From Chloroflexota bacterium (GTDB lineage: Bacteria > Chloroflexota > Anaerolineae > B4-G1 > SLSP01), in contig JAKQHY010000173.1 of NCBI GenBank assembly GCA_029555965.1, positions 1 through 64,000 on the forward strand: a stretch of DNA of 64,000 nt. Reading direction: 5' to 3'. Below the pieces are notes generated by a model. It worked only from the letters and a program-made list of their open reading frames with translations. It searched no databases and was not told the DNA's origin. The translations under genes were made by a program, and so were the position numbers. Positions 1 through 64,000 of the stretch are shown one piece after another; the stretch's first letter is position 1; every line of letters starts with the position of its first letter.

Positions 1-621
1 GATGAGGCTGCTCTCGTCGTGGACGTCGCGCAGCACGCCCGGCACGTTGGTGAGGATGAGCAGCGTCTCGGCCTTGAGCGCGCCGGCCACCGCCGCCGCC
101 GCCCGGTCGCCGTCCACGTTGAGCGCATCGCCCTCGTAGCTGATGGCGTTCGGCGCGATCACCGGCGTGTAGCCCGCATCCAGCAGTAGCTTGAGCAAGG
201 CCACATTGACCCGCTCGATCACGCCGCTGTACTCGCCGCGCAGAATCTTGCGCTTGCCATCCTCGATGATGCGCAGGTGATCCTTGCGCGTCCCCTCCAA
301 CAGCCGCCCATCAATGCCGGAAAGTCCCACCGCGTTGACGCCCAACTGCTGCAAGCGCTCCACCAGCAGCTTGTTGATCTTGCCCGCCGTCACCATCACG
401 AAAATCTCCAACGTCTCGCGGTCGGTGTAGCGGCTGCTGTGTCCCGATACCGACGTGACGAAGCGCGGCGGATGTCCCAACTGCTCCGAAATCACATTCG
501 TCTCGTGCGACCCGCCGTGAACCAGCACGATCTGCTGCCCCTGCTTGACCAATTCCGCTACGTCGGCGATGACCGCCTCCGTATCCAACCCCTCGCCCCC
601 TCCGGCTTTGATAACGAGCAT
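1..621 (-). CDS. lysZ: [LysW]-aminoadipate/glutamate kinase, 3' end outside window
   Basis: Amino-acid kinase of the ArgB/LysZ family, which phosphorylates the gamma-carboxylate of an acyl-protected glutamate or aminoadipate. It is not in the ORF track because it runs off the left edge; I translated it directly. It starts MLVIKAGGGEG at 621 behind an AGGAGGAA ribosome site. The first 207 residues include the glycine-rich 'LVHGGSHETN' loop, 'GIDGRLLEGTRKDHLR', 'VIAPNAISYEGDALNVDGD' and 'TLLILTNVPGVL', all typical of the family. LysZ is preferred over a plain ArgB because lysW, lysX and lysY lie upstream on the same strand. The usual aminotransferase and deacylase genes are not in the window. 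Whether the cluster makes lysine, arginine or both cannot be read from this. Confidence 0.85.
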   Translation of the reverse strand, partial: MLVIKAGGGEGLDTEAVIADVAELVKQGQQIVLVHGGSHETNVISEQLGHPPRFVTSVSGHSSRYTDRETLEIFVMVTAGKINKLLVERLQQLGVNAVGLSGIDGRLLEGTRKDHLRIIEDGKRKILRGEYSGVIERVNVALLKLLLDAGYTPVIAPNAISYEGDALNVDGDRAAAAVAGALKAETLLILTNVPGVLRDVHDESSLI

Positions 622-637
622 AAGTTCCTCCTTTTTC

Positions 638-692
638 AAGTAGACGGTAGATGGTAGACGGTAGACAGGCCTGTCTACCATCACCGTCTGCT
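638..692. repeat. Heptanucleotide tandem repeat with inverted half
   Basis: Direct copies of a GGTAGAC-like heptamer are followed by a reverse-complement copy. They are centred on the perfect 20-bp palindrome GGTAGACAGGCCTGTCTACC (660-679). It lies just upstream of lysZ and downstream of the broken toxin gene. The same unit recurs at 1258-1289. Confidence 0.85.
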
Positions 693-709
693 TTTAGTCC
701 GATTCTTCC

Positions 710-901
710 TCAAACCAATTTCGCCCCAGGGTTTGAAAAAAAGTCCAGGTCCACAGACACGCGATGCCCCAATCGTAGGGCCAACGCCGTACCGCCGGCC
801 AGGTAGCAACGCGAGGCAGAAGGACAACTTCCAACGAAATGCAGCACTTCCCGCATAGACGGTGTGATGGTTTCCCAATGCACCGGCGTCAATGCAACCA
901 T
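710..901 (-). pseudogene. AbiEii/AbiGii-type nucleotidyltransferase toxin, 3' truncated
   Basis: Starting at the ATG at 901, the reading frame gives MVALTPVHWETITPSMREVL and then 'YLAGGTALALRLGHRVSVDLDFFS'. That is the nucleotidyltransferase motif of AbiEii-type toxins (GG-x-T plus D-x-D). It ends after about 63 residues, whereas full proteins of this family run to roughly 200 or more. The sequence therefore stops right after the metal-binding DxD and lacks the rest of the fold. The start overlaps the stop of the gene above it by 13 bases, the normal coupling for a two-gene toxin module. A heptanucleotide repeat follows the break. The toxin is almost certainly inactive. Confidence 0.7.
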
Positions 902-1119
902 ATCTGACGCTCCTTTGGACGCACCGCTTGCCCTAATCCCAACAACACACACCATAAGTTGTAACGTCGCCACGGCAGGCGTCGCATCCCCGACTCTTGC
1001 ACCCATGCGGCAATAACAGAACGACCATAACGTGCAAACAACCACCGCAATTCCTTACGATTTCCGTAGGATAACACCCGTTCGATAATCAAGCTGCTGT
1101 GTTGCATAGGGTCAAGCAT
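889..1119 (-). pseudogene. Partner gene of AbiEii toxin (DUF6922-like), possibly 5' decayed
   Basis: Small protein with 'LIIERVLSYGNRKELRWLFARYG' and 'RLPWRRYNLWCVLLGL'. I associate this pattern with the DUF6922-like protein encoded directly before AbiEii toxins; that is recall, not a search. The track start is the ATG at 1119. In-frame sequence that still reads like the family ('YSLVPCFQEYDLE') continues upstream to about 1170 with no usable start codon, so the true 5' end may have been lost. The stop overlaps the toxin fragment. If intact it would be the antitoxin side of the module; here both halves look like remnants. Confidence 0.5.
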
Positions 1120-1257
1120 TTCCAGATCATATTCTTGAAAGCAGGGAACGAGGCTGTAAGGGATACCCCTTCAGTCACAGTTCCCACTATGCCGGCTTGC
1201 TCAGTCACATTTGCTTGAATAAAAGGCATACTCCTACCCTCAGTCAGAGGATAAACC

Positions 1258-1289
1258 CCGTCCACCGTCTACCGTCTACCGTCTACCGA
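1258..1289. repeat. GTAGACG heptamer block
   Basis: Three consecutive CCGTCTA units (the reverse complement of the 640-680 unit), overlapping the end of the GNAT gene. Together with the block at 638-692 it brackets the decayed AbiEii module in inverted orientation. Confidence 0.8.
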
Positions 1290-1736
1290 TTTCACCATCA
1301 ACAAACACGGATTTGCTTCATCCCAAAACATCGGGAACTCTTCCAATGGTCTGAAGCCCATCGCCTCATAGAAGAGGCGGGTTTTGGCATACCCTTTGTC
1401 GGGATGCGCAGAGCTGAGTGTCTTCACCTGCAAATATTCCACGCCCTGTTGATGCAGATAGGCTTCCACGGCGGAAAGCAGCGCGCGCCCGACGCCCTGG
1501 TGATGCATCTCCGGCAGCACGCCGAGGACGTGCAACTCGGCAGCATACGGGTTGTGCAGCCGCACCGTCATAAAACCCACCACACGCCCCTCAGCCCACG
1601 CCACGAACGTCGGTAACTCATCCACATCGCGGATGTATTGCGCCGTTGCTTCCTCAATCCCAAACCACTCCGGCAGTGCGCGCAGAATCGGCCCGCACAC
1701 CGCGCTTTGTCCTAATAAAGGGCCTTCGATGATCAT
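1269..1736 (-). CDS. GNAT-family N-acetyltransferase
   Basis: A 155-residue GCN5-type acetyltransferase. The acetyl-CoA loop is visible in 'LHVLGVLPEMHHQGVGRALL', and the C-terminal strand/helix pattern 'LFYEAMGFRPLEEFPMFW' is normal for the family. The substrate is unknown. It sits inside the lys gene cluster between lysY and the broken toxin pair, with repeat blocks on both sides. The last residues (SVDGRR) are read from the GTAGACG heptamer block, so the repeat has supplied the stop codon and C-terminus. Confidence 0.85.
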   Translation of the reverse strand: MIIEGPLLGQSAVCGPILRALPEWFGIEEATAQYIRDVDELPTFVAWAEGRVVGFMTVRLHNPYAAELHVLGVLPEMHHQGVGRALLSAVEAYLHQQGVEYLQVKTLSSAHPDKGYAKTRLFYEAMGFRPLEEFPMFWDEANPCLLMVKSVDGRR

Positions 1737-1737
1737 A

Positions 1738-1847
1738 GTCTGATGGTGTTAGTCTTGTAGTCCGACAGTCGTTAGTCTTGTAGTCCGATAGTCGTTATCC
1801 TGAGTCTTGCATCCTGACTTCGGACTATACGACTACAAGACTATAGA
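1738..1847. repeat. AGTCTTGTAGTCCGATAGTCG repeat with inverted half
   Basis: Two near-identical units containing GTTAGTCTTGTAGTCCGA, followed by an inverted match, ACTACAAGACTATAGACTAC, ending at the lysY stop. It could fold into a long imperfect hairpin between lysY and the GNAT gene. Confidence 0.75.
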
Positions 1848-2894
1848 CTACACCGGGTGCAACCCCGGAAATTCCAGCCCCAGCTTCTCCGGCCAACCGT
1901 ACATCACGTTCATCGCCTGCGCCGCGCTGCCAGCCGCGCCCTTCATCAGATTGTCAATCGCGGCAATGACGATGGCGCGCCCCCCCGGTTCGTCCAGCAC
2001 AAAGCCGATGTCGCAGTAATTGGAGCCGGAGAGCAGCTTAGGTTCGGGATAACGATGAATCCCCCGGCTGGCGCGCACCAACCGCACAAACGGCTCGTCG
2101 CCGTAGTCCTCGCGGTAGAGCTTCCACAGGTCACGCTCAGCCAGCGCCTTGCCCGCGTCGGTAAGCAGACAGTGACACGTCGCCAGCGCGCCGCGCACGA
2201 TGTCCACCGAGGTCACGGTGAAGTGGAAGTGCGGGTCAGCCGGGTCAAGCCGCAATTCCTGGATCATCTCCGCGACGTGGCGATGTCCAAACGGCGAGTA
2301 CGTCCGCACTACGCCCGCCCGCTCCGGGTGATGCGAGGCTTCGGTGGCCTTATTGCCGCCCTCGGACGATCCCACCTTCACCTCGACCACGGCTTCGCGC
2401 ACCAGGCCCCGCTTGTAGAGCGGCGCAAGCGCGAGAATCGTGACGGTGGCATTGCAGCCGACCCCGCTGATGTATTTCCCGCTCTGCATCTCCGCGCGAT
2501 GCAATTCCGGCAGCCCGTAGACGAAGCGCGCCAGCCATTCGGGGTGGGGATGCTTGTGCTCGTACCAGCGCTCGTAATCCGCCGGGTTGCGCAAGCGGAA
2601 GTCGCCGGACAGGTCTACGATGCGCTCCGCCATCCCCGCGAACTCGTCAATGCGCGCCCAGGCCGTGCCATGCGGCAGCGCGAGGAACAGCAGATCGCAC
2701 GGCTTCAACTCCGCCAGCCGGCTGAACTTCAAATTGGTGTGCCCCCGCAAATTCGGGTGGACAAAATGCGCAAACTCCCCCGCATACGTCTCCGACGTGA
2801 TCTGCGCGACCTCCACATTCGGATGAAACAACAACAAACGCAACAATTCCCCTCCGGCATAGCCGGAAGCGCCAACGATAGCAGCTTTTACCAT
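1848..2894 (-). CDS. lysY: LysY/ArgC-type acyl-gamma-glutamyl/aminoadipyl phosphate reductase
   Basis: NADPH-dependent reductase that turns the acyl phosphate made by LysZ into a semialdehyde. The N-terminus MVKAAIVGASGYAGGELLRL is a Rossmann loop. The catalytic cysteine sits in 'YISGVGCNATVTILAL', and 'VGSSEGGNKATEASHHPERAG' is the family's substrate loop. The track begins 12 codons earlier. I chose the ATG at 2894 because a GAGGTGA ribosome site lies about 7 bases before it and the protein then starts like its relatives (348 aa). The gene lies downstream of lysX and lysW on the same strand. ArgC and LysY cannot be separated by motif alone; the LysW context favours LysY or a dual-role enzyme. 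Confidence 0.9.
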   Translation of the reverse strand: MVKAAIVGASGYAGGELLRLLLFHPNVEVAQITSETYAGEFAHFVHPNLRGHTNLKFSRLAELKPCDLLFLALPHGTAWARIDEFAGMAERIVDLSGDFRLRNPADYERWYEHKHPHPEWLARFVYGLPELHRAEMQSGKYISGVGCNATVTILALAPLYKRGLVREAVVEVKVGSSEGGNKATEASHHPERAGVVRTYSPFGHRHVAEMIQELRLDPADPHFHFTVTSVDIVRGALATCHCLLTDAGKALAERDLWKLYREDYGDEPFVRLVRASRGIHRYPEPKLLSGSNYCDIGFVLDEPGGRAIVIAAIDNLMKGAAGSAAQAMNVMYGWPEKLGLEFPGLHPV

Positions 2895-2932
2895 TCGATT
2901 CACCTCGTGATAGCGACATTGCTTTCTCACGA

Positions 2933-3031
2933 CGTAAAACGTAAGACGTAAAACGTAAGGCGTAAAACGTAATGAATACCCAAGCAGATCATTACGTTTT
3001 ACGTTTTACGCATCACGCATCACGCATCACG
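2933..3031. repeat. ACGTAAAACGTAAG repeat with inverted half
   Basis: Direct units of ACGTAAAACGTAAGA are followed about 20 bases later by inverted units ATTACGTTTTACGTTTTACG, then ATCACGC triplets. It fills the lysX-lysY gap and runs into the last codon of lysX. Confidence 0.85.
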
Positions 3032-3881
3032 CCGAGGTTTTCTCTGCAACTTGTAGGACGTACTCCACCATCTTCCCCGCAATATCCACTGTCACCACCT
3101 CACTGGCGCCGTGGAATTCCGGGGCGTGGTTGACCTCGTTGACGAGGATGCGCCCATCCTGCGTCTCGAACAAATCCACCGAAACCACGCCGCCGCCCAC
3201 CGCCTTTGTGGCTTCCCGCGACCAGTGGACGATGTCGTCGGTCAGCGGGCAGACGACGGGCGCGCCGCCCCGCGCCGTGTTCGTGATCCAGTGGTCGGAC
3301 TGGCGGTAGATGGCGTAGATGACCTCATCGCCCACCACCATCGTGCGGATGTCGCGCCCCGGCTTTTCGACGTACTCCTGGATGTAAATGACGTTGTGCT
3401 GGTAGCCGCCAAGCGTCGCCTTGTGTTCCAGGAGAGCCTCGGCGGCGTCGCGGTCATTGACGCGCGCCAGCAGCCGCCCCCACGATCCGAACAGCGGCTT
3501 GAGCACCACCGGATAGCCCAGCGCCTCGATGGCTTCTAGCGCCGCCTCCGGCGACAACGCCATCACCGTGCGCGGAGACGGAATCCCCACCTCAATCAGC
3601 GCCGCGCTGGTGAGATACTTGTCGCCGCACGTCGCCACCGTCTTGTGCGGGCTGATGCACGGGATGCCCGCGCCTTCCAGCCAGCGCGTGACGTAGTAGG
3701 CTTCCGTGTGGCTCACGCAGCGGATCAGCGCCGCGTCGTAGTCCCCCGGTCCCGGCCCGCCGACCTCAAAGCGCACCTCGCGCGGGTCAATCCGATCCCA
3801 GGTCACGCCGCGTTCATCCAGCGCCGCCGTAATCAACTTCTCTTCCACCCGCTTGCGGGAATAAAAGACAGCAATTTTCAT
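3027..3881 (-). CDS. lysX: LysW-substrate ligase LysX (ATP-grasp)
   Basis: ATP-grasp ligase that joins the C-terminal glutamate of LysW to the amino group of aminoadipate (or glutamate in ArgX forms). At 284 residues it has the family's usual length. The N-terminal PreATP-grasp fold begins [19 protein letters not shown]-binding strands are seen in '[19 protein letters not shown]' and '[20 protein letters not shown]', and the Mg-binding end in '[14 protein letters not shown]'. A GAGGT ribosome site precedes the ATG. It lies directly after lysW, the expected protein partner. The substrate choice (LysX or ArgX) is unresolved. Confidence 0.92.
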
Positions 3882-3899
3882 CTGAACCTCATCAGGCGA

Positions 3900-3996
3900 G
3901 TGAGGAATTAGGAATTAGGAATTAGGAGTTAGGAATGGAACAGCTCGCAACTCCTCACTCCTAACTCCTCACTCCTAACTCCTAACTCGCTACTCG
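3900..3996. repeat. GAATTAGGA / ACTCCTA repeat block
   Basis: Four GGAATTAG-type units are followed by inverted CTCACTCCTAACTC units and then TCGCTAC units that touch the lysW stop codon. It separates lysW from lysX. Confidence 0.85.
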
Positions 3997-4167
3997 CTAC
4001 TCGCCCCAGTCTTCCTTCACTTCCGGCGCCAGGTCTACCTCAAGCGGGTCAACGCCAACAACTTCCAATTCCACGCCACAATCCGGGCACACGACGATTT
4101 CGCCTTCTTCAATGCCGTCTTCCAATTCCAACTCGGCTGCACATTCGGGACATTCTACAGTTTGCAT
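3997..4167 (-). CDS. lysW: LysW amino-group carrier protein
   Basis: Too short for the ORF track; translated by hand (56 aa). It starts [20 protein letters not shown] and ends with the diagnostic EDWGE tail, whose terminal glutamate is the attachment point for the substrate. Two cysteine pairs (CPEC and CPDC) form the zinc ribbon, and the middle is strongly acidic as in known LysW. An AAGGAG site lies about 8 bases upstream. It is the first gene of the lys cluster. LysW carries the pathway intermediates through the LysX, LysZ and LysY steps, so its presence defines this as the carrier-protein pathway rather than the N-acetyl one. Confidence 0.95.
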
Positions 4168-4190
4168 GATATTATCTCCTTCGCTTTTAG

Positions 4191-4275
4191 AAATGGGTAA
4201 TGGGTAATGGGTAATGGGTAAGAAGTAATGCTATCTGGCACTCATTACTCATTACTCATTACTTTCTACTTCTCA
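4191..4275. repeat. GGGTAAT repeat with inverted ATTACTC half
   Basis: Four GGGTAAT heptamers are followed by inverted ATTACTC units. The block sits between the leader terminator and the lysW ribosome site, so it would be transcribed in the lysW 5' UTR. Confidence 0.85.
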
Positions 4276-4281
4276 AAGTAC

Positions 4282-4311
4282 AAAAAAAGCCAGCCCCCAC
4301 CTGGGACTGGC
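4282..4311 (-). terminator. Intrinsic terminator upstream of lysW
   Basis: Read on the minus strand: GCCAG-T-CCC, loop, GGG-G-CTGGC, followed by seven T. This is a textbook Rho-independent terminator. It lies after the promoter at 4453-4480 and before lysW, so it either ends rlmN transcripts or acts as an attenuator for the lys cluster. Confidence 0.75.
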
Positions 4312-4447
4312 CTTTTCTTTGTTAAATTCCTGCGGTAACTACGCCAAACAAAGCCGACCCAGATGGTCTGGTTCGACGTTCTTACGAGGGCGACGGATTT
4401 GCTTGATTACCTTCATATTCTGCCATTGAATTCTACAACTAAATTAG
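4312..4447 (-). ncRNA. Candidate structured leader RNA of the lysW cluster
   Basis: No gene lies between rlmN (4493) and lysW (4167). On the minus strand a promoter is followed by about 130 bases that can fold. A long closing stem pairs GGTAATCAAGCAAA (from 4411) with TTTGTTTG...GTTACC (to 4334), with one G-T pair and a bulge. Inside it is a CCAGA/CTGG hairpin. The RNA then runs straight into the intrinsic terminator. 'GTTACCGCAGG' near the 3' side recalls a T-box core, but no specifier loop could be recognised and no known riboswitch class was matched. A 14-codon reading frame beginning MAEYEGNQ is also present and could be a leader peptide. Confidence 0.4.
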
Positions 4448-4452
4448 CTTGT

Positions 4453-4480
4453 AAAATATCACAAAGGCAGGAATTGTCAA
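4453..4480 (-). promoter_or_regulatory. Sigma-70-type promoter for the lysW leader
   Basis: Read on the minus strand: TTGACA (4480-4475), 16 bases, TATTTT (4458-4453). It lies in the gap just after the rlmN stop and points to the leader RNA and lysW. Confidence 0.55.
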
Positions 4481-4492
4481 ATGACACCCCGG

Positions 4493-5581
4493 TTATGTGA
4501 CATTCATCTGACTACGCAGTTGCCCGCACCCGGCAGCGATCTGCGCGCCGCGCCGTTGGCGCATGGTGTGCGGGATGCCGGCGCGATCCAGGGCCACCGT
4601 AAACGCTTCGATGGCTTCTGGCGACGAGGGCTGTGCGGCAAAATCCGGCGTGGGGTTGATCTGAATCAGGTTGATGTGCGCCGGGATGTCCCCCACCCGC
4701 GCCGCCAACGCCGCGACTTGTTCCGGCGTATCGGTGACGCCGCCGATGAGCACCCATTCCAGCAGTACGCGCCGCCGGGTTTTGGTGGTGTAACGTCGGA
4801 GCGCGGCAAACAGCTCATCCAGCGGATAGCGCCGGTTGATGGGCATGAGCGCGCTGCGCGCGTCGTCGGTGGCAGCGTGGAGTGAGACGGCCAGGTTGAC
4901 GCGCAATCCTTCGTCCGCCAAGCGATCAATCCCAGGAACGATGCCGGCCGTGCTCAGCGTGATGCGCCGCTCGACGAAGCCCCAGCCGCGCGGGTCGCAC
5001 AGCCGCCGGATCGCGGCGAGGGTGTTCTCGTAGTTCAGCAGCGGCTCGCCCATCCCCATCAGCACGAAGTTGGAGAGAGACTCACCGCGCGCGAGCAGTT
5101 CCCGCTGCACGCCCATCACTTGCGCGACGATCTCGCCGCTGGTCAACTGCCGCACGAAGCCCATCTGCCCGGTGGCGCAGAACGTGCAGCCACACGCACA
5201 CCCCACCTGCGTCGAGATGCACGCGCTGCGCCGTTCGACTTCGCTCACGGCAAGCCGACGACGATATTGCATCAACACGACTTCGATCTGCGCGCCGTCG
5301 CTCAGTTGCAGCAAGTCTTTCCTCGCGCCGTCGGACGATTCCTGCCGGGCGATCCGCGCGGGCAGCGCGAGTGAGAATTCGTCTGCCAGCCGCGCACGCA
5401 CCGAAGGCGGCAGCGCAGTAACCTGCTCAAAGTCGCCAATCCCCTGCCGGTAGACAGCCCGCCACACCTCCCGCGTCCATTCGCGCGACTCGCCCCATTC
5501 AGACAAGCGCACTTCCAGGTCGGTAAAATCAAGATTGTAGAGACTGGCGTTCAGTGAATCCATTTTGGCGGCGGAGTTCAC
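4493..5581 (-). CDS. rlmN: 23S rRNA (adenine-2503-C2)-methyltransferase
   Basis: Radical SAM methyltransferase that methylates A2503 of 23S rRNA and A37 of some tRNAs. The 362 residues match the family length. The radical SAM cysteines are in 'GCACGCTFCATGQMGF', followed by 'LMGMGEPLLNYENT' and 'ITLSTAGIVPGIDRLA'. The C-terminal cysteine that forms the methylated intermediate is in 'GCGQL'. The second required cysteine context 'RSACISTQVGC' is intact. No clear ribosome site was seen at the first ATG; the methionine at residue 7 is an alternative start. It stands alone between a small membrane gene and the lys leader. Confidence 0.93.
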   Translation of the reverse strand: MNSAAKMDSLNASLYNLDFTDLEVRLSEWGESREWTREVWRAVYRQGIGDFEQVTALPPSVRARLADEFSLALPARIARQESSDGARKDLLQLSDGAQIEVVLMQYRRRLAVSEVERRSACISTQVGCACGCTFCATGQMGFVRQLTSGEIVAQVMGVQRELLARGESLSNFVLMGMGEPLLNYENTLAAIRRLCDPRGWGFVERRITLSTAGIVPGIDRLADEGLRVNLAVSLHAATDDARSALMPINRRYPLDELFAALRRYTTKTRRRVLLEWVLIGGVTDTPEQVAALAARVGDIPAHINLIQINPTPDFAAQPSSPEAIEAFTVALDRAGIPHTMRQRRGAQIAAGCGQLRSQMNVT

Positions 5582-5625
5582 AACAGGCAGTCCATTAAAA
5601 TCCGTTCAATCCGTTGAACAAACGA

Positions 5626-6090
5626 TCACCGCGCGTCGGCCGACACTCGATGCACGTCCCGCACCGCCAGCAATCTCCCTCCCAGGTTAGGCAGCAGATA
5701 CAAGACCACGTCCGGCGCTTGCGCAAAACGAAAGCCCATGTACAGGCCCAGGATGCCGTCGCGTTCCACCACCTCAATCTCGCTCCACGGAATCCACAGC
5801 GGCGCGTGCCCGACTCGAAACAGCGGCATGACGGCCAGATACAGCCCTGCGGGGTCTGCGCCAAGGGTCAGAACGCTGCGATAGTTCACGAATCCTAGCC
5901 GCCCACCGCGCCACGTCCAAGTCTGACCCGTGAAGGGTTCAACCGCGCGATAGAACGACGCCAGACGCCCCCATCCGCCCAGCCGGGAAAGCAGCCACAC
6001 CACAAAACACCAGAAGGGGATGAAGATGAGCGGAAATGCCATCACAATCAGCAAAATAAACAGAAGTGAAACCGAATTGTCAGGTTGCAT
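5626..6090 (-). CDS. Small membrane protein of unknown function
   Basis: A 154-residue protein with one strongly hydrophobic N-terminal stretch (about residues 7-35, 'LLFILLIVMAFPLIFIPFWCFVVWLL') that may cross the membrane once or twice. A soluble domain rich in W and G follows, with the pattern 'LWIPWSEIEVVERDGILGLYMGFRF', reminiscent of a PH-like membrane-associated beta domain. I do not recognise the family. It lies downstream of purB on the same strand with a 37-base gap and could be co-transcribed with it. Confidence 0.65.
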   Translation of the reverse strand: MQPDNSVSLLFILLIVMAFPLIFIPFWCFVVWLLSRLGGWGRLASFYRAVEPFTGQTWTWRGGRLGFVNYRSVLTLGADPAGLYLAVMPLFRVGHAPLWIPWSEIEVVERDGILGLYMGFRFAQAPDVVLYLLPNLGGRLLAVRDVHRVSADAR

Positions 6091-6127
6091 ACATCATTTC
6101 TCCTCCAAAAATAGCAAAATCCCTAAC

Positions 6128-7552
6128 TCACAAAATCAGCAAATCACAAAATCTTTGTCCGCTCAACCCCTTCTGAATCTTATGCGCCAGCGCCAACGCT
6201 CGTTCCGGCGCGTCGCCGACGTAATCGCGGGCGTCCAGGGCCGCGCGGATGTCGTCGGCAGACAAATGCGCCAGCAGGCGCGCGTCTCCCGCCAGCAAGT
6301 CGGCCAGCGGATTGAGACGCCCGGACTCCACCTGGCCCCATGCCTGCATAGCGACTTCGCGCAGGACTTCGTGCATCTCCTGGCGGTCGGCGCCGGCCTT
6401 GACAAGGCGCATGAGCAACGGTTCGATCCCGGCAAACGGGCCATAAGTCGCCAGATTGCGGGCGATGGCGGCCTCGTTGACACGCAGGTCGCGCACGAGG
6501 CGTAGGCTCACGCTCAACAGTTCGTCCGCCGTGAGGAATGCCTCTGGCAAGATAATACGCCGGTTGGCTGAGTCGTCAAGCGTGCGTTCGAGCAGCGAGT
6601 GCGCGGCATCGTCCCAGGCGACGCGCGGCAGTTGGACGAGGTAGCGCGCCAGGCTGTCCACGTTCTCCGCGCGGATAGGGTTGCGCTTGAAAGGCATCGC
6701 CGACGAGCCGACCTGCTTCGATCCAAACGGCTCCGCCCACTCGCCGATGGCCGGCGTCTGCAAAATACGCAAATCGAAGGCGAAGCGGTAGAGCGTAGCT
6801 CCCAATCCGGCGAGCGCGTTCAGCATGGTGAACTCCTGGCGGCGCGGGTAAGTCTGGTTGGCAATGGCCCACGCGGGCAAGCCGAGGTCAGTCATCACCT
6901 CCGCCTCGAACTGCGCGGGCGTGGTCTGCCCGGCCAGCAGCAGTTGATACGAAGCCGACGTCCCCACCGCGCCCTTGAAGCCCTTGCCGCGCCACTCCGC
7001 GCGCGCGCGGGTCAGGTCGGCGCGATCCGCCAGCAGGTCTTGCGCGTAGGCCGCCAACCGGTAGCCGAGCGTGGTTGGTTCGGCCGGCTGGATGTGGGTG
7101 AAGCCCATGCAGGGCGTCGCCGCCCACCGCTCGATTTGCGCGGCGAAGGCCAGCAGCAGCGCGTCCACCTGCTTGAGAAGCAAATCCAGCGCGTCGCGGA
7201 CTTGCAGCGCGGTGGCGTTGTCGCGCACGTCCATCGAGGTCGCGCCCAGGTGGATGATCGCGCCGCCCACCGGGCACTGCTCGGCAAAGGCGCGGATTTC
7301 GGCCATCACGTCGTGGTGGATTTCCGCCTCAATGGCCTGCGAGCGCGCGAAGTCCACGGCTTCGGCGTGACCTTCCAGGTCGGCGACCTGCTCCGGCGTG
7401 ACCAGCCCGTAGCGGCTTTGCACGCGCGCCAGCGCCACCCAGATACGGCGATACAGACGGCGCGCTGCAATCTCACTCCAAATCTCCCGCATCTCCGGCG
7501 AGCCATAGCGCCAGGTGAACGGGGAAACGTAAGGATCAGGATTCTTTTGCAT
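6128..7552 (-). CDS. purB: Adenylosuccinate lyase
   Basis: Cleaves adenylosuccinate and SAICAR in purine synthesis. The superfamily signature 'GSSAMPFKRNPIRAENV' is present, with the catalytic histidine contexts 'GATSMDVRDNATAL' and 'GFTHIQPAEPTT'. The protein is 474 aa, normal for the family. The last residues (FCDLLIL) are read through a GATTTTGTGATTTGCTG tandem repeat at 6112-6150, so the C-terminus has been altered by a repeat. A GGGAGGT ribosome site lies before the start. Confidence 0.93.
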   Translation of the reverse strand: MQKNPDPYVSPFTWRYGSPEMREIWSEIAARRLYRRIWVALARVQSRYGLVTPEQVADLEGHAEAVDFARSQAIEAEIHHDVMAEIRAFAEQCPVGGAIIHLGATSMDVRDNATALQVRDALDLLLKQVDALLLAFAAQIERWAATPCMGFTHIQPAEPTTLGYRLAAYAQDLLADRADLTRARAEWRGKGFKGAVGTSASYQLLLAGQTTPAQFEAEVMTDLGLPAWAIANQTYPRRQEFTMLNALAGLGATLYRFAFDLRILQTPAIGEWAEPFGSKQVGSSAMPFKRNPIRAENVDSLARYLVQLPRVAWDDAAHSLLERTLDDSANRRIILPEAFLTADELLSVSLRLVRDLRVNEAAIARNLATYGPFAGIEPLLMRLVKAGADRQEMHEVLREVAMQAWGQVESGRLNPLADLLAGDARLLAHLSADDIRAALDARDYVGDAPERALALAHKIQKGLSGQRFCDLLIL

Positions 7553-7570
7553 TTCAGACCTCCCTTGAAA

Positions 7571-7636
7571 ATGGGGATTGGGGATTGGGGATTAGGGATT
7601 GGGGCGTGGCCCAATCCCTAATCCCTAGTCCCCACC
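7571..7636. repeat. GGGGATT heptamer block with inverted half
   Basis: Copies of GGGGATT/GGGATTA are followed by the inverted CCCAATCCCTAATCCC after a GGGGCGTGGCCC palindrome. It forms a hairpin between purB and the glycosyltransferase and supplies the latter's last codons (RGVGTRD). Confidence 0.85.
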
Positions 7637-9075
7637 CCCCTTCTAGCAGTGCAACTTACAGCGGTGACGATGAGCAACAGGATGAGCGGGATCACCGGCA
7701 GGCGGAAACGAATCTGGCTGATCGGGCCGGGGATGAAGGTCACGTAGAAAATGACGGCCAGCAGGAATAGTGACAGCAGGCGCGGGCGCAATCGCCACGC
7801 TCCCACCGCCGCCAGGACGCCTCCGAGCGCGTACATCGCCCCCCACCCGGCCCACAAACCGAGCGCCAGCGGGGGGAGCGCGCGCCAGCGTTCACCTACA
7901 ACCTGATCCCATGCAGCAGCCACCTGTCCTTGCGCCAGCGACTTGAGCGCCGCGCCGAAAACGTCGCCCGGCACGGCCAACGCCTCCCAGGATTGCCCGG
8001 TAAGGTGAGTATACCAGAATTTATGCTCCTGCGGGACAAACGACCAGAGCCACCAGCGCGTGTGGCTGACCAGAAACGCCATCGGATGCGCGCGGAGCAG
8101 CTTGCCGGTCACGGCCTTGAGCTGCTGCAAGCGCGCGTCGCGGGCGCGGGTGGAAAGGGTCGCTTCGGGAACCGACTCCCAACCGTAGCGCACCGCCGTC
8201 TCTCCGACGATTTCCGCGTACAGTTCCTCCCAACGGGTTGACCAGGGCGCAACGGCCTCGCCGCGCAGGCGCGCCAGCATCGCCACCGCGCTGACGTGCG
8301 CCAGGTTGTCGTCAAACGTGCGCGTGTAGAACCATTCCCCGAAGACGACGCGGTTGCGAATGAACCAGGGCGCCAGCATCACACCGATGACCCCGGCCAT
8401 CAACGCCGCGCCGCGCCACCAGCGCCGCCGCCCCGTGGTGACGCCGTGAATCAGGATTAGCAGCAGCGCCAGGGGCAGGAATTGGATGTTGGGTTTGCAC
8501 AAAATCGCGCAGCCGAACGCCACGCCGCAGCGGAGCGCGTCACGGTCGCGCCCGCGCAAAATGTAGCGGGCGAACATCCAGACGGCGGTGGTGAGCAGGA
8601 AACCGAACAGAATCTCGGTCAGCAATTCGTTGCAGAAACGCCACGAGGACGGGTTGAGCGCGTACAGCAACCCCGTCAGCCGACCGACGCGCTGCCCACC
8701 CAGGCAACAGCCCAGGCGAAAGGCGACGATGACCGTCAGGGCGTCTATCAAGATGTGGATAAGCGCGACAAAATCGGGCGCGGGGCCGGCGATGGCATAA
8801 TTGGCCGCCACAAACAGCGGGTAAAGGGGGGCGCGCACGTTGTCGGCGCGCAAGGGCGGTTCGGTATTCATCGAGTAAACGCCGTGCTCCAGCAGATTGC
8901 GCGCCAGCCAATGATAGCCTTGCGCGTCCACGTGCGTGAACTGCATCCCGTGCGGCGCCGTGGCAAAATACCAGCCGCGCACGCCCACCGCCAGCAAAAG
9001 CAGCAGGAGCGGCGTCCACAGCCGGCGCAGCCGCGCAGGGCGTGGAGGAGAAGGAAGGATATTTTCATCCATCAT
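7618..9075 (-). CDS. GT39/ArnT-like membrane glycosyltransferase
   Basis: About 485 residues with roughly ten hydrophobic segments. The first extracytoplasmic loop carries 'FTHVDAQGYHWLARNLLEHG' and 'RAPLYPLFVAANY', the acidic loop and proline pattern of polyisoprenyl-phosphate-sugar dependent (GT39/ArnT/PMT) enzymes. It probably transfers sugars on the outer face of the membrane; the substrate is unknown. The track starts at 9117. I prefer the methionine at 9075, giving MMDENILPSPPRP before the first helix, but no clear ribosome site decides it. It resembles the protein at 21004 in type but not in close sequence. Confidence 0.8.
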   Translation of the reverse strand: MMDENILPSPPRPARLRRLWTPLLLLLLAVGVRGWYFATAPHGMQFTHVDAQGYHWLARNLLEHGVYSMNTEPPLRADNVRAPLYPLFVAANYAIAGPAPDFVALIHILIDALTVIVAFRLGCCLGGQRVGRLTGLLYALNPSSWRFCNELLTEILFGFLLTTAVWMFARYILRGRDRDALRCGVAFGCAILCKPNIQFLPLALLLILIHGVTTGRRRWWRGAALMAGVIGVMLAPWFIRNRVVFGEWFYTRTFDDNLAHVSAVAMLARLRGEAVAPWSTRWEELYAEIVGETAVRYGWESVPEATLSTRARDARLQQLKAVTGKLLRAHPMAFLVSHTRWWLWSFVPQEHKFWYTHLTGQSWEALAVPGDVFGAALKSLAQGQVAAAWDQVVGERWRALPPLALGLWAGWGAMYALGGVLAAVGAWRLRPRLLSLFLLAVIFYVTFIPGPISQIRFRLPVIPLILLLIVTAVSCTARRGVGTRD

Positions 9076-9117
9076 TGAACATCTATCATGATACGTGCAA
9101 TGCATGCAGTATAACAT

Positions 9118-9315
9118 AATCAGACCCTACGCAAACGAATGGGAATTTACCGCAAAAGCACGCAGAGTTCGCACTTGTTAAGTCAAACCTAAAAACCTTT
9201 GCGCTCTTGGTGCCCTTCGTGGTTTTTCAGGAGTGTTAGGGATGAAGCATAAGCCTTGTCTTTATCACGCCCATTAGTACAATGAAAGTTATCCCTCAAC
9301 CTCGCACTAAACTAA
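9118..9315. other. Non-coding spacer with degenerate repeats
   Basis: No convincing gene. It contains short decayed repeat pieces of the 'TTTGCGCTCTTGGTGCCC' type, seen also near 22150, 26900, 43025 and 44130. It runs into the MITE-like element at 9316. A promoter for the following gene was not clearly identified. Confidence 0.5.
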
Positions 9316-9487
9316 AACCTATCCGAAAATTCTTTTTAAACGGTGACTTGCTCCTAAAGGCGCAGTTTGAGGGGGTGTTTTTTCGTGGGCGGGCTACGCC
9401 CGCCCACGAAAAAACATCCTTCTGAAAGCGGCTTTAGCCACAAACCTCGCCATGTAACGTTTCGTCGTCATAATTTTCGGATAGGTT
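9316..9487 (-). mobile_element. MITE-like element, copy 1 (172 bp)
   Basis: It is bounded by perfect 16-bp terminal inverted repeats, AACCTATCCGAAAATT (9316-9331) and its complement (9472-9487). In the middle is a long palindrome, GTTTTTTCGTGGGCGGGC-TA-GCCCGCCCACGAAAAAAC. No protein is encoded; the track ORF across it is a shadow. A homologous 171-bp element lies at 51632-51802 in the opposite orientation. A possible TA duplication flanks it, though AT-richness makes that weak. Confidence 0.75.
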
Positions 9488-9518
9488 ATAAATCGTTTGT
9501 TAATAAGGAGGGCCGGAC

Positions 9519-12233
9519 ATGGCTGAAGCGGAAACAGGGGTGCAGCGCACGCCGAAGGCGTCGCGCGGCAGTGAGGTGTTGGGCCAGGCATTGGCGTGTC
9601 TGGCCGATTGGCCGACCTGGGTGGCAGTCGCCGTCTTGCTGCTCAATGACCATTGGCTCAAGGCGACATTTCCTTCGTGGTGGACGGGCAAGGCGAGCGA
9701 TTTCGCCGGGTTGTATTTCTTCCCATTCCTGATTCTGGCGGGACTTGGTGGGCTGGAATGGATGTGCGCGCGTTGGCTACACCGGCGCTTCCATTCGCCG
9801 CGGCGCGCAATGGGGCTGGCGTTGGCCTTGACCGTGGTATGGTTTGGGGCGTTGAAACTTTCTCCATGGACGCAGCGGCCGGCCCTGGCGGTGTTGGAGC
9901 GCGTGGTGGGCGGCCCCCGACGCATCGTTGCCGACCCGACGGATTTGATCGCCCTGGGAATGTTGGCCTTCACCTGGCTCCGGTGGCGGGTCATAGCGCA
10001 ACGCTGCGCGGCGCAATCTCCGGCCCGGACGTCGCGCAGCAGCCGACGGTGGCAGCAGATAGCGCTGGCAACCGCCACGCTGGCGGCGCTGGCAACGACG
10101 CCGCCACCGCCGCAAATCAACTTCGGCGGAGCAATGGACGTCGCCATAGACGCGGCCAATCCTGACGTGCTTTACGCCAGTCTTGCAAAACAAAGAATTT
10201 TGAGTTGCAAAGATTCATTTGAAATAATAGACTGGGGTTATTGTGAGGTAGAAACCTCTGACCGGCGGGTAGAAACCTATCGCAGCGAGAATGGCGGGCG
10301 CACCTGGACGCTTTACACCGAAGTCGGCGGCTATCTGTGGGTCGATCCGCACACGCCGGGCAGATTGTTTGTGTTGAGCCACGACGGGCTATATCGCGTC
10401 GAAGCCGGACAGTCACGCCGTCTGGACTTGCCGCTACAGATGAACTTTTTCCCGGATCATTATCGAGAAGCAGCATTGCAGGCCAACCCGCACCGCCTAG
10501 CCTTTGACCCAACGACCCCGGATGTCTTGTACGTCGCGGAAGGCGCCACGATCCACGTCAGCCGCGACGGAGGAGAAACCTGGACGGCAATCGAGGCCCG
10601 GCATGGGGCGCTTGAATCGGAGGACGGAAAGACCTATACGGTCGTTCCTCTGGGCGACTCCCGCCCAAATCAACTCTATGCGCTAACCGTTGCCCCTTCT
10701 GCCCCCCAGGTGCTGTATGCGGCTAACGAAAAGATCGTTCTGCACAGCGAAGACGGAGGACAGCTCTGGTTTTACAGCCGGCAGCCGTTCGGCTGGGCCA
10801 TCAATGCCCTGGTCGTGCATCCACAAACGCCGAACGTCGTCTATGCAGCAGTCGCCTACCAGATCTGGCGTTCGGTGGATGGCGCCGATACCTGGAAGAT
10901 GGTCTATCAGTCGCCTCTGCCGGTGCTGGCGCTTGCGATTCACCCGGCAGACCCCAATGTGCTCTACGCCGGAACCTATACTGCCGGAGATGGCGGCGGC
11001 AAAATGCTGTTCAGCGACGACGGTGGGGATACGTGGACGGTGTTGGACGCGCAAGGCGGGCCGGGGTTGGCAATCAGCCCGGTTGCGCCGTACCGAGCGG
11101 TGACAGCGCTAGGGCCGCGCGGCGTCGCCATCCAGGATGGATTGCCTCTTCCGACGACAGCGCCGACTGCCACCGTTGGTCTTGTGCCGCGTATCGTCTA
11201 CGCAGACGTGCTTGCGGTCGCGCCTGACGATCCGGCTACCATGATCGCATGGGTACAGTCCCCGCCGACGTTGGCGCGCAGCACGGACGGCGGCCAGCAT
11301 TGGTCGGCGCGGGCCGTGCCAGAGCTGGCAGAGGACGTCCCGCTGACTCTGGCTGCGTCGGAGGGAGCGGGAACGGCGCTCGCGCCGGGGCGTCAGGCGA
11401 TTTATCGTTTCCACTGGGAGCCGCACGGCGTAACGGTGGAGACACTGCCGCTGCCGCCCACCCTGCACGACGCGCGTCCGGCGTCTTCCAGCCGCCCACT
11501 GCTGTACCTTCCCGGCGCGGGGCGCTGGCTGTTGGCCGCCCCGGAGGGAATCGCCTACAGCGACGACGACGGCCAGACATGGGCCTCGGCAGAGCTTTCC
11601 GCCAGCCTCGTCATCACGCCCGGCGTGCTTACTGCGACCCTGGGCTGGCCGGCGGCGCTGGTTGCGGCGACGCCTACCTCCGGCAGTGTTTCGCCGGTTT
11701 ACGCAGCGGTGGCAGTAGAGGGCGCGCTCACGTCCACCCAGGCCATCTTGCGCAGCGACGACAGCGGCAAGACGTGGGCTTTGCGCACGCAGTTGACGCC
11801 GCCGCTGTTGAAGGCGTTGGCAGTGCATCCTGACGACCCCAATTTCGTCTACGGCGGCGGCGCGGGCATCTACCAATCCGGCGACGGCGGCGCAACGTGG
11901 CAATTGCTTCACCCCGGGGTGACGGTGCGCGCGTTGGCGGTCGCCGGGCGGCAGATATGGGCCGGCACGGATGCAGGGATGTTGCGCAGCGACGATGGCG
12001 GCGTCACCTGGGTCGTCGCCTATCCGGCGCCGCAGGTCAACGGCCCGGCAGCCTTCCTGGATGTATCACTCGGGCCGGATGCGGTCACGCTGTTGGCGCG
12101 CCCCACGTGGGCCACAGCGCCGCTGCCCTACTCCGACCCGGTGACGCCGCGCCCCCGGTATGACCTGCGCGCGGGCTGGCAGACTTTCACCGAAGGATTA
12201 CCGATCTTCTTCGAGTATAACTCCAAGGATTAG
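9519..12233 (+). CDS. Membrane-anchored Asp-box (BNR/VPS10-like) beta-propeller protein
   Basis: A 904-residue protein. About residues 30-190 contain several transmembrane helices ('WVAVAVLLLNDHWLKATFP', 'LYFFPFLILAGLGGLEWM', 'LIALGMLAFTWLRW'). The rest is a series of Asp-box repeats of the form S-x-D-G-G-x-T-W ('SENGGRTWTLY', 'SRDGGETWTAI', 'SDDGGDTWTVL', 'SDDSGKTWALR', 'SGDGGATWQLL'), as in sialidase or sortilin propellers. The propeller probably faces outside. No catalytic residues for a glycosidase were found. A GGAGGG ribosome site precedes the ATG. It is followed after two bases by another propeller gene, so the two are probably co-expressed. Confidence 0.8.
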   Translation: MAEAETGVQRTPKASRGSEVLGQALACLADWPTWVAVAVLLLNDHWLKATFPSWWTGKASDFAGLYFFPFLILAGLGGLEWMCARWLHRRFHSPRRAMGLALALTVVWFGALKLSPWTQRPALAVLERVVGGPRRIVADPTDLIALGMLAFTWLRWRVIAQRCAAQSPARTSRSSRRWQQIALATATLAALATTPPPPQINFGGAMDVAIDAANPDVLYASLAKQRILSCKDSFEIIDWGYCEVETSDRRVETYRSENGGRTWTLYTEVGGYLWVDPHTPGRLFVLSHDGLYRVEAGQSRRLDLPLQMNFFPDHYREAALQANPHRLAFDPTTPDVLYVAEGATIHVSRDGGETWTAIEARHGALESEDGKTYTVVPLGDSRPNQLYALTVAPSAPQVLYAANEKIVLHSEDGGQLWFYSRQPFGWAINALVVHPQTPNVVYAAVAYQIWRSVDGADTWKMVYQSPLPVLALAIHPADPNVLYAGTYTAGDGGGKMLFSDDGGDTWTVLDAQGGPGLAISPVAPYRAVTALGPRGVAIQDGLPLPTTAPTATVGLVPRIVYADVLAVAPDDPATMIAWVQSPPTLARSTDGGQHWSARAVPELAEDVPLTLAASEGAGTALAPGRQAIYRFHWEPHGVTVETLPLPPTLHDARPASSSRPLLYLPGAGRWLLAAPEGIAYSDDDGQTWASAELSASLVITPGVLTATLGWPAALVAATPTSGSVSPVYAAVAVEGALTSTQAILRSDDSGKTWALRTQLTPPLLKALAVHPDDPNFVYGGGAGIYQSGDGGATWQLLHPGVTVRALAVAGRQIWAGTDAGMLRSDDGGVTWVVAYPAPQVNGPAAFLDVSLGPDAVTLLARPTWATAPLPYSDPVTPRPRYDLRAGWQTFTEGLPIFFEYNSKD

Positions 12234-12235
12234 GA

Positions 12236-14200
12236 ATGCGCAAACTAAAAGGTTGGGGCCATGGGTTGCTGGTCTTGTTCGTGCTGGCCTGCTGCGTGGC
12301 ATGTAGGTCTACCGCCCAACGCCGACGCAATACGCCGGCGCCGGTAGCGCCATTCCCCGATGTCCAGGGGACGCCGGTAGCCTGGGAGCTGAACGAAATC
12401 CCAGAAGTGTCGCCGGAGTGGAGCGAGTTGGCGATCACCCGTCTGGCGCGGCCTGGAGCGAAGGCGGAAGCAGTGGGGGACGTTGCCATCCACGCGATGA
12501 CGCGCCAGGGCGACGCGCTGTGGATCGCCACGGACGCCGGGCTGCTGCATCTGAATCCAACCACTCTGATTTACGACCACATCACGACCGCCGATGGGTT
12601 AGGCGGCGCGCAAGTGGCCGCCGTCGCCGTCGCGGAGGATGGCGGGGTGTGGGCGGCGACATCCGGCGGGTTGAGCACCCAGGCGCCGGGGGCGGCGTGG
12701 ATCAATTACACCGCGCAAAACACCGGCGGGGACTTGCCGGAGGGGGCGCTCACCGCAGTGTTGCCGTTCCAGGGAAAAGTTTGGGTTGGCACAGAGCGCG
12801 GGGCGCGGGTGTTCACGCCGGAGAGCGGCGGTATGTGGCAGGCTCCGGCCAACATCCCGGCGGCGCGTGTTTTGGCGTTGACGCCCGGGCCAAATGCCGA
12901 TGTGTGGGTCGTTACTTCTGAGGGAACTTATCGCGTCACAGACAACGTCATCGAGAAAATCAGTAAAATGTGGGCGCCGTCGGCGCTGGCGCGCAATGCG
13001 CAGGGCTGGCTGTGGGTGGCGCAAGAGGGATATCCCACGTTAATCAAACCGGGGGCCGAGTGGGAGTATCTGCAAGGTGGGCCAGAGGCATTGCGGCGCG
13101 ACGTAATTGCGCTCGCGCCGGGCCATGCGCCGGAACGGGTGTGGATCGCAGCGCGGAGCGCGCTGGGGCGCTACCAACAACATCAATCCCAGGGAACGCT
13201 GTGGCAAACTCTGGCGCCGCCGGCAGCGCTGAATCCGGCAGCGGTTACCACCTTGGCCCTGGATGGACGCAGCGATGTATGGATCGGCACGACCTCCGAG
13301 CTGTGGCGGTATCGTGAGTCGTGGGAACGCCTGTTTAGCGAATCTCCGCCACCCTTTAATCCCTATATTTCTTTTAAAGTGACTCTTGACGGTCGGGGAC
13401 ACCTCTGGGTGGTTCCAGGCCTATGGTGTTTTGATGGTCAGACCTGGCAGAGTTATCAGAGCAAGGCAAACGTGGCCCAGAAATCGTCCACCGTGCTGGT
13501 GCTTGGCGACGGAGCTGACGGCGTCTGGGCCATTCAAGGGCCGGGAGCCGCCAGTCACTTTGACGGCGACACCTGGCGCAGCAGCGTTTATGAGGGCGAG
13601 TCGCTCAGTTGTGCGACCAATGCAGCCGCGTTGGATGCAGCCCGAAATAGCCTGTGGATAGGGAGCGCCTGTGGTCTGACGCGCGTCACCTGGGATGCCG
13701 CCTACACTTCCTTCAAGTGGCATACCTTTGAAGCGCTGCGCGATATTGAGATCAGTGGCGTGGCGATTCGCAAGGATGGCAGCGTGTGGGTTGCCGCCGG
13801 ACGTTGGGGCTTGCTGCAATATCGAGACGGCGATTGGACGGTATATGACCGACAGCGGATCACGCGACTTGTGCAAGATGCTGAGGGAAGCCTATGGATG
13901 TTAAGAGCCTATCAACTGGTGCGCTTCGATGGGCAACGCTGGGAAGCCTACCCCGAAATCAAAGACATCCGACGCTTGCTGCCGGATCAAGTCGGCGGTC
14001 TGTGGGTGTTGCACAACAATGAGGGCCTTTCCTATTTGCGTCACGGAGCGCGCTGGCTGTATACCCCGGCGGATGGCCTGCCCAACCCAATCAGCGACAT
14101 TGCCCTCAATTCTGTGGATCAGCGGCTCTGGTTGGTTTCCAGCCAAAGCACCTTTTTCCGCCTCGATGGGCCGCGTTGGGAGCGAATTCAACTACCGTGA
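12236..14200 (+). CDS. Lipoprotein with two-component-regulator-type propeller repeats
   Basis: A 654-residue protein beginning with a basic n-region and a hydrophobic stretch ending in cysteines ('LLVLFVLACCVAC'), which fits a lipoprotein signal. The body has repeats such as 'ALWIATDAGLLHLNP', 'GVWAATSGGLSTQ', 'VWVGTERGARVFTP', 'DVWIGTTSELWRY' and 'LWIGSACGLTRV', the pattern of the Reg_prop propeller. No kinase domain follows, so this is a stand-alone extracellular sensor or binding propeller. The start lies two bases after the previous stop, implying translational coupling. It overlaps the convergent GNAT gene by nine bases. Confidence 0.8.
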   Translation: MRKLKGWGHGLLVLFVLACCVACRSTAQRRRNTPAPVAPFPDVQGTPVAWELNEIPEVSPEWSELAITRLARPGAKAEAVGDVAIHAMTRQGDALWIATDAGLLHLNPTTLIYDHITTADGLGGAQVAAVAVAEDGGVWAATSGGLSTQAPGAAWINYTAQNTGGDLPEGALTAVLPFQGKVWVGTERGARVFTPESGGMWQAPANIPAARVLALTPGPNADVWVVTSEGTYRVTDNVIEKISKMWAPSALARNAQGWLWVAQEGYPTLIKPGAEWEYLQGGPEALRRDVIALAPGHAPERVWIAARSALGRYQQHQSQGTLWQTLAPPAALNPAAVTTLALDGRSDVWIGTTSELWRYRESWERLFSESPPPFNPYISFKVTLDGRGHLWVVPGLWCFDGQTWQSYQSKANVAQKSSTVLVLGDGADGVWAIQGPGAASHFDGDTWRSSVYEGESLSCATNAAALDAARNSLWIGSACGLTRVTWDAAYTSFKWHTFEALRDIEISGVAIRKDGSVWVAAGRWGLLQYRDGDWTVYDRQRITRLVQDAEGSLWMLRAYQLVRFDGQRWEAYPEIKDIRRLLPDQVGGLWVLHNNEGLSYLRHGARWLYTPADGLPNPISDIALNSVDQRLWLVSSQSTFFRLDGPRWERIQLP

Positions 14201-14701
14201 CAAGGCTTTCTCATACAAGATTAACCCCTCGCCCATCACCGTAGTTTCTCCAACCTGCCGGAATCCATAGCCCTCGTAATATTGGCGCAGGCCCTGAATC
14301 GCCTTCCCACAATCCAGCCGGAGAAAGTCTTTGCCCTGGGCGCGGCAATACGCTTCAATGACGGCTAACACTTGTTCGCCCTTGCGCTGTCCCGCCCACT
14401 TCCGAGAAATGGTAAACGAATGAATGTAACCGGCCTTGTCCATCCGATGTCCCCAAAAAAGCTCATCCTGCCATTGAAGCCGGAAACAGCCGATCGCCTC
14501 TGCGTCCTGGTAAACCAGATAGAATTCATCCCGGTCAAATCCTTCTTGAATCCAATGGCGAAATAACGGCGGGGGATCGATCCAATCCTGCCAATAGTCA
14601 ATCCCCCGTTCTCGAAGCCACAAGGCGGCCTCTTTCAAGAATCGCAGAACCGTCGGTAGATCATCGGGATGGGTTTGAGCAAAGTGAATATCCATTGGCA
14701 T
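14192..14701 (-). CDS. GNAT-family N-acetyltransferase
   Basis: A 169-residue acetyltransferase. Motif A is seen as 'GYIHSFTISRKWAGQRKGEQVLAVIEAYCRAQG', then 'FLRLDCGKAIQGLRQYYEGYGFRQVGE'. The second methionine (MDIHFAQTHPDDLP) may be the real start, because nothing resembling a ribosome site fits the first. The substrate is not predictable. It converges with the upstream propeller gene. Confidence 0.82.
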   Translation of the reverse strand: MPMDIHFAQTHPDDLPTVLRFLKEAALWLRERGIDYWQDWIDPPPLFRHWIQEGFDRDEFYLVYQDAEAIGCFRLQWQDELFWGHRMDKAGYIHSFTISRKWAGQRKGEQVLAVIEAYCRAQGKDFLRLDCGKAIQGLRQYYEGYGFRQVGETTVMGEGLILYEKALSR

Positions 14702-14826
14702 CTCACAAAAAATTCAGGGCGCAGATAAACGCGGATTCACGCAGGTAACTTTTAAAAAATCAGCGTTCATCCGCGTTCATCTGCGTCCCACAGCTCCTTA
14801 CAGCCGATTGAGGAAAAACCTGATAG

Positions 14827-15945
14827 CTATCGCCCCTCGACTTCTTGCTTCCGATTAAACCGCGAGGCGCGCACAATGGGAAGCAGCGCGCCGACGGCGC
14901 CGCCGCCAAACGCGACAATCGCCAACAAAATGCCGAAGACGAGCAGGGGCGGAGCGGCGATACCGAGGATGCCCAACAGCAATCCCAGGGCAAAGAGGAC
15001 GACGGCGACGATGGCTGTGATCAGGGCGGCCCGCTGCGCGCGCTGCATCGAGGCGCGGCGCGCGCCGGTGATTTTCCCCGTCAGCCCGTTGATCAACACC
15101 GGTTGCGGGGCGCTCTCGTCGTCAAGGTAATAGGAGGCATAGACCGGCAAGAGCAGCAGCGTCCAGTTCGTCTGCGTGTACTTGGGCGACCAGCGGAATT
15201 TTTGGATGTGATCGGATTGGGCAGCCTGCCGGCACTCCTCGGCGGCGGCGGCCTGGAAATTAGGCGTGGCGTCGGGCCAGGCGGCGGACGGCGCGCGGTC
15301 AGGCAAGCGCACCAGGGCGTCGCTGAGCGCGTTGGCGGCGTAGGGCCGCACGTTTGTCAGGGGATACGTTCCCAATGCGCGTTCCAATGCAGGATGATCT
15401 TCCAACGCAGGCGCGACGACGTTGTCGTAGTGACGTTCCAGGCGCCCCACACGCGATTCCCAACGCACCTGGTCTTTGTGGATTTCTTCCGTTCGCCAGC
15501 CGCCGCCGTCGGCGTAGCGTTCCCGGTGACTGACGACCTGGTAGTTGAAGCCAACCTCCGCGCTCCACTCCGCCGTTACGTTCCCATCCACCAGCCACAG
15601 GGGCAGATACAGCGGTTGCACCCGCGCGCGCAAAGCGTCGCCGTTAAGGTCGCGCGGTGCGTAGGGGATGCCGCCGGCGAAAGTTTCCACACTGAGGTTC
15701 AGAGTGGCCGCATCCACCGCAAAGGGCAACCATTGTTCCGGCGGAAGCCGATAAGGCAACTGCGCGGCGGCTTCGCCTAGCGGCGTCAAGTCGGCCTGGA
15801 AGCAGTGCGGGCAACGGATGTCCGCCTTATCCGGCGGCGCAAAGTAGCGCCAATCGCAGTGCGGGCAACGGACACTTTCCAACGCGACGCCCCACGCCGA
15901 GGGCGCCGGCGGGTTGGATTCTTGAGGTACGGTTGAGTCAGACAT
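14827..15945 (-). CDS. Zinc-ribbon membrane protein, paralogue B
   Basis: I start it at MSDSTVPQESNPP (15945), where an AAGGAG site is placed correctly; the longer track start is a shadow of the neighbouring gene. The protein is 372 aa. It has an N-terminal double zinc ribbon (CPHC twice, residues about 27-55), a long soluble domain, and two C-terminal transmembrane stretches ('LITAIVAVVLFALGLLLGILGI', 'LLVFGILLAIVAFGGGAVGALL'). It overlaps the upstream gene by eight bases and shares its architecture, with a 'VLINGLTGKITGARR' motif matching 'VMVNGQTGTVAGQRP' there. Function is unknown. Confidence 0.75.
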   Translation of the reverse strand: MSDSTVPQESNPPAPSAWGVALESVRCPHCDWRYFAPPDKADIRCPHCFQADLTPLGEAAAQLPYRLPPEQWLPFAVDAATLNLSVETFAGGIPYAPRDLNGDALRARVQPLYLPLWLVDGNVTAEWSAEVGFNYQVVSHRERYADGGGWRTEEIHKDQVRWESRVGRLERHYDNVVAPALEDHPALERALGTYPLTNVRPYAANALSDALVRLPDRAPSAAWPDATPNFQAAAAEECRQAAQSDHIQKFRWSPKYTQTNWTLLLLPVYASYYLDDESAPQPVLINGLTGKITGARRASMQRAQRAALITAIVAVVLFALGLLLGILGIAAPPLLVFGILLAIVAFGGGAVGALLPIVRASRFNRKQEVEGR

Positions 15946-17221
15946 CACCCATCTCCTTTGCTTTCCCGTAAGTGCCCACCGCAAAAGCGCCGCCGGCAAC
16001 CAAAGCGACCAGAGCAACGATGAGCACGATAGGCCCTGCCGGGGGTACTCCCACCAGCAGCAACAAGCCGAGCAGCCCCAGCAAGACGCCGGGCGCGACC
16101 ATTGCGGCAATCGCCAGCCAGACTTTCGGCCAGTCCACCGGGCGCTGACCTGCCACCGTCCCCGTCTGCCCGTTGACCATCACCTGGTACGTCGCGTCCT
16201 CGTACTTGTACGTAGAAACGTAAAGCGGCGCGAGGATGTAGCGCCAGCTTTCGTCCTGGAAGTTCAGGGACATGCTGAAGTTGCGAATCTGCGAGGTGCT
16301 GGCCTGACCGCGACACGTCTCGCGCGTCTGCGCGCGCATCTCCTCGCGGCCGGCGGCCCAGGCGGCTTGCAGGGGGACATCGTAAGCCTGCGCCATCAAC
16401 CCGGCCAGATACTTGGGGTCGTAAGGGGTCAGTTGCGCCGTTCGGTAATCCTTGAGGCGCTTCAGCAGCACGTTGCTCAAGCGCGTCGTGCCGGAGACCA
16501 GCAAGTCGTCGAAGACCCGTTGCGCGTGACCCGACTCCCAGCGCCAGACGGTAACGGTGCGTGTGTGTCGGTTGCCTTTACTGTCGCGATACGATTCCGT
16601 CTTCTGGTGGCCGACTTCGGCCTTCCAGTCGGCCTCGGTGAGGGCGTCGAGCGTCCAGAACGGCACGTAGATGGCGCTGAAGCGCGCCATACTTGCCAGA
16701 TCGCGCAGGGATTTGGGCGTCATCCAACTGCTGCCGAGCCACGCCCGCACATACTGGGTACATACGGCGTCCGTGATCTGGAAGGGGATCAGGAAACGCG
16801 GGCGCAAGTTGTCCTGCGGCGCATCCTGCTGCACCACCCGGTTCGATCCGCAAAACGGGCAGGTGTGCGTCAACTCACCCGCAGGGAGCGTGGTGCGCGC
16901 GCTGCAATTCTGGCAGGCGATTTCCTTGCGGGCCTCGCCCCAGCCGCGCGCAGCAGCGACTTCCATCGTCGCTACTGTGAACTCAAATTCTTCAGCCCCC
17001 TTCCCCACGATGGATTTGGGCGGCGGCTCGTAGTACCCACAATGCGAGCAGCGCAGGCCGCCGTCGCTCACGCTGTAAGCGGTCGTGGCCTGGCACTGCG
17101 GGCACTTGAACTCGGCGACTTCAGGCTGCGCCGTGGCTTCAACGGGCGCCGGCATGTAGACTTCAATGCCGGGGATCGCGGAAGGCGTGGGGACAAATCC
17201 CGCTGGTGGAAATTCGGTCAT
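15938..17221 (-). CDS. Zinc-ribbon membrane protein, paralogue A
   Basis: A 427-residue protein with two zinc ribbons near the N-terminus (CPQC/CSHC at about 40-60; CQNC/CPFC at about 102-122). A soluble domain with 'FLIPFQIT' and 'IYVPFWTLDA' follows, then a C-terminal pair of hydrophobic helices. This resembles bacterial proteins annotated as TFIIB-type zinc-ribbon containing, whose role is not established. It forms a two-gene operon with its paralogue. An AAGGAG site precedes the start. Confidence 0.75.
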   Translation of the reverse strand: MTEFPPAGFVPTPSAIPGIEVYMPAPVEATAQPEVAEFKCPQCQATTAYSVSDGGLRCSHCGYYEPPPKSIVGKGAEEFEFTVATMEVAAARGWGEARKEIACQNCSARTTLPAGELTHTCPFCGSNRVVQQDAPQDNLRPRFLIPFQITDAVCTQYVRAWLGSSWMTPKSLRDLASMARFSAIYVPFWTLDALTEADWKAEVGHQKTESYRDSKGNRHTRTVTVWRWESGHAQRVFDDLLVSGTTRLSNVLLKRLKDYRTAQLTPYDPKYLAGLMAQAYDVPLQAAWAAGREEMRAQTRETCRGQASTSQIRNFSMSLNFQDESWRYILAPLYVSTYKYEDATYQVMVNGQTGTVAGQRPVDWPKVWLAIAAMVAPGVLLGLLGLLLLVGVPPAGPIVLIVALVALVAGGAFAVGTYGKAKEMGDV

Positions 17222-17290
17222 GGACTTCTCCTTTCTGACAAGCTTACCCCATTGAGTATAAGCACTGACAGAGAGTAGTCAACTTCCCGT

Positions 17291-17318
17291 TTGACAAACC
17301 CTCCCGACAGTAGATAAT
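17291..17318 (+). promoter_or_regulatory. Promoter of rnd giving a near-leaderless transcript
   Basis: TTGACA (17291-17296), 16 bases, GATAAT (17313-17318). The ATG of rnd is at 17328, only nine bases past the -10, and there is no ribosome site. The mRNA should therefore start at or just before the start codon. Confidence 0.6.
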
Positions 17319-17327
17319 GACCTTGTC

Positions 17328-18461
17328 ATGGAACCACTATCCTTAAGCACTAACCCGGTACAGATCATTGAAACTCCGGCCGCTTTGCAAGAAGCGGTCG
17401 CGCAGTTGGAACGCGAACCACGCATTGCGGTAGATACGGAATCGAACAGCCTCTACGCCTATCAAGAACAGGTCTGCCTGATTCAAATTTCCATCCCCAG
17501 CATCAACTATTTGATCGATCCCCTGGCCGTGAAAGACCTCAGCACCCTGGGGCCGCTTTTTGCCGGTCCAAACATCGAGAAAATCTTCCACGCCGCCGAC
17601 TATGATCTGGTGGGGTTGAGCCGCGACTATGGCTTCTCGTGTGCGGCGCTGTTCGATACGATGTGGGCGGCGCGCATTCTGGGCTGGCCGCACGTAGGCC
17701 TCGCCGATGTGCTGGCAACCCACTTCAACGTGCGCGTCAACAAGCGCTTTCAGCGTTACGACTGGGGACAGCGCCCGCTCGATGCCGACGCGCTGCGCTA
17801 CGCCTGGATGGACAGCCATTACTTGATCAAACTGCGGGACATCCAATACCAGGAACTGGTCGCCAAAGAGCGGTGGGAAGAAGCCGTTGAAATCTTCGCC
17901 TATCTGAGCAACGCCGCCGCCCCCCACAACAACAACCACGAAGACCACTTCTGGCGCATCAAAGGGGTCCACGATCTGAACGTCCCCGAACAGAAGATTT
18001 TATATCAACTGTATCTGTGGCGCGAAACCATGGCGGCGAAACTCAATCGGCCCACCGTCAAGATCGTCTCCGACAATCGCTTGATTTCCCTGGCCCGGAT
18101 TCAACCCCATCATCACGAAGAACTGTATGCCGCCGGGTTGACGTCTTACCAGGTGCAGCGCTTCGGCAGCGGGCTGCTCAAAGCGCTGCACACCAAAACC
18201 CAGACTTTACCGTCCTATCCCACTCAGGAACGCCCGGCGCAGGAAATGCTGGAACGCTACAACGCCCTCAAAGCCTGGCGCAAAGATGTGGCATTAGGGC
18301 GCGGGGTGGATTGCGACGTGATTCTGCCCAACGCCGCCCTGTGGGACATCGCCCGCAACCGGCCCACCTGCCCGGAGGATCTGCTGCGCGTCCCCGGCAT
18401 CGGCCCGTGGCGGCAAAAAACCTACGGCCCGGCTATTCTCACACTCCTGTCCACTCTTTAA
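17328..18461 (+). CDS. rnd: Ribonuclease D
   Basis: 3'-5' exoribonuclease of the DEDDy type acting on tRNA precursors. The motifs are visible: 'IAVDTESNSLY' (D,E), 'HAADYDLVGLSRDYG' (D) and 'LRYAWMDSHYLIKL' (Y,D). An HRDC-like C-terminal part follows ('LNVPEQKILYQLYLWRE', 'EDLLRVPGIGPWRQKTYG'). At 377 aa it matches the family. It is the first gene of a plus-strand run and is apparently expressed without a 5' UTR. Confidence 0.9.
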   Translation: MEPLSLSTNPVQIIETPAALQEAVAQLEREPRIAVDTESNSLYAYQEQVCLIQISIPSINYLIDPLAVKDLSTLGPLFAGPNIEKIFHAADYDLVGLSRDYGFSCAALFDTMWAARILGWPHVGLADVLATHFNVRVNKRFQRYDWGQRPLDADALRYAWMDSHYLIKLRDIQYQELVAKERWEEAVEIFAYLSNAAAPHNNNHEDHFWRIKGVHDLNVPEQKILYQLYLWRETMAAKLNRPTVKIVSDNRLISLARIQPHHHEELYAAGLTSYQVQRFGSGLLKALHTKTQTLPSYPTQERPAQEMLERYNALKAWRKDVALGRGVDCDVILPNAALWDIARNRPTCPEDLLRVPGIGPWRQKTYGPAILTLLSTL

Positions 18462-18470
18462 GAAGTCAAA

Positions 18471-18535
18471 GGGATCAGGGATTGGGGATGAGGAATTGGG
18501 AAGGCCCAATCCCTAATCCCTGATCCCATCCCTAT
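18471..18535. repeat. GGGATTGGGGAT block with inverted half
   Basis: GGGATCAGGGATTGGGGATGAGGAATTGGG is followed after an AAGGCC centre by CCCAATCCCTAATCCCTGATCCC. It forms a long hairpin immediately before the ribosome site of the next gene. Confidence 0.85.
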
Positions 18536-18552
18536 TTTCAGGGAGGAAACCT

Positions 18553-19950
18553 ATGAAAATCACTTTTCTGGGCGGCGTCGGCACCGTCACCGGCTCAACC
18601 TACCTGGTGCGGATCAACAAACGCAACATCCTGATTGAATGTGGCTCCTATCAGGGCAAGCGCGACAAAATGTACAAGCGCGACAACAAATTCGACTTCG
18701 ACATCCACCGCCTGAACGCCGTTATCCTATCCCACGCCCACATTGACCACTCCGGCAACCTGCCCAACCTCGTCAAACACGGCTACGATGGGCCAATTTA
18801 CGCCACGCACGCCACCTACGACCTCTGCACCGCCATGCTGCCGGACTCCGGTCGCATCCACGAATACGACATCGCCTACGCCAACAAGAAGCGCGCGCGC
18901 CAGGGACTGCCGCCGATGGAGCCGCTGTACACGGAGGCCGATGCCCTGCGCAGCCTGCGCTATTTCGTCGGCGCGAGTTATCACGTGCCGGTGAGACTGG
19001 GACGCAGTATCCACCTGACCTTCCTCGACGCCGGGCACATCCTCGGCTCCGCCATGGTGTTGTTAGAAGCCGAGGAAAACGGCGTCCCGGTGAAGCTGCT
19101 CTTCAGCGGCGACCTAGGCCAGCCGGACCTGCCCATTGTGCGTAATCCAGAGCCGCTGCCGCCGGTGGACTATTTGATGGTCGAAAGCACCTACGGCAAC
19201 CGCACGCATCCCCCCATCGAGGATATCCAGCAACAGTTGGCCGACATCGTCACCAAAGTAGCTGAGCGCGGCGGGCGCATCGTCATCCCCGCCTTTGCCG
19301 TGGGCCGCACGCAGGAGATTGTCTACGACCTGCACCAACTGACGCTCGCTAACCGCATCCCCGATATCCCCATCTACGTGGACAGCCCCCTGGCCCTCAA
19401 TGTCACCGAAATTTTCCGCCGCCACCCGGACTGTTACGATCAAGAGACCTTGACGTTTATGGCAAAAAACAATGGGACGGATCCCTTTGGATTTTCCCGT
19501 CTGCGGTATGTGCGCGGAGCGGAAGAATCAAAAGCGCTCAACGACGTGACCGAACCCATTATCATCATCAGCGCGTCGGGCATGGCCGAAGCCGGGCGGG
19601 TGCAGCACCACCTCAAGCACAGCATCCCCGATCCCAAGAACGCCGTCCTCATCACCGGCTGGCAGGCGCCCTACACTCTGGGGCGGCAGATCATGGAAGG
19701 CGCTGAAGAAGTGCGCATCTTCGGCGAGTCGTTCCCTTTGCGCGCCGAAGTCCACACCCTCTTCGGCTACAGCGCGCACGCCGACCGGGAGGACTTGCTG
19801 AACTGGCTGGCGCCGCAAGCACAGACTGTCAAAAACGCCTTCGTCGTCCACGGCGAGCCGGACAGCGCCCAAGCATTGGCATCGGCCATGACCACCCAGG
19901 GCTACCGCAATGTCGGGATTCCCCAACGCAAGGACAAGTTTACTTCATGA
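18553..19950 (+). CDS. MBL-fold beta-CASP RNA-processing exonuclease/endonuclease
   Basis: A 465-residue metallo-beta-lactamase/beta-CASP protein. The metal motif is 'LSHAHIDHSGNLP', with further ligands in 'FLDAGHILGSAM' and 'LFSGDLGQ'. The beta-CASP motifs are 'VPAFAVGRTQEIVYDL'-like (IPAFAVGRTQE), 'IISASGMAEAGRVQHH' and 'GYSAHADREDLL'. The family acts on RNA 3' or internal sites, often mRNA or tRNA. GGGAGGAAACC precedes the ATG. The stop overlaps the next start (ATGA), so it is coupled to the deacetylase gene. Confidence 0.85.
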   Translation: MKITFLGGVGTVTGSTYLVRINKRNILIECGSYQGKRDKMYKRDNKFDFDIHRLNAVILSHAHIDHSGNLPNLVKHGYDGPIYATHATYDLCTAMLPDSGRIHEYDIAYANKKRARQGLPPMEPLYTEADALRSLRYFVGASYHVPVRLGRSIHLTFLDAGHILGSAMVLLEAEENGVPVKLLFSGDLGQPDLPIVRNPEPLPPVDYLMVESTYGNRTHPPIEDIQQQLADIVTKVAERGGRIVIPAFAVGRTQEIVYDLHQLTLANRIPDIPIYVDSPLALNVTEIFRRHPDCYDQETLTFMAKNNGTDPFGFSRLRYVRGAEESKALNDVTEPIIIISASGMAEAGRVQHHLKHSIPDPKNAVLITGWQAPYTLGRQIMEGAEEVRIFGESFPLRAEVHTLFGYSAHADREDLLNWLAPQAQTVKNAFVVHGEPDSAQALASAMTTQGYRNVGIPQRKDKFTS

Positions 19951-20714
19951 CTCCTGAACCCTTTCCCTGGCCCCAGGGCCAACGTTGCGCCGTCTCACTG
20001 ACCTACGACGACGGGCTGCCTGTCCACTATGAAGTGGTCGCCCCATTGTTGGAAGACGCGGGGCTGCGCGCCACATTCTACGTGATGGGCACGGTCGCGC
20101 GCCATGCGCCTGAACGCTGGCGCGCGCTGGCGGCCGCCGGCCACGAACTCGGCAGTCACAGCCTTTTTCATCCGTGCCGCCGCGAACCGCCGGAGAACTA
20201 CGCCTGGCTCCCGCCCTACTATGACCTCTGCGACTACACCCCCGAACGCTGGGGCGCGGAACTGGACGTCGCCAATCTGGTGCTGCATCTCATAGACGGT
20301 AAAACCGAGCGCACGTTCGGCAACACCTGTTGCAACACCACCATCGGGCGCGGCGCGGCGGAAATTTCGATGGACGCCCTCTTGCGCGAACGCTACGTCG
20401 CTGCGCGCGGGCCGATGAACTACCGCGTCGCCATGCCTCAAACCGGCATCAACTTGATGCAGGTGGGACACTTCCAGGGCGACGGACGCTCCTTTGCAGA
20501 CATCCGCGCGGAAATTCAGCGCGCCCGCGACCTCGGCGGTTGGATCGTGTGGATGACTCACGGTGTCGGAGCAGAAACGCACCATCTTTCTATGGATCCC
20601 GCCGAACACGAACACCTCATCCGCTGGCTGGGCGCGAACCAAACCACAATCTGGACCGCCCCATTAGTGGATGTAGCAAAACACGTGCGCCAAACCACCG
20701 CCGAACACTCGTAA
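19947..20714 (+). CDS. Polysaccharide deacetylase family protein (NodB-like)
   Basis: A 255-residue NodB-type domain. The catalytic/metal motifs are 'VSLTYDDGLPVHYEVV' (D-D) and 'ELGSHSLFHPC' (H-x4-H). No signal peptide is visible, so it may act inside the cell or the substrate may not be a wall polymer. The start overlaps the preceding stop by four bases. The 3' end runs directly into a TTCGCTA repeat block. Confidence 0.82.
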   Translation: MTPEPFPWPQGQRCAVSLTYDDGLPVHYEVVAPLLEDAGLRATFYVMGTVARHAPERWRALAAAGHELGSHSLFHPCRREPPENYAWLPPYYDLCDYTPERWGAELDVANLVLHLIDGKTERTFGNTCCNTTIGRGAAEISMDALLRERYVAARGPMNYRVAMPQTGINLMQVGHFQGDGRSFADIRAEIQRARDLGGWIVWMTHGVGAETHHLSMDPAEHEHLIRWLGANQTTIWTAPLVDVAKHVRQTTAEHS

Positions 20715-20740
20715 TTCGCTATTCGCTATTCGCTATTCGC
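20711..20740. repeat. TTCGCTA tandem repeat
   Basis: Four copies of an ATTCGCT-type heptamer lie between the deacetylase stop and the next ATG. They occupy the place where a ribosome site would be expected. Confidence 0.8.
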
Positions 20741-21025
20741 ATGATCATCGGAGCCTGTCTACTCAAACTCTACCTGCCCGGCGTCTTCTCCCTGAAGGAG
20801 AAACGCCACGTGTTGAAACCGCTGCTGAACGACCTGCGGCGCACCTTCGAGGTCGCCGCCGCCGAGGTGGGGCAACAGGACACCTGGCAAGCCGCCGAAA
20901 TCGCCGTCGTCGCCGTCAGCAACGATGCCGGCCACGTCTACGCCGTGCTGGAAAAGGCCGTGCATTGGATTGAAGAGGAGCGCCCCGACCTCGATATTCA
21001 GGATTGGGAGGTCGAGCTACGCTGA
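20741..21025 (+). CDS. DUF503 family protein
   Basis: A 94-residue protein missed as a separate entry in the track, where it is the tail of 20330..21025. From the ATG at 20741 it reads MIIGACLLKLYLPGVFSLKEKRHVLKPL, the DUF503/YlxP pattern, and ends 'LDIQDWEVELR'. DUF503 proteins are small ferredoxin-like folds, often near rbfA and nusA in other bacteria; function is unproven. A tandem repeat abuts the start, so initiation may depend on coupling to the upstream gene. Confidence 0.85.
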   Translation: MIIGACLLKLYLPGVFSLKEKRHVLKPLLNDLRRTFEVAAAEVGQQDTWQAAEIAVVAVSNDAGHVYAVLEKAVHWIEEERPDLDIQDWEVELR

Positions 21026-23328
21026 AGGTCTCGTCTGACCGCCGACCGCCGACCGATCTTTTGAGCATCTTGGCGCTCTTCGTTGTCCTGGGTCTTTTCT
21101 ATATCAGCGTCACGCCGCTCTTTGAGTCCCCCGACGAATCCTCGCATTTGCAGGTCATCCGCTATCTGGCGCAGTACCGCCGCCTGCCCGCGCCGGTTGT
21201 TCTGACAGAACGCATCGCCACGGGACCGGCCATGGCCGAATCGTTGCGCTACCACGAGCCGCCGCTCTACTACACGCCGCCGCTGTACCACATCCTCGGC
21301 GCGCTCCTCACCGCGTGGACGCCGATGGGCGATCTGGAAGCCCGGCTGATTCCCAACCCGGCGTGGGAAGCCGGCTGGTCGCCCCAACGCGACGCCGCTT
21401 CCTGGAACAAGAACGTCTTCGTCCACCTGCCGGGCGAGACGTGGCAAGACAGCCCCACCATGCGCGCCGCACTGACCCTGCGCCTGCTTTCGGTTGCATT
21501 GGGCTGTGTGACCGTGACTTGCACTTACGCCATCACCCGTCAACTCTTCCCGATGCGGCGGAGGGCAGCGGCGAGTGCGGCGGCGCTGGCCGCGTTCAAT
21601 CCCCAATTCATCGCCCTCTCGGCCGGTGTGACCAACGATCCGCTGCTGATCGCCCTGGCCAGCCTGTTTCTGCTGCTGGCGCTGCGGGCGATGGCCCGGC
21701 GGGCGGTGTGGCGGACGTGGGCCGCGCTGGGCGCGCTGGTCGGCGTGGGATTGCTCGTCAAGCAGAGCGCGCTGCTGTTCCTGCTGGTTGGCGCGCTGGC
21801 GATTCTGGGGCAGGGCGACGCCGGGCGGCTGCCGCCGTGGCGCAAAATTCTGGCGGATGGGCTGGCCTTCGGAATCGGGGCGGGACTCGTAGGCGGCGCG
21901 TGGTACGCCTACAACGGACTGACCTACGGCGACTGGTCGGGATTAGCGCCCCACTTCGCCAGCCAGATGCTCCTGGCGCGCTTCGGCCTGCGGGAGGCGA
22001 CGGCGGTCTTCGAGACTTACTGGGCCGGGTTCGGCTGGGCGCTGCTTTCCGCGCCGGGCTGGTGGTACGGACTGCTGGCCGCGCTCGTGCTGCTGTCCAT
22101 CGGCGGCACGGCGCGCTCCGCGGTCAATAGCCACAGAGGGCACAAAGGGCACAGAGAAAAAAAGGAAATCTCTGCGCTCTTTGCGCCCTCTGCGGTGAAA
22201 ATTCCCCTGCCGGTGTTCACCCGGCGCGGCCTGGGGATTCTGGCGTCCGCCCTGATTTTGAACATGCTCTCGCTGGCGCGCTGGGCGCTGGCAACGGGTG
22301 CGCCTTACGGACGGCTGCTGTTTCCCGTGCAAGCGGCAATAGCGGTGGGGTTGGCCTGGGGATTGGCGGGATGGCGCCGGTTGCACGTTCTGCGCCTGAG
22401 CGTGGCCGTGTTGAGCGTGTTCTCGCTGCTGACGCCGTGGACGATCCTGCGCCCGGCGTTTGCCACGCCGCGCGTCAAGGCAATAACGCAAGCGGCGCAG
22501 ACGGTAGACGCCGCCTTCGCCGATGGGCCGACCCTGCGCGGCTACCAGACCCGCCCCACCGGCGAGACGCTGCGCGCAGGGGATGCCTTGCCCGTCACGC
22601 TGTACTGGCAGGCCAACGCCGCGCCGCAGCCGCGCTACACCACCTGGATGCAACTCAGCCCGCAGGACGCCACGCGGCGCATCGCCGAGGACAACCGCTG
22701 GTTGGGCGGCACGCTCTATCCCAGCGATTTCTGGCTGGCCGGCGAAACCATCCGCCAGAACCACACGTTGCACGTCTCCGTCGCGCCGTTTGGATTGTAC
22801 TGGGCGCGCCTGGGATTGACCACCGAAGACGATGCGCGCGTCCCCCTCAGCAACGGCGGCGACACAGTGACCCTTGGGCCGTGGCGCATCCGCCCGGAAA
22901 ACACTCCCACCCCGGACATCCCCCTGAAGTATCACCTGGACGACGGCATCGCCCTGGATGGCTACAGTGTCAGCCTGGATCATACATTGGCGATCACCCT
23001 CACCTGGCGGGCCGAGCGCGCCCCCACACAGGATTACATCGTCTTCATGCATTGGGTGGACGACGCCGGCGCGATGTTCTCGCAGCACGACGGCCCGCCC
23101 GCGGACGAGCGCTACCCCACGTCGTGGTGGTTGCCGGGCGACGTTATCCCGGACGCCATCCGCTTGCCGCTGCCGCTGGCACTGCCGCCCACGGCCATCC
23201 TGCGGGTGGGGATGTACCTCCCCGCCACCGGAACGCGCCTCCCCCTCTACGACGCCGCCGGCGCCCGCCTCCCCGACGACATGGCCGTCTGGCAAATTCC
23301 CCTCAACGTTGAAACGTTGAAACGTTAG
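21004..23328 (+). CDS. GT39-like membrane glycosyltransferase with C-terminal extracellular domain
   Basis: Up to 774 residues. The acidic loop 'PLFESPDESSHLQVIRYL' and 'RYHEPPLYYTPPLYHILG' follow the first helix, as in ArnT/PMT-type enzymes. About ten membrane helices extend to residue 480, then a beta-rich extracellular part. The track start is TTG at 21004, overlapping DUF503. TTG at 21061 is a possible alternative, because a GACCGCC heptamer repeat fills the codons between them. In the middle, 'NSHRGHKGHREKKEISALFAPSAV' is read from an inserted tandem/inverted repeat between membrane segments, so a repeat sits in frame. Confidence 0.78.
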   Translation: MGGRATLKVSSDRRPPTDLLSILALFVVLGLFYISVTPLFESPDESSHLQVIRYLAQYRRLPAPVVLTERIATGPAMAESLRYHEPPLYYTPPLYHILGALLTAWTPMGDLEARLIPNPAWEAGWSPQRDAASWNKNVFVHLPGETWQDSPTMRAALTLRLLSVALGCVTVTCTYAITRQLFPMRRRAAASAAALAAFNPQFIALSAGVTNDPLLIALASLFLLLALRAMARRAVWRTWAALGALVGVGLLVKQSALLFLLVGALAILGQGDAGRLPPWRKILADGLAFGIGAGLVGGAWYAYNGLTYGDWSGLAPHFASQMLLARFGLREATAVFETYWAGFGWALLSAPGWWYGLLAALVLLSIGGTARSAVNSHRGHKGHREKKEISALFAPSAVKIPLPVFTRRGLGILASALILNMLSLARWALATGAPYGRLLFPVQAAIAVGLAWGLAGWRRLHVLRLSVAVLSVFSLLTPWTILRPAFATPRVKAITQAAQTVDAAFADGPTLRGYQTRPTGETLRAGDALPVTLYWQANAAPQPRYTTWMQLSPQDATRRIAEDNRWLGGTLYPSDFWLAGETIRQNHTLHVSVAPFGLYWARLGLTTEDDARVPLSNGGDTVTLGPWRIRPENTPTPDIPLKYHLDDGIALDGYSVSLDHTLAITLTWRAERAPTQDYIVFMHWVDDAGAMFSQHDGPPADERYPTSWWLPGDVIPDAIRLPLPLALPPTAILRVGMYLPATGTRLPLYDAAGARLPDDMAVWQIPLNVETLKR
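22128..22200. repeat. In-frame repeat insertion in glycosyltransferase gene
   Basis: CACAGAGGGCACAAAGGGCACAGAG is followed after a short A-rich centre by its inverse, CTCTGCGCTCTTTGCGCCCTCTGCGG. The unit is the same type as intergenic blocks at 26879 and 44130. It adds a basic hydrophilic loop without breaking the frame. Confidence 0.8.
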
Positions 23329-23341
23329 AAAAGCGCACGCC

Positions 23342-23369
23342 TTGCCTTTAATCCCGCCCTGAGTAAAAT
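23342..23369 (+). promoter_or_regulatory. Promoter of dnaG giving a near-leaderless transcript
   Basis: TTGCCT (23342-23347), 16 bases, TAAAAT (23364-23369). The dnaG ATG is at 23378, eight bases past the -10, with no ribosome site between them. Confidence 0.55.
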
Positions 23370-23377
23370 ATTGGCCT

Positions 23378-25240
23378 ATGGGTGCAGTGGATGAAGTCAA
23401 AGAACGTTTAGATATTACGGAGTACATCGGGCGGCACATCCAACTCCAAAAATCGGGGCGGTATTTCAAGGGGTTGTGCCCTTTCCATACGGAGAAAACC
23501 CCTTCGTTCTTCGTCTTCCCGGATCGGCAAAGCTGGCACTGTTTCGGCTGCAACAAAGGCGGCGATCTCTTCAACTTTGTGATGGAATTTGAGGGGCTGG
23601 ACTTCCGCTCGGCTCTGGAGGAACTGGCGCGCCGGGCGGGGGTGGAGCTGAAGCCGCTCACGCCGGAGGAGGTGGAGGCCGAGACCGAGGCGGAACGGCT
23701 GCGGGGATTGCTAAACGCAGCAACGGAGTATTACCACACGCTGCTGCTCACCGCCCCCCAGGCGGCCCACGCCCGCGAGTATCTCAAACGGCGAGGGTTC
23801 ACCCGCGAGACCTTGGATACTTTTCGCCTGGGGTACAGCCTCGAAAGCTGGGACGCGGCGCGCACCTATCTGACAGGCAAGGGTTACAGCGTCGCCGAGC
23901 AGGTGCAGGCGGGGATGCTGGTGCAAAAGGAGGAAAATCCAGACGGCGATTTGCGCGGCACGTATGACCGCTTCCGCGACCGCATCATGATCCCGATTTG
24001 CGACCGCCGGGGGCAGGTGATCGCGTTTGGTGGGCGCGTGCTCAATCCAGAGGCGCAGCCCAAATACATGAACTCGCCGCAGACTTTGCTTTTTGACAAA
24101 AGTAAAGTACTCTTTGGCTACCACCTCGCCAGTCAGGCGATCCGCAACGCCGACGCGGTGGTGATAGCCAAAGGGTATATGGATGTGATGATTCCCTATC
24201 AGGCCGGCTACCAGAACGTCGTCGCGCCGATGGGGACGGCGTTGACGGAAGCGCACCTTAAACAACTGCAACGGCTGACACAACGATTCATCCTGGCGCT
24301 CGATCCCGACGCGGCGGGCGTTCACGGCACGTTACAGGGGTTGGAAACAGCGCGTGCGACGCTGGAGCGTGAATGGTCGCCGGTCTTCGACCCGCGCGGG
24401 CTGGTAGGCTACGAGGGCCGGCTGAAAGCCGACATCCGTGTGGCGGTGCTGCCGGATGGAGTGGACCCGGACGAGTTGATCTTGAAAGACTCGCAACGTT
24501 GGGAAACGCTGCTCACCCAATCACAACCCATCGTGCGGTTTTATTTCCAGCAACTTTTAAAACAGGAAAATCCCAACGAACCCAAAGGCAAAGCGCGCAT
24601 CGTAGACGCGATGCTGCCGTTGCTGGCCGATATTGCCAACGGTGTCGAGCGCGAGGCTTACGTCCAGGAAGTGGCGCTGCGGTTGAACCTGGATGCGCGC
24701 GCGTTGCTGGATCGATTGCGGGCGCGGGAACGCGCGCAAGCCGTCCGGCAGCAGGCCGCCATCGCCGCCCCGGAGCGCGCCCGACGCGCCGCCGATATGC
24801 AGGCGCACGCGCTCGGCATCCTGATGCGCTACCCGGACCTGCTGGCGCAGGTAGATGCGCAGCTCCAAACGGAAAACCTGGAGCGCGTCAATGAAGAGGA
24901 TTTTTCTTCCACCTACCGCCTGATCTGGTCTGCCTGGTTGGAAATGGGCGAACAGCCGGAATTGGAACTAGAAGATCTGCTGCCGCCCGATCTGGTGGCG
25001 CAGGTGCATCAATGGATTACAATGCTCCTGCCGGAGATGCCCCCAGAGCAATTACAACGAGACATTGCGCGCACCATTCTACGCCTGCGCGAAAAACGTC
25101 TGCGGGAAATATTGGGCGAAACGCAAAATTTGATTGCCGAAGCACAGATTGAAGGGGATCTCAGGGGCGCCCCCTATATCGAGACCCTGCTGGACCTTTC
25201 GGAAGCACTGCGCCATATCCAACTTGCCCTGGCGCGCTAA
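23378..25240 (+). CDS. dnaG: DNA primase
   Basis: Makes RNA primers for replication. The CHC2 zinc finger is clear ('[30 protein letters not shown]'), followed by the core basic region and a TOPRIM domain ('[26 protein letters not shown]', '[22 protein letters not shown]', '[13 protein letters not shown]'). The glutamate normally found in the TOPRIM 'EGYMD' motif is a lysine here (GCC-AAA-GGG), an unexpected loss of a key metal-binding residue. The C-terminal helicase-binding part is present; length 620 aa is normal. It is followed by rpoD, the classic dnaG-rpoD arrangement. Confidence 0.92.
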
Positions 25241-25274
25241 GGCACGCCAGAATTTACTGTACGAAGGAGGAGGG

Positions 25275-26873
25275 ATGTCAACTCGACAGCAAACCGCGCG
25301 TCGGGCACATCAGCCGGGGGATGAGCCATGGGATAATGAGGACGATGACGAAGAGGACGAACCCGAAATGGCGACCACGGCCGAGGAGTTTAATGGGAAT
25401 GAGGAAATAGAGGAGGAAGAGGAAGATATCCTTGATTGGCAGAAAGAAGAACCGTCTCCCGATGATCTAGAGCAAATTGAGGAAGAATTTACCGAACCGG
25501 AAATCGCTGTTGATTTAGTGGACGACCCGGTCAGAATGTATTTGCGCGAGATTGGGCAGGTAGACCTCCTGGAACCCTGCCAGGAAGTCTGGATCTGCAT
25601 CATCCGCGAGGCTTCAGAACAATTGGACGCCCTGACCGAAACGATTTCTGAAGCGGACGCCCACACCTTCAAGGAAAGCGTGTTGGACTTGTACAAAGAG
25701 GCCCGCTTTGTCTGGGGTGAGGCGCAGCGGTTGGCAAAAAGCCACACGCTGCTGCTGCTGTCGGCGCCGGAGTTTCTGGCTGAAGTTGTGTATCAACAAC
25801 AAACGCTGCTCAGCGAACGGCCCTCGCTCCTCTACGCGCTGATGGGGCCGAACCAATGGGGCGATGATCCGCAATGGCGGCCGGTCATTCTAAATTTGCT
25901 GAAGTCGGCCATTGCACTCTACGTTCTCCCCCCGGAGATCGTGCAATTCATCCACCAGAAGGTGCTGGAAGGGCCGCGCTGGCCGACGACCACTCAGGTC
26001 GCCAATCAGCTCACCTCCATTGCAGACGTATATGATTGGTGGAAACAGGTGGACGTATTGGCCGCCGAGGCGCAAAAGATGCTGGTGCGCGCCAACTTGC
26101 GGCTGGTCGTCAACATCGCCAAACGCTACGTCGGGCGCGGCGTCTCGTTCCTGGATTTGATTCAGGAGGGCAACATCGGCCTGCTGCGCGCGGTGGAGAA
26201 ATTCGACTTCACACGGGGCTACAAGTTCTCCACCTACGCCACCTGGTGGATTCGGCAGGCCATCAGCCGCGCCATCGCCGACCAGGCGCGCACCATCCGC
26301 ATCCCGGTGCACATGGTGGAGACGATCAACCGCCTGATGCGCGTGCAGCGGCGGATGATGCAGGAGTTGGGGCGCGATCCCACGCTGGACGAGTTGGCGC
26401 TGCAAATGGACGTGATGGAGCCGGAGGACATCAAAGCCATCCTCAAGGCGCGCGCCGACGACATCCCGCTGTCACCGCTCATGGAGCGCAAGCTGCGGCG
26501 GGCGATGGCGAAGGTGCGCCGGATCATCAGCATCTCGCAGGAGCCGATGTCGCTGGAAAGCCCCGTCGGCGCGGAGGACAACAGCGAACTGTCGGACTTC
26601 ATCGAGGACGAAAACCTGCCCGGCCCGATGGACGCCACGTCCACGCAGATGTTGCGCGAGCAACTGCAAAACATCCTGAGCGAGCTGGGCAAGCGCGAGC
26701 GCGAAGTGCTCGAAATGCGCTTCGGGCTGCGCGACGGACGCCCGCACACGTTGGAAGAAGTGGGGCAGGCGTTCCACGTCACCCGCGAGCGCATCCGGCA
26801 GATCGAATCGAAGGCGCTGCGCAAACTCCGGCATCCGGGGCGCAGCCGCAAACTGCGAGACTTTCTTACCTAA
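25275..26873 (+). CDS. rpoD: RNA polymerase primary sigma factor (sigma-70)
   Basis: I start it at [12 protein letters not shown] (25275), behind AAGGAGGAGGG; the track's longer form begins inside dnaG. It has 532 residues: an acidic N-terminus (region 1.1-like, runs of E and D), region 1.2 ('[18 protein letters not shown]'), a large non-conserved insert, and region 2 ('[20 protein letters not shown]', '[18 protein letters not shown]'). Region 3 and region 4.2 follow ('[20 protein letters not shown]'). The end of region 1.2 ('[16 protein letters not shown]') is less conserved than usual. It is the housekeeping sigma factor and fits the TTGACA/TATAAT promoters seen in the window. Confidence 0.93.
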
Positions 26874-26878
26874 ATGAG

Positions 26879-26966
26879 ATTTCAACGCAAAGGCGCAGAG
26901 ACGCAGAGACGCAAAGAACTTTTAATTTTTCCTTTGCGTCTTTGCGTCTTTTCGTCAATTTTTTAA
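26879..26966. repeat. GACGCAGA/TTTGCGTC repeat with inverted half
   Basis: CGCAGAGACGCAGAGACGC, then an AT-rich centre, then the inverse TTTGCGTCTTTGCGTC, lying between rpoD and the radical SAM gene. It could form a hairpin acting as a boundary after rpoD. Confidence 0.75.
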
Positions 26967-26983
26967 ACGGAAGGTATTTACCC

Positions 26984-28864
26984 TTGACATCTGACCCTAT
27001 CGCCTGGGAACAAATCGAAGCGCTGTTGCACCGCGTGCAGAAGCCGGCGCGCTATGTGGGCGGCGAGTACAACGCCGTTCACAAGCCGTGGGAGTCCGTT
27101 GCCACGCGCGTGTGCCTGGCCTTTCCCGACGTGTATGAGTTGGGGATGTCCAACTTTGCGCTGACGATCTTTTATGACCTGCTCAACGCGCAGTCGGACG
27201 TGTTAGCCGAGCGCACCTACCTCCCCGCGCCGGATATGATGGCGCTGATGCGCGAGGCCGGGCTGCCTCTCTACACGCTCGAAAGCTATCGCCCCGTCGC
27301 CGCGTTTGACATCCTCGCCATCAGCGTGGCCTACGAGCAGCTCTTCACCAACGCGCTGACGCTGCTGGACATGGCCGGGCTGCCCATCCGCAGCGCCGCC
27401 CGCGAGGATCGCCATCCGCTGGTCGTGGGCGGCGGACATGGCGCGTTCAACCCGGAGCCGATCAGCGACTTCTTCGAGGTGTTCGTCATCGGGGAAGCAG
27501 AGGAGGCGCTGCCCGCGCTTGTGGCGGCGTGGCAGGCGAGCCGCGCCTTGCCGCGTGAGGATCGCCTGCACGCGCTGCTGCCCATCGAGGGGTTGTACGT
27601 GCCGCGCTTCTACCGCCCGCGCTACACCGCCGCCGGCGCGCTGGCCGCCCTCGAACCCACCGATCCCGCCGCGCCGCCGACCCTCGGCAAGCGCCTCCTC
27701 CCCACCCTGCCGCCGACGCCGGTGCGCCAGCTCGTCCCCAACGTGGACACGACGCACAACCGCGCCGTCGTGGAAATCCAACGCGGCTGCACGCGCGGCT
27801 GCCGCTTCTGCCAGGCCGGGATCATCACCCGCCCCATCCGCGAGCGGCCCGTCGCCGAGATCGTGCAGGCCGCCGCCGACATCGTGGACGCCACCGGTTA
27901 CACCGAAGTGGCCCTGCTGTCGCTCTCGTCCGCCGACTACTCGGACATCCGGCTGCTGCTGGAGCAGTTGACGGCGCAGTTTGCCGGGCAGCACGTCTCC
28001 ATCTCGCTGCCGAGCCTGCGCATTGACTCCTTCTCCGTCGAGCTGGCCGACATGCTCTCGCAGGGCCGCCGTTCCGGGTTCACCTTTGCGCCCGAAGCCG
28101 GCGCCGACGCGCTGCGCTACCGTATCAACAAAGCCATCAGCACCGAGAGCCTGCTGCAAGTGGCTGAGGACGTGTTCACGCGCGGCTGGCGCACGCTCAA
28201 GCTCTACTTTATGCTGGGGCTGCCGGGGGAGAACGACGACGACATCGCCGCCATCATTGACCTGGCGCAGCAGGTGCGCGGGATGGGGCGGCGCATCGGC
28301 GGGCGCAAGACGGAGGTTCACGTCAGCGTGAACACCTTCGTCCCCAAGCCGCACACCGTCTTCCAGTGGGAAGCCCTGGCCTCTGCCGACCTCGTCGAGC
28401 GGCGGCAGATGATGCTGCGGGAGAAACTGCGCGGACGCGGCCTGGCCCTCTCGTGGAACCGCTACGACATCACGCGCCTGGAAGCGCTGCTGGCGCGCGG
28501 CGACCGCCGCCTCAACGCCGTCGTCGAGCGCGCCTGGCAGTTGGGCGCGCGCTTCGACGCCTGGGACGAGTGGCGGAATCCGCTGGCGTGGGAGCAAGCC
28601 TTCGACGAAGCGCACGACGCCAGTTTTGCCTCGGCAGAAGCGATGCTGGACTTCTACCTCTATCGCCCACGCCCCACCGACGAAGTGCTGCCGTGGGAAC
28701 ACCTGCAAAGCGGCGTGGAGAAACGCTTCTTGCAGCGCGACTACCAGCGCAGCCAGGCCGGCGAGTTGCTGGCGGACTGCCGGGAAGGGTGTCACGCCTG
28801 CGGCATTTTGCAGAATTATCCGGGGTTGTGGACGGATGAGTGGGCATGTCCGGGTGGCAAGTAG
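26984..28864 (+). CDS. Radical SAM protein of the TIGR03960 type (N-terminal B12-binding-like)
   Basis: The TTG at 26984 gives MTSDPIAWEQIEALLHRVQKPARYVGGEYN, the family's normal N-terminus, with GGAAGG ten bases upstream. The part of track ORF 26036..28864 before this is a shadow of rpoD. The protein is about 626 aa. The B12-binding-like part ('LAFPDVYELGMSNFALTIFYD', 'VVGGGHGAFNPEPISDFFE') is followed by the radical SAM cysteines 'GCTRGCRFCQAG' and a C-terminal CREGCHACG-type cluster. Its usual neighbour or fusion partner is the DUF2344/TIGR03936 domain, here 1.3 kb away at 30164 because a foreign gene lies between. The substrate is unknown. Confidence 0.85.
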   Translation: MTSDPIAWEQIEALLHRVQKPARYVGGEYNAVHKPWESVATRVCLAFPDVYELGMSNFALTIFYDLLNAQSDVLAERTYLPAPDMMALMREAGLPLYTLESYRPVAAFDILAISVAYEQLFTNALTLLDMAGLPIRSAAREDRHPLVVGGGHGAFNPEPISDFFEVFVIGEAEEALPALVAAWQASRALPREDRLHALLPIEGLYVPRFYRPRYTAAGALAALEPTDPAAPPTLGKRLLPTLPPTPVRQLVPNVDTTHNRAVVEIQRGCTRGCRFCQAGIITRPIRERPVAEIVQAAADIVDATGYTEVALLSLSSADYSDIRLLLEQLTAQFAGQHVSISLPSLRIDSFSVELADMLSQGRRSGFTFAPEAGADALRYRINKAISTESLLQVAEDVFTRGWRTLKLYFMLGLPGENDDDIAAIIDLAQQVRGMGRRIGGRKTEVHVSVNTFVPKPHTVFQWEALASADLVERRQMMLREKLRGRGLALSWNRYDITRLEALLARGDRRLNAVVERAWQLGARFDAWDEWRNPLAWEQAFDEAHDASFASAEAMLDFYLYRPRPTDEVLPWEHLQSGVEKRFLQRDYQRSQAGELLADCREGCHACGILQNYPGLWTDEWACPGGK

Positions 28865-28911
28865 TGAGTCAGGTGATTAAACTCCAAAGCAGTCTTCCCA
28901 AAGAGTAAAAA

Positions 28912-30123
28912 ATGAATGTGAAAAACTTAGACAAATGGTTATTTTGGGGATTAAGATTTATAGATAAAAATGAGAATTGGCTGCTCACTCTCATTTCTGG
29001 CTTCTTACTGGGCAGATTTACAAATGAGTTTTCTCCCCCCAATTCGAGTCTGGCAGACATTCTCAATGGAACATTTTCGGTCATTGATCGTCCCGCGAAT
29101 TATCTATCGTGGTTATCTGTAATACTACTAATAGCCATTCCATTACTACATAGATATTTGAGATATGCCTACAGAAAGAAAAAATACATAAAAATATTTG
29201 AATCAATTTTGAATAAACACAGATCACGCATCATCTCCCATTTTCCAGGTCTGGCCTGGGATGAGGCTTTATCTCTACAAACTTGTCCTGAACTTCATCG
29301 GGGATGGGCAATAGATGAAATTAGCATTCAACAAAATACTACTAGATTCTCTTTACCCACGAAATACCAGAAACTTTATGCAGACTATCTTGAGAAAAAC
29401 AAAGATAAGCTAAGATTCTTTGATGATGGTGTTAAGGTGATGCTAACCAAAACTCCTGTTGCATTTTCTGATTCCCCTACCCTTGTTCTAGACACTCAAG
29501 AAACTCTCTATAGTCAGATCCAATTTTATAGAGACAATGTTGTTGGTCTTTCAGCAGAACGAAACACTTTGATTCATTCAGTCATTGAGGGAAGTGTGTT
29601 ATTCCCACACTCATTGTCAATGCACGCGATAGTTGTTGCAAGCGACGATAAGATACTTCTGACAAAACGATCGCCAAAAGTAAGCTACTACCCGAATACT
29701 TGGTCTTGTTCAGCAGAGGAACAATTTTCATTACAAGATTTTCAAAATAGATCGAGAAATTGCTTAACAAATTGGGCGGAGCGACTTTTATCAGAAGAAT
29801 TAGGTTTAACCCAAGATGACTATACTAAAGAGAACTTGAGGGTTTTGGCAGTATTCCTAGAAAGTGACATTCTGAATATTTCATTATGTGTCCATATCAC
29901 ACTTAACATCCAATACAAGGAATTGAATCAAAGATTATTTTTGCTACCAAGAACAGACTATGAGTTTGCAGAATGGGCATTTGTAACACACGAGGATTTA
30001 GCAAGTGAACTACTTAAACCATCACGGATCTATCATCCATCTAGTGGTTATCGTATGTTGATGGCTCTGATAAAAAGATATGGTGAACCTGTTGTTGCAG
30101 AAAAATTTCTAAGGTCTAAATAG
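28912..30123 (+). CDS. Orphan 2TM-NUDIX-like protein (Cap16-like architecture), AT-rich
   Basis: A 403-residue protein. The N-terminus has two hydrophobic segments (about residues 22-38 and 63-80, 'WLSVILLIAIPLLHRYL'), then a basic stretch and a soluble domain. From about residue 235 there is a NUDIX-like fold: 'AIVVASDDKILLTKRSPKVSYYPNTWSC', a degenerate box 'RLLSEELGL' (two of the three box glutamates kept), and 'FAEWAFVTHEDL'. The 2TM-plus-NUDIX layout matches a class of nucleotide-activated effectors described in CBASS (Cap16) and SMODS-associated systems. No CD-NTase gene is nearby. Base composition is clearly AT-richer than both neighbours, and the gene splits a normally adjacent pair, so recent transfer is likely. 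The ribosome site is weak. Confidence 0.65.
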   Translation: MNVKNLDKWLFWGLRFIDKNENWLLTLISGFLLGRFTNEFSPPNSSLADILNGTFSVIDRPANYLSWLSVILLIAIPLLHRYLRYAYRKKKYIKIFESILNKHRSRIISHFPGLAWDEALSLQTCPELHRGWAIDEISIQQNTTRFSLPTKYQKLYADYLEKNKDKLRFFDDGVKVMLTKTPVAFSDSPTLVLDTQETLYSQIQFYRDNVVGLSAERNTLIHSVIEGSVLFPHSLSMHAIVVASDDKILLTKRSPKVSYYPNTWSCSAEEQFSLQDFQNRSRNCLTNWAERLLSEELGLTQDDYTKENLRVLAVFLESDILNISLCVHITLNIQYKELNQRLFLLPRTDYEFAEWAFVTHEDLASELLKPSRIYHPSSGYRMLMALIKRYGEPVVAEKFLRSK

Positions 30124-30163
30124 CTGGCTATGAATTATATGGCGAATTACAAGTGAGTAAGCA

Positions 30164-30883
30164 GTGGAAGAATTGCCTATAGAAAAACCCAAAATCCAAA
30201 ACCGTCAGCGGATTACGTTCGCCACAGCCCAAACGCTGGCTTACGTCTCCGTGCTGGAACTGGGTCTGGTCTGGGAGCACGCGCTGCGTCGGGCCGGTGC
30301 GCCGGTCAAGTACAGCCAGGGCTTCAATCCGCGCCCCAAGATGCACTTCGCGGCCCCGCTGCCGGTGGGTTGCGGCTGTGAGGCGGACTTGCTCGACGTG
30401 TGGCTGACGGAATCGTGGACAGCGGCGGACACGCTCGCGGCCTTGCAGGGCAAAACGCCGCCGGATTTGACGGTGGTGACCGTGGCGGACGTGCCGCCGG
30501 ACGAACCGGCGCTCTCCGAGCAACTGGTCGCTGCCGAGTACCGCGTCTGGCTGCGCGACGTGACCCCGGCGGACGTGAGCGCCGCTGTCGCTGCGTTCCT
30601 GGAAGCCGAGGCGGTGATGCAGCCCCGGCGCGGCGGCAAGCACAAAGGGACGCCCTACGATCTGCGCTCTCTGGTGCAGGTGTTGGAGGTTAGGCCGGCG
30701 CCCGCGCCCTGGATCGGCCTGTGGATGCGCCTGGAGGCGCGGGTCGGAGCCACCGGTCGCCCGGATGAGGTGCTGAAGGCGCTCAAGCTGGCCGACAGCC
30801 CGCGCCGGTGTACGCGCGAGCGGCTCATCCTGGAAACGCCTACGCCAGGCGCAAATGAGGAAAAAGATTTGTCAACGGATTGA
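30164..30883 (+). CDS. TIGR03936/DUF2344 radical-SAM-linked protein
   Basis: A 239-residue protein starting with GTG. The pattern 'GLVWEHALRRAGAPVKYSQGFNPRPKMHFAAPLPVG' is characteristic of DUF2344, found fused to or next to TIGR03960 radical SAM proteins. It probably works with the gene at 26984 on the same, unknown, substrate. Its separation from that gene by an AT-rich insert is unusual. The first dozen codons ('EELPIEKPKIQNRQ') are not family-like and may have been shaped by the insertion. Confidence 0.82.
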   Translation: MEELPIEKPKIQNRQRITFATAQTLAYVSVLELGLVWEHALRRAGAPVKYSQGFNPRPKMHFAAPLPVGCGCEADLLDVWLTESWTAADTLAALQGKTPPDLTVVTVADVPPDEPALSEQLVAAEYRVWLRDVTPADVSAAVAAFLEAEAVMQPRRGGKHKGTPYDLRSLVQVLEVRPAPAPWIGLWMRLEARVGATGRPDEVLKALKLADSPRRCTRERLILETPTPGANEEKDLSTD

Positions 30884-30947
30884 ACGGATTGGAACGGATT
30901 TTTGATCCTGCCATTCCGTAAATCCTGTTATCTTCACAGGAGGCGAC

Positions 30948-31313
30948 ATGACACAGCGCGAATTTTTCAATACACGCCAGGACCCTTACTCTTCCGAGTT
31001 TGAGGAGGACCCAACCACCTTCCGGGGCAAGACGTCGGACATTTTCTCATTCGCCGCGCTCATCACCGGCCTGATCACCGTGTTTTTGTGCGTCACCGGA
31101 AGCATAGGGGCGTTTTGCCTGCCCTTCATCCCGGTAGGATTGGGGGCGGCCGCGTTGCTGATGGCACGTGACGCCGCAGACAAAGACCGCACGCAGATAT
31201 GGGCATGGATTGGGGTGGCCGCTGGCGCGCTTGTCCTGATCTTGACCGTCGTTTGCATCGTTGGTTTTATCGTCATGATTGCGCTGCTCGCGGCCGGCAC
31301 GTCAGGGTATTAG
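30948..31313 (+). CDS. Small membrane protein (DUF4190-like)
   Basis: A 121-residue protein. A polar N-terminus of about 30 residues is followed by two long hydrophobic stretches ('FSFAALITGLITVFLCVTGSIGAFCLPFIPVGLG' and 'IWAWIGVAAGALVLILTVVCIVGFIVMIALL') separated by a short polar turn. This resembles DUF4190-type helical hairpin proteins. A strong AGGAGG site precedes the ATG. Function is unknown. Confidence 0.7.
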   Translation: MTQREFFNTRQDPYSSEFEEDPTTFRGKTSDIFSFAALITGLITVFLCVTGSIGAFCLPFIPVGLGAAALLMARDAADKDRTQIWAWIGVAAGALVLILTVVCIVGFIVMIALLAAGTSGY

Positions 31314-31332
31314 GATTTTGAAAAAGACAGCG

Positions 31333-32013
31333 ATGACGCGCATGGGCCGCGCTTCAGATGAAACGTGCGCGCCGGCGATGGCCGGCGCGCTGACGCAGGC
31401 CGGCGTGCTGGTGATTGCGGCGTACATTGCCGCGCAGATGCTGGCCGACGTCGGCAGCCTCAAGATCGCGTGGGTGGCCGGGTTCAGCGTGGACGGCGGC
31501 ACGTTTGTGTACCCGCTCACATTCACGCTGCGGGACATGGTGCATAAGCTGCTGGGGCGCAAGGCCGCGCGCACGTTGATTGTGGCAGCCGCGGTCATCA
31601 ATCTGCTCATGGCCGGCTACTTCCTGTTCCTCAGCGGCCTGACGCCCGACCCCACATGGACGTTGCCGGGCATCGCGTCGGCGCAGGAAGCCTTTGCCGC
31701 CGTCCTCAGCCCGGCATGGCGCATCGTGCTGGCAAGCATCGCCGCCGAAGTCGTCAGCGAGCTGCTGGATACGGAGATTTACCACCTGTGGGTCACGCGC
31801 GTGACGCGGCGGCAGCAATGGGCGCGGGTGTTGGTCAGCAACAGTGTCAGTGTGCCGGTGGACAGTCTGGTTTTCTGCTGGCTGGCGTTTGGCGGGATGC
31901 TGCCCGCCGCAGCCGTTTGGTCCATTTTCTGGGCCAATGTGCTGGTCAAAGGATTGACGACACTTATCAGTTTGCCTGGGATTTACCTGGTGCGAGAACA
32001 AGGGGATGTATGA
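31333..32013 (+). CDS. Queuosine precursor transporter (VUT/YhhQ family)
   Basis: About 226 residues with six hydrophobic segments. The signatures 'FVYPLTFTLRDMVHKLLGRKAAR', 'EVVSELLDTEIYHLW' and 'RVLVSNSVSVPVDSLVFCWLAFGG' are those of VUT/YhhQ proteins, which import 7-cyano-7-deazaguanine or related queuosine precursors. I start at the ATG at 31333; 31342 is possible. The stop overlaps the era start (ATGA). The downstream tgt gene (34051) uses the imported base, so the two probably belong to the same salvage route. Confidence 0.85.
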   Translation: MTRMGRASDETCAPAMAGALTQAGVLVIAAYIAAQMLADVGSLKIAWVAGFSVDGGTFVYPLTFTLRDMVHKLLGRKAARTLIVAAAVINLLMAGYFLFLSGLTPDPTWTLPGIASAQEAFAAVLSPAWRIVLASIAAEVVSELLDTEIYHLWVTRVTRRQQWARVLVSNSVSVPVDSLVFCWLAFGGMLPAAAVWSIFWANVLVKGLTTLISLPGIYLVREQGDV

Positions 32014-33083
32014 AAGAATTAGAGAATCAAAAAGCAGTGAATCAGGAATCGAAGAATCAAGAATCGGTGAAAGCCGAGGCGCTGCCGGACTCAATGGCGG
32101 TGATTGACGCTTTCCTGGCGGGAGCAGGCGGCGAGGTCGTCACGGTAGGGGAAGAACCGGCGGATTGGCGGGATGCGCCGCTGCCGGAGGGCCACAAATC
32201 GGGCTTCGTGGCCGTCATTGGCCGCCCTAGCGTGGGCAAGTCCACCCTGGTCAACGCGCTGGTCGGGCAGAAGGTGTCCATCGTCTCGGCCAAATCGCAG
32301 ACGACCCGCACGCGCGTCTCCGCCATTCTCAACGCGCCAGAGTATCAACTGATCTTCATTGACACGCCGGGCATCCACAAGAAGACGCCGCATAAGCTCA
32401 ACCGGCTGATGGTGGAGCAAGCCGTGTCTGCCATCCCAGACGCGGATGTAATTTTGTTTGTGGTGGATGTCAGCCGGCTTCCCTATGAAGAGGATGAAAT
32501 GATTGCTACGCTGCTCCGCGAGAAGGCGGAAAAACGCCCGGTCTTCTTCGTGCTGAACAAAATGGATCGCCTGCCCATGCACCGAGCCAAGCAAAACGTC
32601 GAAAGCTACTGGGCCTTGCTCCCCACCTACACCGACTCCATTCCCGTGAGCGCGCTCAACGGGACCAACCTGCCGCTGCTGCACGATCACATTCTGGCTC
32701 AAATCCCGGAAGGCCCGCGCTATTATCCCGGCGACCAACTGACCGACCAGACAGAGCATCAAATTGCCGGCGAGCTGATCCGCGAAGCGCTGCTGCACCA
32801 CACCTACCAGGAGGTCCCCCATTCCCTGGCCGTCCTGGTAGAGGATTATGAAGAACGAGAGAACGGTGTGCTGTACCTGGCGGCTACCCTGTGGGTAGAA
32901 CGAGAATCGCAGAAACCAATCCTCATCGGCAAGGGGGGCGAACGTCTCAAGACCATCGGCTCGGCAGCCCGCCGCGAGCTGGAGCGTTTCATCGGCGGAA
33001 AAGTGTTTCTGGATTTATGGGTGAAGGTCAAGCCCAAGTGGCGAGATGAAGACGCGCGGCTGCGTGAATTGGGATTTAAATAA
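32010..33083 (+). CDS. era: GTPase Era
   Basis: Ribosome-assembly GTPase that binds 16S rRNA. G1 is 'IGRPSVGKSTLVNALVG', followed by 'SQTTRTRV', 'DTPGIH', 'NKMD' and 'VSALNGTN'. The C-terminal KH domain has 'ILIGKGGERLKTIGSAARRELE'. It carries an N-terminal extension of about 65 residues before G1. Its first part (ENQKAVNQESKNQESVK) is read from AGAATCA-type tandem repeats, so the extension is partly repeat-derived. It is translationally coupled to the transporter upstream and ends at a shared bidirectional hairpin with map. Confidence 0.94.
   Translation: MKELENQKAVNQESKNQESVKAEALPDSMAVIDAFLAGAGGEVVTVGEEPADWRDAPLPEGHKSGFVAVIGRPSVGKSTLVNALVGQKVSIVSAKSQTTRTRVSAILNAPEYQLIFIDTPGIHKKTPHKLNRLMVEQAVSAIPDADVILFVVDVSRLPYEEDEMIATLLREKAEKRPVFFVLNKMDRLPMHRAKQNVESYWALLPTYTDSIPVSALNGTNLPLLHDHILAQIPEGPRYYPGDQLTDQTEHQIAGELIREALLHHTYQEVPHSLAVLVEDYEERENGVLYLAATLWVERESQKPILIGKGGERLKTIGSAARRELERFIGGKVFLDLWVKVKPKWRDEDARLRELGFK
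32014..32072. repeat. AGAATCA-type repeat inside era
   Basis: Imperfect copies of GAATCAAAA/GAATCAGGAATCGAAGAATCAAGAATCGG encode a hydrophilic stretch at the Era N-terminus. The unit matches other intergenic ones in style (about 7-8 bases). Confidence 0.6.
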
Positions 33084-33084
33084 A

Positions 33085-33123
33085 AATATTTTCGCGCGCG
33101 GCTCTACCGCGCGCGAAAATATT
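33085..33123. terminator. Bidirectional hairpin between era and map
   Basis: A perfect inverted repeat, AATATTTTCGCGCGCGG with loop CTCTA and its complement, 17 bp per arm. The A/T-rich outer arms give U-runs on both strands. It lies between the convergent era and map genes and most likely ends both transcripts. Confidence 0.85.
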
Positions 33124-33131
33124 CAAAAAGA

Positions 33132-33989
33132 CTATGCAGTTAACACTTCCACGCCGTCAGCGGTGACGCGCACGGTATGCTCCCACTGCGCGGAGAGTTT
33201 GCCATCCGCCGTCACCGTTGTCCAGCCATCGTCAAGAACTCTGGCTTCGTAAGTGCCCACATTGATCATCGGCTCGATAGTGAAAACCATGTTGGGCGCC
33301 AGGTGCGCCCCCTGCCCGGGCTGACCGTAATGCGTCACGTCGGGCGGCTCATGGAACTTCAGCCCCGTCCCGTGACCCACAAATGCGCGTACCACCGAAT
33401 AGCCGTGCCCCTCGGCGTACTCCTGAATCGCGTGACCGATGTGGCCGATGGTGTTCCCCGGCTTCACCTGCGCAATGCCCAAATTGAGACACTCGCGGGT
33501 CACGTCCACCAGGCGGCGCGCCTCCGGGGGCACCTCGCCGATCAAAAACATCCGGCTGGTGTCGCCGTAATACCCATCCAAAATAGTGGTCACGTCCACG
33601 TTGAGGATGTCGCCCTCGCGCACAATGATGTCAGGAGAAGGGATTCCGTGGCAGATTTGCTCGTTGATGGAGGTACACGTGCTTTTAGGAAAGCCGCGAT
33701 AGTTTAGCGGCGCGGGCACGGCGCCGGCAGCCAGCGTCAAATCGTGCACCCACTGGTTAATCTGCTCGGTGCTGATGCCGGGGCGGATGTCCGGGGTGAT
33801 ACGGTCAAGGATGTCACGGGCCAATCGGCAACTTTTGCGAATGCCCTCGATTTGCGCTTCCGTCTTGATGACAATTTCACGCCGCGGCATCTTCGCTTCT
33901 TGCCGGTACAGACCGGCCAAATCGTCTAAAAAATTCCCTCGATGCGCCTTCTGGCGCTGAAACAGTTTACTGCGTGTTGTTTTGTTCAC
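33132..33989 (-). CDS. map: Methionine aminopeptidase, type I
   Basis: Removes N-terminal methionine. All five metal ligands are in place: 'LNVDVTTILDGYYGDTSRMF' (D,D), 'VGHGTGLKFHEPPDV' (H), 'FTIEPMINVG' (E) and 'QWEHTVRVT' (E). It starts with GTG at 33989 behind a GAGGA site. About 35 residues precede the usual beginning (MPRREIVIKTEAQIEGIRKS), so there is a short basic extension; an internal start at that methionine is possible. 285 aa. Confidence 0.93.
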   Translation of the reverse strand: MNKTTRSKLFQRQKAHRGNFLDDLAGLYRQEAKMPRREIVIKTEAQIEGIRKSCRLARDILDRITPDIRPGISTEQINQWVHDLTLAAGAVPAPLNYRGFPKSTCTSINEQICHGIPSPDIIVREGDILNVDVTTILDGYYGDTSRMFLIGEVPPEARRLVDVTRECLNLGIAQVKPGNTIGHIGHAIQEYAEGHGYSVVRAFVGHGTGLKFHEPPDVTHYGQPGQGAHLAPNMVFTIEPMINVGTYEARVLDDGWTTVTADGKLSAQWEHTVRVTADGVEVLTA

Positions 33990-34007
33990 GGAATAGTCCT
34001 CAATGAC

Positions 34008-34040
34008 TCAGAAATAGGAAATGGGAAATGAGAAATGCGT
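34008..34040. repeat. GAAATGG tandem repeat
   Basis: AGGAAATGGGAAATGAGAAATG, three loose copies of a GAAATGG heptamer, lie between the map start and the tgt stop. The adjacent tgt C-terminus (QESQIES) also looks repeat-derived. Confidence 0.6.
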
Positions 34041-34050
34041 AGAGCGTCCC

Positions 34051-35220
34051 TCAACTCTCGATTTGTGATTCTTGATCGTGTGCGGCTGCGCGCCGGCGCG
34101 CTTCCCAAAAAGCGGCGCGGTAAGCGGCAAAGACGCCTTCTAAAATCGCGGCGCGACATTCTTTGATAATCGTCAGCATCGTGTGCAGGTTGTGGATGCT
34201 TAAAAGGGTGGCCGCCAGCATTTCCTGGGCCACGATGAGATGGCGGACGTAGGCGCGGCTGAAGGTCTGGCAGGTGTAGCATGCACACGTCGGATCAATG
34301 GGCGCGGGGTCGTCGGCAAAGCGGGCGTTGCGCATGTTGAATTTGCTGGTACGCAGCAAGGCTTGCCCGTTGCGCGCGACGCGCGTCGGCAGCACGCAAT
34401 CGAAAATGTCCACCCCACGCGCCACGCCCTCAACCAGGTCTTCCGGCGTCCCAACGCCCATCAAATAGCGGGGTTTGTCCGCCGGCAGCGCGGGCAGCGT
34501 TGCATCGAGCGTGGCGTGCATTTCCGCCTTCGTCTCCCCCACCGACAGTCCGCCGATGGCGTAGCCGGGAAAATCCAGGGCGACCAAAAAGCGCGCGCTC
34601 TGCTCGCGCAAATCGGGGAAGATGCCGCCCTGTACGATGCCGAACAAGGCTTGATCGGGGCGGGTGTGGGCCGCTTTGCAGCGCTCCGCCCAGGCGTGCG
34701 TGCGCCGCAGCGCGCTGACGTTGTAGTCGTAATCCGTAGGCGGCGCGCACTCGTCCAACACCATCGCAATGTCGGCGCCCAGGTTCTCTTCAACGCGCAT
34801 CACCTGCTCCGGCGTGAAGCGGTGCCGCCGCCCGTCAATGTGCGAGCGGAACGTCACGCCGTCGTCGTCAATGGTGCGCAGCGAGGACTTCCCCGACGCC
34901 TCCCCTCGCGTCCCGGCCAGGCTGTAGACCTGAAAGCCGCCGGAATCGGTCAGCATCGGCCCATTCCAGCCCATAAAGCGGTGCAGGCCGCCCAGCGCCG
35001 CCACCCGCTCATCGCCGGGGCGCAGGTAGAGGTGGTAAGTGTTCGCCAGCACCAAAATCGCGCCCACTTCGTGCAATTGGCGCGGCGTCAGCGACTTGAC
35101 GGTGGCCTGCGTGCCGACCGGCGCGTAAATCGGCGTCGGCAGTGGGCCGTGCGCGGTGTGAAAGACGCCGGCGCGCGCGGCCCCATCGGTGGCGTGGAGT
35201 TCAAAAGTGAATAGGCTCAT
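34051..35220 (-). CDS. tgt: tRNA-guanine transglycosylase (queuine-type)
   Basis: Exchanges G34 for preQ1 or queuine in tRNAs with GUN anticodons. The catalytic and base-binding motifs are 'PMLTDSGGFQVYSLAG', 'MVLDECAPP', 'GIVQGG', 'YAIGGLSVGE' and 'DIFDCVLPTRVARNG'. The zinc site is 'CACYTCQTFSRAYVRHL'. I start at MSLFTFELHATDG (35220) rather than the track's earlier codon. The length of 389 aa is normal. The nearby VUT transporter fits a salvage pathway for the base. Confidence 0.94.
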   Translation of the reverse strand: MSLFTFELHATDGAARAGVFHTAHGPLPTPIYAPVGTQATVKSLTPRQLHEVGAILVLANTYHLYLRPGDERVAALGGLHRFMGWNGPMLTDSGGFQVYSLAGTRGEASGKSSLRTIDDDGVTFRSHIDGRRHRFTPEQVMRVEENLGADIAMVLDECAPPTDYDYNVSALRRTHAWAERCKAAHTRPDQALFGIVQGGIFPDLREQSARFLVALDFPGYAIGGLSVGETKAEMHATLDATLPALPADKPRYLMGVGTPEDLVEGVARGVDIFDCVLPTRVARNGQALLRTSKFNMRNARFADDPAPIDPTCACYTCQTFSRAYVRHLIVAQEMLAATLLSIHNLHTMLTIIKECRAAILEGVFAAYRAAFWEARRRAAAHDQESQIES

Positions 35221-35297
35221 CGTAGCTTCGTCCAAATGCCTTGTATGATACCACAACCCTGGGGAGCGTCCAAATAGAGTTATTGACAGATTTGCAG

Positions 35298-35325
35298 TTG
35301 CTCCTTATGAGCGGCGTGGTATACT
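35298..35325 (+). promoter_or_regulatory. Promoter of the Trm112-like gene
   Basis: TTGCTC (35298-35303), 16 bases, TATACT (35320-35325), followed by about 30 bases and a GGAGGAAG ribosome site before the ATG at 35359. Confidence 0.5.
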
Positions 35326-35358
35326 AAATTCGTTTGAATTTCAACCAGAGGAGGAAGT

Positions 35359-35607
35359 ATGGTAAACGCTGAGTTGTTGGAAATCCTGCGTTGCCCTTAT
35401 TGTGTCAGCGGTGAGACCCGCCGCAAGGATAAAGAAGACCCGGGGCGACTGGATCTGGTCCGTGAGGATAGCTGGTTAGTTTGTCAGGATTGCGGGCGGA
35501 AATACCCAATTCGAGAAGATATTCCGGTGATGCTAATCGAAACCGGGGAAAAGTGGAGACAAACGGCGGTAGATGCGCTGCCGGTTCCGCCGCCTGAAGA
35601 AAATTAA
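35359..35607 (+). CDS. Trm112/YcaR-like zinc-ribbon protein
   Basis: An 82-residue protein with 'LLEILRCPYC' and 'LVCQDCGRKYPIREDIPVML', the Trm112 zinc-ribbon pattern with two CxxC pairs. Relatives act as small partners of methyltransferases; the partner here is unknown. Its stop overlaps the next start (TAATG), so the next gene is coupled to it. Confidence 0.85.
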   Translation: MVNAELLEILRCPYCVSGETRRKDKEDPGRLDLVREDSWLVCQDCGRKYPIREDIPVMLIETGEKWRQTAVDALPVPPPEEN

Positions 35608-35846
35608 TGGCGCATACAAAGTTCCACAACATCGTCGTCACATTGAGCGCGGCGGGCGTTCTGTTCATCTTGTTAGGATTGGCTGCCCTGGCATTGCCGG
35701 CTACACAAGAGGGAGTGATCATCTTACAGCTAGATGGCGCCCATACTTTAAACTCTATGGACATAGTTGGGATGTTCGCCGTCGGGCTAGGGGTGGTCTT
35801 GACATGGTTGAGCGGAAAGTGTTGGACGCGGCAGTTGCGCGTCTGA
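35607..35846 (+). CDS. Small two-helix membrane protein
   Basis: A 79-residue protein with two hydrophobic stretches ('NIVVTLSAAGVLFILLGLAALAL' and 'MDIVGMFAVGLGVVLTWLSG'). I do not recognise the family. It is translationally coupled to the Trm112-like gene and overlaps the next gene by about 40 bases in another frame. Confidence 0.6.
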   Translation: MAHTKFHNIVVTLSAAGVLFILLGLAALALPATQEGVIILQLDGAHTLNSMDIVGMFAVGLGVVLTWLSGKCWTRQLRV

Positions 35847-36283
35847 CACCTGCGCCCGGCACGTATGCCTTAGAATTATATCTTTCCCAGCGCGCCGCAC
35901 TCCAAGTCGGCGCGCTGGGACTTTGGCAGTTCCCGGTCGGATTTTACATCTACGTGGGCAGCGCGTGGGGGCCTGGTGGCCTGGCCGCGCGCGTCGGGCG
36001 GCATTTGCGCGGCGCTGGCAAGCAGCGCTGGCATATTGACATCCTGCGTCCGTATGCTTCCCCCACAGCGATTTGGGCCACCCCCGGCCAGCGCTGCGAA
36101 TGCGATTGGGGCCACCTCTTGTTGCAATTACCCCAGGCCAGTGTGATCGTTCCCCGTTTTGGCGCATCGGATTGTCGCTGCGCCACCCACCTCATTTACG
36201 TAGGCGCGAAGTTACCGGAAAATTTCTCTTTGCCAGGCGCCTCGATACAAGTAGAGTTGAGGCCCCCCTATTTGACACCTTGA
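35804..36283 (+). CDS. GIY-YIG-like DUF123 protein
   Basis: 159 residues from the ATG at 35804; the track's longer form adds a shadow of the preceding genes. 'PGTYALELYLSQRAAL', 'FPVGFYIYVGSAWGPGGLAARVGRHLR' and 'WHIDILRPYA' match DUF123, a GIY-YIG-related domain often found with endonuclease III. It is probably a nucleic-acid-related protein; activity is unproven. The promoter of the next gene lies in its last codons. Confidence 0.8.
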   Translation: MVERKVLDAAVARLTPAPGTYALELYLSQRAALQVGALGLWQFPVGFYIYVGSAWGPGGLAARVGRHLRGAGKQRWHIDILRPYASPTAIWATPGQRCECDWGHLLLQLPQASVIVPRFGASDCRCATHLIYVGAKLPENFSLPGASIQVELRPPYLTP

Positions 36284-36299
36284 TTTTGTTTGGTATATT
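36272..36299 (+). promoter_or_regulatory. Promoter of the LVIVD-repeat gene
   Basis: TTGACA (36272-36277), 16 bases, TATATT (36294-36299). The -35 overlaps the last codons and stop of the DUF123 gene. The following ORF starts at 36343 behind AAAGGAACGG. Confidence 0.65.
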
Positions 36300-36342
36300 G
36301 CGCCCTTGTATGGTTTAAATTAAAGAATCGAAAGGAACGGTA

Positions 36343-39033
36343 ATGAAAAACAAATTCTTTAGCATAGCATTCAGTGTAGTATTAGTCTTATCGGCCATTG
36401 GATCGCCCATAACCGCGCAAGAGCCTCCTCCCTCCAAAGAAAGCCTGGCGGTCACATCTTCCCCAATCTCTTTAGTGAATCAAATAGGCGGGGGAACCTA
36501 TAGTGTGGCGGTGCAAGGAAATTACGCTTATATGGGGGTGGGGACACGGCTCGTGGTCTTGGATATTACCAATCCTACTAACCCTATTGCTATTGGACAA
36601 ACAGAAGTCATATCAAGTCTGATCACCGACATAGAAATTTCAGGCAGTTATGCCTATGTTGCCGAGAGCCGACGAAGTGATTATTCTGGCGGGGGGCTGC
36701 GAGTCATTAATATTTCCGATCCGACCCAGCCCCATTCTATCGGCTTTTACGACACGCCGGGTGACGCGCTCAACTTAGCGGTATCGGGAAATTATGCCTA
36801 CATTGCGGATAACTACCAGGGATTGCGCGTTGTGGATATTTCCAATCCGTCTCTTCCTGTCGAAGTGACCACTGTGATGCCCAACACATCTGCCGGGAGC
36901 ACCACAGATGTCGTCATTGCTAACCAACGCGCTTATGTGGCAGAAAGCTACGACCATGGTCTGCACATTTTGGATATTTCCGATCCGACAAATCCCGTGA
37001 CTCTGGGACGCTACGCGGACCGTGCCGTCCATGGCGTCGCCGTCGCGGGCAATTACGCATATCTGGCCTGCACCGGTACACCCACAGGCGGGTTGAGCGT
37101 CGTCAACATTAGCAATCCAGCAACGCCTCAAGAGATCAGTTTCTACGAAGCCGAGGTCTATTCCAGTTGGGTGCAAGTGCAAGGGAATTACGTTTATCTC
37201 TCGACCCAGGAGCAAATAGGTTCACTATCCCCAAGAAACGCCTATGTGCATATTGTAAATATTGCCAACCCCGCGGCGCCCAAACAAGCGGGCCTCTTTT
37301 TCTTGCCCTACGAAGATTCTACCTTCACTTCAAGCAGAGCCTACCCATTCGCTCTGACGGCCAATCGGGTTTATTTCGCCGCCGGGATGAATGGATTAAG
37401 AATTATGGATGTCGCGGACCCGGCTACCCCGGTCACGGTCGGCGCGTACAATATCCCTACCCGTCCAGGAGCAATAGCGGCAGCAGAAAATTACCTCTAC
37501 CTCGCGGACGAACACTGGACAATTTATGCCAACAACCATGATGTTGGCGATCTACACATTATGGATATCGCCAATCCTACAGAACCCCATACCGTAGGAA
37601 TTTATGATACACAAGGTGTTATGGATAGCCTTGCTGTTTCTGGTCAGTACATCTTGGCTGGCAAATATTCCAGATTCGATGGGAGCACTTACGAAGCCAG
37701 CGAAGGTGGTATGCAAATTCTCAATATGGCCGATCCTACCCACCCTGTTGAAACCGGATTTTATGACAGCGAGCAAAGAACGGTCAATGCCATTGCCTGG
37801 CAAGGCAATTATGCCTATCTCAACGCCGGGGATGGGGGAATGGGGAAAACGCATTTTGTAGACATAGCGAATCCGCCCACCCCACACTATGCAGGAGAAT
37901 ATGTGGGAGAGTCTGGCTCTGTGGCGTATGACATAAACGTATCTGGGGATTACGCTTACCTAGTCAAAGAAAATCTGGATATCATCAATATTGCTACGCC
38001 ATCTACACCAACATATATCGGAAACTACGAGGTTAGGAACTCTCTCCATTCAGTAGCGGTATCTGGGAAGTATGCATATACTGGCGATAACCGGTTGCTG
38101 ATTATTGACATCACTAACCCCGCCAATCCTACGCTAACCGGTTCCTTAAGTGTAGGAAACAGTTCCAACCTGATCTATGACATCGTGATTGCTGATGGGT
38201 ATGCCTACCTGGCGGTGCAGGATTCAGGACTCCATGTCGTCAACATTGCCGATCCCCAAAACCCGGTCGAAGTGGCCCGCTACACCTTACCTGGCACACT
38301 TAACAGCGTTGCTGTTGCCGGCAACACCGTCTATGTCACCGCGGAGACGGCCGGAATTTACATCTTCTCGGTGACGCCGCCTTCCACAATCGCAGGGCAG
38401 GTGACGGATGCCAAAGGAACGCCAATTGTCGGTACGGTGATTTCCGCCAACAGCCTCTACACCGCCACCACCGATGCCAGCGGCGTCTATACCCTCACCA
38501 ACATCCCGGCGGGCAACTACATGCTCACGCCCTCCAAAGATGGCATCCTGTGGTGGGAACCGGCACAACGCAATATCACAGTGCCGCCAATCGCAACCGG
38601 TCAGAACTTTGTGGGTCATCATATTCGCAAGACTGTCGCCTCTACCGGGGAAAAAATTGTTCGCACAGGCGATATCCTCACCTATACGATTACCCTTGCC
38701 TACCCAGAACCGGCTACGGTGTCTTTGTTCGATCCCATCTCGCACTACACCGACTACATAACCGGATCATTGCAGGCCCCTGCCGGCGTCAGCTTTGATA
38801 TGCAAACGCACGCCGTTACTGGAACCCTATCCCTACCTGACAGCAATCCGGTCGAAATCGCCTTTGCGGTAGAAGTACAAGTGAGTGGCACCATTGGTTT
38901 CGCACCGGTGATCACCAATCGTGCCTGCTTGCGCTTGCCCGGACAAACCCTATCCGATTGCGAGTGGTCGAACACCGTCTCCAACCCCACTTACTTGTGG
39001 TTTACCTACCTTCCCTTTGTAACTCGTAAGTAG
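36343..39033 (+). CDS. Secreted LVIVD-repeat beta-propeller protein
   Basis: An 896-residue protein with a Sec signal peptide (KNKFFSIAFSVVLVLSAIGSPITAQ). About twelve repeats follow of the form 'GNYAYMG...LVVLDITNPTNPIAIG', 'GNYAYIADNYQGLRVVDISNPSLPVEV' and 'GYAYLAVQDSGLHVVNIADPQNPVEV', typical of LVIVD propellers. After them comes a carboxypeptidase-regulatory-like domain ('STIAGQVTDAKGTPIVGTV') and a DUF11-like part ('VASTGEKIVRTGDILTYTITL'). The C-terminus is 'YLWFTYLPFVTRK', a short aromatic/YLP tail also seen in the beta-helix protein at 50067. It probably binds surfaces or matrix; no enzyme motif was seen. Confidence 0.85.
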   Translation: MKNKFFSIAFSVVLVLSAIGSPITAQEPPPSKESLAVTSSPISLVNQIGGGTYSVAVQGNYAYMGVGTRLVVLDITNPTNPIAIGQTEVISSLITDIEISGSYAYVAESRRSDYSGGGLRVINISDPTQPHSIGFYDTPGDALNLAVSGNYAYIADNYQGLRVVDISNPSLPVEVTTVMPNTSAGSTTDVVIANQRAYVAESYDHGLHILDISDPTNPVTLGRYADRAVHGVAVAGNYAYLACTGTPTGGLSVVNISNPATPQEISFYEAEVYSSWVQVQGNYVYLSTQEQIGSLSPRNAYVHIVNIANPAAPKQAGLFFLPYEDSTFTSSRAYPFALTANRVYFAAGMNGLRIMDVADPATPVTVGAYNIPTRPGAIAAAENYLYLADEHWTIYANNHDVGDLHIMDIANPTEPHTVGIYDTQGVMDSLAVSGQYILAGKYSRFDGSTYEASEGGMQILNMADPTHPVETGFYDSEQRTVNAIAWQGNYAYLNAGDGGMGKTHFVDIANPPTPHYAGEYVGESGSVAYDINVSGDYAYLVKENLDIINIATPSTPTYIGNYEVRNSLHSVAVSGKYAYTGDNRLLIIDITNPANPTLTGSLSVGNSSNLIYDIVIADGYAYLAVQDSGLHVVNIADPQNPVEVARYTLPGTLNSVAVAGNTVYVTAETAGIYIFSVTPPSTIAGQVTDAKGTPIVGTVISANSLYTATTDASGVYTLTNIPAGNYMLTPSKDGILWWEPAQRNITVPPIATGQNFVGHHIRKTVASTGEKIVRTGDILTYTITLAYPEPATVSLFDPISHYTDYITGSLQAPAGVSFDMQTHAVTGTLSLPDSNPVEIAFAVEVQVSGTIGFAPVITNRACLRLPGQTLSDCEWSNTVSNPTYLWFTYLPFVTRK

Positions 39034-39056
39034 ATTTAGCAAACAGCGCCAGCCAT

Positions 39057-39097
39057 CACAAGCTGAGGGACTTATTATTTGAGTCCCTCAGCTTGTG
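39057..39097. terminator. Strong 16-bp hairpin after the LVIVD gene
   Basis: CACAAGCTGAGGGACT, 9-base loop, AGTCCCTCAGCTTGTG, perfect arms. There is no U-tract. Instead TATAAT follows at 39099-39104, a possible -10 box for the next gene. It may be a terminator, an mRNA stabiliser, or an operator overlapping that promoter. Confidence 0.5.
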
Positions 39098-39139
39098 CTA
39101 TAATGAAACCGACACACCTCAATACGAAGGGAGCCAATA

Positions 39140-42121
39140 ATGAACATAACTTTTACCCTCAATCATACCCCGCGCACTTTCACCATCACGCCCAATGAAA
39201 CCCTCCTCCACCTGCTGCGGCGCAGTGGCATTAAAAGCGTCAAGTTCGGCAGCGAGGACGGAACGGATGGGTACAGCACGGTGCTGCTCGACGGCAAGCT
39301 CTGCAACAGCGTGGTCACGCTGGCGGCGCAAGTCAACGGGAAAACGGTGCTCACCGTTGAAGGGCTGAGCGGCCACCAGCATCCCGGCTGGAACCCCAAA
39401 GAGGAATTGCACCCACTCCAGCGCGCCTTCATCGAGACCGGCGCGATCCAAAGCGGCTACGACACCCCCGCGCTCATCCTCGCCGGCAAGGCCCTGCTCG
39501 ACCGCAACCCCGCCCCCACCGAGGCCGATGTGCGCGACGCCATCAGCGGCATCGTCTCCCGTGAAACCGGCCACGCCAAGCCGGTGCAGGCGATTTTGCT
39601 GGCGGCGAAGTATTTGCAGGAAGCAGGCAGCGAGACGCAAGATGCAGGAAGCAAGATGCAAGATGCAAGAAGCAAGATGCAGGATGCAGGAAGCGAGAAT
39701 CCAGATTCGCAATTCGCAATACGCAATTCGCAATTCGTTGTCGTCGGTCAATCCCTCCCCAAAGTGGACGCGCTCAAGCTGGCGCAGGGGAAGGCGGCGT
39801 TTGTGGCGGATTTCGAGCGACCGGGGATGCTGTACGCGAAGATTCTGCATAGCCCGCACGCGCACGCGCGCATCACGGCGATGGATACAAGCCGCGCCGA
39901 AGCGCTGCCGGGCGTCCACGCGGTGCTGTGCTACAAGAACGTACCGCGCGTCGTTTTCTCGACGGCGGGGCAGTCGTATCCCATCCCCGGCCCGCTGGAT
40001 TATGTGAGCTTCGACTCGAAGGTGCGCTACGTGGGCGACCGCGTGGCCGCCGTGGCCGCCGAGACGCCGGAGATCGCGGAGCAGGCGCTGACGCTCATCA
40101 AAGTGGCATACGAAGTGTTGCCGCCCGTTCTCAACCTGGACGCGGCCATGGCCGAGGGCGCGCCCGTCATCCACGATCAGCCGGATTACGTCAACTTTGG
40201 CGACAGCGATCCGACGAAGAACCTCGTCGCCAAAGTCCGCATTGACATCGGCGACGTGGACGCGGCGTGCGCGCAGGCCGAGTACGTCTTTGAAACGCAA
40301 GTCGAGACGCAGAAGATGAAGCACGTCCCGCTGGAACCCTGGGTCACGCTGACCTACTGGGACGAGGACGACCGGCTGGTTATCCTGACCTCGACGCAAG
40401 TGCCGTTCCATGTCCGCCGCATCCTCGCGCCGGTGCTGGGGCTGTCGGAGGGGCAAATCCGCGTCATCAAGCCGCGCGTCGGCGGGGCGTTTGGCAACAA
40501 GCAGGAAATCTACGAGGACATCCCCGCGCACCTCACCATCGCCACAGGTCGCCCGGTGCGGCTGGAGTTGACCCGCGAGGAGCAGTTCATCTACACCACC
40601 ACCCGCCACCCGATGCGCGTGAAGTTCCGCGTGGGCGTGCAGAAGGATGGAACGATGGTCGCCCAGGATATGCGCGCGTGGAGCGACACCGGCGCATACG
40701 GGGGCCACGGCTTGACGGTGCTCGGCAACACCGGCCACAAGACGCTGCCCATCTACAACACACCCAACGTCCGCTTCTGGGGCGAGACGTACACGACGAC
40801 CCGCCCGCGCGCGGGGGCGTATCGCGGATACGGCGTGACGCAGGGCGTCGTCGCCACCGAGACGCTGCTGACCGAGATCGCGGTCAAGCTGGGGATGGAT
40901 CCGCTGGATTTCCGCCTGAAGAACATTATCGAGCCGCACAGCGAGAACATTATGAGCAAGGCGTGGAGCGAGGGCCGCGAAGCGAAGGGCGAGATGATCG
41001 AGACATGCGCGCTGCGCGAGGCTGCCGCGCAGGGGGCCGCCGCCGTCGGCTGGCGCGAGAAGTACGGCAACCCGGCGTGGCATGAAATCCCCGGCAAACC
41101 GCATCTGCGGCGCGGCATCGGCGTCGCGTTCCTGATGCAAGGCTCCGGCATCCCCAACCTGGACATGGCCGCTGCCAGCATCAAGATGAACGACGACGGC
41201 AGCTTCAACCTGCACATCGGCGCCACCGACCTGGGCACCGGCTCCGACACCGTCCTGGGGCAAATCGCCGCCGAGGTCATCGGCTGCACGCTCGACAAGC
41301 TCATCATCCGCTCGTCCGACACCGACGTAACGCCCTTCGACAAAGGTGCGTATGCGTCCAGCACCACCTACATCAGCGGAGGGGCCGTGGCCCGCGCTGC
41401 CGAAGAGGTCGCCCGCCAGATCAAAGCCGTCGCCGAAGACATGACCGGCGTGCCCGCCGACGAGATCACCCTGCGTCACAACCGCGCCTGGCTCACCCCG
41501 CCCCCCCTAACTCCTAACTCGCAACTCGCAACTCCTGACTCGCTTTCTTTCCGCGACATCGCCATCTACTCCCTGCACCAGAGCAACCAGCACCAGATTA
41601 TGGGGACGGCCTCGTACCTCAGCCCGGTCAGCCCGCCGCCGTTTGGCGCACAGTTTGCCGAAGTGACCGTGGACATCGAGACGGGGCAGGTGACATGCGA
41701 CCGGCTGCTCATCGCGCTGGATTCCGGCGTCATCGTCAACCCGCTCACGGCGGGCGGGCAGGCCGACGGCGGGATGCACCAGGCGCTCGGCTACGCCCTC
41801 ACCGAGGAGCTGATCTACGACCAGGACGGCCGCACCGTCAACCCGCGCTTCGACGACTACCGCGTCTTCCGCGCTGACGAGACGCCGCCGCTGGAAACGA
41901 TCTTCGTGGAAAGCTACGAGCCATCGCACCCGGTCGGCGTCAAATCCGTAGCCGAGATCGTCGTCAATGGCGCAGCGCCGGCCATCCTCAACGCCCTCTA
42001 CGACGCGACGGGCGTGATGATGAAGCAAACGCCGGTCACACCGGAAAGGGTGTGGCAGGCGCTGCGGGCGGCGGCCACAGTGCCGCATCAACCCACTTTA
42101 GCGTCACAACTGGCAACCTAG
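39140..42121 (+). CDS. xdhD: XdhD-like molybdenum hydroxylase (fused, cysteine-less 2Fe-2S domain)
   Basis: A 993-residue protein of the xanthine dehydrogenase family. The N-terminal 160 residues have the 2Fe-2S fold but none of the eight ligand cysteines: 'KFGSEDGTDGYSTVLLDGKL', 'AIQSGYDTPALILAGKALLD' and 'ISGIVSRETGH' replace GCxEGxCGxC, QCGxCxPG and GNxCRCTG. The molybdopterin domains follow ('VGDRVAAVAAETPEIAEQAL', 'VGGAFGNKQEIYEDI', 'GAYRGYGVTQGVVATE', 'DLGTGSDTVLGQ'), with the catalytic glutamate in 'GVKSVAEIVVNGAAPAI'. This layout matches E. coli XdhD (YgfN), a suspected hypoxanthine oxidase. Two repeat insertions lie in frame (about residues 165-200 and 790). No accessory insertion gene is adjacent. 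Confidence 0.82.
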   Translation: MNITFTLNHTPRTFTITPNETLLHLLRRSGIKSVKFGSEDGTDGYSTVLLDGKLCNSVVTLAAQVNGKTVLTVEGLSGHQHPGWNPKEELHPLQRAFIETGAIQSGYDTPALILAGKALLDRNPAPTEADVRDAISGIVSRETGHAKPVQAILLAAKYLQEAGSETQDAGSKMQDARSKMQDAGSENPDSQFAIRNSQFVVVGQSLPKVDALKLAQGKAAFVADFERPGMLYAKILHSPHAHARITAMDTSRAEALPGVHAVLCYKNVPRVVFSTAGQSYPIPGPLDYVSFDSKVRYVGDRVAAVAAETPEIAEQALTLIKVAYEVLPPVLNLDAAMAEGAPVIHDQPDYVNFGDSDPTKNLVAKVRIDIGDVDAACAQAEYVFETQVETQKMKHVPLEPWVTLTYWDEDDRLVILTSTQVPFHVRRILAPVLGLSEGQIRVIKPRVGGAFGNKQEIYEDIPAHLTIATGRPVRLELTREEQFIYTTTRHPMRVKFRVGVQKDGTMVAQDMRAWSDTGAYGGHGLTVLGNTGHKTLPIYNTPNVRFWGETYTTTRPRAGAYRGYGVTQGVVATETLLTEIAVKLGMDPLDFRLKNIIEPHSENIMSKAWSEGREAKGEMIETCALREAAAQGAAAVGWREKYGNPAWHEIPGKPHLRRGIGVAFLMQGSGIPNLDMAAASIKMNDDGSFNLHIGATDLGTGSDTVLGQIAAEVIGCTLDKLIIRSSDTDVTPFDKGAYASSTTYISGGAVARAAEEVARQIKAVAEDMTGVPADEITLRHNRAWLTPPPLTPNSQLATPDSLSFRDIAIYSLHQSNQHQIMGTASYLSPVSPPPFGAQFAEVTVDIETGQVTCDRLLIALDSGVIVNPLTAGGQADGGMHQALGYALTEELIYDQDGRTVNPRFDDYRVFRADETPPLETIFVESYEPSHPVGVKSVAEIVVNGAAPAILNALYDATGVMMKQTPVTPERVWQALRAAATVPHQPTLASQLAT
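39631..39736. repeat. Repeat block inside xdhD linker
   Basis: Tandem AAGATGCAGGAAGC octamer-type units followed by CGCAATTCGCAATACG units, encoding 'TQDAGSKMQDARSKMQDAG' and 'SQFAIRNSQF'. They lie between the dead 2Fe-2S domain and the catalytic domain, where an extra loop is tolerated. A smaller block of the same kind (CTAACTCGCAACTCGCAACTC) is at 41507-41545. Confidence 0.85.
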
Positions 42122-42134
42122 AAAGGAACCTCTT

Positions 42135-42992
42135 ATGAATCTCTCCACCACCGGCCTGCATCTTGCCGCCGACGCGGCTATTGATCTCCACCTGCACACC
42201 GTCTACAGCGATGGGCGCTGGACGCCGGAAGCGTTGCTCGACCATCTGCGCCAGGAGCACTTTGCGCTGGCCGCGATTACCGATCATGACCGCGTGGATA
42301 CGGCGGCGGCCACCCAACGTCTGGCGCGAGAAAAAGGTCTGCCCGTGATCGTGGGGGCGGAACTGTCCTCTGCCTGGAAGGGCGAGCTGGTGGACCTGCT
42401 CTGCTTCGGGTTTGACCCCGACCAGAACGCCTTGAGCGATCTGGCTCAAGACCTGCTGCGCCGCCAACAGGAGATTACCCGGCGCGCTTATGAGTACGTG
42501 CAGCAGCAGGGACTCGCGCTGCCCCCCGACGACTTGCCGCCCCTCCTGGACAAGCCCAGCGCGGAACAGTTGCACGCGCTGATCGCCTGTGTGGAAGCCC
42601 AGGGACATGACCTCGGCGACCCGGCGGTGCTGAAAATCCTGCGTGACTCCGGCATCACGTTTGCCACCAACGAGCCGGCGGCCATCGTGGCAGCGGCGCA
42701 TCAGAGCGGAGCCGTGTGCCTGCTCGCGCATCCCGGCCACAAAGATGGGTTTGTGACCTACGACGAGCCGTTGCTGGACGAATTCCGCCAGATAGCGCCG
42801 ATTGACGGCCTGGAAGTCTATCACCCACGGCACTCGCCCGATCAGACCGAGCTATATCGGGAATACGCCCGCCGCCACCACTTGCTGGTCAGCGCGGGAT
42901 CCGACTCGCACAAGCCGGAGAAGCCGCCCATCCCCTACCCGGCGGACTTGTGCCGCGACTTGTTGGAACGGCTCGGCATCCAGGTGGCGTGA
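42135..42992 (+). CDS. PHP-domain phosphoesterase
   Basis: A 285-residue PHP protein. The metal motifs are 'AIDLHLHTVYSDG', 'AAITDHDRVDT', 'VIVGAELSS', 'CLLAHPGH' and 'SAGSDSHKPEKP'. Relatives cleave nucleoside 3',5'-bisphosphates or small phosphoesters. The exact substrate is not clear. AAAGGAACC precedes the ATG; it starts 13 bases after xdhD and may share its transcript. Confidence 0.85.
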   Translation: MNLSTTGLHLAADAAIDLHLHTVYSDGRWTPEALLDHLRQEHFALAAITDHDRVDTAAATQRLAREKGLPVIVGAELSSAWKGELVDLLCFGFDPDQNALSDLAQDLLRRQQEITRRAYEYVQQQGLALPPDDLPPLLDKPSAEQLHALIACVEAQGHDLGDPAVLKILRDSGITFATNEPAAIVAAAHQSGAVCLLAHPGHKDGFVTYDEPLLDEFRQIAPIDGLEVYHPRHSPDQTELYREYARRHHLLVSAGSDSHKPEKPPIPYPADLCRDLLERLGIQVA

Positions 42993-43070
42993 TCGGCCCC
43001 TATTTTTAGCTCGATCTTAAAAATCTTTGCGTCTTTGCGTGAAACCTATTGGTTCTCAGGAGATCAATTT

Positions 43071-44105
43071 ATGCAAATCGAACTTACCCAACCCGGCCCA
43101 CTCTTAAACACTCAGGGCCGCCTGGCCCAAATCGGCTGGTCGCGGCAGCCGCTGCTGGACTGTAACCTGGAAGCGGCGCACTTCTATGCCCTGCGGCCCT
43201 TGCAACGCTTCCGCATCAAGCGGTGGGACTACTACGCGGTCTTCACGCCGCAGCGCTTCTTCTCGGCCACCATCGCCGACCTCGGCTACGCGGGCAACGT
43301 CTTCGTCTACACGCTGGATTTCGCCAGCAACGAACTTCACGAGGAGGGGCTGGTCATCCCGCTAGGACGGGGCGTCCAGTTGCCGCGCGACAGCACGAGC
43401 GGCGAGACGACCTTCGCCAACAAGCAGGCGACCTTGCGTTTCCAGGCGGAGGCCGGCGCGCGGTGCGTTTTTGTGGACTGGCCGGGCTATCACGAGGGGC
43501 GCGGCATCAAAGCCGAATTGACGCTCACCTGCCCGCCGGACCACGAGTCTATGACCATCACGATTCCCATCGGAGACAAGCGCTTCTACTACAACCGCAA
43601 GATCAACTGCCTGCCGGCGCAGGGAACCATCCACTACGGCGACGTGCATGAAGAAGTCCACTCGGACGAAAGCCTGGGGGCCCTGGATTGGGGACGCGGC
43701 GTGTGGGACTATCAGAGCTTCTGGAACTGGGCCAGCGCGTCGGGCTATTTACCGGATGGCCGCGCGTTGGGCCTGAACCTGGGCCAGGGCTTCGGCGATC
43801 TGAGCCGGGCCACCGAGAACTGCGTGATCCTGAACGGGCGCGTCCACAAGCTGGATCAAGTTAGCTTCGACTACCAATCCGGCGACTACATGCGCCCCTG
43901 GCGCTTCACCGACAACGAGGATCGCCTCGACTTGACATTCACGCCCTTCCACGAGCGGATCGCGCGCACGAACCTGACAATCATCAACAGCGAAGTGCAT
44001 CAGATGTTTGGGCGCTACGCCGGTCATGTCCGGCTGGATAACGGGCAGGAGGTGGAAGTGCAAGATTTGATTGGATTTGCGGAAGAACATCACGCCCGTT
44101 GGTAA
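43071..44105 (+). CDS. DUF2804 family protein
   Basis: 344 residues from the ATG at 43071, where AGGAG fits; the 12 earlier codons in the track come from a repeat-like spacer. The pattern 'RFRIKRWDYYAVFTPQRFFSATIADLGYAG' and 'ALDWGRGVWDYQSFWNWASASG' is that of DUF2804, a beta-sandwich pair with some resemblance to lipid-binding or carotenoid-synthesis-related hydratases. Function is unknown. Confidence 0.8.
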   Translation: MQIELTQPGPLLNTQGRLAQIGWSRQPLLDCNLEAAHFYALRPLQRFRIKRWDYYAVFTPQRFFSATIADLGYAGNVFVYTLDFASNELHEEGLVIPLGRGVQLPRDSTSGETTFANKQATLRFQAEAGARCVFVDWPGYHEGRGIKAELTLTCPPDHESMTITIPIGDKRFYYNRKINCLPAQGTIHYGDVHEEVHSDESLGALDWGRGVWDYQSFWNWASASGYLPDGRALGLNLGQGFGDLSRATENCVILNGRVHKLDQVSFDYQSGDYMRPWRFTDNEDRLDLTFTPFHERIARTNLTIINSEVHQMFGRYAGHVRLDNGQEVEVQDLIGFAEEHHARW

Positions 44106-44249
44106 AAGGATTTCGGATTTTAGAAACTCTGCGCACTCAGCGTACTCTGCGGTGAAATTCTTCTGCAACTTGGCAGCACACCGTTTTCAGGTAAACTAAG
44201 CTACTTTTTCGCCAGGCGCAAGCCTAATTCTGAGCCAAAGGAGTATAGG

Positions 44250-45278
44250 ATGGCAAGAGTAGCGTTAGTGTACAACCTCATTCACCCGGAGTCGCTGGGA
44301 GCGCGCCCGCTGGATAGCGTGGTAGCCGAGTATGATTCGGTGGAAACCGTCGCCGGCTTGCAAGCCGCCTTTGAGAGTCACGGGCATAGGGTGCATTTGC
44401 TGGAAGCGGATGAGACCATCGTCGAACAACTGAAAGACACCCGCCCGGATATTGTGTTCAACATCGCCGAGGGGCTGCGCGGGGAAAGCCGTGAGTCCCA
44501 CGTCCCTGCCATCTGTGAAATGTTGGACATTCATTACACCGGCTCCGGCCCATTGACTTTGGCGTTGTGTCTCAACAAGGCGCGCACCAAAGAAATTCTG
44601 CTGCATTACAGCATCCCCACCCCCCGCTTTCAGGTGCTCAAGAGCGCAGCCCAGCCCGTCAACCCCCACTTGCGCTACCCCTTGATCGTCAAACTGCTGC
44701 AAGAGGGGTCCAGCATCGGCTTATCGGAGAATTCGGTTGTAGATGACGAAGCAGCTCTTCGCCAACAAGTGACCTATCTCATTGAAACCTATCAAGAACC
44801 GGTCATCGTCGAGGAATTTATCGAAGGCCGCGAGTTTACCATCGGCGTGCTGGGCAACGACGAGCCGCGCACGTTGCCCATCACCGAGTTAGTTTTCAGC
44901 AAACCGCGCGGCATTGTGATTTTCGTCCCCGACCCCGAAGTCGTGAGTCGCTATCCACACCTGTGGCGCACCGCCATCCCCCAACCGATGCATCACGCCA
45001 TTTGCCCGGCCAATGTGACCCCGGAACTCAAGGCCGCCATCGAAAAAACCGCTCTGCGCGCCTACCGCGCCATGGGCTGCCGGGATTGGTGCCGGATGGA
45101 AATGCGCCTCGCGGCGGATGGCAAGCTCTACATGCTCGAACTCAACCCCATCGCCGGCATTGACGCCAGCTATTGGTTCGCACGCTCCGCGCGAGCCGCC
45201 GGGCAAACGTATCCCGAATTCGTGAACGAAATCCTGGAGCACGCCCTGGCGCGGCGCAACCACAACGGGGACCATTAG
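44250..45278 (+). CDS. D-alanine-D-alanine ligase-like ATP-grasp protein
   Basis: A 342-residue protein with Ddl-like motifs: 'DIVFNIAEGLRGESRESHVPAICEMLDIHYTGSG', 'LCLNKARTKEILLHYSIPTPRF', 'VIVEEFIEGREFTIGVLGN' and 'LYMLELNPIAGID'. It could be the cell-wall ligase, but it lacks several Ddl-specific serine and tyrosine contexts, so a related dipeptide ligase is possible. AAAGGAG precedes the ATG. Confidence 0.75.
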   Translation: MARVALVYNLIHPESLGARPLDSVVAEYDSVETVAGLQAAFESHGHRVHLLEADETIVEQLKDTRPDIVFNIAEGLRGESRESHVPAICEMLDIHYTGSGPLTLALCLNKARTKEILLHYSIPTPRFQVLKSAAQPVNPHLRYPLIVKLLQEGSSIGLSENSVVDDEAALRQQVTYLIETYQEPVIVEEFIEGREFTIGVLGNDEPRTLPITELVFSKPRGIVIFVPDPEVVSRYPHLWRTAIPQPMHHAICPANVTPELKAAIEKTALRAYRAMGCRDWCRMEMRLAADGKLYMLELNPIAGIDASYWFARSARAAGQTYPEFVNEILEHALARRNHNGDH

Positions 45279-45281
45279 GAA

Positions 45282-45340
45282 AGTGGGAGTAGGGATTAGG
45301 AATCCCACTCCCTACCCCCTACTCCCTAATCCTTACCCCA
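45282..45340. repeat. GGGATTA / CTCCCTA repeat with inverted half
   Basis: GTGGGAGTAGGGATTAGG followed at once by its inverse, CCCACTCCCTACCCCCTACTCCCTAATCC. It separates the convergent ligase and copA genes and could act as a shared terminator hairpin; it covers the copA stop. Confidence 0.75.
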
Positions 45341-47876
45341 CTTCCGCCTTCTTCAACCGCAAACTGTTCGTCACCACGAACACACTGCTGAAGGCCATCG
45401 CCCCGGCAGCCAGCATGGGATTGAGCAGGCCCAGCGCCGCCGCCGGGATGAGCATAACGTTGTAGAAGAACGCCCAAAACAGGTTCATCTTGATGGTGCG
45501 CAGCGTCTTCCGCGAAAGCGCCACGGCGCGCACTACGCCGCGCAAGTCGCCAGACATCAGGGTGATGGGCGCGGCGGCCATCGCTACGTCGGTGCCCGTG
45601 CCAATAGCAATGCCCACGTCGGCCTGAGCCAGCGCGGGCGCGTCGTTGACGCCGTCGCCGACCATTGCGACGACGGCCGGTTTTCCGTTAACCGGCGCTG
45701 CTTGCAACTTCTTCACCTCGGCGGCCTTGCCTTCCGGCAGCACCTCGGCCAGCACGCTCTCAATGCCCACCTGCTGCGCAATCGCCTCGGCGGTCTGGCG
45801 ATTGTCGCCGGTGATCATCGCCAAATGCAATCCCATCCGGCGCAACGCGGCTACCGCCTCCACCGAGCCTTCCTTGAGCGTATCCGCCACCGCGACGACG
45901 CCGCACACCTGCCCATCCACCGCCACCAACATGGCCGTCTTCGCCTCTGCCTGCAAGCGCTCCACCACCGCCTGCAATCCGTTCAGCGGATAGCCGCGCG
46001 ACGCCATCATGCGGGCATTGCCCACCGCCACCGCGCGTCCGTCCACCTCAGCGGAGACGCCCAATCCCGCCTCCGCCTTGAACCCCGCCGGCTCGGAGAG
46101 CGTCAGCCCTCGCGTCGTTGCTTCCGCCCAGATCGCCTCCCCCAGTGGATGCTCGCTCCCTTTCTCGACGGAAGCCGCCAAACGTAAGAGTTCGTCTGGA
46201 GTAATGGGTAATGGGTAATGAGTAATGGGTGACGGTCTCTCCATTGATGACTCATTCCTCATTGCTTCTAACTCCTCACTCCTCACTCCTAACTCCTCAC
46301 TCCTCACTCCTAACTCGCCCACCACCACATCCGTCACCGCCGGCTGCCCCTGGGTAATAGTGCCAGTTTTGTCGAGAACAACGGTGGTGATGCGCCCGGC
46401 GCGTTCCAGAGCTTCGCCGCTTTTCAGCAGAACGCCCAACTCGGCGCCCTTGCCGGTCCCCACCATCACGGCCGTCGGCGTCGCCAGCCCCATCGCGCAC
46501 GGGCAGGCGATGACCAGCACCGCCACCATATTGATGAGCGCGCGTGTGAAAGCGTCCACGTCCGCATTGACCGGCAGCGGCGTCCCCAGGAAATACCAGC
46601 CCAGGAACGTGAGCGTGGCGACGCCGATCACGATGGGCACGAACACCGCCGAAATCTGATCCGCCAGCTTTTGGATGGGCGCCTTGCTGCCCTGCGCCTC
46701 CTCCACCAGGCGGATGATCTGCGCCAGCGCGGTCTCGCGGCCCACCTTCGTCGCCTCAAATTTAAGCAGCCCCAGTTTGTTGAGCGTCGCGCCGATGACC
46801 GGCTGCCCCGGCCCCTTTTCCACCGGCAGCGACTCGCCGGTCAACATAGATTCGTCCACCGCGGAGCGGCCTTCGATCACCACGCCATCCACCGGGATTT
46901 TCTCGCCGGGCCGCACCAGCACCACATCGCCCACGCGCACCGCATCCACCGGGATTTGCAGCTCGACGCCATCGCGCACCACCTGCGCCGTCTTTGCCTG
47001 CAAACCCATCAGCTTCTTGATGGCCTCCGAGGCGCCGCCCTTCGCTCGCGCTTCCAACAGCTTGCCCAGCCGCACCAGGGTAATGATAACCGCCGATGTT
47101 TCCAGATAGACGTGCCCCTCAAGCCAGCCAAACACGATGGGCAGCGAATAGAGATACGCCGCCGTTGAGCCGAGGGCAATCAAAACATCCATGTTGGCCG
47201 CGCCGTTGCGCAGGGCCTTAGTCGCGCCCACGTAATACTGCGCGCCCACGTAAAATTGCACCGGCGTGGCAAAGGCCAGCATCACCCAATGCACCCAATC
47301 CGCGTGCGCCCACATCCCAAACGCGCCAAAATCCCGCGCCATCGAGAACGCAAACAGCGGCAGGGTGAAGATCAGGCCGATGACGAGCATCCGCTGTTGA
47401 TGGGCGATTTCGGCAGCGCGCGCCCTGGCCTCCGCGTCGTCGGCGTCGCCGCCCAACTCCAACGCCTCGAAGCCGGCCCGCGCTACTGCCGCGCGGATTT
47501 CGGCCTGGCTGACGAGGGTGGGCACGTAACGCACGCGCGCTTTCTCGGTCGCCAGCGCGATCTGCGCCTCCAACACGCCTTCCAGAGCGAGTAGGGCCTT
47601 CTCCAACCGCCGGGCGTCGTTATCGTCGCCCAGCCGCTTGAGGATGAGGTCGGCCTCCCCGGCAGCGACGCCGTAACCCGCGCGCTCCACCCGCCCGATG
47701 ATGTCGGGCAGGAAGACCAGCGTCGGGTCAAACTCCACCGTGGCGCGCTCCGAGGAAAGGTTGACGACGGCGCCGGTCACGCCGTTAACCTTCTTCAAGT
47801 TGCGTTCCACCGTCGCCACACAGTTGGCGCACGTCATCCCGGTGATGGGCAGGGTGATGGCTTTGGTTTCGGACAT
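45333..47876 (-). CDS. copA: Copper-exporting P1B-type ATPase
   Basis: An 847-residue heavy-metal ATPase. The first HMA domain has '[14 protein letters not shown]'; a second HMA-like domain follows but lacks CxxC. Eight helices include '[19 protein letters not shown]' (CPC metal site). The phosphorylation site is '[12 protein letters not shown]', with 'SEHPLGEAI' and '[22 protein letters not shown]'. Between the phosphorylation and nucleotide domains, about 40 residues ([20 protein letters not shown]...THYPLPI) come from an inserted repeat. AAGGAAT precedes the ATG. It works with the chaperone downstream of the divergent promoter and is probably copper-inducible. Confidence 0.93.
46199..46317. 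repeat. Repeat insertion in copA (in frame)
   Basis: GGGTAATGGGTAATG-type units and ACTCCTCACTCCTA-type units, together about 119 bases. These are the very units found in the intergenic blocks at 4191 and 3900. They add a hydrophilic loop to the ATPase nucleotide-binding domain without a stop or shift. Confidence 0.9.
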
Positions 47877-47887
47877 AGATATTCCTT

Positions 47888-47998
47888 TGGGAAATTGGTG
47901 ATCGGTGATCGGGGATTGGGGATTGGAGATCAGTAATGCGAAATGAGTAATGAGTTACCGATTTCTGATTACCAATCACCAATTACCAATTACTAATT
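47888..47998. repeat. TTGGTGATC / GGGGATT / ATTACCA repeat block
   Basis: Mixed heptamer units with an inverted second half (GATTACCAATCACCAATTACCAATTAC), filling the gap between the copZ-like gene and copA. Two unit families are joined in a single block. Confidence 0.8.
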
Positions 47999-48202
47999 TT
48001 ACGCTGCCGGATAGTTGATCTCCGCCAGCAACGCCTTGATGGCGTCTTCGGTCGCCGGGGCGTTGAAGGTGATGGTGGCCTGCTTGGTCTGTGGATCAGC
48101 CTCGACCGATTGCACGCCGGCTAACTCGCTCACCTCTGTCTTGATGGTATGCACGCAGTGTTTACAAGAGATATTGGGAATCGTGTAAATTACAGTTTTC
48201 AT
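47999..48202 (-). CDS. copZ: HMA-domain copper chaperone (CopZ-like)
   Basis: A 67-residue single HMA domain: 'TIPNISCKHCVHTIKTEV' holds the metal-binding CxxC, and the beta-alpha-beta pattern is complete ('SVEADPQTKQATITF'). It lies upstream of copA on the same strand, the common chaperone-pump arrangement, and passes copper(I) to CopA. The start has an AGGAGT site. Its promoter region faces the divergent Rrf2 gene. Confidence 0.85.
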   Translation of the reverse strand: MKTVIYTIPNISCKHCVHTIKTEVSELAGVQSVEADPQTKQATITFNAPATEDAIKALLAEINYPAA

Positions 48203-48246
48203 CGTTACTCCTTTGCTTGACGATCTTCGGTTTGACGGTCGAATAG

Positions 48247-48275
48247 TTGACTAAATTATACAACTATTATACAAT
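48247..48275 (+). promoter_or_regulatory. rrf2 promoter with TTATACAA operator-like repeats
   Basis: TTGACT (48247-48252), 17 bases, TACAAT (48270-48275) for the Rrf2 gene. Two direct TTATACAA copies lie inside the spacer and -10, an AT-rich site of the kind Rrf2 proteins bind. On the other strand the same bases read TATAAT twice, so the copZ promoter probably overlaps. Confidence 0.55.
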
Positions 48276-48305
48276 ATCAGGAAAGAGAAGTCAAGAGAGG
48301 GCAAG

Positions 48306-48725
48306 ATGCGAGTTTCTACATTGGGACGGTACGCGCTGCGGGCCATGGTGGATTTAGCGCTTCACGAGGAGCAGACGCCGATATTGCGTCAGGATATTGT
48401 CTCCCGCCAGGAAATCTCCGGCAATTACCTGGCGCACCTGTTCGTTAAACTCAGGCAAGCGGGGTTGATCGAAAGTGTGATGGGACCGGGCGGGGGATAT
48501 AAGTTGGCACGGGACGCCTCTTCCATCACCGTTGCTGACATTCTACTAGCGGTGGATGAATCGTTGGAGCCGGTCACGTGCATGGGGGATGCGCCGGGAT
48601 CAATGTGCCCGCGCGTGCAGGCTTGCGCGACCCGGCTGCTGTGGGAGCGGCTTGGGCAGCATATCCTTGATTTTTTGGAGTCGGTCACGCTGGCGGACTT
48701 GTGTGAGCAAGCGCAGAAGTCATAG
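48306..48725 (+). CDS. Rrf2-family transcriptional regulator
   Basis: A 139-residue winged-helix regulator: 'STLGRYALRAMVDLALHEEQ', 'ISGNYLAHLFVKLRQAGLIESVMGPGGGYKL'. Three cysteines (CMGDAPGSMCPRVQAC) sit where IscR-like members bind an iron-sulphur cluster. It stands divergently from copZ-copA with shared promoter DNA, so it may control itself, the copper genes, or both. It overlaps mnmA by six bases tail to tail. Confidence 0.85.
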   Translation: MRVSTLGRYALRAMVDLALHEEQTPILRQDIVSRQEISGNYLAHLFVKLRQAGLIESVMGPGGGYKLARDASSITVADILLAVDESLEPVTCMGDAPGSMCPRVQACATRLLWERLGQHILDFLESVTLADLCEQAQKS

Positions 48726-49820
48726 ATCGGGCAGCTTCCCACTCCCCGCCCTCTTGAGAATCATCCCCCCGCCAAGCACCGTCTCGCCCTGATAAAACAC
48801 GGCGGCCTGCCCCGGTGTGATGTCGCGCAGCGGCGCAGTCAATGCGATGCGCGCCGTGTTTCCGGCCTCAGGGATGAGCGTCGCCGCCGCGTCCGCCGCC
48901 TTGTAGCGGATTTTGACCGTGATGGGCAGCGGCGTCTCAGGCGGCGTCCCGACCACGTAACTGACCGCGCCAACCTGCAATTCCACGTGGCCCAACTGCG
49001 CCGCCGGGCCGACGATCAGTGCGTTGCGCGCCACGTCTAGTTCCAGCACATACAATGGCTCGGCCCAGGCCAGGCCCAATCCACGCCGTTGGCCGATAGT
49101 GTAGAAGGGCACACCTTGATGTTGCCCCAGTTCATGCCCCGCAGCATCCAGAATCGGGCCGGGGCGGATGCTTTCCGGCGCGTAAGTCTGCAAGAAGCGG
49201 CGATAGTCATCGTCGCAGACAAAGCAAATCTCCTGGCTTTCCGCTTTCTGGGCGACGGGCAAGTTTCGGCGGGCGGCCATCTGCCGCACCTGCGGCTTGG
49301 TATATTCACCAAGCGGGAGCAGGAGATGGCGCAACTGTGACTGTCCTAGCATATACAGAACGTAGCTCTGGTCTTTGGCGCGATCCACGCCGCGCAGCAG
49401 GCGGTACTGCCCCTCACATGCCTGCACGCGGGCATAATGGCCCGTCGCCAGGAAGTCGGCGCCGAGCGCGCGCGCCGTTTCCAACAAGAAGCCGAACTTG
49501 ATCGCTCGGTTGCAGGCGAGGCAGGGGTTAGGGGTGTACCCGCGCGCGTACTCGGCGATGAACGGCTCCACCACGCGGGCTTTGAACGGCGCGACGCAAT
49601 CCAGCAACTGAAAGGGAATCTGCAAGGCCGCCGCAATGCGGCGCGCATCCTCGGCAGCAGTGGACATAGCGTCGCCCGGCTCCCGCCACAGATCAAGCAT
49701 CACACCGCTGACCTCATAGCCCTGCTCCACCAGCAACGCCGCCGCGACCGCGCTATCCACCCCGCCGCTCAACGCTACCACCACTTTCCGAAACCGGTTT
49801 TCCAATGTTAGTCTCCTCAT
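48720..49820 (-). CDS. mnmA: tRNA-specific 2-thiouridylase
   Basis: Forms 2-thiouridine at position 34 of tRNA. The PP-loop is 'VVVALSGGVDSAVAAALL', the first catalytic cysteine is in 'TPNPCLACNRAIKFG' and the second in 'AESQEICFVCDDDYRRFL'. The C-terminal barrel follows ('GQHQGVPFYTIGQRRGLG', 'LRDITPGQAAVFYQGE'). I start at MRRLTLENRFRKVV (49820); the track form is 18 codons longer. Length 366 aa is normal. Confidence 0.93.
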   Translation of the reverse strand: MRRLTLENRFRKVVVALSGGVDSAVAAALLVEQGYEVSGVMLDLWREPGDAMSTAAEDARRIAAALQIPFQLLDCVAPFKARVVEPFIAEYARGYTPNPCLACNRAIKFGFLLETARALGADFLATGHYARVQACEGQYRLLRGVDRAKDQSYVLYMLGQSQLRHLLLPLGEYTKPQVRQMAARRNLPVAQKAESQEICFVCDDDYRRFLQTYAPESIRPGPILDAAGHELGQHQGVPFYTIGQRRGLGLAWAEPLYVLELDVARNALIVGPAAQLGHVELQVGAVSYVVGTPPETPLPITVKIRYKAADAAATLIPEAGNTARIALTAPLRDITPGQAAVFYQGETVLGGGMILKRAGSGKLPDL

Positions 49821-49913
49821 CTCGCTGCGAGTATAACCTGGACGCTCAGGCGCGCAACCGGCCCCTCCGCACATCTGAAAACCTCACGGACGCCCCGATC
49901 TGCGGCGGATAAT

Positions 49914-49941
49914 TTGACTCTTTCTCCACCCTCTCTATACT
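49914..49941 (+). promoter_or_regulatory. Promoter of the beta-helix gene
   Basis: TTGACT (49914-49919), 16 bases, TATACT (49936-49941), giving a 5' UTR of about 119 bases before the ATG at 50067. Confidence 0.65.
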
Positions 49942-49947
49942 GAATCA

Positions 49948-50066
49948 TGGCAACCCGGCAACGAAGGACCCTAAGACCGGCGCGGTCAGAGACCGACCAG
50001 AGCTGACCGGGGGCTGACTGAATTCAGAGTGTCCCCATATCAAACCACCATAAGGAGATCCCATCT
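49948..50066 (+). other. Long, GC-rich, foldable 5' UTR
   Basis: Contains GACCG-GCG-CGGTC and CGGTCA...TGACCG pairings that compete with each other, then the AAGGAG ribosome site. The 'AACCCGGCAAC' stretch recalls riboswitch cores but no class was matched with confidence. A regulatory role is only possible, not shown. Confidence 0.35.
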
Positions 50067-51629
50067 ATGATAAACAAAATTCGCCCGATTTACCGAACCG
50101 CTCTGGGACAGTTGCTGTTGCTGCCTGCCCTGTTTTTGCTGATGGCGGCCTTCATTATGACGCCGGCCGCCGCCATTGACACCGGCCAGGAACAAATTGA
50201 GGTGTGTGTGGGTGGACAGCCCTGTAAGTTCTACGCCTCTACCCAACGCTTCCAACAGGCGCTTGATGATGTCATGGCATTTCCGAATCATCCGGCAACC
50301 ATAACGCTGCAACCGGGAGTCTACACCCACACGCAGCCCATGAGCACCGTCGTGCAAATCGCCTGGCGGGGTGAGGAAGGGACGTGCGTGCCCTATACTT
50401 ACGGCACCACGTTTTTGCTGGAAAAACGTATGGCGCCCACCCTCATCCAGGGCGCGACCGGCAATCCGGCCGATGTGGTGATCTTGGGAGGATTGCCGTC
50501 ATGGACGAATACTTATTCCAATGTAGTGTATGGACTCTCGCTGAATAACAATACGGGCCTGGTAACAATAAGCGATCTGACCATCATGACCAATGGCGGG
50601 AAGACAGCCAATGGCACCGGCGATGGCGCGCTCAATGTTATCAACACCAATGGTTGGCTCACCCATTCCATCATCGCCGCCAACAAAACCGATGCCAACC
50701 CCCTCTATCGCGAATGGCTCGAAGAAGAAAAGGGATATAAACTGGACATAGATTCAGAAGGGGTTTACCTCTACGGCCCTTCCACATATTTTACTATCGT
50801 TCACAGCCTGATGGGGGGAAATTTCCATACCGGCGTCATGCTCGCTGAAGACGCCCATGCCTGGATTATTGGCTCGTTGATCCGCGGCAACGGCTGGTTC
50901 CCCGCCTCATGGGGCGATTACAATGAATATACCGGCAAAGGACAGGGGGTGGTCACGCTGGGTGGATTTACCCATTGTTACCGAGAAAACACTCAGGCCA
51001 AAATCTGGAACACGATCATTATGCGAAATTCAGGCGCCGGCATCTTGCTCAGAGGCCATTTCACTGACACGGTCACGGGAATAGCGCACAACACGATTGA
51101 GCAAAACGCCCAGTACGGGATATTGTTGGAAGTCCTGACCCTGGATACCCCCAACATCAGCGTGTTCATCGCGAACAATGTCGTGTTAAGCAATTCAGTC
51201 GGCGGCATTTCAATATCCAACAGCATCTCCAGCACGCAAGGCGCCACCATCAAACTCTACAACAACAGCAGCAGCGGCCACCCCGCGGACAAGAATTATC
51301 TGCCGCCCGGCTTAGAGGGCGTCGTTGGCTACACGGAAAGAAGCGCCAACCTCAGCCCGGCTGATCCCCGCGTCCACCCGGAGACTTTCCGCTTGCTGCC
51401 CGGCTCCCCGCTGGCTGCCGCCGGCTGGGGCGCCCCACCCCCTGATATTTCCAGCTATGATCGGGTAAACTTAAAACACTATGCCTTTCACGAAGAAACC
51501 CTCGGCCTGTGGTGCGGATTACACAGCGCATTGCACAAAGTAGATCCGACCTATCAAAACCCCTGCCTCACGCATCAACTGTATCTCCCCCTCAGCCTGA
51601 AGACATTATCCGCCGCCGTGCGCCATTAA
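50067..51629 (+). CDS. Secreted right-handed parallel beta-helix protein
   Basis: A 520-residue protein with a signal peptide (LLLLPALFLLMAAFIMTPAAA). Beta-helix repeats follow ('LVTISDLTIMTNGGK', 'LTHSIIAANKTDANP', 'AWIIGSLIRGNG', 'AKIWNTIIMRNSGAGILLRG', 'GIAHNTIEQNAQYGILLE', 'VFIANNVVLSNSVGGISI'). This fold is common in polysaccharide lyases and adhesins, but no catalytic residues were recognised. The C-terminus contains 'THQLYLPLSLKTL', a YLP tail like that of the LVIVD protein. It ends two bases before the second MITE-like element. Confidence 0.8.
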   Translation: MINKIRPIYRTALGQLLLLPALFLLMAAFIMTPAAAIDTGQEQIEVCVGGQPCKFYASTQRFQQALDDVMAFPNHPATITLQPGVYTHTQPMSTVVQIAWRGEEGTCVPYTYGTTFLLEKRMAPTLIQGATGNPADVVILGGLPSWTNTYSNVVYGLSLNNNTGLVTISDLTIMTNGGKTANGTGDGALNVINTNGWLTHSIIAANKTDANPLYREWLEEEKGYKLDIDSEGVYLYGPSTYFTIVHSLMGGNFHTGVMLAEDAHAWIIGSLIRGNGWFPASWGDYNEYTGKGQGVVTLGGFTHCYRENTQAKIWNTIIMRNSGAGILLRGHFTDTVTGIAHNTIEQNAQYGILLEVLTLDTPNISVFIANNVVLSNSVGGISISNSISSTQGATIKLYNNSSSGHPADKNYLPPGLEGVVGYTERSANLSPADPRVHPETFRLLPGSPLAAAGWGAPPPDISSYDRVNLKHYAFHEETLGLWCGLHSALHKVDPTYQNPCLTHQLYLPLSLKTLSAAVRH

Positions 51630-51631
51630 AA

Positions 51632-51802
51632 AACCTATCCGAGAAGTATAGCAATGGGGCAACACTACCTCGAGTCTGGCGGCTGAAGTCGCTTTTCAGA
51701 AAATGTTTTTTCGGCGGCGGGCGCAGTCCGCCGCCGAAAAACACCCTGCAAACGGCACCTTTAGACACAAATCGCGCGTCAAAACGAATTTTCGGATAGA
51801 TT
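51632..51802 (+). mobile_element. MITE-like element, copy 2 (171 bp)
   Basis: Ends AACCTATCCGAGAAG and GAATTTTCGGATAGATT, imperfect terminal inverted repeats. The central palindrome GTTTTTTCGGCGGCGGGC...GTCCGCCGCCGAAAAAC differs in sequence from copy 1 but keeps full pairing. The right two-thirds align well with the reverse complement of 9316-9487. It abuts the beta-helix stop and supplies a false N-terminus to the next ORF in the track. Confidence 0.75.
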
Positions 51803-51843
51803 CCAAATCGTTACTGGCAGAAATCATCGAGTCGCTTCAAGAA

Positions 51844-53082
51844 ATGAAAGCTTTCAGGTGCTACAAAGCCGATTTAGAAAAACTATTAGAGATGTTGACA
51901 AAACTAATGATGATTCCTTATTATCGCCCCTATTACGACTATCGAGAATTGCTGGCCGCGCTGACCCCGGTTCCCGCGCGGCAAAAGTTTACGGCGGCAA
52001 TGGCTAGGCACGCCCGAGTTCGCTATGGTCTCGATTTTACGTATGGTCGCGCCGGATTATTTGCGATTTTGCATGCATTGAAGATCACGGACGCTGAAAT
52101 CATTTTGCCGGCCTATACGTGTATGGTGGTGGCGCACACGATAGAGGCCTCTGGCAATCATCCGGTGTTTGTAGACATTGACCTGGCAAATTACAATATG
52201 GCCCTTGAGGGTTTGAAGCATGCCATGACAAAACGCACCCGGGTTGTCGTGGCAACCCATTTATACGGTTATCCAGTAGATGTCGCGGCCATTCGAGAAA
52301 TTGTTGGGGGTGACGTCTTTATTGTTGAAGATTGTGCTTTAGGTGTACAGATGCTGGCAAAAGAGGGGAGAGGAATACAAGGAGATTTTGGGATATTCAG
52401 TTTTGGCGCGGCGAAACCCCTATCGGTTTATGAAGGGGGGATTGTGGTTACTGACTCTGCCGACCTGTACGAAGCCGTAAAAGCTTATCGTGACGTATTC
52501 ATGACTAAATCATCCCCGAAATCTTCCGCTAAACGGTGGGGACGATTTTTAAGCAGTTATATGCTTAGAAAGTGTACTTATCAATTCATATACCGTCTTA
52601 AATATGGCGGGCATACAAGTACGAAATCTGCATTACCTCCCGATCATCTCCCCTACGACGCCAATGCAATTTTACCCGAGTTTCAATCCAGAATAGGGTT
52701 AATACAGTTGCAAAAGCTAGAGGTCATTTTGCAGAAACGCCGCGCCTTAGCTCAAACGTATGATAACGAATTACATGATTGCATCAGAGTTTTTCCGGCG
52801 CCCCTTGTTGACTCCGCGACCTATTCGCACTACACGATACGTGTTCCTCATCGGGATCAAATCGGCTTCATACAGCGTATGGTCCAATGTGGGGTCGCCG
52901 TTGATAGCGCCTATAAATATGCTTTACCATATCTGGCGCCTTATCGCTCCCCTATCCAAGGGGATTTCCCCCGAGCTGCGCAAGCCGCCAGAGAAGTGAT
53001 CAATCTGCCATGCTATCCCCACTTAGACCTGTCCGACGTTCACTATATAATTGCATGTGTGGCTAAATGCGCAAAACCCTAA
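51844..53082 (+). CDS. DegT/DnrJ/EryC1/StrS-type PLP-dependent aminotransferase
   Basis: Sugar aminotransferase-like protein. 'YGRAGLFAILHALKITDAEIILPAYTCMVVAHTIEASG', 'FVDIDLANYNM' and 'VVVATHLYGYPVDVAAI' are typical. The PLP lysine lies in 'DFGIFSFGAAKPLSVYEGGIVVT' (GAAKPL). The track's first 47 codons read through the MITE-like element and are not real. Starts at 51844 (MKAFRCYKAD) or 51907 (MMIPYYRPYYDYRELL) are possible; relatives favour the second. It would act in nucleotide-sugar or surface-glycan synthesis, yet no other such genes are adjacent. Confidence 0.78.
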   Translation: MKAFRCYKADLEKLLEMLTKLMMIPYYRPYYDYRELLAALTPVPARQKFTAAMARHARVRYGLDFTYGRAGLFAILHALKITDAEIILPAYTCMVVAHTIEASGNHPVFVDIDLANYNMALEGLKHAMTKRTRVVVATHLYGYPVDVAAIREIVGGDVFIVEDCALGVQMLAKEGRGIQGDFGIFSFGAAKPLSVYEGGIVVTDSADLYEAVKAYRDVFMTKSSPKSSAKRWGRFLSSYMLRKCTYQFIYRLKYGGHTSTKSALPPDHLPYDANAILPEFQSRIGLIQLQKLEVILQKRRALAQTYDNELHDCIRVFPAPLVDSATYSHYTIRVPHRDQIGFIQRMVQCGVAVDSAYKYALPYLAPYRSPIQGDFPRAAQAAREVINLPCYPHLDLSDVHYIIACVAKCAKP

Positions 53083-53097
53083 AATCACCCCCTCTGA

Positions 53098-53165
53098 AAA
53101 TAGGGATTGGGGATTGGGGATTGGGGATTGGGCTGTCCCAATCCCTAATCCCCAATCGCGAATCC
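53098..53165. repeat. GGGGATT heptamer block with inverted half
   Basis: Four GGGGATT units, a GGGCTGTCCC centre, then CCCTAATCCCCAATCGCGAATCCC. Same unit family as the blocks at 7571 and 18471. Confidence 0.85.
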
Positions 53166-53248
53166 CTGCGGTGACATTTTTATCCAACCGCCGGTGAACC
53201 GCCAGTTAATGAGGAATTCTTCGGAAAAAAGAGAATGGCTCCCTTAAA

Positions 53249-53288
53249 GTTTTCTCGTTGGCGGTTTGCGTCCGCCAATGAGAAAAAC
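53249..53288. repeat. Hairpin resembling the MITE-like element's core
   Basis: GTTTTCTCGTTGGCGG, short loop TTTGCGT, CCGCCAATGAGAAAAAC. The style (T-rich outer arm, GC-rich inner arm) is like the central palindromes at 9375 and 51702, but terminal repeats of that element are not clear here. It lies just upstream of the yjbQ fragment. Confidence 0.5.
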
Positions 53289-53314
53289 AACACATTCTGG
53301 AGGTCAATACCTAT

Positions 53315-53485
53315 ATGAAAAGCTATCGGCAAGAACTATGGTTAGAGACACCGACGCGACGCGCATTCATCAACATCACACCCCAGGTAGAGCAGTGCCT
53401 GCGCGCCAGTGGGATTCAAGAAGGATTGATGTTAGTCAATTCAATGCACATAACGATAAGTGTAACTCAATTGAGACAGGGGTAG
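53315..53485 (+). pseudogene. YjbQ/UPF0047 family gene, 3' truncated
   Basis: Starting at the ATG at 53315 behind a GGAGG site, it reads [20 protein letters not shown], then '[23 protein letters not shown]', which is the YjbQ/UPF0047 N-terminus. After NSMHIT the family sequence stops and six unrelated residues lead to a stop. Full proteins are about 135 residues; 56 remain. The break coincides with the 3' end of the convergent serine recombinase remnant, so it appears to be an integration junction. Confidence 0.75.
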
Positions 53486-54258
53486 GCAAAGAATAGGAAA
53501 GGGTTGCAATCCCGTCTTTTACCGTGACCTTTGCGTCAAACACGTCCAGAATTTCACGCTTAGTTTTACTGTTGGCGTTGTCTATCCCCTTTGCTATATC
53601 CTCAGCATACCGCACCGCCGCCAGGATCACCTCATCGGTCAGCCGTCGCCGAGCTAGTATATCCTCAAGGACTAGCCGTCGGGCGTCCAATGCCTCGTAA
53701 CGGGCGTTCAATTCGTCTATCTTCTCTTGCAGTGTTTTTTCGACTATCCCGCGCGCCTTTTCAAGTGCCGCCACGATAGACACCGCTTTGGCCTCGGCGT
53801 CGGTCAACATTTCCTTGACGGTTGCCAGCTCTTCACGTTGCGGGTCAAAGGCGTCCAGTTCTGTCTTTTGCGCTTCCCTCAGTTTGCGCTCAAATTCTTC
53901 AGGGTACTTGATCACCATGAGAATATGATCCCAGACCGCTGCTTCCAGGACCTCGGCGGGCATATACCGTTCAAAACAGCTACATTCCACCACACCGGCC
54001 AGCCCAACCATCGAATTACAATGATAATACCGATATAATTTTATCTTATTTGGTGTTATCCCCACCATCGCACGCCCGCACCCACACCGGATCAAGCCGC
54101 TCAACAGGTAGTTATGCTTGGCGTTACGTTTTGCCTTGCGGATATTGCGCTCCCGCTGTACCTGTGCTAACTCCCAAGTTGTGGCATCCACAATGGCGGG
54201 AACCTGGATAGTGTGATCGTCCCCTTGCCTTTTACGGTCGGCGTTATAGTGCCATTCC
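53436..54258 (-). pseudogene. Large serine recombinase, C-terminal remnant
   Basis: The track frame (53436..54191) starts at an internal GTG. In-frame family sequence extends further, 'GEWHYNADRKGKGDDHTIQV' and then 'PAIVDATTWELAQVQRERN', up to about 54258. What is left is the zinc-ribbon domain ('YLLSGLIRCGCGRAMVG', 'YYHCNS') and the coiled-coil region with many E and L. The catalytic resolvase domain with its serine is gone, cut at the IS110 left end. Its 3' end overlaps the truncated yjbQ, as expected for an integrase gene lying next to its attachment site. Confidence 0.75.
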
Positions 54259-54265
54259 CCTTTGT

Positions 54266-54594
54266 GTTAGTATGTAAGCAGCAAGGGCCGCGGGACGCTG
54301 CGGCACTTGCGCCGGGCACGTTCTGGCGCACACTAACCGTGTTGAGTAGCGGGAACGTAGGCGCCGGGGACGCTACGTGAGGGCCGGTCGTTATACCTAT
54401 GGAACGCCGCGCGCGGGGACGCGCCTCCGGCCAGTCCGCCGTTGTGTTTGACCGCCCGCTCGCTTCCACTCAACTGGGAGTATCCGTTAAGATAGGGTAC
54501 CGCCCGTATCTGTGTGTGAAGTTGCGCCCTACTAACTGAACGTGCCCGGCCTACGCAAGGCAGGTGGCCTTGCGCCATTGAGTAAAGGAGCGCG
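54266..54594 (+). ncRNA. Candidate bridge RNA region of the IS110 element
   Basis: About 330 non-coding bases between the element's left end and the transposase start. They hold several stems: TGCGCC...GGCGCA, GTAGCG...CGCTAC, and GCAAGGC-AGGTG-GCCTTGC just before the gene. IS110 elements of the IS621 type encode their bridge RNA in this position. Guide loops were not assigned. No protein-coding signal was seen here. Confidence 0.5.
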
Positions 54595-55815
54595 ATGAAC
54601 GAGAATCTGAGTATACCGCAACGTTATATCGGTCTGGATGTGCATAAGCACTACCTGGTGGCGGTCGGGGTGACGCCCGACCGCCAGCGGGTGTATGGCC
54701 CGCAGCGCGTGGAGCTGAGCCGGCTGGATGCCTGGATCGCCAAGACGCTGACCCCGCAGGACGCGGTGGTATTGGAGATGACCGGCAACAGCTATCAACT
54801 CTACGACGAACTCTTGCCCCACGTCCAGTCGGTGACCGTGGTGCATCCCCCGCACGTCAAATTGATCACGGCGATGCCGGTGATGAATGACAAGCTTGCC
54901 GCAGCGCGCTTGGCCGAGTTGCACGCCGCCGGGCTGTTGGAGGGCATCTGGGTGCCGCCGCAGCCGGTGCGTGAACTGCGCGCCCTGATCGCCCAGCGCG
55001 GCAAGATGGTGAAGTTGGCGACGCAGGCCAAGAACCGGCTGCACGCGGTGCTGCACCGCTACCACCTGGCCCCGCCCGAGGGCGACCTGTTCAGCGCCGC
55101 GCAGCGGGAGTGGTGGGAGCACCTGGCCCTGACGCCGGTGGAACGGGTGCGCATTGCGTGTGATCTGAGCACGCTCGAATGTGCCCGCACCCAGAGTGCC
55201 CAGATCGAAACCGTGCTCCACGAATTGGCCGCCCAGGAGGAGCGGGTGGTCTATCTGGTGCAACTCCCCGGCGTGGGCGTGCTCACCGCCTTGACGCTGC
55301 TGGCGGCCATCGGCGACATCACCCGCTTCCCGACGGCCAAGCACCTGGTGGGCTATGCCGGGCTGGGCAGTCGCCTCCACGACAGCGGCCAGACCACGCG
55401 CCGGGGGCGACTCACCAAAGACGGGCGGCGCGACCTGCGTTGCGCAGTGGTGGAGTCCGCCCACAGTGCCGCCCGCACCCATCCGCACTGGCAGGCCGAG
55501 TTGGCGCGGCTCGAACCCCGCCTGGGCTACAACAAAGCCATCGTCGCTATTGCCCGCAAACTGCTGGTCAGCGTGTGGCACGTCCTGACCCACCAATGCG
55601 TCGACCGTTTTGCCGAACCCGAATTGCTGGCGCGCAAACTGTTCGCGTTTGCCGAAACCCTTACCGTCGCCCGCCGTCCCGAGCAGCAAACCGCCGCCGC
55701 CTATACCCATCACCTCCTGGTCCGCCTGGGCTGCGGCGCCGATCTGGCCACCTTCCCCCGCGGCGCCAAGACGATTCACTTGCTGCCGCCCGACCCGGAC
55801 GCGCCCACGGCCTGA
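54595..55815 (+). CDS. IS110-family transposase
   Basis: A 406-residue DEDD transposase. The N-terminal RuvC-like part has 'YIGLDVHKHYLVAVGV' (D) and 'VVLEMTGNSYQLYDEL' (E), then 'NDKLAAARLAELHAAG' for the last acidic pair. The fourth acidic residue, expected three positions after the third (D-x-x-D), appears to be alanine. The C-terminal serine-containing domain has 'LVQLPGVGVLTALTLLAAIGDITRFPTAKHLVGYAGL'. AAAGGAG precedes the ATG. The loss of the last aspartate may make this copy inactive. Confidence 0.88.
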   Translation: MNENLSIPQRYIGLDVHKHYLVAVGVTPDRQRVYGPQRVELSRLDAWIAKTLTPQDAVVLEMTGNSYQLYDELLPHVQSVTVVHPPHVKLITAMPVMNDKLAAARLAELHAAGLLEGIWVPPQPVRELRALIAQRGKMVKLATQAKNRLHAVLHRYHLAPPEGDLFSAAQREWWEHLALTPVERVRIACDLSTLECARTQSAQIETVLHELAAQEERVVYLVQLPGVGVLTALTLLAAIGDITRFPTAKHLVGYAGLGSRLHDSGQTTRRGRLTKDGRRDLRCAVVESAHSAARTHPHWQAELARLEPRLGYNKAIVAIARKLLVSVWHVLTHQCVDRFAEPELLARKLFAFAETLTVARRPEQQTAAAYTHHLLVRLGCGADLATFPRGAKTIHLLPPDPDAPTA

Positions 55816-56005
55816 GCGCGCGTCACGCTGATTTCAGCGCCCGGGCTATTCCGGTCTTTTTTCTTAGAAGATAGCTTGACCTCGGTGGCCCGTAGCGCCC
55901 CTCCCCGTGCAAAGTCCCCCTTTGCCTGCGGGTGGTTTCACGCGCCTCGCCTCCGATCTTCACTGACACTGATCTTAGCGTAATTTTGGGGGCTTGACAA
56001 TCCCT

Positions 56006-56205
56006 TACATCTGTGTAGGCATAGTGCGTGACCTGGCCCAACGGGTCAATGAGCGCGACCCGGCGGCCCAGGAGGTCATACGCGCTGGTGGTCGCCGCAT
56101 CCAGGCCATCGGTGGTGGAGATGACGCGCCCGGCGGTATCGTAATCCTGCCACGACACCACACCCTCCGGCGTGACGGTCTCCACCTGACGGTCGAGGAT
56201 GTTTT
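56006..56205 (-). pseudogene. RHS repeat fragment C
   Basis: Reads 'LDRQVETVTPEGVVSWQDYD', 'GRVISTTDGLDAATTSAYDL' and 'GRRVALIDPLGQVTHYAY', nearly the same as part of the long RHS gene (about 63700-63900). It begins 33 bases after the lipoprotein gene at 56239 and is cut at its 3' side by the IS110 right end. It has no start codon and no tip domain, so it is a remnant of a third RHS cassette. Confidence 0.8.
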
Positions 56206-56238
56206 TATGACATCCAATTCCACAATTTCCAGCAAATA

Positions 56239-57816
56239 CTACTGGTGATTTAATTTCATAATATATACATAGTAAACGCCAGTATCTGGCAATGGTGCTT
56301 TGTATGCTTCTTCGGGTGCGAAATCCCCTGCGCGCGTCACTATCCGTACCCAGGCATCTTGGGGAATGTCTTGATGCCCAACATTGGCTAACATAACGAT
56401 TTCGTTCCTCCCATCATTGTCGGTATCTGCTACCAGAAATCTGGGAAAAACTCTGTCTGTATAAATATCCAATGCGTCAATGGCATCAACGAGAGTATTA
56501 TCCACAATGTATTGCCCTTCCCGCAGATCCAAAACAAGACCTGATCCAAAGATGATCTCGTCTTTGGTGTCATCATCCAGATCCCCTGTGGCTAGGGACC
56601 AGGCTGGAACAGAAAGTTCATGACGCCATACAAGATGGTAGCGATTGCCCTGCCACTGATAAATATCCAGATACATATCGCGGAGTGAGCGAAACCTGCT
56701 TCTAGACTTTAGCCGATAGGTTTTGGGTCCCCAGAGCACAAGCACTTCATCCAGTTCATCACCACTGACATCAGCGGTTTTCATCTGTACCACATACTTG
56801 TCATTATAGTCGGGGAGTATGTCCGTTGGACTGAAGTTATGGTCTTGCCACACCTGCAAGTGCAAAACCGGCGTTTCCCCCGACCAGTCGCTTACAATGT
56901 AATACAGCTCCCCCAGTACGCTAGGCAAACGTTCCAGGAGCAAGGTGTAGCCTTCTTGTTCGAAAAGCGTGGGAATAAATCCCGATGATTTTCGGTTGAC
57001 CATCACCATAGCGGTTTTCGCTTCGACAAATATTTCCTCGCGCTCTTGGCATGACGAGATCTCCGAATTGGGAACCAAAGCATCATAATTCGTGGCAGAA
57101 GACACAAACAAAGTCGAAACCCCATCCAGCTCCACCGGGCTCAGATGATAGACAGATCCCAAACAAAGCGTCTCCAAGAGGGACTGGGTGACATTGTCAC
57201 GCAGGGTCACAATGCTCAGATAGCCGTTTTGATTGGTGCGCCAGGGGCTGCTGCCCACAATCAACACGCGCTCACCATCCCAATCCATCAGTGCCATACT
57301 ACTGGTTTGAGCGATGTCCAAAAAGTGTGGGTTTTGTTCAACTGGTAACAAGTGTTCCAGAACATAATCTGTACCATCCCATACGAAGGCTTTGACGCTT
57401 GCTTGCTCAGTGTTGAGTATGTCTGGGTCATAAGACTTATTCGTAGGATCATAATCCAGCGCCGGTAGACTAATCAACAGCTCATTACGAGTATCCCTAT
57501 CAATATCTCCTACCAGCATAGGCAATGTGCTCCCCCATACATCAACTATAGGTCCAAGCCAGGGCACCTCAAGTTTGGTGACCTTAGAGATGACGAAGGA
57601 ACGCTCAACAACTGGCATAATCAACTCTACCGGTTGTTGAACGACAGTAACCGTAGCGGTCAATGTTGCTGCTGGTGTCTCAGACACACCTGGCTTCGCA
57701 GTCACCATTTCGCTTGTAGGTGTAGTTGAAGGCGTCAAAGTCACAGAATGAGATGCTAGGCTGTGGCAACCCACCAATAGTAGCGCGATAGTGAGTATGG
57801 CGATTTGTTTGCACAT
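56239..57816 (-). CDS. Lipoprotein with FG-GAP/VCBS-like repeats
   Basis: A 525-residue protein beginning with a lipoprotein signal (IAILTIALLLVGC) and a Thr/Pro/Ser-rich linker. Calcium-loop-like motifs follow ('GDIDRDTRNELLIS', 'ADVSGDELDEVLVL', 'GDLDDDTKDEIIFG', 'ADTDNDGRNEIVML'), as in FG-GAP or integrin-like propellers. The gene lies just behind the orphan RHS tip; removing the IS982 element and one target duplication puts its ATG 13 bases after the RHS stop, with a GGAG site. Base composition is lower in GC than the RHS cores. Partner of, or immunity to, the RHS tip is a guess. Confidence 0.75.
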   Translation of the reverse strand: MCKQIAILTIALLLVGCHSLASHSVTLTPSTTPTSEMVTAKPGVSETPAATLTATVTVVQQPVELIMPVVERSFVISKVTKLEVPWLGPIVDVWGSTLPMLVGDIDRDTRNELLISLPALDYDPTNKSYDPDILNTEQASVKAFVWDGTDYVLEHLLPVEQNPHFLDIAQTSSMALMDWDGERVLIVGSSPWRTNQNGYLSIVTLRDNVTQSLLETLCLGSVYHLSPVELDGVSTLFVSSATNYDALVPNSEISSCQEREEIFVEAKTAMVMVNRKSSGFIPTLFEQEGYTLLLERLPSVLGELYYIVSDWSGETPVLHLQVWQDHNFSPTDILPDYNDKYVVQMKTADVSGDELDEVLVLWGPKTYRLKSRSRFRSLRDMYLDIYQWQGNRYHLVWRHELSVPAWSLATGDLDDDTKDEIIFGSGLVLDLREGQYIVDNTLVDAIDALDIYTDRVFPRFLVADTDNDGRNEIVMLANVGHQDIPQDAWVRIVTRAGDFAPEEAYKAPLPDTGVYYVYIMKLNHQ

Positions 57817-57822
57817 ATCTAT
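57817..57822. repeat. IS982 target-site duplication, left copy
   Basis: ATCTAT, matching 58749-58754 on the other side of the element. Confidence 0.75.
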
Positions 57823-58748
57823 AACTCAAGTTGCCACCTTTAGGCAGTCAATACTAAAAGCTAAGACAAAGAGTACAATTTTGAGTTCGAAACCCACCGG
57901 CGTCACCGCGTGAATGGTCTTAGGGAAACGTTGCGTGATCACACTGCCGGCGGTCTCCACCATTTTGCGATAGTGATGCTGTAGGTAGCGGGCCCAGGGC
58001 GGGTCGGGGCGTTTAGAGTTCTTCTTCCGCATGGGCTGTAAGTCAATCCCATCGGTGTCGCGTAAGTCATCTTCGAAACCATAATCGTTGTAACCCCGGT
58101 CGGCATATATGGTAGCTCCTGCTGGCAGATCAAAGGCATAATGCGGTAGTGTACTGACATCGCTCGTTGAGCCAGGAGTCAAGAACACCTCGACGGGTTG
58201 TCCGTCTTTGGTGATTAACAAGTGCAATTTCAGTCCATAGAAGTAGCGTTTCTTACTGGCGATATAGCCCCGATCACGTTCCGTGGTGTACAGCCGCCCG
58301 CGCGGGATCCGAATGTTATCACATACCGGGATGGGAAACGAATCAATACTGTAAATGGACTCCGTATTGAGCTCTTTCCAATATTCACCAAGTGATGAAA
58401 ACAACGTCAGGAACAAGTCTCTGATGCGATGCAGCCGCCGATTGAAGCGACTGGCACTCAGCATGTGGGGAATGTAGTTGTGTTCCTGCAAAAAAGTACA
58501 AGCCTGCGCGTAATTGCCCCCGTAATACAAGACCGCCGTGATGGCCGTGGTCATCACTTCGGCATCACTCATCTGGCATTGCGGGTCTTCGTAATGATGC
58601 AGCGCTTTCAACAGGTCGTCACACAGGCAATACACGGCTATAATGTGGGTGTCCATAGATTCCTCCGTAGCGTTAGGGTTTAGTCACCACTAACTATACG
58701 AGGAATCTATGGATTTCCTACTTCTCTTTCAAGGTAGCAACTTGGGTT
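57823..58748 (-). mobile_element. IS982-family insertion sequence (926 bp)
   Basis: Terminal inverted repeats AACTCAAGTTGCCACCTT (left) and AACCCAAGTTGCTACCTT (right, complement), with ATCTAT duplicated on both sides. One complete transposase gene lies inside, its stop codon within the left repeat. It landed between the RHS tip stop and the lipoprotein start. The clean duplication suggests a fairly recent simple insertion. Confidence 0.88.
57826..58656 (-). CDS. IS982-family transposase
   Basis: A 276-residue DDE transposase: 'SIYSIDSFPIPVCDNIRI' (first D), 'LLITKDGQPVEVFLTPGSTSD' and 'GATIYADRGYNDYGFED' (second D). The region for the third acidic residue is near 'RKKNSKRP...'. The C-terminus is 'FELKIVLFVLAFSIDCLK'. 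The length is normal for IS982 and no break is seen, so the copy may be active. Confidence 0.88.
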   Translation of the reverse strand: MDTHIIAVYCLCDDLLKALHHYEDPQCQMSDAEVMTTAITAVLYYGGNYAQACTFLQEHNYIPHMLSASRFNRRLHRIRDLFLTLFSSLGEYWKELNTESIYSIDSFPIPVCDNIRIPRGRLYTTERDRGYIASKKRYFYGLKLHLLITKDGQPVEVFLTPGSTSDVSTLPHYAFDLPAGATIYADRGYNDYGFEDDLRDTDGIDLQPMRKKNSKRPDPPWARYLQHHYRKMVETAGSVITQRFPKTIHAVTPVGFELKIVLFVLAFSIDCLKVAT

Positions 58749-58754
58749 ATCTAT
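58749..58754. repeat. IS982 target-site duplication, right copy
   Basis: ATCTAT, matching 57817-57822. Confidence 0.75.
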
Positions 58755-58761
58755 ATGACTC

Positions 58762-60444
58762 CTATTTACCTGGGGTGAACAACCGACCAACATCTGAATA
58801 GTCTTCGCATTTGTGATTTCTCCAGTCGCAATTCTTTAGATCGCGAGAATTCCAACCGTTGGAATAGAGTTCCCAGACCCGCCACCCGTAGGCTTGAGCA
58901 GTATCGTTTCCAGGGCCATATCGATCTAGGGCCGCTTGCCAGTCACTCTCACTATCAGTAAACCCTCCGTTGAGAATGGATTGCATCTGCATTTTGTAGA
59001 AAAAGAACCGAATGCCGTATGCGATAGTATCAAAAGGTTCCCCCTGAAATTCTGAACCAACATTGATAAAACCCCAAGCATAGGGGTCAACATATGTACC
59101 CTGCATCGCTTTGAGACCTTCCAAGTCCCTGAAAGTGACAAATCCATCTCTCACCTGCATTACATTGCCAATGTCCCCAGGTGCTTCACTCTGACCGACG
59201 CCGGTCTCTTCAAAAGCAATAGCCTTTATTAGATTGGGGGAAACATTTGGTAGGTTCGCCGCACTCCCTGATCTTTGTTTACGCCAATTCCAATAGCTTG
59301 TCCAACCGGAAATTATCCAATCATATTTATTGTAATCAATACCCTTAATTTGTTCGTATGAAGGATTTTCGTAACATTGCATATCATTTAGGATATTGTT
59401 AGGATGAGATGGGCTAATCGGGCTCTCTTGGAAGTTAAGAGCCACAATCAATCGAGCCATATATGCTACTTTAGGATCAGGGTCTGCAATTCCGGTCAGT
59501 TCATTTGTCCCAATATCTAAAGGTTTACTAGTAGCTGTCCAAGCTATTAGAAGAAGTTGGCGATATGTATCCCAAGGTATTATCTCCGCCAGACCGCTTG
59601 GATCATTCTTATTTATGGGATTGCCACCAACATAATTGAACTTGTGTAAAGTATGGGGCTGCCTTACGTCTCCGCTCCACGGATCGACCTGCGTAAACCG
59701 TCCTGTCGCTCCATCGTACCACCGCGCCCGCAGATACGTCAACCCCACACCCGCATCGAACCACTCCCCGGTGAACCCCAACCCCGTCTGCGCCTCGCCG
59801 ATTTCTTCACCATACGGCGACCACTCGCGGGCGGCCGTCACCGCGCCAGCGGCGTCAGTCTCCTGGCGCACACTTCCCAATGCGTCGGGCAACACAAACG
59901 TCCAGGCCGTCCCGCTCTGCCAGCCCAGGGTATCGTAGCCGATGAGGTACAGGGAGTCGCCATCGCTCAACAACTCCGGCACGCCCGTGGCCCAGTCCCA
60001 GGTGAAGGTGTCAACGGATTGCACGGAGGTAACGGATTGGGAACGCGCCAGCCGCAGGCCATCGGCATTGTACGTATACACCAGCGTCGCCGTGAGACTT
60101 TGCGCCCGCACCATCCGCCCGGCGGAATTATACGTGTAGGTAAACGTGCCATCGGAGAGCAGGTTGCCCCGTCCATCCCAAGTGTACAGCACGCCATCCG
60201 CACTTGTCAAGCGATTGGCCGCGTCATAGACGTAGGTGTGAACTGCGGTATCCGTCATTGCCGTGCGGTTGCCGACGGGATCATACTGGTAGGCGTACTG
60301 CTCACCGGTAGAGTAATCGGCGGCAGTCAGGCGATAGAGGGCATCATAGGTGTAGCTGATCCCGCGCGGGACGCCGCTGCCGGTCTCCGTGACGTGCATG
60401 CGATTGCCGGCGGCGTCCAGCGTGTAGGCGTAGTGCGCCAGCAC
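58762..60444 (-). CDS. Orphan RHS core with muramidase-like C-terminal tip
   Basis: 560 residues from an internal GTG. In-frame RHS sequence continues upstream to about 60520 without a good start, so this is a displaced cassette rather than a full gene. Residues 1-280 are YD repeats and the RHS-associated core ('TYLRARWYDGATGRFTQVDP', 'NYVGGNPINKNDPSG'). After the core the sequence changes to a separate tip: 'SPNLIKAIAFEETGVGQ', 'GNVMQV' and 'WQAALDRYGPGNDTAQAYGWRVWELY' recall a lysozyme/SLT fold with a catalytic glutamate. The core part is close to that of the long RHS gene at 61254. Expression would need fusion by recombination or internal initiation. Confidence 0.75.
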   Translation of the reverse strand: MLAHYAYTLDAAGNRMHVTETGSGVPRGISYTYDALYRLTAADYSTGEQYAYQYDPVGNRTAMTDTAVHTYVYDAANRLTSADGVLYTWDGRGNLLSDGTFTYTYNSAGRMVRAQSLTATLVYTYNADGLRLARSQSVTSVQSVDTFTWDWATGVPELLSDGDSLYLIGYDTLGWQSGTAWTFVLPDALGSVRQETDAAGAVTAAREWSPYGEEIGEAQTGLGFTGEWFDAGVGLTYLRARWYDGATGRFTQVDPWSGDVRQPHTLHKFNYVGGNPINKNDPSGLAEIIPWDTYRQLLLIAWTATSKPLDIGTNELTGIADPDPKVAYMARLIVALNFQESPISPSHPNNILNDMQCYENPSYEQIKGIDYNKYDWIISGWTSYWNWRKQRSGSAANLPNVSPNLIKAIAFEETGVGQSEAPGDIGNVMQVRDGFVTFRDLEGLKAMQGTYVDPYAWGFINVGSEFQGEPFDTIAYGIRFFFYKMQMQSILNGGFTDSESDWQAALDRYGPGNDTAQAYGWRVWELYSNGWNSRDLKNCDWRNHKCEDYSDVGRLFTPGK

Positions 60445-60565
60445 GGTTGTTCCACGCGCGTGCAGCAGGGCGGTCAGGCGGCCGGCGGGGTCATAGGTGG
60501 GCGTGGTCTGGACGCCAGATTACATAGCCCCATTGTCATAGACCAGATGCCATACTGGCAATAGG

Positions 60566-61123
60566 TTAAGGTAAGCGGGTGAATACGACAGGTTCTCCTA
60601 CAATTTCTACATATCCAAACTCATTTGTTTCTTTATCATGTATTTCCAGACGCTTCTGTACGGTCAGGGTGTAGGTACCCGGTTCAGATAATTCAAACCA
60701 AGTATCTATACGGAAAACTTCTTGAAAAGGTTGGTCTGGATAAATGCCCTGTTCCAGAAAGGAAGTTCTCGCACCCATTGTGGTGATTCCATCTTCCGTC
60801 ATCTGTACAATTTCTCCCTGTGCATCTGTAATGTACAACTCGAAATTAAGATGAGGATTATAGCGAGAAAATCCCACATCCGTATCATCCAAAACTGATA
60901 TAGTTGCAGTAATTATGATAGGCTCTCCCTGGGTATAGTTATCATTGTTGGTTGTAGCTCGTATTACACAAGTTTCACAAGTTACGACTACCGGCTCTCG
61001 CGACGATGTCTGCTCACGGCAATTGGTAGTGGCTATCATCAACAGAATGAATAGGAGGAATGTGCTGCCTCTCCATATCGAAGCTATATACTGCCTATAC
61101 TTTCGCATATTTACATTCACCAT
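60566..61123 (-). CDS. Small lipoprotein behind the long RHS gene
   Basis: A 185-residue protein with a hydrophobic signal ending near 'LLFILLMIATTNC', a weak lipobox. A beta-rich domain follows ('GEPIIITATISVLDDTDVGFSRYNPHLNFELYITDAQGE', 'YTLTVQKRLEI') resembling an intracellular-proteinase-inhibitor/BsuPI-like or Ig-like sandwich. It lies 130 bases after the long RHS gene, on the same strand, and just before the orphan RHS tip. It is the kind of position where immunity genes of RHS toxins are found; function is not proven. AT-richer than the RHS core. Confidence 0.65.
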   Translation of the reverse strand: MVNVNMRKYRQYIASIWRGSTFLLFILLMIATTNCREQTSSREPVVVTCETCVIRATTNNDNYTQGEPIIITATISVLDDTDVGFSRYNPHLNFELYITDAQGEIVQMTEDGITTMGARTSFLEQGIYPDQPFQEVFRIDTWFELSEPGTYTLTVQKRLEIHDKETNEFGYVEIVGEPVVFTRLP

Positions 61124-61253
61124 AATTTACATGAACCGATTCGGTAGAAAGCTCTTCCGAATACTGTGCCTATCACAAGGCAAAATCCCCGTTAACATAA
61201 CTTGACCACTTGACACGCTACAGGACACTGAGGATTAGCAAGTTATTGGGCTT

Positions 61254-64000
61254 TCATTTAAGACACGATATTGGTATGTCTGCAAGCAGCTTAGAAGATG
61301 TTGAGCGCATATCGGTTACACAACGCCACTGCTCATCAACCCATGCCTTGGCATCCGTCGGACGCCCCCAAGTGCCATTACCTCCTAGTCGGGTTTTTCC
61401 AGCCCACCTCCAACCAATCACTCCCAACGGTATGCGTTCGTTCCCTGTATCTGATTGCCACATAAGATATGTTTCAAATTGTTCGGTAACACTGACCTGT
61501 TCAATGTCTAAGGGGTTAGAATGTCCAAATGGATGCACGGGGGCCATGGGCGCATCGGCCATTTCGAGCGTCACTATACCCGGTGAACTTACATAGCGGA
61601 AGTCTTCGTAAGTATATTTGGGACGCTCAGGATCATTGTAGTTGTCATATGAAAGTCCTGTGGGTAGTAAGGGATATGGATCACCGTCCGTAAACCATTG
61701 GTCCAACGTGGTTTTGTAACAGCACCTTCCATTGCTTTCGCGCCATTCCGTTTCAGAGTTTCCTATCTGGACAAACTCGAGGTTCCCTGCTGCATTCTCA
61801 GGTACTAACACAGTAGCCTTGAGGATTATACCTGGAAGTTTTCCATCTTTTCTAGGATGACCAAAATGAAGACTCTGCTGCTCCCAACTGTCCGAGACAT
61901 CAACTTCGCCCAGAGTCGCAGTGAAAGATTGAATCTGCGGCGTGCCTTCTGGCAAATCAGTACATGTTGGAGGTGTAGGCGGTGGCGAGAAATCACAACA
62001 CCCTGCGAGCGATCCCAACGCCAACACTCCCATGCATACCAACATCACCCACGGATGTTCACCTTTGCGCCGTTTTCGTCCCGGCCACACCTGGACTACC
62101 GCCAGCGGCAGCAGCGCCAGCCAGATGCCCAGACTCGGGTCAAAGTAACGCCCACCCTGGTAAAGTAATCCAATGCTCCAATCATACACCCCGCCGCAGA
62201 CCAAGTGACTTACCGGGCCCTCCGGCCCTTCCAACAGCGTCCCATCCGGATCGAACAGCCACGCGCTGACCACCGCCCCGTCTGCATCCACACCCTGACG
62301 CACGTAGCCTTCCGCGTCGGGGAGGTAGTACAGCGGCACATCGTCGCGGAACTCGCCCAGGCAGTCGTGGCCGTAGAGGTAGGCCACGGTTTCCGTCGGG
62401 GTGGTTTCGGCGAGGATGCGGCTTCCGGCGGCGTAGTCGAGGGTGTAGCGGGTGGTTTGGCCGGTCACGGAGACGGCGACGCGCGCGCCAAGTCCATTAT
62501 ACGCAAATTCGGTGGTCAGGGTAAAGACGGTGACGTTGACCAGTTGCCCGGCGCCGTCATATTCAAACGTGCGCACGGGGACGCCTTGCGTGTATTCGGC
62601 CAGCATTTGCCCGCGCGCCGACCAGGTGTAGGTATAGGCGCGCCCGTCGCTCACGGCGCGGTCGGTGAGGCGGTTGGCGGCATCGAAGGTGTAATCGGTG
62701 ACGACTGTGCCGCTCAAGGGGGTGGTGCTGGCCATTGCGCTGCGGTTGCCGGCTGCGTCGTAGTGATAGACAAAGGCTGCGCCGGTGGAGTAATCGGCGG
62801 CGGTCAGGCGATAGAGGGCGTCGTAAGTATAGCTGATCCCGCGTGTGACGCCGCCGCCGGTCTCCGTGATGTGCGTGCGATTGCCGGCGGCGTCCAGCGT
62901 GTAGACATAGTGCGCCAGCACGGTGGTGCCGCGTGCGTGGAGCAGGGCCGTTAGTCTTCCGGCACCATCATAACCGTGTGTGGTGACCACACCGTTGGGC
63001 AGCGTGGTGGTGATCAGACGGCCGGCGGGATCGTAGCCGTAGGTGGTCGTGCCGGTGGCCCAGTCGGTGACGCGGATGAGGCGGTTGTCGGCATCGTAGG
63101 CGTAATATGTAGCTGTGGGTTGTGCGTTGTGGGTTACGGTGAGGGTAGTACGGTTGCCGACCAGATCGTAGGCATATTCGACTGTGCCGGTGAACGGATC
63201 GGTGACGCGGACGAGGCGGCCCAGGTCGTCGTACTCGTAGCTGGTCACGCCGGAGGTGTCCGTCATTGCCGTACGGCGGCCTAACGCATCATAGGCATAT
63301 TCCACGGTGGCGTCGGGATACTGGATTTCAACCAGGCGATTGAGGCCATCGTAGACGTAGTGTGTCACCAGACCATCGGCATCGGTGACGACGGTGCGGC
63401 GACTCAGGGCGTCGTAGGCGGTGAAGGTGCGGTGGCCCAGGGCGTCTTCGACGACGACCGGGCGACCCAGCACGTCGTAGGTGGTGAAGGATTGGGTGTA
63501 GGCGCGCGCGTTGGTGATGACAGTGCGGTTGCCCAATACGTCGTAGGCATAGCGTGTCACAACGTTGGTCGCTTGATCCGCTGATCCGCCGCTCCGCTGA
63601 TTCTCCGTCACCGCGACCAGACGATTGAGCGCGTCATAGCCGTAGGCGGTCACAATGCCGTTGGCGTCAGTGATGGCGGTCTGGTTGCCCAGGGCGTTGT
63701 AAGCATAGTGCGTGGTCTGGCTCAACGGATCAATCACCGCGATCCGCCGCCCCAACGCATCATACCCGTACTCCGTAATCCTGCCGCCTGCGTCCTGCAT
63801 CCTTGCCACGCGCCCGGCGGTATCGTAATACTGCCGCGCTACCACGCCTTCCGGCGTGACGGTTTCCACCTGGCGGTCAAGGGCGTCGTAGACGAAGGTG
63901 GCAGTGTGCCCGCGGGCATCGGTCTGGCCGGTGCGGCGGCCCAGCAAGTCGTAGTGGGTGAGCGTGGTGACGGCGACGCCATCCAGGTAGCGGGTCGTAG
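61254..64000 (-). CDS. RHS-repeat protein with internal lipobox-like segment, 5' end outside window
   Basis: Open to the right edge: the frame before the track's 63947 start continues ('TTRYLDGVAVTTLTHYDLLG' upstream). More than 915 residues. About 620 are YD/RHS repeats ('YDALGRRTAMTDTSGVTSYEYD' type). A core ends in 'YDWSIGLLYQGGRYFDPSLG', then comes a hydrophobic segment WLALLPLAVVQVW. Next is a second basic-hydrophobic unit ending LALGSLAGC, which looks exactly like a lipoprotein signal peptide. The C-terminal 250 residues are an unknown domain rich in W, Y and P ('FETYLMWQSDTGNERIPLGV'). A short repeat-derived insert (NQRSGGSADQ) lies near 63590. It is the most complete member of the RHS array. 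Confidence 0.8.
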   Translation of the reverse strand, partial: TTRYLDGVAVTTLTHYDLLGRRTGQTDARGHTATFVYDALDRQVETVTPEGVVARQYYDTAGRVARMQDAGGRITEYGYDALGRRIAVIDPLSQTTHYAYNALGNQTAITDANGIVTAYGYDALNRLVAVTENQRSGGSADQATNVVTRYAYDVLGNRTVITNARAYTQSFTTYDVLGRPVVVEDALGHRTFTAYDALSRRTVVTDADGLVTHYVYDGLNRLVEIQYPDATVEYAYDALGRRTAMTDTSGVTSYEYDDLGRLVRVTDPFTGTVEYAYDLVGNRTTLTVTHNAQPTATYYAYDADNRLIRVTDWATGTTTYGYDPAGRLITTTLPNGVVTTHGYDGAGRLTALLHARGTTVLAHYVYTLDAAGNRTHITETGGGVTRGISYTYDALYRLTAADYSTGAAFVYHYDAAGNRSAMASTTPLSGTVVTDYTFDAANRLTDRAVSDGRAYTYTWSARGQMLAEYTQGVPVRTFEYDGAGQLVNVTVFTLTTEFAYNGLGARVAVSVTGQTTRYTLDYAAGSRILAETTPTETVAYLYGHDCLGEFRDDVPLYYLPDAEGYVRQGVDADGAVVSAWLFDPDGTLLEGPEGPVSHLVCGGVYDWSIGLLYQGGRYFDPSLGIWLALLPLAVVQVWPGRKRRKGEHPWVMLVCMGVLALGSLAGCCDFSPPPTPPTCTDLPEGTPQIQSFTATLGEVDVSDSWEQQSLHFGHPRKDGKLPGIILKATVLVPENAAGNLEFVQIGNSETEWRESNGRCCYKTTLDQWFTDGDPYPLLPTGLSYDNYNDPERPKYTYEDFRYVSSPGIVTLEMADAPMAPVHPFGHSNPLDIEQVSVTEQFETYLMWQSDTGNERIPLGVIGWRWAGKTRLGGNGTWGRPTDAKAWVDEQWRCVTDMRSTSSKLLADIPISCLK

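Follow-up and report, generated by a model that had tools for sequence, protein, structure and literature searches.

A gene for a 403-aa protein with two predicted N-terminal membrane helices, a cap region and a C-terminal NUDIX domain (2TM-NUDIX) was horizontally acquired by this Chloroflexota bacterium and is inserted between two radical-SAM partner genes. Sequence comparison in the groups sampled suggests that the protein belongs to a sparse, NUDT22-like family of cap+NUDIX proteins with members in distant taxa. The best explanation for the gene is that of an acquired single-gene cap+NUDIX member with a two-helix anchor, which may act as a ligand-gated membrane effector; this is put forward tentatively, with a chance judged to be somewhat short of even.

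An AT-rich gene at the radical-SAM junction

The window, i.e., the whole stretch of 64,000 nucleotides that was analyzed, contains the following features at and around the 2TM-NUDIX gene:

27020-28864, + strand: left flank, B12-binding radical SAM gene of the TIGR03960 family, start approximate (NCBIfam TIGR03960 E 6.5e-199, profile positions 2-601 of 605)
28863-28872, + strand: left copy of the junction repeat, AGTGAGTCAG, 10 bp, which overlaps with the left-flank stop codon
28912-30123, + strand: gene for the 2TM-cap-NUDIX protein, 403 aa (ORF, translation, low GC, ortholog on contig L051)
28978-29160, + strand: codons of the two predicted membrane helices, about residues 23-40 and 61-83 (hydropathy and low-confidence AlphaFold2 helices)
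29242-29604, + strand: codons of the N-terminal "cap" of the soluble unit, about residues 111-231 (hhalign coverage, Foldseek match)
29605-30114, + strand: codons of the predicted NUDIX domain, about residues 232-401 (AlphaFold2 pLDDT about 85, conservation counts)
30152-30161, + strand: right copy of the junction repeat, AGTGAGTAAG (10-mer search of the window)
30164-30883, + strand: right flank, TIGR03936/DUF2344 gene (NCBIfam TIGR03936 E 8.6e-42, Pfam DUF2344 E 1.9e-35)

Both flanking genes are intact according to the NCBIfam profile search. The sequence-only reading had described an orphan gene that is AT-richer than its neighbours and splits the TIGR03960/TIGR03936 pair, and all three statements hold: the two families are matched on either side of the gene, no CD-NTase gene is adjacent, and its GC content of 36.6% and GC3 of 31.2% compare with 59.9 ± 6.7% and 70.5 ± 11.8%, respectively, for the ORFs of at least 200 aa in the window. 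The gene is collinear with its flanks, starting 47 nt past the upstream stop and ending 40 nt ahead of the downstream start, so that co-transcription in an operon is plausible from its position. No promoter or terminator signals above chance were found at the gene.

For comparison of the junction, relatives were found by a search with the TIGR03936 protein. The junction was empty in all 15 readable genomes of the same family, in which both partners lie at one locus, and the raw gap between the aligned ends of the partners ranged from 2 to 189 nt. From the empty junction in relatives and the low GC content, it is concluded that the 2TM-NUDIX gene was acquired. Across the order (48 genomes), the sole other relative of the inserted gene was present in G421, on a different, small contig. 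In three genomes of a sister family of the same order (L042, L047, and L048) the junction contains an unrelated Peptidase_M29 gene (Pfam confirms this for the L042 protein, and the other two are similar on visual inspection), and other junctions of this family were empty. The junction was also considered as a general insertion hotspot, and this was rejected, as only the unrelated M29 peptidase gene of the sister family was found there. No mobility gene was identified at the insertion site.

Similar sequences at both junctions had also been reported by the sequence-only reading. These are real as a 10-mer, starting at 28863 and 30152: the motif AGTGAGTMAG, i.e., AGTGAGT(C/A)AG, matches twice in the 64 kb, where 0.08 matches are expected, and both matches are located at the edges of the insert. 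How to read them is ambiguous, since in the closest relatives this spacer consists of an array of GGGAGTA/AGGAGTA repeats; in the four closest relatives, short GGGAGTA- and GAATTACG-type repeats fill it. The junction repeat may be a target-site duplication, and a leftover of the repeat-filled spacer explains it too. The view that the repeats prove a target-site duplication was therefore rejected. Heptanucleotide arrays of this kind recur throughout the window, where intergenic tandem arrays with 7-bp units and multiples thereof are frequent, e.g., at 3903-4263, 39615-39737, and 46201-46316. Elsewhere in the window, a DDE transposase gene and two RHS-repeat genes are located at 57829-63947, and between these lies a 184-aa gene (60566-61123) with a GC content of 41% and no Pfam match.

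Protein architecture, fold and the degenerate NUDIX box

The layout of two membrane segments followed by a NUDIX-like domain, which had been proposed from the letters of the sequence, was confirmed by hydropathy of the protein and its ortholog and by AlphaFold2 and Foldseek. The second membrane segment (residues 61-83) is clear; the first (about residues 23-40) is weak by hydropathy and clear in the ortholog on contig L051. Two AlphaFold2 models were made, the second of the soluble part; one row, taken from a plasmid record, was omitted from the alignment used for structure prediction. The prediction comprises a pair of N-terminal helices at low confidence, followed by a cap region and, at about residues 235-400, a NUDIX domain with a pLDDT near 85; the membrane part and much of the cap have low model confidence. 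Pfam gave no match to the 403-aa protein at E up to 10, and thus no HTH domain, PADLOC and PHROGs gave nothing significant, and NCBIfam gave only a sub-threshold NUDIX model.

In Foldseek, human NUDT22 was the top hit with either model (E 2.7e-10 and 1.6e-9), and NUDT17, IPP isomerases and other NUDIX enzymes ranked below it. For one model there were 149 PDB matches at E up to 0.001, and the best 50 listed per model were nearly all NUDIX proteins. The match to NUDT22 spans the cap and the NUDIX domain, with a TM-score of 0.5-0.6 by target length and a sequence identity of 11-14%, and since its rmsd is high (6.5-10 Å, with a cap modelled at low confidence), the likeness is claimed at the level of fold class. 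Nothing in the match corresponds to the membrane part with its two helices. Within this limit, the models support a NUDIX fold for the C-terminal part.

Conservation was analyzed in an alignment of 21 rows, consisting of the window protein and 20 relatives. The canonical box GX5EX7REUXEEXGU is not matched in the window protein, which reads R291-L-L-S-E295-E296: R291 and E295-E296 are present and the "RE" glutamate is missing. The degenerate box noted before is therefore real, and since the "RE" glutamate is absent in 21/21 rows, including all 20 relatives, it is a family trait and not decay. Conserved positions in the NUDIX domain are R253, S267, E269, E270, R291, E295, E296, and E317, of which R253, R291, and E296 occur in every row, E270 and E295 are each lost in one, and position 317 is acidic throughout (E or D). 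NUDT22 likewise does not have a conventional NUDIX box (PMC5688067) and hydrolyses UDP-glucose (PMC10101856), so that a degenerate box is no proof of inactivity. Judged from the alignment, the conserved metal-site residues E270, E295, E296, and E317 would fit an enzyme as well as a sensor.

Membership in the Sa_NUDIX/Cap16 group, which the sequence-only reading had suggested, was not borne out. Cap16 of CBASS is described as a transmembrane effector with a NUDIX domain (PMC10419184), and the window protein resembles it in architecture only, having two N-terminal membrane helices and then a C-terminal NUDIX domain. Sa_NUDIX (PF18167) was not matched by the window protein in Pfam at E up to 10 or by its nearest kin at E up to 1, kinship being judged by profile alone. 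A search of the phylum with Sa_NUDIX, including the window genome, also gave no match, in a setting where no control was positive either and sensitivity is unproven. PADLOC had no match for the Dehalococcoidia and Streptomyces populi relatives. In addition, unlike Cap16, the soluble part of the window protein is predicted to carry a cap and to resemble NUDT22, and no CD-NTase is encoded next to the gene.

Relatives, module exchange and gene neighbourhoods

Sampling of the family covered Chloroflexota, one actinobacterial family, plasmids and one genome scan. A single-sequence scan of genome contigs gave no relatives, an alignment-based scan gave 14 loci, and phages and IMG/VR viral contigs yielded none. 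The Dehalococcoidia contig L051 encodes a full-length relative that is 38% identical across 400 aa, membrane region included. Another 2TM member is located on a Rhodoferax antarcticus plasmid, among toxin-antitoxin genes. The relative in the same-family genome G421 lies at a contig edge next to a UvrD helicase gene; only one membrane segment is left on the contig, and it is labelled 2TM on account of its kinship to the Rhodoferax protein. Together, the four 2TM members (three Chloroflexota genomes and the Rhodoferax plasmid) group in one clade with a support of 97/96.

The same C-terminal unit was found in other contexts: behind an XRE HTH domain in Ktedonobacteria and Thermogemmatispora, behind one predicted membrane helix in Streptomyces relatives, and fused to a Nuc_deoxyrib_tr-like domain in distant relatives. 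A Streptomyces relative combines a caspase domain (Peptidase_C14, E 1.3e-8) with the NUDIX unit and has an EACC1 gene immediately upstream. In hhalign, the pair of the window and L051 proteins matched the XRE group with E 8.8e-22 over cap and NUDIX domain, and the Streptomyces group with E 4.8e-10 over the NUDIX domain. Just upstream of the Streptomyces populi NUDIX relative, and nearly overlapping it, lies a 432-aa gene with no Pfam match (L052, 5497-6795), possibly as part of a two-gene unit.

EACC1-caspase is a two-gene conflict system in which many different C-terminal domains can be exchanged (PMC7159879). The caspase-NUDIX relative with its upstream EACC1 gene has this arrangement, whereas the locus in the window has neither caspase nor EACC1 and has only the C-terminal unit in common, at the remote similarity given above. 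NUDIX domains fused to HTH domains act as ADP-ribose sensors in NrtR (PMC9503650). The Ktedonobacteria fusions follow the same logic of a ligand-sensing regulator; however, they place an XRE-type HTH domain at the N-terminus, and in the window protein membrane helices take the place of the HTH domain.

On contig L051, the 2TM-NUDIX relative is located in a cluster with a TIR_2+Mrr_cat gene and PADLOC candidate families. The TIR-Mrr gene lies about 1 kb upstream of it and has the only TIR_2 domain found in that genome; this is a single case and no evidence of a conserved pair. The link to defence comes from few neighbourhoods and is anecdotal. The 2TM members were not found in metabolic gene neighbourhoods. 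A further protein of 239 aa, encoded on contig L051 at 2665-3384, has two hydrophobic segments at its N-terminus and is matched by neither Pfam nor PADLOC; its layout recalls 2TM effectors of the Cap15 kind.

In the window genome, which is 85% complete, neither SMODS CD-NTases nor TIR_2 or Cas10 were detected, and control genomes were positive in each of these searches.

Possible functions of the 2TM-NUDIX protein

The variety of the modules (membrane, DNA-binding, protease and nucleotide-acting), the sparse spread across distant taxa and the one clear EACC1-caspase context fit a ligand-responsive conflict-system module better than a housekeeping enzyme, and the window protein is plausibly a defence-type sensor-effector. 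As a ligand-gated membrane effector it would function as follows. The cytosolic cap-NUDIX unit would bind a small molecule of the nucleotide-diphosphate type, such as an NAD/ADP-ribose derivative or an NDP-sugar. The bound ligand would alter the oligomeric state of the two membrane helices, and once the signal appears the membrane would be disturbed, as is proposed for other 2TM effectors. Several points argue against this model. The C-terminal domain of the EACC1 system sits in the effector and not in the sensor position; among the three types of signal-making partner searched for, none was found in the 85% complete window genome; the conserved metal-site residues would suit an enzyme just as well; the link to defence comes from a few neighbourhoods; and model confidence is low for the membrane part and much of the cap. 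For the earlier proposal of a stand-alone conflict effector there is indirect support in the module swapping, including the EACC1-caspase fusion, and in the TIR-Mrr neighbourhood on L051.

A serious rival, given a minor but substantial chance, is a membrane-tethered NUDIX hydrolase, in which the helices do no more than anchor an active enzyme, which would act on an NDP-X substrate at the membrane and cleave it. Its substrate could be an NDP-sugar, NAD/ADP-ribose or a lipid-linked diphosphate, and the protein could be either a metabolic enzyme or a nucleotide-depleting effector. The best fold match, to a protein that hydrolyses UDP-glucose (PMC10101856) despite its unconventional box (PMC5688067), points in this direction, as do the conservation of R291, E296, and E270 in nearly all 21 aligned rows and the C-terminal slot of the EACC1 system, which usually holds effectors (PMC7159879). 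However, the "RE" glutamate of the NUDIX box is missing in every row, the fusion to an XRE HTH domain seen in relatives is how ligand sensors are usually built, and the 2TM members showed no metabolic gene neighbourhood.

It is unlikely that the gene has no lasting function in its host and is a random low-GC passenger or the decaying remnant of a mobile element. The sparse distribution of relatives, the low GC content and the insertion site free of mobility genes would be in line with this, but the gene has an uninterrupted frame of 403 codons, its product is 38% identical to an ortholog from another class and keeps conserved pocket residues, and operon expression is plausible from the collinear position with gaps of 47 and 40 nt.

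A Cap16/Sa_NUDIX-type CBASS effector that was parted from its CD-NTase and receives a cyclic nucleotide from another source within the cell would have the same domain order of two membrane helices and then NUDIX (PMC10419184), but is very improbable, as PF18167 is unmatched by the window protein and its nearest kin (with the caveat that the genome search with this profile had no positive control), PADLOC matches neither the window protein nor the Dehalococcoidia and Streptomyces populi relatives, and neither SMODS nor Cas10 was found in the 85% complete genome.

A wider proposal is possible but rather doubtful: the 2TM-NUDIX proteins would be a new family of single-gene membrane immune effectors, and the NUDT22-like cap-NUDIX unit would be a general ligand-responsive module that several bacterial conflict systems exchange between membrane, protease, deoxyribosyltransferase-like and DNA-binding partners. 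The soluble cap-NUDIX unit is small and testable. If the proposal is true, the unit would be a new sensor/effector module that is unlisted in the defence and domain libraries searched here, the signal would be expected among NAD-derived or NDP-sugar ligands, and one common domain would link 2TM-NUDIX proteins, XRE-NUDIX regulators and EACC1-caspase systems.
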